This document shows, piece after piece, positions 1 to 40,811 of a stretch of 40,811 nt of DNA. Both the position numbers and the translations under genes were made by a program. The notes under the pieces are model-generated. The model was not told the origin of the DNA. It was given only the letters and a program-made list of their open reading frames with translations, and made no database searches. How positions within the stretch are numbered: the first letter of the stretch is position 1; each line of letters starts with the position of its first letter. Source of the DNA: a virus; the IMG/VR virus record IMGVR_UViG_3300027841_000030, positions 1-40,811 of that record. One strand, given 5' to 3'.

Positions 1-34
1 CAATCTTGCGTAGGTCTTGCTGTAACTTACTCAT
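1..34 (-). CDS. Start of a late tail gene, cut by the left edge
   Basis: An ATG at 34 opens a leftward frame that reads MSKLQQDLRKI before the window ends. It overlaps the stop of the upstream 667-residue tail gene in an ATGA, the coupling used throughout this operon, so the start is credible despite its shortness. It is probably the amino end of the protein whose remainder occupies 40014-40811 at the right edge, but the two pieces are out of phase by two bases if simply joined. Function unknown; tail-associated by position. Confidence 0.6.
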   Translation of the reverse strand, partial: MSKLQQDLRKI

Positions 35-2034
35 AATACTATCTCCAACGTATCATCAACAATAGCAACTGTGTACGATTGCGATGCTGGTAATGTTAGA
101 TTTGATGTGTATGCCTCAATAATCTCTGGGGTGTCCACTACAAAACTCTCTGGATATTGTGTCTTGTAAGTGTTAGTACCACCAACCGTTGGTACAGTGA
201 CAAACTTATTACCTATAAACCCTGTCCACTCTGGATGGTCTGTAGGGTCCTCACCATAGTGATTGCTCAAAAAACTACCGTAGGCAGGAGGTAGTAAGTT
301 ATTACTAGGTCTTGTTGGTATTACAAAACTACTAGTGGATGCTGATCCATCGGTAACAGACAATGCTAATGTAATCTTTGTATTACATCCACCATCGCTA
401 GGGCTTAGTGTATGCTCAATTTGATACACCTTGCCTTTGGCATGTATCGATGTGCCCTCATGAGAGGTGGCATTAATATCAACTGTATGCCTTAAGTCTA
501 TAACAGGATTTAAGAACATATTAAAACTTACGTAATTATTTCTATGTGACTTAAGTATTGTTGTTTTAGCCTTGTTAATTATAGCTAATGCTGACGTTTG
601 ATAGTCACTGAGGTTTAGTATCTCATTGTAATAAGATGAGCTGCTGTTAGTTACAGCACTACCAACACCATATCCGGGAGATAGTAGATATTGCTTATTA
701 TCTTCCCACGCCGCTGTGCTCAATTTACTATCTACAGCTGTACTCTCATCTTGTGAGACAGTACCAAATCTAGTTACTGATTGTGGGGCTGTAATTGATA
801 ATGTGTAGCTCTCAATGACATTTTGCACCCATCTGTACGAGCTACTCCATTGAGCCGCATCGCAGTATTCTTTGCTCCGATCTATGTAAGATGTTGGGAC
901 AGACGAGTACACTTGTTGCCCGTTAGCATCAACAACATTACGTGTTTGTATTGTGCCATCAGATGCTCTATAGTTTTCTGTTTTTGCAACGTTAGTGTAG
1001 CCTGTTTCAATCCAACTAAAGCCTGTTGTAACACCACCGCAATTATAATAGCCTGCGCGGAAGTTAGTTGCAAATGTAATATCACCAACAATAGACCACC
1101 CAGCAGCGTTTGCGGCTGCCTCAATTAATGAGCGTTTTGTTAAGCTATATCCTTTAGTCAAAAAATCACAATCGATGTCTGTGCTCCATGTATATGTACT
1201 ATAAGCCATATACAAACGCTTATATCTGTATTCTAAATTGATATTAACTGTGTTAATAACATTAGCTCGTGGGTTTAGTACCACTTGCGGGTCTCTGCCA
1301 GAATCCCTATATATATCAGAGTCTGTATAAGAATAATCAGCTGCAGCAGCCGCGAAAGCATAGCTGTATTGTGGCACACCGTAAGCATTAAAATTAAGGG
1401 TGTAAGGAACTGTTGACAGTCTATAGTCAAGCTCTTGCGCTCTATCCTTAGCAACACCAAAAACACTCTCTGTATAATATCCAATGTTGTCAACCAAAAA
1501 ACTATAGTCTTGATTAATAAGCTCTCGTCTATTATCTGTACAAGATATGTATATTTTACGGTCTAAGAGATTAAGCGTGGGCGTGTTTATCTTTCCTGTG
1601 TAAGCACGAAAAACACCCGCTGCTGTTTGTACATTAAGAATAACACTAAGCCCCTCGTAGGCTGTTATATCAAGAGAGCCTCTAGGCGGTATTAGTCCAA
1701 AGGTCATCTGAGCGGCATCATTCTCTGTGCGCGTTATTGTAATGTCACCGTGTATTTGACTTGCTGGGATTTGTCGCCCATCAATGTATAAATAACAAGT
1801 CCATCCATTACGAGTGTAAAATGTAGAGGCTGTTGGAGATGATACACGTTGTACAATAGAGATGCATTGACCTGATGCGTGGTCAGCAACACTCTGTAAA
1901 ACAGATATAGCTAATCCTGAGCCTGTTTCATACAGCTCTACATTGTTTTCAATTGATATTATTAGGCCAGAGCCGTGCTCGCATATAGACGAGCCATTAA
2001 CTTGACCTAGATTTAGCTGCGATACGTTAGACAT
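31..2034 (-). CDS. Large tail protein, probable tail-tip or hub component
   Basis: A 667-residue protein without a recognised enzymatic motif. It lies after the fibre genes at the distal end of the tail operon. The amino end (about residues 12-63) holds three imperfect repeats of roughly 17 residues around the core (E/H)xGSGLxISI, which looks like a small beta-repeat. The rest is rich in Tyr, Ser, Thr and Asn, as in virion surface proteins. The segment after residue 75 (TCYLYIDGRQIP) resembles the beta-barrel start of hub-like tail proteins, but this is weak. It overlaps the next gene by four bases. Tail placement is well supported; the exact role is inference. Confidence 0.6.
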   Translation of the reverse strand: MSNVSQLNLGQVNGSSICEHGSGLIISIENNVELYETGSGLAISVLQSVADHASGQCISIVQRVSSPTASTFYTRNGWTCYLYIDGRQIPASQIHGDITITRTENDAAQMTFGLIPPRGSLDITAYEGLSVILNVQTAAGVFRAYTGKINTPTLNLLDRKIYISCTDNRRELINQDYSFLVDNIGYYTESVFGVAKDRAQELDYRLSTVPYTLNFNAYGVPQYSYAFAAAAADYSYTDSDIYRDSGRDPQVVLNPRANVINTVNINLEYRYKRLYMAYSTYTWSTDIDCDFLTKGYSLTKRSLIEAAANAAGWSIVGDITFATNFRAGYYNCGGVTTGFSWIETGYTNVAKTENYRASDGTIQTRNVVDANGQQVYSSVPTSYIDRSKEYCDAAQWSSSYRWVQNVIESYTLSITAPQSVTRFGTVSQDESTAVDSKLSTAAWEDNKQYLLSPGYGVGSAVTNSSSSYYNEILNLSDYQTSALAIINKAKTTILKSHRNNYVSFNMFLNPVIDLRHTVDINATSHEGTSIHAKGKVYQIEHTLSPSDGGCNTKITLALSVTDGSASTSSFVIPTRPSNNLLPPAYGSFLSNHYGEDPTDHPEWTGFIGNKFVTVPTVGGTNTYKTQYPESFVVDTPEIIEAYTSNLTLPASQSYTVAIVDDTLEIVL

Positions 2035-2038
2035 TATT

Positions 2039-2284
2039 TTACTCTATAGGTATTAGCTTTGCTCTTAATTCAGAGGCTTGTGCCTCTAGTTGACTAAGTC
2101 TAACTTTATCTTCAGACCTTAACGCTCTAATACTCTTTTTATCTATCTCTTCTAGTTTCTCGTATATTTCTCTGTTATTAATCTGAGCTTCAACAATAAT
2201 GGCATTAGCTGCCCATTCAGCTTCTAGTGCATCTTGCTCATCTTTTGTAAGCTCTATTTGCTCACCATTAACCATTTTATGCAT
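2039..2284 (-). CDS. Small helical protein, possible tail fibre chaperone
   Basis: An 81-residue protein with a short beta-type start (MVNGEQIELT) followed by a long charged helical region containing IRALRSEDKVRL and a leucine-heptad end. Small proteins of this shape often sit directly after fibre genes in siphoviruses and P2-like phages and act as assembly chaperones. The ATG at 2284 lies four bases after the fibre gene's stop and about nine bases from an AAGG. An in-frame ATG three codons later is an alternative. Function by analogy and position only. Confidence 0.5.
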   Translation of the reverse strand: MHKMVNGEQIELTKDEQDALEAEWAANAIIVEAQINNREIYEKLEEIDKKSIRALRSEDKVRLSQLEAQASELRAKLIPIE

Positions 2285-2288
2285 CGTA

Positions 2289-2948
2289 TTATGCCTTAAG
2301 TCCGTAGAGTGTAAATTTGCCTGTTGATATATTACCAGAGGACATTAAAAATCTTATTCCGTCTATGGCACTATTAGATTGGTAAAACCCTGACCCTCGG
2401 ATAAATGAGGCTGTAGTGCTTGACGCAACAAAATCCATCTCGAAAGCACATGTCTTTGGATTAACTGTAGCCGATGGATTCATTAACCAAAAACGCACCC
2501 CTGACTCTTGTCCGGCTGTATTACCCATAGAGCCAAATATACCAGAATCAATTATATTCCACTGTGTAGCTGACGTAACCCTTCCAGCAACTGTTGATGC
2601 CCCAGTACCTTGTTGTGATAAACTATACAAAGCACTAGAACTAAAGCTAGAGGCTATAGATATACGTGCCTGAAACATAACGGTGTTTGTAGCAGGTAGT
2701 AATCCACTAATAGAAACAAAATAAGCTGCGTATGTGCTAGATAATCCTGTAAAATCTATAGTGGCTGAGCTAGACGCGGTCTGTGATGATATCTTAACCC
2801 AGTCGCCCGCATTTGTACAGTTACTCAAATCACCAGATGATGGTGTACCGAGGGCAGGGGTTACTAATGTGGGGCTTGTACTGCCCACAAAAGACCCTGT
2901 GCCTGTTGACCCGCTAAGGCCAACGTTTAAACTATTATTAGTTGCCAT
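2289..2948 (-). CDS. Short tail fibre, receptor-binding protein paralogue
   Basis: A 219-residue Ser/Thr/Gly-rich protein. Residues about 17-46 carry the phage fibre motif SFVGSTSPTLVTPALGTP followed by SGDLSNCT. The remainder (from [18 protein letters not shown]) is a beta-rich domain that recurs in the neighbouring 604-residue protein ([17 protein letters not shown] there) and ends with the same (F/Y)-x-SGNI-x-SG pattern. The two genes therefore share a duplicated adhesin module. It probably forms a trimeric fibre or tip on the virion that contacts the host surface. Confidence 0.7.
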   Translation of the reverse strand: MATNNSLNVGLSGSTGTGSFVGSTSPTLVTPALGTPSSGDLSNCTNAGDWVKISSQTASSSATIDFTGLSSTYAAYFVSISGLLPATNTVMFQARISIASSFSSSALYSLSQQGTGASTVAGRVTSATQWNIIDSGIFGSMGNTAGQESGVRFWLMNPSATVNPKTCAFEMDFVASSTTASFIRGSGFYQSNSAIDGIRFLMSSGNISTGKFTLYGLKA

Positions 2949-2962
2949 TTATTGTTGCCCTA

Positions 2963-4777
2963 TTATGTAACTGTAAATCCAGATGTAACCGCATTCAGCA
3001 TTGACCATGTTGTATTAGCTGTAATACATACAACCTCTATCGTGTCATATCTATTAGCACTTGCAGCTGCTCCGGCTGATGTTGTAGCCGTAGAGCCTAT
3101 ATTAATAGTTTGCCCTGTGTTAGCCGTTAATTTCCATCCACCAGCACCTTTCCCAGTAACAAAAACTCTATCGCCTAATGCTGCTGTAGCAGGGAGTGTA
3201 ACGTTAACTTGTGATGCATTGTTAGCAATATAATTATAATTAACTGCTGCGGCTTTAGTGGTTGCTGTAACCTCTTCAAATGTAATAGAGCCTGCGGGAC
3301 CACCTAAGTTGGTTTTGCTACGTCCATATGCATATATTACACCAGAGGCAATATTACCAGAGGCGAAATAAAAGCGTACAGCGTCAACATCAGCTGCAGA
3401 CATACGCAGCCCTGATGATGTGGTGCGTACTAGTGCAGCTGTAGCATTCATATAAACTAAGTCACCAGATATGTATTTGTACAGAGCAGAACCTTGGTTA
3501 TAAAGCTTAATCTCTCCACAAAGCATCTCTCCGGTGTCACTACCAACACCACTAGTTAATTGTATTTCAGTGGCTGAGGATGACCCGTTATTACTTAATG
3601 ATGTTGTTGGAGCAACAGTACCAGTGAAGGCATATTGATAAGATGCTGCCGCTGAATCATAAGTTGATCCATTGTCTGTTGACGTACGCATATAAAGACG
3701 GACGTTATCCGTAGCTGGTTTTAAATCTGTTATCACAAATATAATATCTGCATAATCAGTGAGGCCAGTGAAATCTAATGTAGCAGAGGAACTAGCTGTC
3801 TGTGACGATATGAATGTAAGAGCACCTACAGATGACCCGCCACCGCCACTAGGCGTTGCCCAAGTGCCATCACCTCTCCAATATGTGGAGCTAGAAGCTG
3901 ACGTACCACTGTTTAAGTTAGCTACTGCTAGGTTACCAGTTACACCAGTTGATAGGGGCAATCCTGTACAATTGGTTAATGTACCTGATGCGGGTGTACC
4001 TAAAACAGGCGCCACTAGTGTTAAAGCTGTACCGTTAGTGGTTGCTCCTGTAATACCAGCAAAAGAACCAGCATTATTATATTGCACTTCTGTGTCTGAA
4101 CCACCCGGACTACCTGAACCACCACCACCGCCCGAGCTTGTGGCACTCCATGATGCAGCACTAGTACCTGACGCTAGTACACATGTAACTGTAACTTTTG
4201 TTAATGTAGTTAAGCTATGCACTAAGTTACCGCCGGAGCTATTGATAGTTACAGTGCCAGTGCTGTTATTAACTAAATCAAAACTATGCCCAGTTGTTAA
4301 TGTGCTTGCAACAGGAAGAACCACTGTTTGGGTGGTTGAGCCTGTAAAAAATTGTTGTCTTGCGCTAGCCACTGTTAATGTTGTAGTGCCTGCAGCTGTT
4401 GCTGTAGTGGCATATCCATTTAACATATTGTTAGCTGAGAGGTTTAAATTACCGTCCCAATGAGCAGAGCTATTCTCTGTAGGGGTTGTTATAATAGCAT
4501 GGCTTGCAGCTGTCACTCTAAGTTCTACAGGTGTACCACTCACCCACGCAGCGGCAGATGTTCCTTCTTGTGCTCTAACAACTGTTAGGCTTGTACCTGA
4601 CCGAGCCGTAACTTTAACAATCTCTGTTGTATATCCTGAGCCTAGAGTTAAATAATAATACTCACCAGCTGCTAATGTGGGCAGTCTTGTTGCACTATTA
4701 ACAACAATGGTTGTTGCTCCTATAGCAATATCACCATTTAGCGAGCTAGCATATTGATTGACATATATTCTACCCAT
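2963..4777 (-). CDS. Modular tail fibre protein
   Basis: A 604-residue low-complexity, Ala/Ser/Thr/Gly-rich protein. In order: an amino-terminal virion-attachment type region ([15 protein letters not shown], residues 1-90), beta-rich shaft segments, a [11 protein letters not shown] linker near residue 215, the fibre motif [12 protein letters not shown] with TLTNCTGLP (about 250-275), a second glycine linker, the adhesin module shared with the next gene (about 325-490), and a C-terminal domain with [17 protein letters not shown]. The arrangement is typical of siphovirus fibres with exchangeable modules. Host receptor unknown. Confidence 0.75.
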
Positions 4778-4779
4778 TA

Positions 4780-5400
4780 TTATGCTCTCGTCTCTTTGAT
4801 GTTATTAAAATACACGCCTATCTGGGGATAGCCTGTGACGTCACTTGCTGTAACAACAGTGTTTGTGATTTGCATCCAGAATGTAACTTGTCCGGCAACA
4901 CCGCTATATATTTCAGTTCCTAAATCAAGACTAGCTCCTGCTACGGCTGACGTAAGCCCGCCTTCTGTTAGTGCTAATTTAATCTCTGTTGTGGGGTGTT
5001 TCTTAGCCATACATGTAAAAACAACAGTTCCATTAGTAACTGTATTTCCTATTGTTGTAGGCCATGTTGGTTCAGATGCTCCACTAGTGCCTGCTGTAGT
5101 AACTTCATAATAATATGTATTAGGTGTTACAGGCTCAACTTGTTGTCCTAGTGTGTAAGCTGTAGATGCTGCCCACTCGGCAATAGTTGATGTCGGTGTT
5201 AGTGTTATTTGGTTAACCCCGGGATTATCTGCATTAACTAATACATTAGCATTAGCAGCTTCGTTGCTGCCTAGCCAGAATTGCACTTTATTTGGATTAT
5301 CACTTAAATCTGTTTTATGTGCTAATTGTGTTGTACCGCTGTATTGTGCTGTTTGGGCTGCGTCAGTCCAAAGCTTAAATGTTAACGTTGCTAATGACAT
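4780..5400 (-). CDS. Tail protein with a carbohydrate-binding-like insert
   Basis: A 206-residue protein. Residues about 74-130 read [12 protein letters not shown], then [14 protein letters not shown] and [12 protein letters not shown]. This matches the recurrent W-x-A-S-T-x-Y-x-L-G ... G-x-S-G-x-x-x-P-x-W-P fold element found in phage tail and chitinase-like carbohydrate-binding modules. The flanking segments are beta-rich. It sits between tape measure and fibres, so it could be a distal-tail or decoration protein that binds surface glycans. Recognition is by motif only. Confidence 0.6.
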
Positions 5401-5401
5401 G

Positions 5402-6625
5402 TTATGATCCCACCGCTGAGGCTTCTTTGCTTACGAGACCAGCAGAACCCTGCTGTATAGCTTTCGTAAACTCTGGGCTTCCTGCAATACTTAGCAAAAA
5501 ACCTTCTGTTGTTTTAACTGTAATGTCTAGTTTAGACTTCTCAGTACTTGCTTTATTTCCTGATGATATTTGATTCTTAATTGCACCTAGTCCACCAACT
5601 AATGATGTGGCTGGGTTTGATGTTGGCGCATTAATATCTCTTTTTAGTTTGGCTATTTCAGACAATCTGCTGAAATCAATATCTCCACCAGTTACGGCAA
5701 AGTTGAAATCATTGAACACTTGTCTTGTCTCGAGCAAAATTAGCTTAAGTCTCTCATATGCCTTTATTAATGAATTAACTCCATCAATAGCAGCCTCTAT
5801 ACCAGTTGCTACGCCTATAAGACCATCGACCATAAATACAGCTGTTGCTTTAGCAATATTACCAAGACCACCCCACTCAACTATTTGCTTAGTGATAAAT
5901 TCTGTAATTGATTGTAGTGCAGGGGCGACAGCAACGGTTAATTGCATTTTAAATATATCGAGCACAGCAGATAGTTTCTTCATGGCATCATCGTATGCAG
6001 ACACGCCAGCTGCACCTTCTTCACTGATAACGCCACCAAATGCCGCAAACTCTTCGCCAGCGGCTTTTATATCGCTGCGTACAAGATTTGATATATTTTG
6101 GAATCCTCGGCCAAATATAACAGTACCAACTTTAGCTTGATCTAATGCCGTTGGTAGTTTTGCTATTTCTGCTGATATTTTTGTAAATGCTTGATCTAAA
6201 GATAGGCCTTGTAAATCTTTTGCTGTAAGTCCTATAGCCTTAAAGGCCTCTATAGTTTTTTTATTACCAGACTCGAGATTATTAAGCGTACCAACTAGTC
6301 TTTTCATACTGGCATCTAGTGACCCAGTACTGACATCGGCTAAATTAGCAGCATATTGTAACTTTTGCACAGCAGCAACAGTTGTACCCAGCTTTTGTGA
6401 CGTATTGACAAGCTCATCAATTTGCTCTGTTGTTTGATTAACGACATGCAAAAGAGCGCCAAAGGCAGCTACTAGCGTAACACCTATAACACCAGCACCT
6501 ATAACCCCAGCTTTAGCAATCCTAGATCCAAAGTTATCTGCGTCATTAGATGCTTGGTTTATTTTTTTTCTAAAGTCACTAGTGTTTGCTGTAACGATTG
6601 TGGTTAGTTCGGAGACTAATGCCAT
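5402..6625 (-). CDS. Tail tape measure protein (short)
   Basis: A 407-residue protein with the amino-terminal pattern typical of tape measures (MALVSELTTIVTANTSDFRK, then ASNDADNFGSRIAK). This is followed by an Ala/Gly hydrophobic stretch at about 38-62 and long helical segments with LGTTVAAVQKLQYAA. It follows the tail chaperone pair, as in lambda-like tails, and its ATG shares one base with their stop (TAATG). At about 0.15 nm per residue it would specify a tail near 60 nm, shorter than most siphovirus tails; that length is an estimate. Confidence 0.85.
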   Translation of the reverse strand: MALVSELTTIVTANTSDFRKKINQASNDADNFGSRIAKAGVIGAGVIGVTLVAAFGALLHVVNQTTEQIDELVNTSQKLGTTVAAVQKLQYAANLADVSTGSLDASMKRLVGTLNNLESGNKKTIEAFKAIGLTAKDLQGLSLDQAFTKISAEIAKLPTALDQAKVGTVIFGRGFQNISNLVRSDIKAAGEEFAAFGGVISEEGAAGVSAYDDAMKKLSAVLDIFKMQLTVAVAPALQSITEFITKQIVEWGGLGNIAKATAVFMVDGLIGVATGIEAAIDGVNSLIKAYERLKLILLETRQVFNDFNFAVTGGDIDFSRLSEIAKLKRDINAPTSNPATSLVGGLGAIKNQISSGNKASTEKSKLDITVKTTEGFLLSIAGSPEFTKAIQQGSAGLVSKEASAVGS

Positions 6626-7202
6626 TATGTACCACCTACTAAAAAGCTATCTAATAATGATTTTAATGCTGATGTTTTTTCAGCGTCAGTTTTTACAGCC
6701 TGTTTTTCTAAAAATAATTGTTCTACTACCCTGTCTCTATATTCTTTGTTTTGTAACTGGTCAAAGGCAATCCAGTTATACAACTCGTCTGCATCCATAT
6801 TTTCCACTAGATAGTTTTGAAAAACACCTAAATCATTTGCTTTTTTGTATGTATATTCTAGCAGTGGATGCTCTATCAGTTTTTTGCTCGTTTATCCAGT
6901 TCGTGCTCGCCTATACCATTTAGTTCTAAGCAGTGCTTGAATAATTCTACAACACCATTGGATGGTAGGTTTTTTATATCGTCTTTGTTACCAAATAGAG
7001 GGTTACCGTCATCATCCATGCAGCAATACAATAGTGTTAAGTAGATTACCTCAGACCCATCTGCTTTTTCTTTGTTAGCTGCTTCAATGTCTAATTGTTG
7101 TTGTATTGACATTTGTTTGATATGTACTTCACAATCCCAATCTTCTACGCGCACATCTTTAGTTTTACGCAGCTTATTAAGCCTATCTCTATTTAAATAC
7201 AT
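6625..7202 (-). CDS. GT-like tail chaperone fusion made by -1 frameshift
   Basis: Slipping by -1 on AAAAAAC (6879-6885) continues the G-like frame into KKLIEHPLLEYTYKKANDLG and then VENMDADELYNWIAFDQ, ending at 6625 for a 192-residue product. The downstream part has no good start of its own: its first candidate codon is a GTG at 6807 without a ribosome-binding site, and the frame is open upstream all the way to the slip site. This is the lambda G/GT arrangement, in which the rarer fusion links the tape measure to the tail tube subunits. Confidence 0.75.
6876..7202 (-). CDS. Tail assembly chaperone, G-like
   Basis: A 108-residue protein between the major tail protein and the tape measure, the position of lambda gpG. 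It is mostly helical and charged and ends ELDKRAKN. The last sense codons (GCA AAA AAC) directly before the TGA stop form the slippery heptamer A AAA AAC, and a -1 slip there opens a further 85 codons. Like gpG it should coat the tape measure during tail assembly and be absent from the virion. Assignment rests on position plus the frameshift signature. Confidence 0.75.
   Translation of the reverse strand: MYLNRDRLNKLRKTKDVRVEDWDCEVHIKQMSIQQQLDIEAANKEKADGSEVIYLTLLYCCMDDDGNPLFGNKDDIKNLPSNGVVELFKHCLELNGIGEHELDKRAKN
6879..6885 (-). other. Programmed -1 frameshift slippery site A AAA AAC
   Basis: On the minus strand the bases read GC AAA AAA C TGA. The heptamer A-AAA-AAC fits the X-XXY-YYZ rule and lies immediately before the zero-frame TGA of the G-like gene. 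The -1 frame is open on both sides. AAAAAAC is one of the efficient bacterial slippery sequences. I did not find an obvious strong stimulatory hairpin just downstream. Confidence 0.7.
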
Positions 7203-7384
7203 TACTTATTATCCTCTGGATACCAAAAGCCCACGGGGCAAGATGCCTTTTTAAATTTTGTTTTTAATGCAATACAGCACTTACATTTAGAGCATACGCT
7301 CTTATTGTGTGTTGCATAAGGACAAGAGGTGCAAATCTGCCTCCTCTCATCCTGTATAGATTGCTCTACAAATGGTGTATACAT
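7202..7384 (-). CDS. Small cysteine-rich, probably zinc-binding protein
   Basis: A 60-residue protein with cysteines in the order CTSC ... CSKCKCC ... CPVGFW. This resembles a small zinc ribbon family seen among tail genes of some siphoviruses. Its start overlaps the stop of the major tail protein gene, and its end overlaps the start of the G-like chaperone gene. Being fixed between tail tube and chaperone genes suggests a tail-assembly role. No catalytic motif is visible. Confidence 0.6.
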   Translation of the reverse strand: MYTPFVEQSIQDERRQICTSCPYATHNKSVCSKCKCCIALKTKFKKASCPVGFWYPEDNK

Positions 7385-7797
7385 TAGGTGGCTGCAAACG
7401 CGCCAGATATAGCAAGCTCTGCTTTACCTTCAACAATGCCGTCAACACCTAAGTCAAACGACATTGATATAACGTAAGCTGTAGCTGTGTATATGTTAGC
7501 TGTAACTGACGGGCTAGTTGCTGGTAATGTAATAACTAATGATGCGCTGGCACCAGATGCTTTATAAGCTATCATCTCAGCTTGACCTAAGTCATCTTGG
7601 TTCCAGAAAAAATTCATAGATAATGTACCAAAATCTTGTAATCCCATACGTCTAGTCTTAGCGGAATCTGCTAGAGTGGTGGTGTCAATTATTGACGCTG
7701 TGCCATTGCCAACACCTGATATTGATTTAACACCGTTAACAGTAACGGCATTGAACGACACTGTTGTGCCTTGTGATAGGATAGCCGGAGCTGCCAT
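7384..7797 (-). CDS. Major tail (tube) protein
   Basis: A 137-residue beta-rich protein with SGVGNGTASIIDTTTLADSA near residue 27 and a C-terminal LGVDGIVEGKAELAISG. This is the usual shape of short siphovirus tail tube subunits. It lies between the tail terminator gene and the chaperones, the canonical place. It should stack as hexameric rings around the tape measure. Confident by context and overall pattern. Confidence 0.85.
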   Translation of the reverse strand: MAAPAILSQGTTVSFNAVTVNGVKSISGVGNGTASIIDTTTLADSAKTRRMGLQDFGTLSMNFFWNQDDLGQAEMIAYKASGASASLVITLPATSPSVTANIYTATAYVISMSFDLGVDGIVEGKAELAISGAFAAT

Positions 7798-7810
7798 TGG
7801 GTATTTCCTC

Positions 7811-8209
7811 TTAGTTTATACAAAAATAGTTAACAGTAACTGAGCAACTCCACCAGCTTTCAATTACGCGAGCTTGTGTTATGCTTACAGCACCTAAGTT
7901 TATAACATCTGTTCCAGATGTTAGTTTTGTTACAGTTTTAAATCCGTCTCTAACTGCATCCGCTAATAACAATAGCGGAGCTGTTCCTTTCTTTATTTGT
8001 GTAAATATGTCAATTTGATATATGCCTTGATGCATCTCTTTACCATCTAATTGATGTAATGCTGCATTGGCTGGTAATAGACTTACACGTATATAATTAG
8101 TACCTTGTACAGGTGTTTTTTCTGTGTTTGGGTAGTAGATTGTTGGTAGCGAGCCTATTGATGCTAGCTTAACGTTTAAAGCATTTTGTATGTTATTAAT
8201 TAAGCTCAT
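7811..8209 (-). CDS. Tail terminator protein (gpU-like)
   Basis: A 132-residue protein with the alternating pattern of tail terminators. It has an amino-terminal helix (MSLINNIQNALNVKLASIG), a strand pair around NYIRVSLLPANA, the phrase GIYQIDIFTQIKKGTAPLLL, and a closing strand SCSVTVNYFC. It sits directly before the major tail gene, as expected for the ring that caps the tail and joins it to the head. It overlaps its upstream neighbour by one base. Confidence 0.75.
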   Translation of the reverse strand: MSLINNIQNALNVKLASIGSLPTIYYPNTEKTPVQGTNYIRVSLLPANAALHQLDGKEMHQGIYQIDIFTQIKKGTAPLLLLADAVRDGFKTVTKLTSGTDVINLGAVSITQARVIESWWSCSVTVNYFCIN

Positions 8210-8589
8210 TATATCTTATACCTCTTAGCAACATCATTAATAATGTCGCTCCACTCTAAACAAGACAGGCGCATCATACCTTCTGGGGCTTGTGTACTAT
8301 AGCCAAATTCAACGCGTTCGGCATATGGTTGATCATTTGATATGTTAATATAAACATCTTTCCCTTTAACACCATAACTTAATGTCCATGATGCTCTAAG
8401 TGTTCCCGGAACGTAGCCTGCGTGAGCTGGCCAATTCCATAAAGAGGGGTCACCTATAGGCGTTCTATTTTCAATGCGATTTAACAGCTCTTTAGATGCT
8501 TCAACTTGTATTTTATTGTTTGCTTTAATCGTTGTTTCAATTTGCTTATCAAATACATTGTGCCAGCTTTTAGTGTCTGTCTTAATCAT
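8209..8589 (-). CDS. HK97 gp10-like neck or minor tail protein
   Basis: A 126-residue protein with an amino-terminal helix rich in Lys/Glu, the phrase RTPIGDPSLW, then VPGTLRASWTLS and YAERVEFG near residue 95. These are features of the HK97 gp10 family of head-tail joining proteins. It lies between the stopper and terminator genes. Its start overlaps the previous stop by four bases (ATGA). Confidence 0.7.
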   Translation of the reverse strand: MIKTDTKSWHNVFDKQIETTIKANNKIQVEASKELLNRIENRTPIGDPSLWNWPAHAGYVPGTLRASWTLSYGVKGKDVYINISNDQPYAERVEFGYSTQAPEGMMRLSCLEWSDIINDVAKRYKI

Positions 8590-8939
8590 TGTCTTAGTTG
8601 CACTATATACACAACATCGCTACCTTGTGCTGTAATGCGCTCAACATTTTGAGCTGTATATACAACACCACCAACTGTAAAAATATCGTTAACCACTGGC
8701 TGTGTAGTACAGCTGAAGGTAAGCTTAATATCTTGTTGTTTAATTAATGTACCATCTATTTGATAGCTGTTATATCCTTCAGGATACCCATAGCCACTAT
8801 AACTAGTGTCTGAGCTATCAGTAACTGTACCTGTAGCTGTATCATATGCCCCTATTACATCTCTAACAGCAGATATTGATTGTCCGTAATTGGTTAGTAG
8901 TCTAAGGGCTACCGCCTGCATATTGGTTGCAAAAGACAT
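8586..8939 (-). CDS. Head-tail connector, probable stopper
   Basis: A 117-residue mixed protein in the slot of head-closure (stopper) proteins, between the adaptor and gp10-like genes. The central part DIKLTFSCTTQPVVNDIFTV followed by VVYTAQNVERI is a beta-barrel style ending common in this group. Identification is mainly from gene order. Confidence 0.6.
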   Translation of the reverse strand: MSFATNMQAVALRLLTNYGQSISAVRDVIGAYDTATGTVTDSSDTSYSGYGYPEGYNSYQIDGTLIKQQDIKLTFSCTTQPVVNDIFTVGGVVYTAQNVERITAQGSDVVYIVQLRQ

Positions 8940-8940
8940 A

Positions 8941-9426
8941 CTATCCCTTATTAACTGGTAATATATTACTTCCTACACCGCCACCAACAATAAGCTTTGA
9001 TAGAGAGTTTCCTATCTTCTTATTCATGACAGCACTTACAGACCCATCCATGTAAGTGACTTCTACAGACCCAACTTTCTCGCTCTTTGTGGCTCTTACT
9101 AAATCCTCTAGGGGACCAGTACCAGCATCTACAGCTAGCGCAACCTCACACTGAGCATTAATTAATTGTTGTGGTATATCATCAGACGCAAAATAATAGC
9201 CATCAATATACACTTGGATGCGTGGCCATTGTAATGATTGGTCTTGTGTCTTCTTGACACCTTTATAATGCAACTGCTCTAGGTAATCCATAGCTTGTAT
9301 TAATAGTTGCTCAGCATCGCCAGTAACTGTAATACCCCTAGCTGCTGCATAGGCCGCAAAGTCTGTTGTAGATATATAGCTATTAGCATTGGTAACTATT
9401 GATCCTGTTTCTACTATCAGCGTCAT
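8941..9426 (-). CDS. Head-tail adaptor of the so-called DnaT-like family
   Basis: A 161-residue protein with the family pattern SYISTTDFAAYAAARG, then AEQLLIQAMDYLEQLHYKG, QSLQWPRIQVYIDG and IPQQLINAQCEVAL. Databases often name this group a putative DnaT-like ssDNA-binding protein, but its constant place after the major capsid gene shows it is a head-tail adaptor. The C-terminal part (KVGSVEVTYMDGS) is typical too. Confidence 0.8.
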   Translation of the reverse strand: MTLIVETGSIVTNANSYISTTDFAAYAAARGITVTGDAEQLLIQAMDYLEQLHYKGVKKTQDQSLQWPRIQVYIDGYYFASDDIPQQLINAQCEVALAVDAGTGPLEDLVRATKSEKVGSVEVTYMDGSVSAVMNKKIGNSLSKLIVGGGVGSNILPVNKG

Positions 9427-9467
9427 TGTGTTTAGCCTATTAAATATTGTATGTAAGCAATTCTATA

Positions 9468-9491
9468 ATAGCCCCTGTTACCAAGGGCTAT
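9468..9491 (-). promoter_or_regulatory. Hairpin between capsid and adaptor genes
   Basis: A 7-bp inverted repeat (ATAGCCC / GGGCTAT) with a ten-base loop in the 80-base gap after the major capsid stop. In the leftward RNA it is followed by TATAGAATT, too poor in U for a strong terminator. It may attenuate expression or protect the abundant capsid message. Confidence 0.45.
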
Positions 9492-9506
9492 GAAGACTAG
9501 CCTAAA

Positions 9507-10640
9507 TTAGCCCATGTGTATGCAAGCGAAGTCTGGTTTCCAAACTTTAACACCGTACAATGCGCCAATTTCAATCATTGCTTTTTGGAAGCCTTTGTAC
9601 ATAGCAAGTGTGAACACTAAGCCAGACCAAGGATCTTGTACGACCATACGGTCTACAGCAGCATCACCACCAAAAGGAATTGCGATTGGACGCATAGCAA
9701 TCTCAGCAGCAGCTTTGTGGAACACGATGTTACTTGTAGAAGATGCGTTAACAGATATTGCTAAGTTATCAGCAGCAGCTTCACGGATAGCAGAGTTAAT
9801 AGTAAAACTACCACCAGAAAGAGCAGTTGCAACAACATACTTGTAGTTACCAATAGTAACAACGTCACCAGCAAGAATAGTACCAGAACCAGTATCTACG
9901 GTTACAGTGGTTGCACCAACAGCTAAAGCACCATTAAGTAAGTAAGAAGCACCAGAACCGGCAGTTTTAGAAGCGATTTGGCCAGACTCTCTGATTTTCA
10001 TGCCATAAAGGTCTAATAAAACACCTTGACGTAATAGATCAGGAGAACCAGCTTCGTTAACTTTGTACAAGTTAGCTAAGTTGCGTAAGTTAACGCCAGC
10101 AGCAGTATTATATACAGCACTGATTTGACCATCATCAGGGCATCCGCGGTCTACTAATAGTCTACGAACGTTTGATAGGTCATTAAGGTTGGAAGCAAAA
10201 GGAGTGGTTCCAGCAGTACCGTAGCCCATACCAGCACCAACAGAAAGAGCAGCACCCAAATCAAGTTCCATTTTGTTAACAATTGCACGGAATGCTTGAA
10301 GGATTTGATCTCCGTAAACTGTTTGGAAGCCTGAACCATTGTCTAAATGCTTGATATCTTCACCAGTGTAAGGGATTTGGATAGAAGCATAAGTGTCAAG
10401 GGTCATTGTTTTGCTATCAACAGTTTGATCAGTACCTTCTGGTATGGTCATTGCTGGTGCATAAGTGGTGGATACAGTTTGTGCACGGGTTACGTGTGAC
10501 CTTAAGTAATCACCTTTAGCAGCGAATTGTGAACCGTTTGCGTTGATAGTTGCAGCTGGAATAAGTCCAACTAGTTCCCTGCCAACTCTGTCACGTGCTG
10601 CGTAAACATCAGGTGCCAGATATGTAAAAACGTTTGCCAT
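9507..10640 (-). CDS. Major capsid protein, P22 coat-like
   Basis: A 377-residue HK97-fold coat protein of the P22 gp5 type. It has an amino-terminal arm MANVFTYLAPDVYAARDRVG, the phrase DTYASIQIPYTGEDIKHLD, a conserved DRGCPDDGQISAVYN near 165, an inserted beta-domain around ALAVGATTVTVDTGSGT (about 235-290), and a C-terminal DRMVVQDPWSGLVFTLAMYK. Its codon use looks smoother than its neighbours, as expected for the most expressed gene. It is preceded by the scaffold gene and followed by connector genes. Confidence 0.9.
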   Translation of the reverse strand: MANVFTYLAPDVYAARDRVGRELVGLIPAATINANGSQFAAKGDYLRSHVTRAQTVSTTYAPAMTIPEGTDQTVDSKTMTLDTYASIQIPYTGEDIKHLDNGSGFQTVYGDQILQAFRAIVNKMELDLGAALSVGAGMGYGTAGTTPFASNLNDLSNVRRLLVDRGCPDDGQISAVYNTAAGVNLRNLANLYKVNEAGSPDLLRQGVLLDLYGMKIRESGQIASKTAGSGASYLLNGALAVGATTVTVDTGSGTILAGDVVTIGNYKYVVATALSGGSFTINSAIREAAADNLAISVNASSTSNIVFHKAAAEIAMRPIAIPFGGDAAVDRMVVQDPWSGLVFTLAMYKGFQKAMIEIGALYGVKVWKPDFACIHMG

Positions 10641-10662
10641 TTTATATTTTTCCTATTGGTTA

Positions 10663-11316
10663 TTAATCTACTAGTTTGCCGCCTTTGGCAAAAAATTGTC
10701 CTCGGTCATATTGACTTAGATTTTCAAAGTCTGATCGAGATATTGTTTTTGTTTCTGCTGGCGCACCGCGCGCATTTCCTGGAGCACTTCCACCACTGGC
10801 TTTAGATTGTTTCAACAGGCTTTGATATTTGTTATTAGTAGCAAATTGATTCTTAACATCTAGTATGACATCGTCACTCAATGACCCGTCATCCTCTGCT
10901 AATGCTTCTAATTTACGCATAACAAAATCACTTAACAGCTCTACATTAGCACCTTCAGCAAGTTCATTGCTTATTTTTAATGCAGAGATTTGTATTCTTT
11001 CTTTCTTATTATTATTTTTTAAATCTGCTATTTGTTTTGCTAGAGAGTCTTTTTCTTCTTTAGCTGTTTTCCATAGCTTTTCATACTCGCCATCTTTCAG
11101 GGCTTTTTCATCAGCTATTCTTTGAGCTTCAGCAGCTGCTTGCATTCGTTCGGCTTTAGCTTGCTTAGTCTCTGACAATAATTCTTGGTTCTTTTTTACA
11201 AGACCTGGGAGCTTTTCAATGCTCTCTTTGTTAGCCTCGTAAAACGCTTTATAATCTATTTCCGGTGTTTCTGACTGTTGTTCAACCACTGGTTGTTCAT
11301 TCATCACTTCTGACAT
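10663..11316 (-). CDS. Capsid scaffold protein
   Basis: A 217-residue, highly charged, mostly helical protein lying directly before the capsid gene. A long coiled coil (about residues 40-125, with AAAEAQRIADEKALKDGEYE) follows an acidic amino end. The tail is Gly/Ala/Pro-rich (GGSAPGNARGAPAE) and then basic. This is the normal make-up of scaffold proteins that guide procapsid assembly. The frame extends two codons further (to 11322), but the second methionine has the better spacing. Confidence 0.75.
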   Translation of the reverse strand: MSEVMNEQPVVEQQSETPEIDYKAFYEANKESIEKLPGLVKKNQELLSETKQAKAERMQAAAEAQRIADEKALKDGEYEKLWKTAKEEKDSLAKQIADLKNNNKKERIQISALKISNELAEGANVELLSDFVMRKLEALAEDDGSLSDDVILDVKNQFATNNKYQSLLKQSKASGGSAPGNARGAPAETKTISRSDFENLSQYDRGQFFAKGGKLVD

Positions 11317-11464
11317 TATCATTACCCTCTGGGTTATATTTAAGATCTAACGCTATTAGATCCTCTATGCTATAGGCTCCGTTTCCTAGCCTATCATTAT
11401 TGACATACTCGTCAATAAATTCTTTTGGTTGCTGTCTAAGCCAATCGACTAATTTCTTTTTCAT
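11297..11464 (-). CDS. Small hypothetical protein in the head operon
   Basis: A 55-residue protein starting MKKKLVDWLRQQPKEFIDEY. The ATG at 11464 overlaps the stop of the Mu F-like gene in an ATGA, which decides this start over an upstream methionine. Its end overlaps the scaffold gene start by about 20 bases. No family recognised; helical and acidic. Confidence 0.6.
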   Translation of the reverse strand: MKKKLVDWLRQQPKEFIDEYVNNDRLGNGAYSIEDLIALDLKYNPEGNDNVRSDE

Positions 11465-12180
11465 TCTACAATTATCCAAGTGCATCGGCAGTTTGCATGA
11501 GCTGGTATTTCATCAGTTATATCATTTTCATCAAATACCTGGCCATCCATCTCGTCACAGAACGGGCATGTAGCCTCGTCCAGTATTGCACTCCATTCAA
11601 CATGTCTATTGTTCTTTGACGCCACTCTTTGTCTAGCTAAGTTAGCACCTGCTATAATAGCAACGCCAGCTAAAGCAAGATTTTGCACTGTAAAAAGTCC
11701 ATTAACTGTATCACTAACTTTCTTTTGTGCTACATCGGCATCGGTGCCTTCCACTTCCACATCTTTAGCAATCTGTACTAGCTGCTTAACCTTTGCATCA
11801 ACAAACAATTGATATGTGTCTAATATTGTTGCAGGCTTTCTATTCAAACTAACACTAACCGGTGTCACAGTTATAAGCTCTACTATTTCTTTATTAGTAG
11901 GCTTCTTTATCTTAACGCCTTTACTATATTGTTGTAACTTTTTAGTGCTATACCCTGCTTCGTATAGAGCTAATTCTTCAATAAGCTTTAATGCTTCTAC
12001 AGGTATGCCACCCATAACCATTGTTAGCTTGTTTCTAAGACCTCTATAATCACCGCTATCTATAGCTTGTTTTGTTATTCTTTCTGCTTCTTTCAGACCG
12101 TGACGTGTTTTATTTGCCTGGGTTTTAATCAGCCGCATCAATAGGATTTGGTGTCGTAGCAACTCGTTGCGCAGTGACAT
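11461..12180 (-). CDS. Mu F-like minor head protein
   Basis: A 239-residue protein. The C-terminal region has the signature of the Mu F/SPP1 gp7 head morphogenesis domain: EWSAILDEATCPFCDEMDG followed by PAHANCRCTWI, with the Cys-x-x-Cys and Cys-x-Cys pairs. The amino half is helical. It overlaps the end of the portal gene by 56 bases in another frame. A later methionine at 12138 would shorten the overlap. These proteins are carried in a few copies per procapsid and bind the portal. Confidence 0.8.
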   Translation of the reverse strand: MSLRNELLRHQILLMRLIKTQANKTRHGLKEAERITKQAIDSGDYRGLRNKLTMVMGGIPVEALKLIEELALYEAGYSTKKLQQYSKGVKIKKPTNKEIVELITVTPVSVSLNRKPATILDTYQLFVDAKVKQLVQIAKDVEVEGTDADVAQKKVSDTVNGLFTVQNLALAGVAIIAGANLARQRVASKNNRHVEWSAILDEATCPFCDEMDGQVFDENDITDEIPAHANCRCTWIIVE

Positions 12181-13531
12181 TCTCGGCCCCCATTAATGGA
12201 TCGTTTTGTTCAACTTCTGCATCAATCATATCATCGGTTTTCATCGGGTCAATCCACCCTGTACGTCTACCGTAGTCTCTAATATCTTCTTTACCGATAA
12301 CGCCTCTATCTAACAGCATTATTTGTTGAATAATTAGATTTGGATCTGCTGTTGGTTCAAAAAATTCTTCGTTAAGCTCGTATTCTACAAGCTCAGGATC
12401 TGCATCCATAAAAGCACATTGTATTTTAAGGCAAGCTTCAATAGCCCACTGCACGTTCTTTGATAGTACATATAACGCACTATTTTGTGACCCGTAACGT
12501 ATTCTAGCACCCTCTGCTGTCTCTCTAGTGCCTTGAGCACCTTCGATGAGCTTAGCCCCAATAGCAGCTGCTTGTTCGATTAAGTCTTTCATGATTTGTG
12601 ATACTAATTGGTTAGGAGATGCTTGTATAATATCAAGCCTACCACCTTTGGTAATCACCATCTTTCTAGAGCCTACAACCATTGATTGGTTGTTTGCTTT
12701 AAATTCTTCTTCTGTAGTTTCGCCCACATCCAAGTGATATGTAGGTTGTCCGCAAATCCAAGAGCTTTCAATTAAGTCAGCGCTGCATCTATAATGTCCT
12801 AAATTGACGATGGATATATCATACAAAGGTTGAGCATCAACTATTGGATCGTTATTACTAGAGCCGATAAAAACAAAAGGTATGTAATTTAATGGCCTGC
12901 CTTGTGCATCAACTACAGGTATTACATCAACTAAATCTTCGTCTTCATTATATATTTCTTGATAATAAACATCATTATTGTCTAGACGTAATACACGATA
13001 TTGCTTTTTAACATCTTGGTTAAATGGGTTTTCTGGGTCTTCGTTAACGATGGATTCTGCTAATACAATTAGCCATGGCATAACAACACCGCCCACCATT
13101 CTAGTTTTCCAGTTGATTATAGCTTCAGGAGCGTAAGGCTTAATAAAGCCTTTTTTAGCTTCGTTATTATAATCGTTTAATAAGCCATATCTACCTAAAC
13201 TAATAGTTTCACTTATTGTATGCTGGCTAAACTGATAGAGATTAATTCCTGACCCTGTAGCATCGTCTAATAGATATTGTAGCTCTGGTGGTAGATCAAC
13301 TTCAGGAGGTTTTCTAAAAACAAGCCCTGTTAATCCATCTCTAGTAAGCTTCGTAAAATTAGTCAATATAGCATCTGACCGATATTGCTTACTTCTTTCC
13401 AAATCGTTTACATCTGGGTTTCGTATCATTGACTGAGCATTATTATTAATAATAGCTCTAATCAATTCCCAGCGTTTTACGCTCTCGCTGTATTCAGGAT
13501 GTAGTGTACTAACACTAGGCTTTTTAGACAT
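12125..13531 (-). CDS. Portal protein, DUF4055 type
   Basis: A 468-residue protein directly after the large terminase. Hallmarks of the DUF4055 portal group are visible: LHPEYSESVKRWELIRAII near the start, TRDGLTGLVFRKPPE at 63-77, the phrase IPFVFIGSSNNDP, LGHYRCSADLIESSWICGQP near 255, and RETAEGARIRYGSQNSAL near 345. It forms the dodecameric DNA gate at one capsid vertex. Confidence 0.85.
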   Translation of the reverse strand: MSKKPSVSTLHPEYSESVKRWELIRAIINNNAQSMIRNPDVNDLERSKQYRSDAILTNFTKLTRDGLTGLVFRKPPEVDLPPELQYLLDDATGSGINLYQFSQHTISETISLGRYGLLNDYNNEAKKGFIKPYAPEAIINWKTRMVGGVVMPWLIVLAESIVNEDPENPFNQDVKKQYRVLRLDNNDVYYQEIYNEDEDLVDVIPVVDAQGRPLNYIPFVFIGSSNNDPIVDAQPLYDISIVNLGHYRCSADLIESSWICGQPTYHLDVGETTEEEFKANNQSMVVGSRKMVITKGGRLDIIQASPNQLVSQIMKDLIEQAAAIGAKLIEGAQGTRETAEGARIRYGSQNSALYVLSKNVQWAIEACLKIQCAFMDADPELVEYELNEEFFEPTADPNLIIQQIMLLDRGVIGKEDIRDYGRRTGWIDPMKTDDMIDAEVEQNDPLMGAENVTAQRVATTPNPIDAAD

Positions 13532-13533
13532 TT

Positions 13534-14874
13534 TTATTCAATTCTCTTTTGCGCAAAGGAGTAATCAACTTTGAATAGCCTCGGGCGTATTCCCATCTCA
13601 TAAACTATTGGGTATGTGGTAGCGTCATTGCTATGGTCATAGCCACTTTTTTTATCTGGTTTACCGTCTTTATTAAATGCTTGGTTAATTAAGCATCTGC
13701 TAACTGTAGGACATTTACGTTGATTTATAAACAGCTTGCCTTGCATAAAAGCGTTATTTGTGGCAGCTATTCTATCCTCAACTGGGGCATTCTTATTCTT
13801 ACTAAATGCTCTTATTGTATATCCTTTAGCTTCAAGCTCTGCTATAGCTGACTTAGATGCGCTATTAGCATTATTCCTATTGCCTCCGGTGGAGTCAGGA
13901 TACATCGTTACGTGATGTCCTTTTGAGGCATATCTATCATATATAAGACAAGCAAGTGTATGAGAGTCTCTCACACCAACCATTTCATCCACCGCATGCC
14001 ACTCTTTCCCACCGTTACGTCTAACGTATATAGTGGCAGCAGTGTTTTCTACGTTAAAGTCACAGCCTATATATAAGTTTTCTCCAGGCCTAACTTCTTC
14101 AATACTGTCGTGCAGCTTAACATCGTAGTTATAATATACTGCTAAGCTTTGCATATTTACAAACTCACCGTTTAAATAAGCATCAGCAATATGTGCTGGA
14201 TAACGGTCTCTAATACTCTGTAAATACTTTTTAGTCACTGTAGGATTATCTGCTGTCCTACCTCTAACTAATCTATAATCTGTATTAGGAGCAAGCTCCC
14301 AATTCTTATAGCAAAAATTATAGCCTTCAGGTGTCGTAAAGGATATTGTCTTATTCATACAAACTAATTTACCGGTTTCTTCCTCTATAACCCTGTAATC
14401 TTCTGGTACATCTTCAGGCTGTTGCCTATTACGCATTACAATACCACGATACACTTCATCAGCCTTAGCTTCTGGGAGCGTATCAAGCTCATCTATAAGA
14501 GCCGCGTAGCTTTGGTATCCAACAAAACTTGATGGATTATCCATAGGCTTAAAAAATATATCGCCACAATTAGGTGTTTCTATTTTTATCACGTTTTCGT
14601 GGTTATTAAATCCTTTATGCTTAATTTTAAATCTATCAAGCCATAGCAGGATGTTTGGTACTTCAATTGTTCTAATATGATGATGCTCAGGAGCATATAC
14701 ATATATGTTAGCGTCTTTGCTGTGTTGCACAAGCATTGTAGCAACAAGTCCTAACAAATAACTCTTACCGCAACCGGGACCACCTACAAACAGAGGATTG
14801 TCACAATCCTTAGCCATAACTAAGTCAATAAAATCTGCTTGGCTTTTGGTCAAGCTTATTTTTAATTCTGACAT
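13534..14874 (-). CDS. terL: Terminase large subunit
   Basis: A 446-residue packaging motor. The ATPase half has Walker A GGPGCGKS at residue 31, Walker B ALIDELDT near 125 and a coupling TTPEG near 180. The nuclease half has GCDFNVENTAATIY (first catalytic Asp), YPDSTGGNRN (second) and DHSNDATTY (last). Its length is normal for the Terminase_6 group. It overlaps the small subunit stop by one base. Confidence 0.92.
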   Translation of the reverse strand: MSELKISLTKSQADFIDLVMAKDCDNPLFVGGPGCGKSYLLGLVATMLVQHSKDANIYVYAPEHHHIRTIEVPNILLWLDRFKIKHKGFNNHENVIKIETPNCGDIFFKPMDNPSSFVGYQSYAALIDELDTLPEAKADEVYRGIVMRNRQQPEDVPEDYRVIEEETGKLVCMNKTISFTTPEGYNFCYKNWELAPNTDYRLVRGRTADNPTVTKKYLQSIRDRYPAHIADAYLNGEFVNMQSLAVYYNYDVKLHDSIEEVRPGENLYIGCDFNVENTAATIYVRRNGGKEWHAVDEMVGVRDSHTLACLIYDRYASKGHHVTMYPDSTGGNRNNANSASKSAIAELEAKGYTIRAFSKNKNAPVEDRIAATNNAFMQGKLFINQRKCPTVSRCLINQAFNKDGKPDKKSGYDHSNDATTYPIVYEMGIRPRLFKVDYSFAQKRIE

Positions 14875-15266
14875 CAGTCTTCCTGTTCGATTACGATGCC
14901 CTCACTAATCATTAATTTAGGCGACTCAATACGTTCAATGCGTATTGTTGTAATTTGTTCGTTGTGTGTGTGCTCGTGTTCCACTTTATCAACATATCCG
15001 GCTTCATTCTTAAGAGCTAGGTTGATGCAGGCTGCGTTTCCTGCTGACACACCAGATGCTACATCTCTTTGTAGCTTACGCCACCACGCCGTCTTATCTT
15101 GTTCACCAATTTCATGTGCGTGTGCAAATGCTGGGATGGTTTTAACCCAATTGTAATATGTGGTGCGAGTAATGTTCCATAGCGTACACACTTCTTCAAC
15201 ACTACTGCCATCTTTACGCAGTCCTTTAAGGAGCTGCTTTGCAAATCTAGGTCTGTATTTAGACAT
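14874..15266 (-). CDS. terS: Terminase small subunit
   Basis: A 130-residue protein with an amino-terminal helix-turn-helix (VEEVCTLWNITRTTYYNWVK) and a central helical oligomerisation region ending LALKNEAGYVDKVEHEHTHN. This pattern is common to small terminases that start with a resolvase-like HTH. It lies directly before the large subunit. It should recognise the packaging start on phage DNA. Confidence 0.85.
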   Translation of the reverse strand: MSKYRPRFAKQLLKGLRKDGSSVEEVCTLWNITRTTYYNWVKTIPAFAHAHEIGEQDKTAWWRKLQRDVASGVSAGNAACINLALKNEAGYVDKVEHEHTHNEQITTIRIERIESPKLMISEGIVIEQED

Positions 15267-15493
15267 TATTTATCTGCTAATTTATGCAACATGTCTTTGA
15301 TGTCACGTATGTCTATAGAGACATATTTAAAATCTGTTTTAATTTCAATAATTATTTTTTGCATCTCATTACTCTCTTCTTCTAGGCGTTCGATGCGCTG
15401 TTCGTGTTTTTTATACATATGCCAAGCCATTGTACAAATAACTGTCAATAATGGCAATATGCCATATTTGATAAAATCGCCTAGTAAGTCCAC
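15266..15493 (-). CDS. Small membrane protein with coiled coil, possible lysis accessory
   Basis: A 75-residue protein if begun at the GTG at 15493, which lies four bases after the holin stop and about nine bases from a GGAAG. An upstream ATG at 15538 would overlap the holin gene more. One membrane segment (FIKYGILPLLTVICTMAWHM) is followed by a charged coiled coil (RIERLEEESNEM ... IRDIKDMLHKL). The shape fits XhlA-like or spanin-like accessory proteins. Next to the holin-like gene a lysis role is reasonable but unproven. Confidence 0.5.
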   Translation of the reverse strand: MDLLGDFIKYGILPLLTVICTMAWHMYKKHEQRIERLEEESNEMQKIIIEIKTDFKYVSIDIRDIKDMLHKLADK

Positions 15494-15497
15494 AGGA

Positions 15498-16124
15498 TTA
15501 TTCTTCCATTGATGATTTTGCCGCTGCAAGTATCGCATCCCACTGTTCCTGAGTCATACCCTGCTTAAACAATGTTTTTCTTAAATTATCGGCTAAAGCC
15601 TTCTCGTTTATAGCTGCTTTAACAGCTAATTTCTGTAGCTTATATGGGCGTTTATCCTTGAAGAATTCTGTTAGATTGCTAAATATATTAGCAACAACAG
15701 GAGCACCCACTTGTATACCCCAAACAGTGAACATAATGGTTACAATGCTGGAAACATACCACTCAGGCATTGAGCCTAAGTTTTCAAACAATATTTTAGC
15801 GTAGCTTGGAGCTACAACACCTAAAGCAAAAGGACAAAACCAAACGCAGAAAGTGAAATATTTAAAATAACTTCCGGTGCTTTCAACAATAGTTTTATTT
15901 AATTCAAATTGAGCTTTAGCTGCCTCAGATGCATATTGCATTTGCTTATTCTGAACTTCGAGTTGGTAGTCAAGTTTCTTAACTTCCATCTCTTGTTTTT
16001 TCTTGTAGTAGTCGCCAATAAGTCCGGGCAAATTTCCTAACAAGCCAAATAACAAAGTCCAAGGCACAATATTTCCCACAAAGAGAAGGCACTTAAAAAC
16101 AACAAGGAGGGGATATTCTAACAC
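15498..16124 (-). CDS. Holin-like membrane protein (three membrane segments)
   Basis: A 208-residue protein with a hydrophobic amino segment (residues 4-34), a charged helix (YYKKKQEMEVKKLDYQLEVQ), then two further membrane segments at about 87-110 and 124-145. The end is amphipathic (MTQEQWDAILAAAKSSMEE). This matches the 3-TM holin group (GTA holin type). It is the first gene of the late operon. No ATG is available: the frame begins at a GTG at 16124 without a clear ribosome-binding site, so the exact start is uncertain. Confidence 0.65.
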   Translation of the reverse strand: MLEYPLLVVFKCLLFVGNIVPWTLLFGLLGNLPGLIGDYYKKKQEMEVKKLDYQLEVQNKQMQYASEAAKAQFELNKTIVESTGSYFKYFTFCVWFCPFALGVVAPSYAKILFENLGSMPEWYVSSIVTIMFTVWGIQVGAPVVANIFSNLTEFFKDKRPYKLQKLAVKAAINEKALADNLRKTLFKQGMTQEQWDAILAAAKSSMEE

Positions 16125-16168
16125 AAGCGGTTGAGTAATATCTGTTGCTAAGTGCCTATTAATTCAAC

Positions 16169-16186
16169 GGGCAATATTTCTTGCCC
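16169..16186 (-). promoter_or_regulatory. 5' leader hairpin of the late transcript
   Basis: A perfect 6-bp inverted repeat GGGCAA / TTGCCC with a six-base loop. It lies within a few bases of the predicted start of the leftward transcript, so it would cap the late mRNA and could protect its 5' end. Confidence 0.5.
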
Positions 16187-16195
16187 TATATATTA

Positions 16196-16224
16196 ATTAT
16201 ATCATCATACAACATGTATGTCAA
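16196..16224 (-). promoter_or_regulatory. Late-operon sigma-70 promoter, perfect consensus
   Basis: Read leftward, TTGACA (16224-16219) and TATAAT (16201-16196) are separated by exactly 17 bases. Both hexamers are perfect. Transcription should begin near 16189 and run into the holin, terminase and structural genes. No UP element or operator palindrome overlaps it directly, but ACAAT/ATTGT palindromes lie just upstream. Confidence 0.85.
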
Positions 16225-16264
16225 TAGCTAAAAGCTAATTAAATCACAATATGTATTAATATTT

Positions 16265-16285
16265 ACAATATTGTTACAATTGTAA
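16265..16285. promoter_or_regulatory. Paired ACAAT/ATTGT palindromes, candidate operators
   Basis: ACAATATTGT (16265-16274) abuts the 12-bp perfect palindrome TTACAATTGTAA (16274-16285). They lie between the leftward late promoter and the rightward promoter at 16357. The core ACAATTGT recurs twice around the promoter at 19313-19341. This suggests a shared DNA-binding regulator, which I could not identify in the window. Confidence 0.45.
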
Positions 16286-16356
16286 TTTAATATAATACTA
16301 ACAATAATTTACATAGTGTTTCAATGCAACAGAAGCCCCGAAAGCGTATGTTGCTA

Positions 16357-16385
16357 TTGACAACACGTTTTTATTATGCTATTTT
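16357..16385 (+). promoter_or_regulatory. Rightward sigma-70 promoter with extended -10
   Basis: TTGACA (16357-16362), a 17-base spacer, then TATTTT (16380-16385) preceded by TG at -15/-14 (TGC-TATTTT). The transcript would start near 16392, at the edge of the A+T tract, and read through the paired hairpins at 16595-16669. Confidence 0.65.
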
Positions 16386-16594
16386 AGTAATACTAGTACT
16401 AGTACTATAGTACTAAGTACTAAGTAATAATATATATATTATTAAATATATATATATTATTACGTATATAATATATAATATATTATTATAAATATATTAT
16501 ATATTAGTACTAAGTATTAGTAATATTATATTTATTAATAATATAATATTACGTATACAATATATTTTTATTTAAGTAAAAATATATTAATATT
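16386..16594. other. A+T tract with palindromes, candidate replication origin
   Basis: About 209 bases with almost no G or C apart from short AGTACT-type steps. It contains tandem TAGTACTA units (16386-16425), a perfect 11-bp inverted repeat (16521-16531 / 16541-16551), and the direct repeat ATTACGTATA at 16459-16468 and 16548-16557. It sits between divergent transcription units, as expected for an easily melted origin. No gene is visible from 16225 to 17180. Origin function is inference. Confidence 0.45.
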
Positions 16595-16632
16595 ATGTGT
16601 AATACACAAATAAGCTACAGTGTATTACACAT
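16595..16632. repeat. 13-bp inverted repeat with AAATAAGCT loop (hairpin 1)
   Basis: Perfect arms ATGTGTAATACAC and GTGTATTACACAT flank a 12-base loop beginning AAATAAGCT. Each arm is itself nearly palindromic (GTGTAATACAC, GTGTATTACAC) with centres 23 bases apart, so it could also be a pair of operator sites. The loop sequence is repeated in the next hairpin. Confidence 0.6.
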
Positions 16633-16637
16633 GTACA

Positions 16638-16669
16638 ATGCTTCCGGCAAATAAGCTTCCCGGAAGCAT
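16638..16669. repeat. 10-bp inverted repeat with the same loop (hairpin 2)
   Basis: Perfect arms ATGCTTCCGG and CCGGAAGCAT around a 12-base loop CAAATAAGCTTC. The arms are unrelated to hairpin 1, yet CAAATAAGCT is identical in both (16607-16616 and 16648-16657). There is no T-run after it, so it is not a simple terminator. Confidence 0.6.
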
Positions 16670-16765
16670 ATATTACGCCATTTATTATTATTTAATAAAT
16701 GTTGTCCTAGAAATGCTATTATAAATCTTGTTAAAGGCACTAAATTTGCTCTCTACGAGGTTTTT

Positions 16766-16819
16766 ACCCTCTTGCCTATGCAAGGGTAGCTTAAAAGTAT
16801 TTGCGTGTCTTGTACACGC
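16766..16819. repeat. Two small hairpins upstream of the early promoter
   Basis: The first has the stem CTTGC-CTAT-GCAAG (16771-16784), extended by ACC/GGT. The second, at 16803-16819, has the perfect arms GCGTGT and ACACGC around CTTGT. A small palindrome CTTAAATTAAG follows. None is followed by a T-run. The role is unknown: they could be processing or terminator-like elements of transcripts arriving from the left. Confidence 0.4.
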
Positions 16820-16863
16820 CTTAAATTAAGCCTAAATATTTTTAATTTATTTTCATTATTTCC

Positions 16864-16891
16864 TTGCTTTTTTCTGCACATGTGTTATACT
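16864..16891 (+). promoter_or_regulatory. Early promoter for the structured RNA and small genes
   Basis: TTGCTT (16864-16869), a 16-base spacer and TATACT (16886-16891) preceded by TG at the extended -10 position (TGT-TATACT). The predicted start is near 16898, immediately before the first helix of the structured region at 16901. It probably drives the RNA and the genes from 17181 onward. Confidence 0.7.
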
Positions 16892-16900
16892 TGAAAGTAA

Positions 16901-17160
16901 GAGGCTAGGAATAGACCCTCCAGTCTGATAACTAGCCGGATGTGCCATGGCAGATGGCCGAAAATCTGCAAGACAAAGTATTTTCATGAACTCAGTGGTG
17001 GCGCTGAGGTCGAAAGAGCCACAACACACATATTCATCTAGGTTGAAATGCCTAGAAAGACACCAGCCAGGCCTAGACGTCTTTAACAAGACGTGAGCAT
17101 CTAATATGGGCTGGACGGCAAGCCATGAGTCGTTAATGACGGGCTGATCACCCGAATGGC
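16901..17160 (+). ncRNA. Candidate structured RNA of about 260 nt
   Basis: This stretch is visibly richer in G+C than its A+T flanks, begins right after a promoter, and has no credible reading frame. Possible helices, all seen directly: GGCUAG 16903-16908 with 16932-16937, enclosing AGAC/GUCU; GCAGAU 16950 with AUCUGC 16964; CUCAG 16991 with CUGAG 17004; a GAAA-capped stem at 17008-17020; UCUAGG 17037 with CCUAGA 17051; CCAGCC 17063 with GGCUGG 17109, enclosing the 7-bp ACGUCUU/AAGACGU stem at 17077; and a three-way junction closed by GCCAU 17122 / AUGGC 17156. I do not recognise a known riboswitch, ribozyme or tRNA. It ends just before the ribosome-binding site of the next gene, so it could be a leader or a free RNA. 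Confidence 0.6.
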
Positions 17161-17180
17161 ACTTACTAAAGGAGAACAAA

Positions 17181-17525
17181 ATGAAAGATTTTCATAGCTG
17201 GGTGGCTGATATGCAAAACAGTATAGAGGACAAGAGCGAATTTATTAAGCCTAGTAGCCCCGTAAATGAGCAAAAACCGCTCTCTGTGTTACAAAAACGC
17301 CTTCTCCTTGCTGATGCGTTAGTTCCAGAGAACAAAACACTGTTAGATGTTATTAGGTGGGTTGGGATATTTTGCGTATCAGCTGATGGAGACAATATTT
17401 ACCCGGGTGTTTATGATGTGCTAGGCGACGGAAGTGAGTTGCTGGTGGACTATCAACGAGCAAGAACACTAGAAGCACACATAAAAGTTAGGGAAAAAAT
17501 AACACAGTGGGCTAAGAATTCCTAA
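17181..17525 (+). CDS. Early hypothetical protein
   Basis: A 114-residue protein with no recognised family, preceded by AAAGGAGAACAAA. It has an acidic, polar amino third (ending near the SSPVNEQKP segment), a helical middle (LQKRLLLADALVPENKTLLD), a short aromatic stretch VIRWVGIFCVSADGDNIYPG and a basic C-terminus. It is the first gene after the structured RNA and so probably acts early. No function can be proposed. Confidence 0.7.
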   Translation: MKDFHSWVADMQNSIEDKSEFIKPSSPVNEQKPLSVLQKRLLLADALVPENKTLLDVIRWVGIFCVSADGDNIYPGVYDVLGDGSELLVDYQRARTLEAHIKVREKITQWAKNS

Positions 17526-17536
17526 AGGAGACTACA

Positions 17537-17803
17537 ATGGCTAGAATGATGTTTGACGAGAGAGAAAAATATACAGAACATTGGGAAATAGCTATAAATA
17601 ATTCAAATAACACATTTACAATAACACATAATAAAGCCCCTCACATAGATGGATATGACAGAATTCAGATTTTATCCTTAGAGAATAAAATAAATATTAT
17701 TGTACATACACTAAAAAGACTTGACAGCATATTTACACAAGCAGAACAGCTTATTTGCCCTATTATGAGGGGAAAAATAGCCTTAGAATTAGGGAATATT
17801 TAA
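17537..17803 (+). CDS. Early hypothetical protein
   Basis: An 88-residue protein with AAAGGAG at good distance from the ATG. A mixed amino half (EHWEIAINNSNNTFTITHN) looks beta-rich and the second half (IVHTLKRLDSIFTQAEQLI) helical. It lies 11 bases after the previous gene in the same unit. No family recognised. Confidence 0.65.
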   Translation: MARMMFDEREKYTEHWEIAINNSNNTFTITHNKAPHIDGYDRIQILSLENKINIIVHTLKRLDSIFTQAEQLICPIMRGKIALELGNI

Positions 17804-17821
17804 ATAAAATACCTTCTGCTA

Positions 17822-17837
17822 CCGTCATTTGTGACGG
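17822..17837 (+). promoter_or_regulatory. Intercistronic hairpin
   Basis: Perfect 6-bp arms CCGTCA / TGACGG around TTTG in the 62-base gap between two early genes. No T-run follows. A message-processing or stability element is the likeliest role. Confidence 0.4.
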
Positions 17838-17865
17838 CACCAAAATTATAGCATTGGAGAAAAAT

Positions 17866-18138
17866 ATGAATAAGGAACAAAAAGAGAAAATAAGAGACTT
17901 AGCTATTAAGACAATAAAGCTTTGTCATGGCTTTGAAGACGAAATGTTTATACAAGACATTACAGAAATATATGAAGGATTTATTATAGGAATTAACAAT
18001 AACTGGGAAGAATATTTAACAAGAGAAACAAATGACGCTCTAATTGCTGACAGAACTAGTTGCCCTACGTGTGGAACACAAGTGTTTATAGAACGTACAA
18101 GAACAACAATATACACAGATGTTATGGATGATAATTAA
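17866..18138 (+). CDS. Early hypothetical protein with a CPTC motif
   Basis: A 90-residue protein. The frame is open from 17755, but the ATG at 17866 is chosen because it has GGAG at eight bases and does not overlap the previous gene. Residues 1-60 are helical and acidic (GFEDEMFIQDITEIYEGF). The end carries SCPTCGTQVFIERTRT, a single Cys-x-x-Cys that could be half of a zinc site. No family recognised. Confidence 0.65.
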   Translation: MNKEQKEKIRDLAIKTIKLCHGFEDEMFIQDITEIYEGFIIGINNNWEEYLTRETNDALIADRTSCPTCGTQVFIERTRTTIYTDVMDDN

Positions 18139-18157
18139 CAATACAATACAATATGAT

Positions 18158-18206
18158 GCGGGGATTCTTAAGCGTAAGAGAATAATATAGCTATCCCCGC
18201 GGCTTT
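18158..18206 (+). terminator. Two-part hairpin, probable terminator of the first early unit
   Basis: Outer arms GCGGGGAT (18158-18165) and ATCCCCGC (18193-18200) are perfect. Inside is a small stem TCTTA-AGCG-TAAGA, and GGCTTTTA follows. The short T-run makes it a moderate terminator. The nested inner stem is unusual and could also mark a small RNA end. Confidence 0.5.
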
Positions 18207-18234
18207 TACATAACCCATTACATATCAGATAGTT

Positions 18235-18408
18235 ATGAAACATATATATGCAATAATATTTCTTATATGTTACAATGTGGCTATAGAAATTAGTAGGTTT
18301 GACCAACCAGAAAATTTCTACATAAAAGAAATAAAAGTGAAGAAAATAGAAGGCTACTCTTATTTAAGGAGCTTAAACAAATGTATTCATTTAAGAAGTG
18401 GTGGCTAA
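18235..18408 (+). CDS. Possible small membrane peptide (doubtful)
   Basis: A 57-residue frame beginning MKHIYAIIFLICYNVAIEIS, which looks like a signal or membrane segment, then a basic part. It has no clear ribosome-binding site and overlaps the well-supported gene at 18381 by 28 bases in another frame. It is listed because the hydrophobic start is notable. It may well not be translated. Confidence 0.25.
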   Translation: MKHIYAIIFLICYNVAIEISRFDQPENFYIKEIKVKKIEGYSYLRSLNKCIHLRSGG

Positions 18409-18644
18409 ATAAGAATGATTATCAATTAATTAAAGGCTGGTGGGTTAATTACACACAGCTTTTGGCTGTTCAAGACAAGACAATAAAGACTAGCTTTCTT
18501 AAATTCCATTACAAAAAGCTTAATGTAACACCCTTCGGGAGTTGGAAATTCATAGCAACACATAAATTAAACAATGATGTATTAGACACACTACGCTGGG
18601 AATTTTTACAACCAAAACTTATAGAAAGGAAAACCAATGGATGA
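18381..18644 (+). CDS. Early hypothetical protein next to the antitoxin-like gene
   Basis: An 87-residue basic, Trp-rich protein (KKWWLNKND, KGWWVNY, FGSWKFIATHK, LRWEFLQPK) with TAAGGAG before its ATG. It overlaps the following antitoxin-like gene by eight bases, so the two are coupled. It shows no RES-domain residues, so it is not an obvious toxin partner. No family recognised. Confidence 0.65.
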   Translation: MYSFKKWWLNKNDYQLIKGWWVNYTQLLAVQDKTIKTSFLKFHYKKLNVTPFGSWKFIATHKLNNDVLDTLRWEFLQPKLIERKTNG

Positions 18645-18819
18645 ATTCATAAATGGTAGTGAACAAATATGTGCTCTATTGTACAATAAATTTGGGGGAA
18701 TTAAGCTGTTAGCCTACACATGGCTCTACACTAATAACCCTCAGCTTAATAACTATCCCCCTATAGCTTTAATACGTCTCGGAAAATTAGAGCACGTAAA
18801 GGCTCTTCTTTCCTCATAA
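18637..18819 (+). CDS. Stand-alone MbcA/ParS/Xre toxin-binding domain (antitoxin mimic)
   Basis: A 60-residue protein that is almost exactly the DUF2384 antitoxin toxin-binding domain. It reads CALLYNKFGG, then LLAYTWLYTNNPQLNNYPPI and GKLEHVKALLSS, matching the family's F-G ... W-L ... N-P-x-L ... P-x-x-L ... G-x-x-x-x-V-x-x-L-L pattern. Family antitoxins normally carry an amino-terminal helix-turn-helix and pair with RES-domain NAD-degrading toxins. Here the DNA-binding part and the toxin are both absent. It starts within the end of the previous gene, with GAAAGGA as ribosome-binding site. The likely role, neutralising a host toxin early in infection, is inference. Confidence 0.7.
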   Translation: MDEFINGSEQICALLYNKFGGIKLLAYTWLYTNNPQLNNYPPIALIRLGKLEHVKALLSS

Positions 18820-18832
18820 TTCCTTAGCGTGG

Positions 18833-18916
18833 CGTATTGAAGACGCAGTCAAAATAGCCTAAGCTTCGTATTCCATGGCTTATAATAGCCTGGAATTCTC
18901 TTAATATTTCCTTAAG
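18833..18916. repeat. Hairpins after the antitoxin-like gene
   Basis: GCGT/ACGC (18833-18847) is followed by a larger stem: ATTCCA-T-GGCT (18870-18880), loop TATAAT, AGCC-TGGAAT (18887-18896). Ten pairs form with one bulge. Just after it CTTAA/TTAAG precedes a T-rich stretch CTTTCTTTTATT, which may end the transcript weakly. The gap from 18820 to 19372 contains no convincing gene. Confidence 0.4.
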
Positions 18917-18996
18917 CTTTCTTTTATTCCTTTGCCGTGAGGCTGTCGAGTCAACGCCCCTCCTCTACGCTTTGGGGGAGCTGCCCCCTATACATT

Positions 18997-19076
18997 ATTG
19001 GCACATTATATGCATTAGCATAATGTATGCCAATGTGTGTTGGCACGTGTCTTGCATTAGCAAGCTCTATGCCAAC
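18997..19076. repeat. Tandem pair of matched 38-nt hairpins
   Basis: Unit 1 (18997-19034) and unit 2 (19039-19076) have the same plan: a 7-bp outer stem (ATTGGCA/TGCCAAT and GTTGGCA/TGCCAAC), an internal loop, a 5-bp inner stem (TATGC/GCATA and CTTGC/GCAAG) and the same ATTA loop. Both are 38 bases and the period is 42. The outer first pair changes A-T to G-C, and the inner stems change on both sides, keeping the pairing. The fold seems conserved rather than the letters. A GGGGG/CCCCC hairpin lies just upstream (18974-18988). Confidence 0.65.
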
Positions 19077-19156
19077 TATATACGAACGGGAGAGAGGACT
19101 GGCCATGTGCAGCTCACACTCCTAGTGTTCCCCGCTTACATAGCCTATTAGTATAT

Positions 19157-19183
19157 GCACAAGCTACACTGGTACGCTTGTGC
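19157..19183. repeat. 8-bp inverted repeat with inner stem
   Basis: GCACAAGC (19157-19164) and GCTTGTGC (19176-19183) are perfect. Inside, TAC/GTA can extend the stem around ACTG. Another 9-bp repeat AACATACAT / ATGTATGTT follows (19187-19195, 19212-19220). It may be an operator or an RNA structure; there is no T-run. Confidence 0.4.
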
Positions 19184-19301
19184 GTAAACATACATACATT
19201 ATTTTCAATACATGTATGTTATTGCATTATTATGTATTTATTATTTCTTTTCTTCTATTCTTTTCTCTTCCTTATTTAATACATTCTTTACACTATTCTT
19301 A

Positions 19302-19341
19302 CACAATTGTTCTTGCTTACGCCCACAATTGTTCCTATAAT
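19302..19341 (+). promoter_or_regulatory. Promoter with two operator-like repeats
   Basis: TTGCTT (19313-19318), a 17-base spacer and TATAAT (19336-19341). Two copies of CACAATTGTTC (19302-19312 and 19324-19334) lie 22 bases apart, one just upstream of the -35 and one inside the spacer. Their ACAATTGT core is a palindrome, so a dimeric repressor could bind both and block the polymerase. It drives the three small genes from 19373. Confidence 0.65.
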
Positions 19342-19372
19342 ATAATTAAGAGAAGAATAAAGGAGAACACAA

Positions 19373-19552
19373 ATGAACATCAATAACACAACATATATTG
19401 TACATAACAACAATAATAGTGTTAAAAAAGAAACAAACAATAGAGAAGAAGCTAAGAAAATAGCTGTTCAACTAACCTTAGTGTTCGGCGAATTCTTCGC
19501 TATTGATGTAGATGTTAAGAAAGACTTATGGGCTTTAAACTATAACAGATAG
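19373..19552 (+). CDS. Small early protein
   Basis: A 59-residue Asn-rich protein (MNINNTTYIVHNNNNSVKKE) preceded by AAAGGAGAACACAA. Its second half is helical with LVFGEFFAIDVDV. It is the first gene after the operator-flanked promoter. No family recognised. Confidence 0.6.
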   Translation: MNINNTTYIVHNNNNSVKKETNNREEAKKIAVQLTLVFGEFFAIDVDVKKDLWALNYNR

Positions 19553-19562
19553 GAGAAACACA

Positions 19563-19703
19563 ATGAACGCATTATATACATTAGAAGATATTAAGACATT
19601 ATTTAAGATGTCAGGCGTAGCGGAGCTACATGTATACATCAGAGAGCACTTTGTATGTGCCTATGATGGTGAGCTTAACTTCTTAGGCTATAGGAGAATC
19701 TAG
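19563..19703 (+). CDS. Small early protein
   Basis: A 46-residue protein (MNALYTLEDIKTLFKMSGV, ending LNFLGYRRI) whose AGGAG overlaps the end of the previous gene. Good ribosome-binding site and tight spacing support it. No family recognised. Confidence 0.6.
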   Translation: MNALYTLEDIKTLFKMSGVAELHVYIREHFVCAYDGELNFLGYRRI

Positions 19704-19705
19704 AA

Positions 19706-19867
19706 ATGTATGAAGAATTATATGAACCAGAATATGAGGAAAGTCAAGACGAGCTTAGAGAAAGAATAAGACAGCTCGAGGAAGACTTAGAATGTTGTGA
19801 TGAATACATAGCTGAGCTAGAAGAGAAGCTTACAGCATTAGAGAGAATAACAGCATATTGGAGTTAA
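19706..19867 (+). CDS. Small acidic coiled-coil protein
   Basis: A 53-residue, strongly acidic protein. The start is Tyr/Glu-rich and residues 16-48 form a leucine-heptad coiled coil (RERIRQLEEDLECC, then AELEEKLTALER). It begins two bases after the previous stop, with AGGAG ten bases upstream. Very acidic small early proteins sometimes mimic DNA or bind host regulators; here this is only a possibility. Confidence 0.6.
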   Translation: MYEELYEPEYEESQDELRERIRQLEEDLECCDEYIAELEEKLTALERITAYWS

Positions 19868-19872
19868 TCCCC

Positions 19873-19932
19873 TATAAGGAGTAATTTGTAATTATCCCTT
19901 ATAATGCATAAAGCCCCTTAATTGGGGCTTTT
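19873..19932 (+). terminator. Tandem hairpins with terminator between converging units
   Basis: First is an AT-rich hairpin with TATAAGG (19873-19879) paired to CCTTATA (19897-19903) and a further inner stem TAATT/AATTA. Then comes a clear intrinsic terminator: AAAGCCCC (19910-19917), TTAATT loop, GGGGCTTTT (19924-19932). It ends the rightward early unit. Read leftward its U-run is weak. Confidence 0.75.
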
Positions 19933-19940
19933 CATTGTCT

Positions 19941-20141
19941 TTATTTCTTAGACCCAAACTCGTAAGTTAGCCAGTAGTTAAGCGGAAGTGTTGCTATTGT
20001 ATACACACTTCCTAGCAAGAATTGTCTTAGTGTTGGGATTTCATTCTGTATGATGTATATTGTAAAGAAGAACCCTGTTGCCCACCATAGCTTGCTTATT
20101 ATCATAAATGATAGTTTTGGATAGCGTTTAATTATGCTCAT
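19941..20141 (-). CDS. Small two-segment membrane protein
   Basis: A 66-residue protein with two membrane segments (about LSFMIISKLWWATGFFFTI and FLLGSVYTIATLPLNYWL). The ATG at 20141 is chosen over a GTG four codons upstream because AAGGTG lies seven bases before it. It is the last gene of the long leftward run. Candidates are superinfection exclusion or a holin-type accessory, without direct evidence. Confidence 0.6.
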   Translation of the reverse strand: MSIIKRYPKLSFMIISKLWWATGFFFTIYIIQNEIPTLRQFLLGSVYTIATLPLNYWLTYEFGSKK

Positions 20142-20142
20142 A

Positions 20143-20430
20143 TTAATATTCACCTTCTAGTATATCACGTATGGTATCAATTACATCTTCTGCAATTTCC
20201 CTTCTGTGTTTCTCTGCCTCATATTCCAAAATGGCTTCAGCTAGCCTCTCTTCCTTCCTCTCTGGAGTTTGTATGTACTTACTATCAAGCTCTTCCTTAA
20301 TCACCTTGTAGTAGTGCTCAAATACACTCTCAATAAACCCCTCTCTCATTGCTCTTTCAGGGTCTAGTGCGTAATGTTTGGCGTATTTTTTAGCAAAAGC
20401 CTGCGCTGTTTCTCTAACTAAATCATTCAT
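20143..20430 (-). CDS. Hypothetical helical protein
   Basis: A 95-residue, charged, all-helical protein (ETAQAFAKKYAKHYALDPE, then EEELDSKY-type segments and an acidic end). GGGGA precedes the ATG. It ends one base before the next start. No family recognised. Confidence 0.65.
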   Translation of the reverse strand: MNDLVRETAQAFAKKYAKHYALDPERAMREGFIESVFEHYYKVIKEELDSKYIQTPERKEERLAEAILEYEAEKHRREIAEDVIDTIRDILEGEY

Positions 20431-20472
20431 TTCAATTCCCCATTCTAAAAAGTATCATGTGTTCAGCACATT

Positions 20473-20646
20473 TTAGCTTTTATACATCACCTCTATTATA
20501 TTTACATCGTCAAACTTATATTTATCATTGATGAGGTCAACTAATTCCGCTAACGTTGCGGTATAATGTACTACATGTTCGCCTCTATTAGATATCTGTT
20601 TTGTATTAAGATCCATAAAATATATCTTTAATATTGCTGTAATCAT
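20473..20646 (-). CDS. Small hypothetical protein
   Basis: A 57-residue protein (MITAILKIYFMDLNTKQISN, then EHVVHYTATLAELVDLINDK) with GGGGATAAGAA before the ATG at 20646. It looks like a single small alpha/beta fold. No family recognised. Confidence 0.6.
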   Translation of the reverse strand: MITAILKIYFMDLNTKQISNRGEHVVHYTATLAELVDLINDKYKFDDVNIIEVMYKS

Positions 20647-20827
20647 TTCTTATCCCCTAAATACACTTTTTGGAAACACTCATCGCGACTAATGCAATAG
20701 GATGCCTAGCGAAGGCTTTTACTAGCTAGATATTACACCAACCTAGTGGCACTTTCACCTATTAAATCCACGAGTTCTACTACTAATAGCAGCTATAGAC
20801 AGACTACGTTGTCAGCGTAACGGCTAA
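20647..20827. other. 181-base gap without a gene
   Basis: No start codon with a ribosome-binding site and frame is visible on either strand. Short stems occur: GCCT/AGGC around position 20703, a CTAG-bounded loop near 20730-20756, and ACGGCT/AGCCGT at 20820-20841 overlapping the next gene's end. The GC content is higher than in most gaps here, so a small structured RNA is possible, but I see no convincing overall fold and no tRNA. Confidence 0.35.
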
Positions 20828-21040
20828 TTAACCTAAGCCGTCAATAGGATCCTGTCCCCTCTTATAATGTGTTGCAACAAGCGTCACTTCGTACTCTTTG
20901 ATATAAAAAGTTTCATAAGGCTCTGCTGTTTTTACATAACAATCAACTATTTTCCACGCGTCAAATAGGCTACTAGCCTTTTTCTTAAAAACGCCACTTA
21001 TGGGGAAATTAGCCATCATTACATGATATTCTCTTGTCAT
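20828..21040 (-). CDS. Hypothetical protein
   Basis: A 70-residue protein (MTREYHVMMANFPISGVFKK, ending KRGQDPIDGLG). Its ATG overlaps the stop of the preceding 64-residue gene by four bases. It is mixed alpha/beta. No family recognised. Confidence 0.6.
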   Translation of the reverse strand: MTREYHVMMANFPISGVFKKKASSLFDAWKIVDCYVKTAEPYETFYIKEYEVTLVATHYKRGQDPIDGLG

Positions 21041-21231
21041 AGATCATCCCCCATATATATTTCCCACTCTCTGTATTCGTAGTGCGCAACTATCTGTTCC
21101 TGTACCCAGTTAGTAAATTCTTCTTTTAGACTAGGGTCAAATCCATGTCGTAAAGCTACCTCGACAATATGTAAGTAACTAAGAGTATCTACTCCCTCGT
21201 ATTCTAGATTATCAGTACTTAGCTTACTCAT
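21037..21231 (-). CDS. Hypothetical acidic protein
   Basis: A 64-residue protein (MSKLSTDNLEYEGVDTLSYL, then FTNWVQEQIVAHYEYREW) with GAGGAGAAATAA before the ATG. Acidic and helical. An extended -10 promoter lies about 25 bases upstream. No family recognised. Confidence 0.65.
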   Translation of the reverse strand: MSKLSTDNLEYEGVDTLSYLHIVEVALRHGFDPSLKEEFTNWVQEQIVAHYEYREWEIYMGDDL

Positions 21232-21254
21232 TTATTTCTCCTCATATCACTATT

Positions 21255-21263
21255 AGTATAGCA
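21255..21263 (-). promoter_or_regulatory. Possible extended -10 promoter
   Basis: Leftward TGC-TATACT lies about 25 bases before the start at 21231. The hexamer 17 bases upstream (CTACAC) is a poor -35, so activity depends on the extended -10 or on the phage sigma factor. It would separate phoH from the small genes after it. Confidence 0.4.
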
Positions 21264-21266
21264 CAA

Positions 21267-21917
21267 TTATAAAGATTGTGTAGCCCAATTACTAAGTCTA
21301 CTGCGCACACCTTCAGGGAGTTTAATGTATTTAATAAATTCTGCTCCACTAGCCTCTGATGCAGCGCACAATACAGACAATGCATTGTCAGCTTTATTAA
21401 GCTTTGTATTATCAATTTGATCTGTGTCTCCTAGGCATATAACCTTTGTTCCTTCCCCGGCTCTTGTTAACAACACTTTTAATTGTTGTGTTGTAATATT
21501 CTGCACTTCATCAATAATAACTATTCTATTCTGGAAACTGCGTCCACGCATAAATTCTATGGCTCTAATCCTCACTTTACTCTCAATAACCACTTTAGTC
21601 ATGTCTGAATTGCCGTATAAAGCCTCAATATTGTCATATAAGCCCCCGCACCAACTTTTCATCTTATCCTCTTCTGTTCCGGGTAAAAACCCCATCCCAG
21701 AATTACCTACAGCTACAGGTGCTCTTGTAAATACAACCTCTGTATACATATGTAAGTCAAATATTTGATAGAGGGCTGTTGCAATAGCTAGGAATGTTTT
21801 ACCACTCCCGGCGCACCCATCCATCACCACTAAATCTATTTCTGCGTCCAATAGGGCTTTTATAGCTTCTTTCTGTTGCGGGTTTTTAGCTTTAATATCA
21901 AAGGATTTTTTAGCCAT
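21267..21917 (-). CDS. phoH: PhoH-like ATPase
   Basis: A 216-residue P-loop protein. It has KNPQQKEAIKALLDAEIDLV at the start, Walker A GCAGSGKT near 35, the PhoH phrase TRAPVAVGNSGMGFLPGTEE near 85, Walker B IVIIDEVQNIT near 135 and LGDTDQID near 163. PhoH proteins are common in phages and are thought to be RNA-helicase-like ATPases; the role in infection is not settled. Length is normal for phage PhoH. Confidence 0.9.
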   Translation of the reverse strand: MAKKSFDIKAKNPQQKEAIKALLDAEIDLVVMDGCAGSGKTFLAIATALYQIFDLHMYTEVVFTRAPVAVGNSGMGFLPGTEEDKMKSWCGGLYDNIEALYGNSDMTKVVIESKVRIRAIEFMRGRSFQNRIVIIDEVQNITTQQLKVLLTRAGEGTKVICLGDTDQIDNTKLNKADNALSVLCAASEASGAEFIKYIKLPEGVRSRLSNWATQSL

Positions 21918-21945
21918 GTTTATACCCCTAGTCTTAGTATATGTT

Positions 21946-22095
21946 TCATTCTTGGTCTAACTCCTTGTCCAAATCAAACTCAACACCATCTATTAAAGAT
22001 TCAATTCGATCTAGAAAAGCTTGACTTATAACAGTTAAGTGCTGAGGATTCTGTCTTATATCTTCAGCTATAAAATCTAAAAAACTATCTATCAT
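21946..22095 (-). CDS. Stand-alone PrlF antitoxin C-terminal domain (antitoxin mimic)
   Basis: A 49-residue protein: FLDFIAEDIRQNP, then FLDRIESLIDGVEFDLD near the end. This follows the C-terminal half of PrlF-type antitoxins (F-L-x-F-L-A-x-D-I-x-x-x-P-x-x-L ... R-L-x-x-L-x-x-x-V-E-V-D-L-D). In full antitoxins the amino half is an AbrB-type DNA-binding domain; here it is missing and no YhaV toxin is nearby. GGAG lies six bases before the ATG, and the start overlaps the previous gene. It probably binds and blocks a host YhaV-type RNase; this is inference from the domain alone. Confidence 0.55.
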   Translation of the reverse strand: MIDSFLDFIAEDIRQNPQHLTVISQAFLDRIESLIDGVEFDLDKELDQE

Positions 22096-22300
22096 CTGAA
22101 GCTCCTAGTCCGTCCAATATAAAGTCTATGTACTCATCAGCTTCTTCAATTTCTATATTTAATAAGTCGTCTTCCCAGGCTCTTAATCGATACTCAGCCC
22201 TTTGTTTAGTCCACTTATTAGTTTGTTCATCTGCTATTATCCATTTTAATGCTTCTATTCTTTTCTCTACTCCCTCTCGGGTATTAGTTGGTAAGCTCAT
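22085..22300 (-). CDS. Hypothetical helical protein
   Basis: A 71-residue charged protein (MSLPTNTREGVEKRIEALKW, ending IDFILDGLGASDDR) with GAGGAGAAATC before the ATG. It overlaps the PrlF-like gene by 11 bases, so the two are translationally linked. No family recognised. Confidence 0.65.
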   Translation of the reverse strand: MSLPTNTREGVEKRIEALKWIIADEQTNKWTKQRAEYRLRAWEDDLLNIEIEEADEYIDFILDGLGASDDR

Positions 22301-22314
22301 AGTGATTTCTCCTC

Positions 22315-22431
22315 TTATGCTCCTAGTTTTTTGTCTATTTGGCGTATTTTTGCACGTATTTTCGCTACATTTGCAGCATATCTAGCTGCACTTCGTTCAA
22401 ATTTCTTCATTATTTCTACAACTTCAGTCAT
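22315..22431 (-). CDS. Very small basic helical peptide
   Basis: A 38-residue peptide (MTEVVEIMKKFERSAARYAA, then AKIRAKIRQIDKKLGA). Its ATG overlaps the end of the metallopeptidase gene in ATGACTGA, so translation is probably coupled. A second methionine lies seven codons in. The strong basic amphipathic helix could bind nucleic acid. Confidence 0.45.
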   Translation of the reverse strand: MTEVVEIMKKFERSAARYAANVAKIRAKIRQIDKKLGA

Positions 22432-38266: not shown

Positions 38267-38586
38267 TGTAAAAACCAATCAAATGGTTGATCATACTCAT
38301 CGATTGTTTCTAACATATCATCCATATTAACTAATATATGTGTCATTAGTGCGGGGTCTATGCAGCATATTTCACAATGCTTCTTAAATTGATCGCTTTT
38401 TAAATAGTCGTCAGCCTCATTAACGAGTAATCCAAAGCAACTGTTTAAATCAACTCCGGCCTGTAACATAATTTTATATGTAAGCCTAACCACTTTAGAG
38501 CCCTCATACCCAAGCCCTTGCATTTTGTCTGAGCTATATGTAATTAATAAGTCAAGTAGGTCATCTAGTTGCTTGCGATTAGTCAT
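38263..38586 (-). CDS. Hypothetical protein
   Basis: A 107-residue helical protein (MTNRKQLDDLLDLLITYSSD, then KKHCEICCIDPALMTHILVN). Its ATG overlaps the previous stop by four bases. It is placed before the primase gene. No family recognised. Confidence 0.65.
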   Translation of the reverse strand: MTNRKQLDDLLDLLITYSSDKMQGLGYEGSKVVRLTYKIMLQAGVDLNSCFGLLVNEADDYLKSDQFKKHCEICCIDPALMTHILVNMDDMLETIDEYDQPFDWFLQ

Positions 38587-38786
38587 ATCAATCCCCTATA
38601 GTTTAATGTAAGCTTGTGTTCCCCAATCACCCATTCTCTTGTATATGTGCCACCAGTAGGTCTATGCGACTCTTCTAACAATAAATTAAGCACCACTTGT
38701 AGTATTTCTTTGTTTTGTTCACTAGAACTTGCAACAATATTAACTTGCTCCATTAAACAGCTAGGTATTATTAATTTCTTTCTCAT
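38583..38786 (-). CDS. Hypothetical protein
   Basis: A 67-residue protein (MRKKLIIPSCLMEQVNIVAS, ending LTLNYRGLI) with AAGGAGC before the ATG. It is a helix plus a beta-hairpin by eye. No family recognised. Confidence 0.65.
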   Translation of the reverse strand: MRKKLIIPSCLMEQVNIVASSSEQNKEILQVVLNLLLEESHRPTGGTYTREWVIGEHKLTLNYRGLI

Positions 38787-38795
38787 AAGTGCTCC

Positions 38796-38993
38796 TTATA
38801 ATATATCATTAAAATAATCTATTTCATTTGTCACAATCTCACCATTTATAATCGTAGTGTAGGACAAGCAGGTGATTTTGTCAAGAAGAAGCTCTTCAGA
38901 GAGATGTATAGCAACATCTCTAGCCTCTGCGTAAGGCACTGTTAGTTGTCTTTTAGCTCTACCAACCTTCCATTTAAATACGACACAGTTCAT
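38796..38993 (-). CDS. First protein of the leftward replication operon
   Basis: A 65-residue protein (MNCVVFKWKVGRAKRQLTVP, then acidic helices) with AGGAGAAAGTC before the ATG. It is the first gene after the consensus promoter, so it is probably made early and in quantity. No family recognised. Confidence 0.65.
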   Translation of the reverse strand: MNCVVFKWKVGRAKRQLTVPYAEARDVAIHLSEELLLDKITCLSYTTIINGEIVTNEIDYFNDIL

Positions 38994-39023
38994 GACTTTC
39001 TCCTTAACACATTTGTTATTGTT

Positions 39024-39052
39024 ATTATAATACCTACGTGTATAAATGTCAA
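39024..39052 (-). promoter_or_regulatory. Leftward replication-operon promoter, perfect consensus
   Basis: Read leftward, TTGACA (39052-39047) and TATAAT (39029-39024) are 17 bases apart, identical hexamers and spacing to the late promoter at 16196-16224. Transcription should start near 39017 and run through the whole replication block. Confidence 0.85.
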
Positions 39053-39058
39053 TAACAT

Positions 39059-39087
39059 TTGCATAATTTTTGTTGTTATGTTATAAT
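39059..39087 (+). promoter_or_regulatory. Rightward endolysin promoter with extended -10
   Basis: TTGCAT (39059-39064), a 17-base spacer and TATAAT (39082-39087) preceded by TGT. Its -35 is only six bases from the -35 of the leftward promoter, so the two polymerases cannot bind at the same time. Confidence 0.75.
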
Positions 39088-39133
39088 ACATATTAATACA
39101 GTTAATTTTAACTAGAGTAGAGGAGAGTGTATA

Positions 39134-39742
39134 ATGTTCGTAGATAAAAAAGTAGGTCAGTTAACTCGTAAATATGAAACTAGTAATGGTGGGCCTGGGT
39201 ATATCTCTAACGGGGAGGCCTGGGGTGACCCAGGAGGTACTAGTTATGGAAGCTATCAACTAGAAAGTAAATTAGGAACATTACAAGCTTATTTACAGAC
39301 AGATGATAAGTATACTAGAGCACTAAAAACATTAAAAATAAATAGCCAGGAGTTCAAAAACAAATGGAGAGAGCTAGCTAGTAATGACCCAGATGGGTTT
39401 GAGACTAGTCAGTTCAATTATTTAGCCAATAAGCCTAACGGTTATGTTGACGCATATAATTGGGCTAAAGCTAGAGGGTGGGCTATATATGATTTGGGGC
39501 TTCAGTCGGCCATCTACAGTACTGTTAATCAAAGCGGTAGATGGAGAGACGGGATATTTTCTAAGGCCGGTATTGTTGAAGATGATAGTATAGAAACACA
39601 GGTTAATAAATTATACGATGCAAGAGCACGTTATTTTAAATCGTTAAAATCATTGACACCTGAGATAAAAAATAATATAATAAAGCAAAGGACGGTGTTA
39701 GAGAGAAAAGATGCTTTGAAATTAATAGACAAACTAAATTAG
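39134..39742 (+). CDS. Endolysin, lysozyme/chitosanase-like hydrolase
   Basis: A 202-residue protein starting MFVDKKVGQLTRKYETSNGG, then DPGGTSYGSYQLESKLGTLQ. The catalytic Glu is expected in KYETSNGGPG, and the D-P-G-G-x-S-Y-G-x-Y-Q motif is typical of a lysozyme-like family found in phage endolysins and VgrG-linked hydrolases. There is no signal peptide, so it needs the holin. It is far from the holin-like gene and has its own promoter. AGAGGAGAG precedes the ATG. Confidence 0.75.
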   Translation: MFVDKKVGQLTRKYETSNGGPGYISNGEAWGDPGGTSYGSYQLESKLGTLQAYLQTDDKYTRALKTLKINSQEFKNKWRELASNDPDGFETSQFNYLANKPNGYVDAYNWAKARGWAIYDLGLQSAIYSTVNQSGRWRDGIFSKAGIVEDDSIETQVNKLYDARARYFKSLKSLTPEIKNNIIKQRTVLERKDALKLIDKLN

Positions 39743-39752
39743 GGGTAAACTG

Positions 39753-39983
39753 ATGGCTAAGAAAAAATCAACTAAGACTAAAGCTATAAATATGTTTTAT
39801 AAGTCTAGCAATAAAGCAGCAAAAAATAAGGCTGCTAAAATAAAGCGGCATCAACTAGCACACCCTAATGATGTGCAAGAAATAGGACTTGTGCCAAGTT
39901 ATAGGAGAGTTAAACCACTGCCATTGCAGTATGGAAGTCCACCAATTAAGAATAATGATGTGTATAAGCGCAGAGCTAAATAA
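39753..39983 (+). CDS. Very basic small protein
   Basis: A 76-residue protein with an amino half dominated by Lys and Ala (MAKKKSTKTKAINMFYKSSN, then KAAKNKAAKIKR) and a Pro/Tyr/Arg-rich end. TAGGGGT precedes the ATG. The basic character suggests binding to DNA or to the cell envelope. It is co-transcribed with the endolysin. No family recognised. Confidence 0.6.
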   Translation: MAKKKSTKTKAINMFYKSSNKAAKNKAAKIKRHQLAHPNDVQEIGLVPSYRRVKPLPLQYGSPPIKNNDVYKRRAK

Positions 39984-39986
39984 ACT

Positions 39987-40012
39987 AAAGGCCTCTTAAT
40001 TGAGGCCTTTTT
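39987..40012. terminator. Bidirectional terminator between converging units
   Basis: Perfect 9-bp stem AAAGGCCTC / GAGGCCTTT around TTAATT, then a T-run to the right. It ends the endolysin unit. Read leftward it also follows the stop of the tail gene at 40014, though the U-run is shorter. Confidence 0.85.
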
Positions 40013-40013
40013 A

Positions 40014-40811
40014 TTATGGGGTGTATTGTGAGAGTTTTGAAATATCAGCGTATCCCTTCAGTTGTTTCTTCCCATCGTATATATGTATTTGTGTACCAGC
40101 TAATGGTGCTTGTGTTGTAGGGTCTATTTCATACAATAAGCTAGTGTCTCCTGCTCCTTTAGCCATTACAGCAGCTCTCGTTCCTCCATCAAAACACATA
40201 TAAGCTGAACTGGATGGTTGTCTAGCAGAATCTGGCACCATTGGATCATACTGATTACCAGAATAAGAGCCATCAGTTTGTTCTAACAATTGATAGTAGT
40301 CAGCTTCCCATGCATAATTATAAGGACGTGTTGTAGGGCATAGTGATGTACCGGAAGAACTGCATGTCTGTCTTGTTATAGTAACTGTATTTGGGGCTGA
40401 CCCGGGTCCTTGATACCACGTAAAGTTATAATTAGAGCCTGATGGAACTATTGCCGCATCTCTATAAGCATCTCCATATCCCGTGGGGTAGGGCAGAGGA
40501 AATGCTGCCTGTACGGCAGAAATAGCAGCATCAGCAGCTCCTGTCGGAGAAGCGTCAGAAGCTGAAGCTGGACTTGTAGTTGTCCAATAATACCCTAGTT
40601 CCCATAAGTCTTGTGAGGGAGGTTCTTCTATACTAGTCCAGTTAACGGGAGGTATGTAGCTGTCAAAGCGTAGCATGCCGCTGTCGCCTGTCTCACAATC
40701 TGTAAACCCATCTATAGCTGCAAGTCCTGGATTAAAAGAGCTAGCCCCATCCCCACCACCTTGTAAATCCTTGTCAGCAAAATTATCTAATATATCAGCT
40801 ATATCTAGCGT
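40014..40811 (-). CDS. Last tail gene, cut by the right edge
   Basis: The frame is open from the window edge for 265 codons, so the methionine at 40676 is internal. The visible part reads TLDIADILDNFADKDLQGGG, then a Ser/Thr/Pro/Tyr-rich body with few charges, typical of a surface tail protein. The last gene before the shared terminator, it is probably the rest of the gene starting at 34. Function unknown; possibly a baseplate or receptor-contact protein. Confidence 0.65.
   Translation of the reverse strand, partial: TLDIADILDNFADKDLQGGGDGASSFNPGLAAIDGFTDCETGDSGMLRFDSYIPPVNWTSIEEPPSQDLWELGYYWTTTSPASASDASPTGAADAAISAVQAAFPLPYPTGYGDAYRDAAIVPSGSNYNFTWYQGPGSAPNTVTITRQTCSSSGTSLCPTTRPYNYAWEADYYQLLEQTDGSYSGNQYDPMVPDSARQPSSSAYMCFDGGTRAAVMAKGAGDTSLLYEIDPTTQAPLAGTQIHIYDGKKQLKGYADISKLSQYTP

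Follow-up and report, generated by a model that had tools for sequence, protein, structure and literature searches.

Why would a phage carry the same loop sequence on two neighbouring hairpins whose stems are unrelated? The question is raised by two inverted repeats in a 40,811-base record of an uncultured virus (IMG/VR IMGVR_UViG_3300027841_000030), which was analyzed over its entire length and is referred to as the window. The first-pass annotation had described the pair alone, and the row of eight hairpins around it had been overlooked.

Gene setting of the locus

The record is that of a tailed phage. According to the list of open reading frames and the PHROG labels, structural and packaging genes run leftward at 31–16124, and small genes run rightward starting at 17181. 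The hairpins lie in the divergent intergenic region at 16125–17180, between the leftward lysis/packaging operon and these rightward small genes. Replication genes, encoding a PolA-type polymerase, a DnaB-like helicase, and a primase, run leftward at approximately 20–39 kb. The terminase shares approximately 40% identity with its counterparts in Escherichia and Raoultella phages of 42–45 kb and 75% with those in a few IMG/VR contigs. With TerL as query, no relative was found in bacterial genomes, and with the DNA polymerase as query, none was found in IMG/VR. No long open frame crosses the hairpin row, and none of the genes adjacent to it was identified as encoding an initiator or DNA-binding protein. 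The phage also encodes an endonuclease VII-like protein (PF02945, Endonuclease_7 domain; 27222–27668, minus strand), possibly a nuclease for cruciforms or branches.

Twin hairpins within a row of eight

In the inverted-repeat scan, hairpin f (the earlier hairpin 1, 16595–16632) has 13-bp arms (16595–16607/16620–16632) with 100% complementarity and the 12-nt loop AAATAAGCTACA, while hairpin g (the earlier hairpin 2, 16638–16669) has perfect 10-bp arms (16638–16647/16660–16669) and the 12-nt loop CAAATAAGCTTC. Both inverted repeats are thus as they had been described. Their stems are indeed unrelated, as had been claimed, with identical bases at 2 of 13 positions to the left and 5 of 13 to the right of the common 10-mer CAAATAAGCT. 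This 10-mer was located on the plus strand at 16607–16616 and again, 41 bp away, at 16648–16657. Its first base, C16607, lies within the stem of hairpin f, where it pairs with G16620 as the last stem base. Because of this paired C, the unpaired sequence common to both loops is the 9-nt AAATAAGCT instead of 10 nt, and its register is shifted by one. The annotated ten-base identity at the same place in both loops therefore stands as far as the presence of CAAATAAGCT in both hairpins is concerned; the common unpaired length and the position had to be corrected.

At least two hairpins of at least 9 bp were reached in 0 of 300 dinucleotide shuffles of 16590–16705, and a 10-mer common to any loop pair of the row is expected approximately 0.01 times by chance. 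A chance origin of the pair is excluded. A third copy of CAAATAAGCT at 17748–17757 (minus strand) lies inside a gene, has no hairpin, and is probably due to chance.

Hairpins f and g are members six and seven of eight back-to-back inverted repeats at 16394–16701. The inverted-repeat scan returned the other six as hairpin a (16394–16415, 8-bp arms TAGTACTA), hairpin b (16424–16463, 16-bp arms, loop TATTAAAT), hairpin c (16469–16506, 16-bp arms, loop ATTATA), hairpin d (16520–16552, 13-bp arms, loop TATTAAT), hairpin e (16559–16588, 12-bp arms, loop TTTAAG), and hairpin h (16679–16701, 9-bp arms, loop TTATT). The centres of the last seven are spaced 36–49 nt apart. Neither the number of hairpins nor the total arm length of the row was reached in any of 300 shuffles, and the single-stranded DNA fold of the row has a z-score of −12.85. 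The arms of 9–16 bp contain no interior mismatch and no G-U pair, a perfection which is partly a product of the arm definition itself.

Hairpins b and d, taken with their 3′ flanks, match at 79% over 43 nt, and the row also contains 17-bp direct repeats at a distance of 90 nt; a unit of two hairpins was therefore probably duplicated in tandem to give part of the row. Such partial duplication is what would be expected if the row were a mutational by-product with little or no function, in which a two-hairpin unit was tandemly duplicated in A+T-rich DNA and template switching subsequently perfected the arms and copied the loop. Template switching reportedly generates perfect hairpins and keeps them so, and the loop can be retained in this process (PMC8794818). 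The lack of the row in the relatives examined points in the same direction. However, the arms of hairpin g are 60% G+C and have no stem sequence in common with hairpin f, so the f/g pair itself did not come from a simple duplication. In addition, eight palindromes between two operons would need to be tolerated. We consider the by-product explanation less likely than action at the DNA level, but one to be taken seriously. A repetitive hairpin-forming (selfish) element was also considered and rejected, given that there is one cluster only and that the stems of f and g differ.

A melting region between diverging operons

As the annotation had stated, the twin hairpins lie beside an A+T tract (16425–16594), which ends directly before hairpin f. 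By composition and stacking energy, this tract is the weakest duplex of the whole window, with 5.9% G+C over 170 bp, far below every other stretch. Its stacking energy of −0.87, compared to a window mean of −1.27 (sd 0.06), makes it the least stable by a wide margin. An exceptionally weak duplex, as an origin would have, is therefore present; beyond this melting region, no clear hallmark of an origin was found. No DnaA boxes occur near the row (the nearest one, with one mismatch, is at 14986), no lasting GC-skew switch occurs at the row (the skew tracks the gene strand), and no initiator gene was detected. Possible iterons are limited to two direct repeats of 10 bp, two of 17 bp, and A+T-rich repeats. 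The earlier proposal of a replication or transcription switch is thus well suited to the divergent control region and the extreme melting stretch, but receives no support from DnaA boxes or skew near the row.

Our preferred reading, held tentatively and with a little less than even confidence, is that the row is a cis-acting DNA element, i.e., a control region for strand opening and protein binding at the DNA level that acts as a replication start, a transcription switch, or both. Located over the most easily melted stretch between diverging operons, the row would open the strands. The dyads would serve as double-stranded binding sites or, alternatively, be extruded as cruciforms or single-strand hairpins once the A+T tract opens, and the two CAAATAAGCT cores, 41 bp or approximately four helical turns apart, could offer paired contacts for one protein. 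Action at the DNA level is favored because the arms hold Watson-Crick pairs only, the 13-mers of hairpin f are near-palindromic, the cores are approximately four turns apart, and a melting region adjoins them between the operons. The repeats, their origin other than by chance, the extreme A+T content, and the divergent position are established; the action at the DNA level, a bound protein, and the role as origin or switch are inferred. Counted against this reading are the replication genes at 20–39 kb, away from the row, and the missing conservation in three relatives (L002, L004, and L006).

The annotation had further read the retained loop on different stems as a sign that the loop itself is recognized. 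The loop is indeed kept while the stems differ; however, each arm of hairpin f is the near-palindrome TGTGTAATACACA, which suits a plain double-stranded operator dyad equally well. That a phage protein or RNA recognizes the AAATAAGCT loop on interchangeable stems, making the row a structural switch (as single-strand or cruciform DNA or as leader RNA) unlike described phage origins and operators, appears improbable to us.

Promoters, terminators, and the possibility of an RNA element

Two sigma-70-like promoters were matched to the consensus. The leftward one, TTGACA-17-TATAAT (12/12), lies at 16196–16224 on the minus strand, and the rightward one, TTGACA-17-TATTTT (10/12), at 16357–16385 on the plus strand, facing into the row. 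Since promoter-like matches across the region are no more numerous than in shuffles, both are leads only. If active, the rightward promoter would place the whole row in RNA too, which also counts against action at the DNA level.

If a rightward transcript starts from the promoter at 16357–16385, the row could accordingly form its 5′ leader, with hairpins that stabilize the message, allow antitermination, or make the AAAUAAGCU loops available to an RNA-binding protein or a complementary RNA. Besides the 10/12 promoter facing into the row, the RNA fold of 16392–16900 (z-score of −11.5) is in agreement with this. Moreover, 12 nt of hairpin g (GGCAAATAAGCT) recur at 17748–17759 on the minus strand, inside a downstream rightward gene, and would be complementary to the rightward row transcript. 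This antisense match, however, was noticed post hoc and lies in coding sequence, and the 10-mer itself has a chance expectation of 0.39 copies per window. The arms are without G-U pairs inside, and the covariance models of Rfam 15 gave no match with E ≤ 1 at 16–17.2 kb. Furthermore, a nearer promoter-like sequence, noticed on visual inspection near 16866–16894, could drive the same genes with no need for the row. Overall, an RNA element appears less likely than action at the DNA level and about as likely as the by-product explanation, and is likewise to be taken seriously. Computation does not separate the DNA-level, RNA, and by-product readings at this locus.

Hairpins f and g were also considered as intrinsic terminators and rejected because no T-tract follows the full hairpins; the terminator scan reported only a nested 5-bp stem inside hairpin g on the minus strand. 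Two further RNA candidates lie close by. Ahead of the gene at 17181, approximately 300 nt of noncoding, G+C-richer sequence (16880–17180, plus strand) folds as RNA into many stems (z-score of −2.8) behind a promoter-like TTGCTT-TATACT spotted by eye and is possibly a structured leader RNA, with no Rfam match in this interval. The second, a stem-loop that includes CCCTCC (16087–16157, minus strand), lies in the leader of the holin-like gene; it also occurs in L002 (approximately 3253–3330) and L004 (approximately 700–780) with changed stem sequence and, judged by this recurrence, may be a conserved RNA element.

Occurrence in other viral DNA

The comparison set comprised 1.43 Mb of viral DNA, including the 80 best TerL relatives from IMG/VR. 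Here, the next longest row consisted of five hairpins, and a common 8-mer loop on different stems was not found in any other two strong hairpins lying near each other. That nothing comparable exists in these 1.43 Mb is in favor of the DNA-level control region. Copies of the 10-mer in the other loci compared were never within such a hairpin. Searching IMG/VR for the exact patterns of hairpins f and g gave no match, and a BLAST comparison of the pair with 50,697 phage records yielded partial, insignificant matches only. Nothing on point was found in the literature on hairpin arrays in phage control regions.

The same loop was not found in hairpins of related phages, where the annotation had proposed to look for it. 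The nearest relatives examined (TerL 75%) cannot test the loop, as the whole row is absent there. In L002, L004, and L006, whose gene order around terS and the holin-like gene is related, the A+T-rich region is shorter and contains no such row.

These relatives also bear on a role in packaging or recombination. Located approximately 1.1 kb upstream of terS, the row could be a pac-like site, or its extruded cruciforms could be cut by the endonuclease VII-like protein of the phage. However, the relatives examined keep their terminase genes without the row, and no site-specific recombinase was found among the scanned proteins, a subset of the proteins of this phage. We regard this role as very improbable. 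A tyrosine-recombinase (loxP-like) site was rejected on the unrelated arms of f and g and the same scan.

A second twin dyad

The window holds another twin dyad on the plus strand at 18998–19033 and 19040–19075, each copy being 36 bp long with the pattern TTGGCA-N8-GCATTAGC-N8-TGCCAA. In a loose form, the pattern matches 58 stretches of IMG/VR, nearly all of exactly 36 bp, and several of them carry the palindrome in tandem at 54-bp spacing. Pattern search located it at 313–456 of L049 and in L087, L037, L082, and others. Where the flanks could be called, it lies mostly between diverging genes, and it is often located upstream of terminase genes. In L049, L087, and L037, the terminase operon adjoins it, with two kinds of large terminase among these contigs. 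Across 84,980 species genomes of bacteria and archaea, a somewhat stricter pattern matched once, within what appears to be a gene, and blastn of one typical member against cultured phage records gave no full-length match, in a search that is weak for short diverged sites. The palindrome is apparently undescribed and virus-specific. Both halves resemble sigma-54 promoters (TGGCAC-N5-TTGC) placed face to face. Since its inner positions are mostly unpaired, the sequence is more indicative of a dyad bound by protein than of a hairpin. A TTGGCA-type palindrome is also found among several strong-hairpin clusters (five in 215 bp) at 5873–10062 of L039, a 223-kb viral contig.

Significance and comparison with known systems

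If the row is functional, it would allow a compact, natural test of whether the structure of DNA or RNA hairpins, and not their sequence, is what phages read in control regions, with the loop pair on swapped stems as a built-in experiment. If it is not, it would clearly illustrate how duplication and template switching build up palindromes in a virus.

A+T-rich strand-opening regions occur in phage and plasmid replication origins, which resemble the row in their extreme A+T content, their repeats and inverted repeats, and their position in an intergenic control region. In the row, by contrast, neither DnaA boxes nor an initiator gene nor a skew switch was found, and no iteron family is clearly evident. 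RNA leaders with tandem hairpins include the put sites of HK022, and CsrB-type RNAs carry repeated loop motifs. Alike are the consecutive hairpins with a repeated loop behind a promoter, whereas the row has no sequence match to them, its transcript is only putative, and the motif occurs in two of its eight loops. The hairpin promoters of phage N4, with short stems and 3-base loops, are used by a virion RNA polymerase. As in the reading proposed here for the row, a protein recognizes hairpins that are extruded in the control region of a phage; in contrast, f and g have 12-nt loops on 13- and 10-bp stems, and no virion RNA polymerase was identified in the record.

In mitochondrial repetitive and double hairpin-forming elements, the stems are conserved, the loops vary, and the copies are dispersed (PMC2800124). 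These elements resemble the row in their tandem intergenic hairpins and in complementary differences between related units, whereas the phage row is found at one place and keeps the loop while the stems differ. As the f/g pattern is the reverse of this stem-conserved, loop-variable arrangement, a constraint on the loop sequence, acting as DNA or RNA, is possible.

Follow-up and report, generated by a model that had tools for sequence, protein, structure and literature searches.

The window analyzed here is the whole virus record IMGVR_UViG_3300027841_000030, 40,811 bases long, which comes from a metagenomic phage. Its gene content (portal, terminase, PhoH-like protein, DnaB-like helicase, polymerase A and a sigma-like protein) is typical of tailed phages. 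Three IMG/VR contigs encode large terminases 75% identical to the one found here, and Raoultella phage RP180, like many Escherichia and Salmonella phages, has one that is about 40% identical. From position 16124 the structural genes are read leftward, and from 17181 the early genes are read rightward, up to a terminator-like site at 19910-19931. Between the two gene blocks lies a gene-free gap of 1056 bases (16125-17180), and the features of interest in this gap are collected in Table 1. The product of the first early gene (17181-17525) matched nothing in Pfam or PHROGs, and no tRNA was found in the window. The early operon itself (17181-19868) has a 554-nt gene-free gap. Note that this second gap contains, at 18998-19075, two head-to-tail hairpins of the form TTGGCA...ATTA...TGCCAA, which are 75% alike.

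Table 1. Coordinates of the promoters, the predicted leader RNA, its helices and the first early gene in the window
Feature	Position	Strand	Details
Upstream promoter-like site	16357-16385	+	TTGACA-17-TATTTT with TG
Early promoter directly 5' of the RNA	16864-16891	+	weak -35 TTGCTT; extended -10 TGTTATACT at 16883-16891
Structured non-coding early leader RNA (predicted)	16898-17165	+	start position predicted by the -10 box; gene follows without a terminator
H1, 5'-terminal hairpin GGCUAG...CUAGCC, inner AGAC/GUCU, CCUCCA loop	16903-16937	+	pair probability 1.00 (outer), 0.85 (inner); z -2.6 (16898-16940); begins at about +5
H2, hairpin GCAGAU/AUCUGC	16950-16969	+	z -2.8 (16949-16971)
H3, hairpin CUCAGUG/CGCUGAG	16990-17022	+	weaker; z -1.3 (16986-17026)
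H4, hairpin UCUAGGU/GCCUAGA	17037-17056	+	pair probability 0.98; z -5.9 (17036-17058)
H5, double hairpin CCAGCC/GGCUGG, inner 7-bp ACGUCUU-UAAC-AAGACGU	17063-17114	+	pair probabilities 0.93, 0.91; z -2.8 (17062-17115)
P1, possible long-range closing helix GUGCCAU/AUGGCAC	16942-16948 / 17156-17162	+	7 bp; in the leader MFE
Alternative three-way junction GCCAU/AUGGC	17122-17160	+	competes with P1
First early gene	17181-17525	+	114 aa, MKDFHSWV...; homologues in L002, L006 and L007

The -10 box of the early promoter, TGTTATACTT, is identical in the related loci L002 and L007 and reads TATACT in L006 (the alignment also took in L012). This conservation suggests that the early promoter is more than a chance match, despite its weak -35, which is also the reason why a consensus promoter scan did not list it. 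The predicted start, at about 16898, is located about 7 bases past the conserved box, in agreement with an initial annotation of this DNA, which had the stretch begin at the predicted transcription start. From there the stretch extends to 17162, ending five bases 5' of the ribosome-binding site of the first early gene. Judged by its sequence, the stretch has the arrangement of a leader: a promoter before it, a ribosome-binding site after it and, in the terminator scan of the + strand, no terminator-like site between the RNA and the gene. Here and below, it is from such features that we infer the transcription of the stretch, its start site and its function.

As initially described, the stretch is richer in G+C than its surroundings: 0.485, compared to 0.383 for the record, a value equaled in just 132 of the 40,008 sliding windows (top 0.3%). 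It is also non-coding. The six frames of 16898-17165 scored -0.17 to -0.55 bits per codon; on the same scale, chunks of real genes have their 5th percentile at +0.13, and the small real genes lie between +0.06 and +0.17. The antisense strand contains a stop-free frame of 107 codons, which scores -0.24, and equally long frames occurred in 35 of 2000 shuffles. Thus, the codon statistics, the lack of any tblastn match in phages and the frequency in shuffles rule out a protein, sense or antisense, in place of the RNA. The claim that neither strand is coding was therefore upheld, and the protein reading frame considered as its alternative found no support.

The dense pairing reported for this stretch was also confirmed. 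The minimum free energy (MFE) is -87 kcal/mol (z -3.14), reached by 1 of 200 shuffles, and the 268-nt fold gave a z of -3.41 (200 shuffles); the MFE structure contains about ten helices, with six or more hairpins. In the control set of 300 other 268-nt windows of the record, the mean z was -0.69 (sd 1.43) and ten windows reached -3.41. Nine of these ten are located at 16081-16884, in the same intergenic region, or at 19029-20100. Moreover, when energy was regressed on G+C, the stretch ranked 20th of 314 windows. Thus, the folding is significant and the structure statistically real, yet it is neither the strongest in the record nor exceptional for this genome. Note that folding does not tell the strand, since the minus strand folds equally well (-87.0 on + and -87.3 on -); it is the promoter that does. 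Elsewhere in the record, resemblance to the RNA did not exceed chance level.

Five local hairpin units, H1 to H5, have fair to high pairing probability, and four of them (H1, H2, H4 and H5) clearly beat their own shuffles. In the predictions, the local hairpins alone are robust, including the 7-bp stem with a UAAC loop that had been pointed out before and that forms the inner part of H5. By contrast, P1 and the three-way junction are competing folds, no more than 1 kcal/mol apart: once the gene start is included, the two have -92.6 and -91.6 kcal/mol, and the fold in which the 3' strand is open has -91.3. These small differences, of about 1 kcal/mol, leave the global architecture undecided by prediction. 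The three-way junction of the initial annotation stands as an alternative fold only, and the 3' part of the leader, which contains it, is weak: 17115-17155, taken alone, does not beat its shuffles (z 0.1), and 17120-17162 has a z of -1.2. The GAAA-capped stem of that annotation can be drawn but is absent from the MFE.

In the predicted ensemble, the ribosome-binding site is mostly unpaired (0.50-0.95 per base) and the AUG is unpaired at 0.11-0.19. This AUG, with which the first early gene begins, falls within a 6-bp hairpin, AUGAAA-GAU-UUUCAU (17181-17195); as judged by eye, five of these pairs could form in L006, and neither L002 nor L007 retains the hairpin. A 12-codon mini-ORF, MPRKTPARPRRL, is located at 17048-17086, inside H4 and H5, with an AGG a few bases 5' of it, and may have arisen by chance. 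An H-type pseudoknot, GUGGC/GCCAC, was also drawn by eye at 16990-17022. It carries no weight: it did not come up under strict search criteria, and at least one pseudoknot was present in 65 of 1000 shuffles.

The scan of the window with the covariance models of Rfam 15 at the curated threshold gave no match, riboswitches, ribozymes, tmRNA, RNase P, 6S, GOLLD and ROOL included, as anticipated by the first reading of the sequence, in which no known pattern was recognized. A relaxed search (E up to 10) returned no riboswitch and a single chance match, of E 6.4, on the opposite strand. Searches for homologues of the RNA in phages, plasmids, E. coli, IMG/VR and GTDB genomes, which reach mainly close relatives, found none. 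The RNA as a blastn query gave no match in any phage record searched, and the 'distant' blastn search, with the RNA alone or with its flanks, gave no true match in phages, plasmids or E. coli genomes. The plasmid matches were 26-33 nt long with E 0.2-10, most of them within annotated genes, and were taken as chance. Pattern scans, which used the stop-free non-coding frames as queries and needed runs of near identity, matched 5 and 22 stretches in viral contigs and 155 and 57 in genome contigs, none of which was confirmed. Exact 16-/17-mers were shared with 24 loci in viral contigs, with little or no similarity past the word and no model match below E 0.8.

Two covariance models were built from the single sequence, R1 (16903-17024) and R2 (17037-17162), one-sequence models being weak. 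An alignment of the terminase led to 46 loci, four of them on contigs already included, and the models were run on 48 loci plus the window. R2 found the window itself only, and R1 found the window plus five others, which at E 0.8-2.2 were considered chance matches. Over whole records, R2 matched 0 of 31. Given the limited reach of these searches, the null result means that there is no close relative in these collections, and a diverged family could be missed. In the literature on structured early leaders of phages, nothing was found on this RNA.

The three homologues of the first early gene (L002:1819-2175 on the minus strand, L006:4581-4778 and L007:5031-5393) make it possible to compare what is present in the same slot, whose contents were read by eye. 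In L002, a promoter is followed by a 40-codon ORF; in L006, by a 47-codon ORF overlapping the start of the gene; and in L007, by an unrelated 99-nt leader (z -4.05), the main hairpin of which ends just 5' of the ribosome-binding site. An RNA like 16898-17165 was present in 0 of these 3 loci. The initial annotation had proposed a possible new RNA class and the collection of homologues from related phages. None was obtained in the collections searched, and the three readable homologous loci carry unrelated sequence there; since a class needs members, the proposal is not yet supported. The kind assigned here is a structured leader RNA, which is claimed by no known family and is not shown to found one.

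Other structured stretches occur near this position in the related loci. In L002, a stretch of about 183 nt at the same junction (2374-2556, minus strand) is bounded by a consensus-like promoter and a T-run terminator (z -4.04), and is a possible separate early non-coding RNA. In L011, about 240 nt of non-coding sequence 5' of the structural genes (4530-4770; z -2.96) closes with a strong hairpin that resembles a terminator and has a T run, and in L012 a structured non-coding stretch is located near the same junction (4559-4745; z -2.06). These three were chosen by eye and post hoc, so they show occurrence and not frequency. When eight loci (L002, L006, L007 and L010-L014) were searched against Rfam, a tRNA in L013 was the single match. 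Note that L002 (2750-3230) and L004 (180-660) carry, between the structural and the early genes, a gene that is absent from the window and that, by eye, looks like a homing endonuclease.

Our preferred reading, held tentatively and with somewhat less than even confidence, is that the stretch forms, at the 5' end of the early mRNA, a structured leader specific to this lineage, which would act in cis on the stability of this mRNA or on how the first early gene is translated. The rightward early transcript would begin at about 16898, from a host-type promoter (about 16864-16891), and would carry a stable hairpin within about five bases of its 5' end, four or five more hairpins and then, without a terminator, the ribosome-binding site. 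The 5'-terminal hairpin and those behind it could shield the early mRNA from 5'-end-dependent decay, while the competing 3' pairings by the ribosome-binding site might set the translation of the first gene. The conserved -10 box, the lack of a terminator-like site ahead of the gene in the + strand scan, the pair probability of 1.00 for H1 at about +5, the non-coding character, the z of -3.1 to -3.4 and the mostly unpaired ribosome-binding site in the ensemble all speak for such a leader. The unrelated structured leader of L007, with the same promoter and gene, is what would be expected if a structured leader, and not its sequence, is what matters. Against this reading, 268 nt exceeds the need of a stabilizing leader, L002 and L006 have a short ORF instead of one, the fold is not strand-specific and the start-codon hairpin, by eye, is lost in L002 and L007.

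In bacteria and phages, structured 5' leaders such as those of the ompA type and of T4 gene 32 stabilize mRNAs. The stretch would share with them a hairpin a few bases from the 5' end and, as predicted here, co-transcription with the gene behind, but it is much longer and has multiple hairpins. If it is a leader, this is one more phage that invests in a structured early 5' UTR. Leader or not, the case illustrates what one sequence without homologues can and cannot support.

The strongest rival to the cis-acting leader, although unlikely in our view, is a trans-acting early effector RNA (a decoy, host-takeover or anti-defense RNA), which the early transcript would yield with or without processing and which would be located in a variable first-gene slot. 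The differing cargo of the slot among the relatives favors it, as does the promoter-to-terminator RNA of L002, which suggests that early non-coding RNAs may occur in this phage group. Moreover, long G+C-rich intergenic islands serve as a signal in searches for bacterial non-coding RNAs (PMC8632094). However, the stretch has no terminator-like site at its 3' end, no processing site is known, and no homologue was found that would show selection on the RNA. GOLLD and ROOL are also large structured non-coding phage RNAs; many GOLLD RNAs exceed 800 nt and both are often located near tRNA islands (PMC12286853), in contrast to the stretch, which has no tRNA in its window and no Rfam match. More doubtful still is a new family of early phage RNAs that act in trans, with this RNA as its first known member, and that are used for host takeover or counter-defense instead of a protein. 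The members of such a family would sit in the variable first slot of the early operon, filled in relatives by small protein genes or other structured RNAs. If the slot reading were right, phages of this group would exchange RNA and protein cargo at a single early site, and early effector RNAs could be sought there.

We also regard as improbable that the stretch is a functionless G+C-rich relic, or a recently acquired fragment, which folds by composition and chance. The rank after G+C correction, the ten background windows that reach its z and the lack of conservation anywhere searched are consistent with this explanation. On the other side are the sharp fit of the stretch between the promoter start and the ribosome-binding site, its place in the top 0.3% of the record for G+C and single hairpins with z as low as -5.9 (17037-17056).

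P4/P1 CI-type leader RNAs are short, processed RNAs that control termination. Like them, the stretch would be a non-coding RNA from the leader of an early phage operon; they are short and processed, however, and no Rfam family matches the stretch. Another explanation, to which we give little credence, is a put-like antiterminator, in which the nascent leader would bind RNA polymerase and suppress pausing and termination in the early operon. In HK022, putL is a structured RNA element directly 3' of an early promoter (PMC9378689), the position of the stretch here, and put acts by suppressing termination through the zinc-binding domain of the RNA polymerase beta' subunit. The strong hairpins at 18998-19075, in the gene-free gap of the early operon, would also fit. 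However, put has about 70 nt and two stem-loops (PMC9378689), while the stretch has about 265 nt and at least six, so that size and form differ, and L002 and L006 are without any such leader. Finally, a sensing leader (a riboswitch or a leader-peptide attenuator) that switches between the helix 16942/17156 and the junction 17122/17160 is very unlikely: both folds claim the same 3' strand at energies within 1 kcal/mol of each other and the mini-ORF has its upstream AGG, but no Rfam riboswitch matched even at the relaxed threshold, the ribosome-binding site is open in both predicted states, and competing pairings of such size are expected by chance.

The upstream part of the intergenic region has features of its own. 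At 16357-16600, the good promoter-like site of Table 1 precedes a stretch of about 200 bases in which G+C is very low (about 13%) and TAGTACTAAGTACTA-like palindromes occur, and this segment is among the strongest folding signals of the record. By eye, a promoter resembling this one is also present in L002 and L004. The segment is possibly a transcription-primed replication origin.

Follow-up and report, generated by a model that had tools for sequence, protein, structure and literature searches.

Phages are usually described as using host sigma70-type transcription or as bringing polymerases and sigma factors of their own, and cyanophage promoters answer host nutrient regulators. Bacterial sigma54 (RpoN) promoters carry -24/-12 elements with a core and an extended consensus, in which a GG and a GC are separated by ten nucleotides (GG-N10-GC), with T-rich sequence before the -12 GC and W after it. 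In Salmonella, the pattern TGGCAYR-N5-TGC fits 21 of the 29 intergenic sigma54 ChIP sites tabulated in PMC3844500 (our own count). Bidirectional sigma70 promoters (Warman/Grainger; PMC10268837, PMC12825309) are symmetric, so that one polymerase can bind in two orientations; their start sites lie 18 bp apart, with a bias to divergent genes (PMC10268837). Finally, the phosphate-stress response of a Synechococcus virus (PMC10976474) is a case of a lytic phage with sites for a host stress-regulation system.

Here, we describe paired sigma54-type sites that recur in phages. They share all of the above sequence features with sigma54 promoters, but occur as facing pairs ~4 bp apart and in arrays, with genes far away, on phage contigs that lack sigma54 and, with rare exceptions, an activator gene. 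With bidirectional sigma70 promoters they have in common their symmetry and a preference for positions between divergent genes, and they would, by prediction, likewise seat one polymerase in two orientations with starts ~18–19 bp apart; unlike these promoters, they consist of sigma54 elements, are symmetric over the whole 36 bp instead of at the -10 element, and have predicted transcripts. Relative to the cyanophage promoters, the regulator and the hosts differ, and symmetric arrays are not known from that system. A text search of open-access papers did not find paired phage sigma54 sites described.

The window (the whole stretch of DNA analyzed, 40,811 bases) is the entire IMG/VR virus record IMGVR_UViG_3300027841_000030. 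It belongs to a tailed phage with a terminase, a DUF4055 portal and a P22-like coat protein, which also has a family A DNA polymerase, a DnaB-type helicase and PhoH. A preliminary description had reported two tandem 38-nt inverted repeats with a 42-nt period, and both are present (Table 1). They lie in a control region of ~550 nt between small plus-strand genes, and thus in a codirectional, not a divergent, gap. Possibly, this region is an origin or a structured leader. Further inverted repeats in it are ATTCCATGGCTTATAATAGCCTGGAAT near 18869, GGGGGAGCTGCCCCC near 18974 and a pair of arms at 19187-19200/19207-19220. Matches to sigma70-like promoters are fewer in the control region than in its shuffles, which makes the match over unit 1 a weak one. 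No tRNA or tmRNA was found in the window.

Elsewhere in the window, a very AT-rich gap (16125-17180, GC down to 20%) contains a leftward, perfect TTGACA-N17-TATAAT at 16224-16196, which probably drives the structural gene operon. The product of the minus-strand gene at 24097-24669 (190 aa) contains a Sigma-70 region 2 domain and is a possible phage-encoded sigma70-family sigma factor. At 18159-18204, a gap between small genes holds a long hairpin, GCGGGGAT...ATCCCCGC, the inner part of which resembles 17671-17697 (repeat D2).

Table 1. Features of the control region and its surroundings (window coordinates).
Feature	Position	Strand	Remark
Unit 1, palindromic pair of sigma54-type half-sites	18997..19034		4-bp centre ATTA
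Unit 2, palindromic pair of sigma54-type half-sites	19039..19076		4-bp centre ATTA
Half-site TTGGCACATTATATGC, sigma54 -24/-12	18998..19013	+	exact match to TTGGCAYRNNNNWTGC
Half-site TTGGCATACATTATGC, sigma54 -24/-12	19018..19033	-	exact match to TTGGCAYRNNNNWTGC
Half-site TTGGCACGTGTCTTGC, sigma54 -24/-12	19040..19055	+	exact match to TTGGCAYRNNNNWTGC
Half-site TTGGCATAGAGCTTGC, sigma54 -24/-12	19060..19075	-	exact match to TTGGCAYRNNNNWTGC
Non-coding control region with both units	18820..19372		many inverted repeats; no convincing ORF
First small gene 3' of the units	19373..19552	+	~300 nt from unit 2; good ribosome-binding site
Weak sigma70-like TTGCTT-N17-TATAAT of gene 19373..19552	19313-19341	+	read by eye
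Sigma70-like TTGGCA-N17-TATAAT over unit 1	19005..19033	-	11/12 match; weak, possibly chance

The two units read A TTGGCA CATTA TATGC ATTA GCATA ATGTA TGCCAA T and G TTGGCA CGTGT CTTGC ATTA GCAAG CTCTA TGCCAA C, with 75% identity across their 36-nt core. All four arms, on both strands, have the form TTGGCAYR-N4-WTGC with 10 nt from GG to GC, and the extended consensus TGGCAYR-N5-TGCW fits each of them (4/4). Each unit is therefore composed of two facing -24/-12 elements with 4 bp between them. Within the 40.8 kb there are four copies of the 16-mer TTGGCAYRNNNNWTGC, all of them unit arms and all within 78 bp, against 0.12 expected in the window; none of 100 shuffles of the window reached this count. 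The 5x5 internal loop of the supposed hairpin corresponds to the degenerate promoter spacer, and its ATTA "loop" to the 4 bp that separate the facing -12 elements.

The preliminary description had interpreted the units as hairpins under selection for structure, and several of its observations hold. Three of the 12 pairs differ between the units and still pair (outer A-T/G-C, inner T-A/C-G, inner A-T/T-A), and these compensatory changes also keep both sigma54 half-sites intact. On folding, a 93-nt stretch with the unit pair reaches -32.5 kcal/mol vs. -23.4 ± 2.9 for shuffles (z -3.1, 0/200 as good), a result less telling than the fourfold 16-mer, and the entire non-coding region (18820-19373) also folds far better than its shuffles (z -5.5). 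These folds, together with a weak covariation of the outer flank pair, are what speaks for structured RNA or DNA hairpins (a processing signal, cruciform, packaging or origin element). The covariation anticipated across other phages did not appear: in the 152 distinct units among the matches listed, spacer positions pair at or below shuffled expectation. After de-duplication to 97 units, the six spacer positions pair at z -2.9 to +0.5; mild excesses over expectation are confined to two pairs, the outermost flank pair (z 3.5) and that of the W positions (z 2.6). An early anti-covariation signal weakened after strict clustering (1.71 vs. 1.94 ± 0.18 pairs), and for the spacer we claim that covariation is absent and nothing beyond that. 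Outward, 58 of the 95 units have no further pair to extend the stem, and no Rfam family matches at the gathering threshold anywhere in the window. An RNA hairpin or ncRNA was discarded on these three grounds, and hairpins of either kind are very improbable, as two facing promoters already account for the complementary arms. Since the spacer does not covary and the stems do not extend, we attribute the symmetry to two facing protein sites. What is conserved is a DNA motif (the sigma54 consensus on each strand) and not pairing.

The same motif recurs far beyond this phage. A scan of IMG/VR viral contigs for the palindrome TTGGCA-N6-WTGC-N(0-14)-GCAW-N6-TGCCAA matched at least 120 stretches, while bacterial and archaeal genomes totaling 257 Gb gave 88 stretches with the identical pattern; the paired sites are thus concentrated in phages. 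Among the viral matches listed, 81 of 153 distinct units have a gap of 4 and 143 a gap of 3-7, whereas bacterial and archaeal gaps are flat from 0 to 14, as by chance. Several viral contigs carry tandem arrays, with periods of 42, 54-55 or 26-28 bp. The bases that the pattern leaves free also follow the extended consensus, with Y after TTGGCA in 282/286 half-sites and then R in 279/286 (~98%). As the two units exceed chance and units of the same plan recur in many phages, they are under selection; this part of the earlier claim stands, while pairing itself is not what is selected.

Half-sites without a partner were not selected by the palindrome scan, and are informative for that reason. The half-site TTGGCAYRNNNNTTGC is present in 48 of the 49 viral records (a count that includes palindrome arms), with none for a reversed-motif control. 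With the palindromes removed, 205 perfect solo sites lie within 2.5 kb of them, where shuffled motifs predict 0.3, and 92% of solo sites have A or T after TGC. Because such unselected sites abound in palindrome-carrying records, the recurrence of sigma54 half-sites is not an ASCERTAINMENT effect. Among 20 records of named phages, including phages of sigma54-bearing genera, no arrays were found (at most three scattered sites).

Among named phages, the window phage has no close DNA relatives; terminase and PhoH led to viral-contig relatives, with proteins 52-75% identical. None of the 17 viral contigs fetched by homology (~237 kb) has a half-site. One close relative, L327, spans the homologous interval and lacks the units altogether, contrary to the expectation that relatives would keep them; another, L323, ends at a contig edge near the homologous place. 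Unrelated phages, in contrast, have units with up to 90% identity over 42 nt. This highest identity is that of unit 2 to units in L077/L083, with which nothing else from the searched stretch (16000-21500) matches. Because L327 has no half-site and unit 2 alone resembles L077/L083, the element of the window seems to have been gained and lost, or to have evolved independently, rather than been inherited with the genome backbone. In a group of seven viral contigs (L013, L026, L064, L067, L094, L135 and L138), an array of ~135 bp can be aligned; in the most diverged member it is nearly unchanged and its flanks have drifted. By eye, the product of a small gene of L327 (14300-14578) resembles the C-terminal DNA-binding domain of DnaA.

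A domain search found Sigma54_DBD in none of the 49 viral records and a sigma54 activator domain over the cut-off in one. A phage-encoded sigma54 or activator was thereby rejected as the reader of the sites, and a host factor is the most likely one. Viral contigs of very different size (16 kb to 446 kb), from many unrelated families, share this 16-mer. This speaks for a host factor that is conserved, with sigma54 as the obvious candidate, and we consider it highly probable that the units bind sigma54. Origin iterons, or a phage-specific initiator, were judged unlikely as the same 16-mer serves unrelated phages. N4-type hairpin promoters and mobile-element ends were considered as further candidates. 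A more general alternative is that a different dimeric protein (a phage repressor, a replication initiator or an unknown host factor) binds sites that merely resemble those of sigma54. It would suit the facing layout, as pairs with a gap of 3-7 bp, peaking at 4, are favored over other half-site pairings, and we found no other described system with sigma54 sites so arranged. This protein is nevertheless an unlikely reader, given how many solo half-sites have the full sigma54 consensus and that the range of contig sizes and families points to a conserved host factor.

One bacterial assembly carries such sites in quantity. In a Chitinophagales MAG, which contains rpoN, a single contig of 383 kb, L266/L235 (JAIXLO010000160.1), accounts for 36 of the 40 sites, and the remaining four are in the rest of the 3.1-Mb assembly. 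As so many sites share this single contig, it probably represents a jumbo phage. Its sites are nearly all on one strand, several of them 60-100 nt upstream of small genes. After several of the sites on this contig, the same GGATCGCATCTTAGTAA-like element recurs. In another MAG, G050, no rpoN was shown.

Turning to genes (called in the metagenomic contigs with a custom caller), the sites lie in non-coding gaps, mostly divergent ones. Of gaps of at least 300 nt, 81% of divergent, 33% of convergent and 29% of codirectional gaps have a site, in loci that were chosen by their palindromes, so that these are not base rates. For pairs, 127 are in divergent and 7 in convergent gaps. This placement, with a predicted start spacing of ~19 bp close to the 18 bp of sigma70 bidirectional promoters, leads us to favor, by a modest degree of confidence, units to which the host's sigma54 RNA polymerase binds symmetrically, in both directions, and which support productive divergent transcription. 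Other observations speak against a promoter: pairs in divergent gaps have a median distance of 425 nt to the next gene, solo sites in codirectional gaps have no orientation bias (47 vs. 49), and downstream of paired sites there is neither an excess of ribosome-binding-site/ATG signals nor an enrichment of same-strand starts. The codirectional gap of the window units, the loss of the element in L327 and the array-free named phages count against it as well. Short terminated transcripts were dismissed, as downstream of the sites same-strand terminators are close to random frequency (0.037 vs. 0.025 per site). A further point against a promoter is that a search around the clusters revealed no common motif to which an activator could bind; dyad analysis gave G-runs only, which are probably terminator stems and were rejected as a shared activator site.

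Some arrangements around individual sites are worth recording. In L126 and L203, solo sigma54 sites have one or two inverted repeats of a CTGCCATTTTGGCAG-like kind after them, at a distance of no more than ~20-25 nt. Three separate gaps of L159 contain repeats spaced ~50-58 nt apart; every repeat combines a single sigma54 site with a GTAAAGAA-like stretch upstream of it, and most are antisense to the genes. An anti-restriction protein (phrog_7245) is encoded at 7689-8630 of L014, a virus contig of 223 kb, in the midst of its sigma54 sites.

The main rival reading is a sponge: the very many sites on replicating genomes might be decoys that trap Esigma54, or free sigma54, in closed complexes without activity and thereby shut down the sigma54 program of the host. 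We regard this as a tentative possibility, one that accounts for the near-perfect consensus and the arrays: the 205 perfect sites compare with ~45 non-ascertained sites whose one mismatch falls in the core, outside the tolerated first T and W. Viral half-sites are also enriched for T directly upstream of the -12 GC, and sigma54 binds sites with that feature without core polymerase (PMC3844500). In addition, sites occur in arrays, often antisense to genes and far from their starts, and the activator is not phage-encoded, one of the 49 records excepted. A sponge, however, needs neither a divergent-gap bias, which is strong, nor a facing arrangement with exactly 4 bp between the sites; closed complexes form reversibly (PMC3844500), and the window has only four half-sites. 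Sponge and promoter are not mutually exclusive. Conceivably, the arrays could serve the infecting phage as a sponge or switch for host Esigma54, capturing it without a dedicated phage protein, and such capture might, at similarly low odds, shut off or hijack host nitrogen, envelope-stress and RNA-repair programs.

Under the favored reading of a bidirectional promoter, two perfect -24/-12 elements 4 bp apart would seat one polymerase in either orientation. Starts 12 nt past each GC would then give two diverging transcripts with origins ~19 bp apart. As the window phage encodes neither sigma54 nor an enhancer-binding activator, we infer that the host would supply both, which would tie transcription of the phage control region to whatever activates the host's sigma54 program.

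If true, many uncultured phages would depend on, or target, the activator-gated polymerase of their hosts. The paired sites would provide a sequence handle to predict which phages use host sigma54, and they pose one simple question: promoter or sponge. Their recurrence suggests that many unstudied viruses may plug into, or soak up, the stress-response transcription machinery of the host.

What the first reader, a model, noticed from the sequence alone, without database searches (positions are those of the whole stretch)
21946..22095. Stand-alone PrlF C-terminal domain: second antitoxin mimic in the same phage
The 49-residue protein follows the C-terminal half of PrlF antitoxins (F-L-x-F-I-A-x-D-I ... 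R-I-x-x-L-x-x-x-V-E-F-D-L-D) but lacks the AbrB-like DNA-binding half. Together with the DUF2384-only protein this makes two unrelated antitoxin fragments that keep only the toxin-facing part. This suggests a strategy of collecting trimmed antitoxins as a counter-defence set.
Basis: partly seen in the sequence, partly recalled or inferred. Interest (0 to 1): 0.85.

Follow-up and report, generated by a model that had tools for sequence, protein, structure and literature searches.

The report
Phage-borne toxin-facing half of PrlF
This virus of bacteria carries a 49-residue gene that is the rear half of a bacterial antitoxin without its DNA-binding front half; unrelated giant phages carry the same half, so it probably disarms a bacterial RNA-cutting toxin during infection, though this has not been tested in the laboratory.

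Summary
Window 21946-22095 (-) encodes 49 residues that match only profile positions 52-98 of 99 of Pfam PrlF_antitoxin (41.8 bits, cut-off 32, E 1.2e-10). No AbrB/MazE half exists in frame or elsewhere in the record, and no YhaV toxin. The frame has a good ribosome-binding site and overlaps the gene before it.

The architecture recurs. Jumbo Mimasvirus phages (GAP32, Kaldavass, XbC2) and a 58-kb viral contig encode 51-61-residue C-only PrlF; CBB-type phages fuse it to a non-AbrB domain. None has YhaV beside it. In the 58-kb contig it lies among RNA-repair genes. Rhodobacter-type prophages instead carry complete PrlF-YhaV. In 49 bacterial loci, 44 have YhaV, always with the AbrB half; the three C-only loci lack YhaV. 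Mimasvirus copies are under purifying selection. E. coli prlF has AGGAGG-8-ATG at codon 66, exactly at this boundary, and a published internal ribosome-profiling signal.

Best reading: a trimmed antitoxin that neutralises a YhaV-type mRNase as counter-defence. Binding is inferred; structure prediction and co-variation did not settle which half faces the toxin. The 'collection' claim is only suggestive: the second fragment (DUF2384) is below its cut-off.

The parts
21946..22095 (-). 49-aa stand-alone PrlF C-terminal domain
   Evidence: PF15937 41.8 bits (cut-off 32), profile 52-98/99; NF007429 profile 65-111; frame only 52 codons stop to stop
22102..22106 (-). Shine-Dalgarno AGGAG, 6 nt before the ATG
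   Evidence: sequence ..GGACTAGGAGCTTCAG-ATG
22085..22300 (-). 71-aa upstream ORF of unknown family whose end overlaps the start of the PrlF-C gene by 11 nt (likely translational coupling); not an AbrB domain
21267..21917 (-). PhoH-like ATPase, next gene downstream, 28-nt gap
   Evidence: PF02562 E 3e-45; nearest IMG/VR PhoH relatives, 57% identical, lack the PrlF-C gene
18637..18819 (+). 60-aa Xre/MbcA/ParS (DUF2384) toxin-binding-domain-like protein without a helix-turn-helix part; second candidate antitoxin fragment, in the opposing operon
   Evidence: PF09722 22.1 bits, below cut-off 24.5, E 1.6e-4

Best explanation
The gene encodes a trimmed PrlF antitoxin. During infection the 49-residue protein (two short helices and an acidic tail) binds a YhaV-family toxin of the host, a RelE-superfamily mRNase, and keeps it inactive when phage takeover depletes the host's unstable PrlF. 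Because the AbrB-like half is missing, it should neutralise without binding or repressing the host prlF-yhaV operator and without being tied to host autoregulation. Shown: homology, trimming, absence of a toxin, recurrence in other phages, purifying selection in Mimasvirus. Inferred: binding of YhaV, that the host carries a YhaV-type toxin, and that this toxin acts against the phage.
For: Family match over cut-off for the C half only. C-only or non-AbrB-fused PrlF in GAP32, Kaldavass, XbC2, CBB, in two 371-kb jumbo contigs and a 58-kb contig, none with YhaV beside it. Viral carriers of the complete form are prophages that also carry YhaV (L030, L031, L033, L141). In 49 bacterial loci all 44 with YhaV keep the AbrB half, and the 3 C-only loci have no YhaV. 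C-only is rare in bacteria: 1 hit over cut-off among 398 Pseudomonadota genomes against about 21 full-length. dN/dS 0.15-0.38 in Mimasvirus pairs with unsaturated dS. The positions conserved in full antitoxins (F, L, F, D, P, L, G, V, D) are kept in the window protein. Neighbourhood: Mimasvirus copies lie in an early, tRNA-rich region, often next to tRNA-Lys; in L140 the gene sits between an RNA-ligase/phosphoesterase protein and a T4-Rnl1-like RNA ligase with a kinase-like gene. E. coli prlF has an internal AGGAGG-8-ATG at codon 66 at the same boundary and a reported internal ribosome-profiling signal (PMC10327210). RelBc peptide precedent, PDB 2kc8. Viral lone antitoxins are an established counter-defence: SMV1 gp44 (PMC11065993), Gp145/AdfB (PMC11481870).
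Against: No experiment. No solved PrlF structure. AlphaFold2 on PrlF-YhaV read-through fusions leaves docking unresolved (pTM 0.59 full; 0.69 C-half plus YhaV). Mirror-tree partial correlations do not favour the C half over the N half (0.35 against 0.44). The host is unknown. PhoH, capsid and terminase relatives, mostly fragments, lack the gene. No direct report of YhaV defending against phage was found.
Confidence: 0.6

Rival explanations
1. It works through the Lon protease: PrlF is reported to activate Lon when over-expressed, so the phage may use a PrlF-derived peptide to stimulate or redirect Lon rather than to bind a toxin.
For: Reviews record Lon activation by prlF expression and by prlF1 by an unknown mechanism (PMC5408214; PMC4963847).
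Against: Nothing links the C half to Lon. Conserved positions match those of the antitoxin family across bacteria that keep YhaV next to PrlF, which points to a partner encoded there.
Confidence: 0.1
2. It neutralises another RelE-superfamily or otherwise related toxin, not YhaV itself.
For: C-only proteins lie apart from YhaV in every case examined; some bacterial C-only genes neighbour RelE/HigB-type or helix-turn-helix genes.
Against: The domain is otherwise tied to YhaV: 44 of 49 bacterial loci.
Confidence: 0.15
3. It is a host-transcription effector or phage regulator, as suggested for the PrlF-domain protein of phage CBB.
For: Proposed in the CBB genome paper (PMC5259590); early region.
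Against: The DNA-binding AbrB half is absent from CBB, GAP32 and the window protein.
Confidence: 0.06
4. It is a non-functional remnant of a captured prlF-yhaV module.
For: The nearest sampled relatives lack it; an isolated fragment is also seen on a Salmonella plasmid.
Against: It has its own start, a good ribosome-binding site and coupling to the gene before it. The same boundary recurs in other phages, and Mimasvirus copies have dN/dS 0.15-0.38.
Confidence: 0.09

Closest known systems
PrlF (SohA) antitoxin of the prlF-yhaV type II toxin-antitoxin system, Pfam PF15937 / NF007429
   Same: The whole C-terminal half, including F-L-x-F, D, N-P, L, G-V and D-L-D positions
   Different: No AbrB/MazE-like DNA-binding and dimerisation half; no yhaV next to it
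Mimasvirus small proteins: GAP32 gp457, Kaldavass CDS0155, XbC2_499, CBB gp503 (= CBB_476)
   Same: The same C-half only, no toxin, early accessory region; the PrlF domain was noted for CBB (PMC5259590)
   Different: Only about 32-38% identical to the window protein; 60-61 aa with longer acidic tail; CBB has an extra non-AbrB N-domain; never described as a trimmed antitoxin in the papers found
Virus-encoded lone antitoxins and mimics: SMV1 gp44 (Phd), ICP1 Gp145/AdfB (DarG mimic), T4 Dmd, S-CREM1 YefM/TacA/MazE
   Same: Antitoxin function without a toxin in a lytic virus
   Different: Described as whole homologues or unrelated folds; here only the presumed toxin-side half of a two-domain antitoxin is kept, and the target family is YhaV
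RpnS, intragenic antitoxins of Rpn proteins (PMC10327210)
   Same: A small C-terminal product acts as antitoxin; the paper notes an internal ribosome-profiling signal in prlF
   Different: RpnS blocks its own longer product; the phage gene is a separate free-standing gene

Membership tests
PrlF antitoxin (PF15937) | C-terminal PrlF region over the curated cut-off | tested here: met
   41.8 bits against 32, profile 52-98/99
PrlF antitoxin (PF15937) | N-terminal AbrB/MazE-like DNA-binding half | tested here: not met
   profile 1-51 unmatched; frame only 52 codons; no PF04014 match in the record at E 10
PrlF antitoxin (PF15937) | Cognate yhaV toxin next to it | tested here: not met
   no PF11663 match in the 40.8-kb record
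PrlF antitoxin (PF15937) | Neutralises YhaV | not testable with these tools
   needs expression and binding assays; AlphaFold fusions inconclusive
PrlF antitoxin (PF15937) | Represses its own operon through DNA binding | not testable with these tools
   DNA-binding half absent, so not expected
Phage-encoded antitoxin (counter-defence) | Antitoxin homologue in a virus without the toxin | tested here: met
   same in GAP32, Kaldavass, XbC2, CBB, L137, L139 and L140 within the stretches examined
Phage-encoded antitoxin (counter-defence) | Maintained by selection and recurrent in phages | tested here: met
   Mimasvirus dN/dS 0.15-0.38; further phages. For the window's own lineage not testable: no close relative with the gene
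Phage-encoded antitoxin (counter-defence) | Restores phage growth on a toxin-bearing host | not testable with these tools
   experiment needed
Second trimmed antitoxin in this phage: Xre/MbcA/ParS C-terminal domain (PF09722) | Domain over the curated cut-off | tested here: inconclusive
   22.1 bits against 24.5, E 1.6e-4

The most novel reading that the evidence does not exclude
Trimmed antitoxins are a class of phage counter-defence protein: viruses keep only the toxin-binding module of two-domain antitoxins, which neutralises without operator binding. For PrlF the same short form is also made by E. coli itself from an internal start at codon 66, so the phage protein copies a natural, so far uncharacterised isoform.
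Probability: 0.3. Interest if true: 0.82.

Novelty: new variant of a known kind. Interest (0 to 1): 0.62.

Why it matters
No direct report of YhaV-PrlF acting in phage defence was found in the papers held. A lytic-type phage gene that keeps only the presumed YhaV-binding half of PrlF, also found in jumbo phages and next to RNA-repair genes, would be indirect evidence that YhaV-type mRNases act against phages. It gives a minimal, easily expressed inhibitor to test this. The coincidence with an internal start in E. coli prlF, in a stretch matched at 95% identity or more in 5,110 of 5,426 complete E. coli genomes, suggests a hidden short PrlF isoform and a simple experiment to find it.

Tried and rejected
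Overlooked upstream AbrB half: rejected. A toxin in the record: none. PHROGs shows no known phage family for the protein (E >= 0.08). No PrlF structure in PDB by sequence. IMG/VR scans with the window protein and the DNA polymerase found no relatives; PhoH, terminase and capsid scans found relatives without the gene, mostly fragments. A MAFFT alignment mixing PrlF-only and YhaV-only rows misplaced the PrlF rows and was rebuilt. Mirror-tree test of which PrlF half follows YhaV: inconclusive. Tree of C-halves: 54 columns, too few; one origin of the C-only forms is not rejected (p 0.096), nor is a window-plus-Mimasvirus clade (p 0.61), so the number of trimming events is unknown. Rfam and tRNA scans of the window: nothing. 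Schmidt et al. 2007 and the two ribosome-profiling papers were not held.

Full report
What is there. The reported frame is real: 21946-22095 on the minus strand, 49 codons, ATG, preceded by AGGAG six bases upstream. It lies in a row of small minus-strand genes. The 71-codon gene before it overlaps its start by 11 bases, and a PhoH-like gene follows after 28 bases. Pfam finds PrlF_antitoxin at 41.8 bits (cut-off 32), covering profile positions 52-98 of 99. NCBIfam's PrlF equivalog model agrees on the same half. This is not a chance resemblance.

What is missing. The open frame is 52 codons from stop to stop. No AbrB/MazE domain is found anywhere in the 40,811-base virus record even at E 10, and no YhaV toxin. 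The record is classed as a linear virus sequence, possibly incomplete.

The same trimming elsewhere. tblastn of the phage protein against 50,697 phage records finds only Mimasvirus-type jumbo phages. In GAP32, Kaldavass and XbC2 the protein is 60-61 residues and C-only; the annotated 102-aa start of XbC2_499 runs into a tRNA gene, while an ATG aligned with the others lies at the domain boundary. In CBB the half is fused to an unrelated N-domain, and two 371-kb metagenomic jumbo contigs share that fusion, one of them just below the cut-off at 30.4 bits. A separate 58-kb viral contig has a 51-aa C-only PrlF over the cut-off (35.7 bits), between a protein with phosphoesterase and RNA-ligase domains and a T4-Rnl1-like RNA ligase followed by a kinase-like gene. 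A further phage contig has a weak relative (L036, 19.9 bits, below cut-off). By contrast, Rhodobacter-type prophages carry a complete PrlF with YhaV directly downstream.

Bacterial background. Of 49 genome loci with the C half, 44 have YhaV, and all 44 keep the AbrB half; the three C-only loci (L076, L081, L085) have no YhaV, and two loci with an N half lack YhaV (L067, L080). By my own arithmetic the chance that all three C-only loci fall among the five without YhaV is about 5 in 10,000, ignoring relatedness. In 398 Pseudomonadota genomes, about 21 full-length PrlF genes were found against one C-only hit over cut-off. C-only genes are thus rare in bacteria but are the usual form in the lytic-type phages examined. 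Two bacterial genomes with a C-only copy also hold a full PrlF.

Selection. Pairwise dN/dS among the Mimasvirus copies is 0.15-0.38 where dS is not saturated, so the half is kept as a protein. The window protein retains the family's invariant positions. No close relative of the window phage with the gene was found, so its own selection cannot be measured.

An unexpected link. The E. coli prlF gene contains AGGAGG, eight bases, then ATG at codon 66, exactly where the phage protein begins in the alignment. The Rpn paper mentions a clear internal ribosome-profiling signal for prlF (PMC10327210). The position of that signal could not be checked because the primary papers were not held. E. coli may therefore make a 46-residue C-only PrlF. 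This arrangement is not general: most other genera lack a start with a ribosome-binding site there.

Structure. AlphaFold2 was run on stop-read-through PrlF-YhaV fusions taken from bacterial loci. It shows YhaV with a RelE-type fold, an N-half resembling AbrB/MazE (weak Foldseek hits), and the C half as two helices (55-70 and 80-90) plus a low-confidence tail. The docking of the C half is not resolved (pTM 0.59; 0.69 for C-half plus YhaV). Distance correlations do not distinguish the halves. Hence 'toxin-facing' remains inference, resting on RelE-superfamily precedent (the RelB C-terminal peptide bound to RelE, 2kc8), on the C-only natural forms, and on established knowledge that AbrB-type N-domains of antitoxins bind DNA.

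Mechanism. The most likely role is to replace or supplement the host's PrlF while the phage shuts off host synthesis, holding a YhaV-type mRNase inactive. Trimming the AbrB half would avoid operator binding. This is like SMV1 gp44, AdfB and Dmd in function, but it keeps only half of a known antitoxin. The CBB authors suggested a transcription role for their PrlF-domain protein (PMC5259590); the absence of the DNA-binding half speaks against that.

The 'collection'. The DUF2384 fragment at 18637-18819 is real but sub-threshold (22.1 against 24.5 bits). Independent support for combining toxin-side fragments comes from L076, a bacterial 106-aa protein that joins PrlF-C (47.1 bits) to the C-terminal part of TacA (23.2 bits, cut-off 21), with neither DNA-binding half. 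That locus is not evidently viral. The general strategy is therefore plausible, not shown.

Noticed in passing
L076:1105-1425 (Sterolibacterium MAG): A 106-aa protein joins the C half of PrlF to the C-terminal part of TacA antitoxins, both over Pfam cut-offs and both without DNA-binding halves: a natural tandem of two trimmed antitoxins.
   Followed up: partly
L140:8-3156 (58-kb viral contig IMGVR_UViG_3300004634_000001): C-only PrlF gene inside an RNA-repair cluster: phosphoesterase plus RNA ligase, T4-type RNA ligase 1, kinase-like gene.
   Followed up: partly
L011:1678-1698 (E. coli prlF codons 60-66): AGGAGG-8-ATG internal start at the PrlF domain boundary.
   Followed up: partly
window 18637-18819 (+): 60-aa DUF2384 (Xre/MbcA/ParS C-terminal) only protein, below the Pfam cut-off.
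   Followed up: partly
window 22424-22918 (-): Putative M48-type metallopeptidase; NCBIfam also gives a partial, far-below-cut-off match to the phage-exclusion protease Lit (E 1.2e-5).
   Followed up: no
window 25055-26002 (-): 315-aa ORF that by eye looks like a papain-type cysteine peptidase with a leading hydrophobic stretch (QGQHGSCVVFA), unusual in a phage of this size; not tested.
   Followed up: no
window 16196-16600: Perfect extended sigma-70 promoter (TTGACA-17-TATAAT, minus strand 16224-16196) beside a very A+T-rich palindromic stretch between the divergent gene blocks; possible early-promoter or origin region.
   Followed up: no
L010:2405-2635 (Salmonella enterica plasmid CP053320): 76-aa C-only PrlF relative downstream of a HigB/HigA-like pair; could be a decayed prlF or an orphan trimmed form.
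   Followed up: partly
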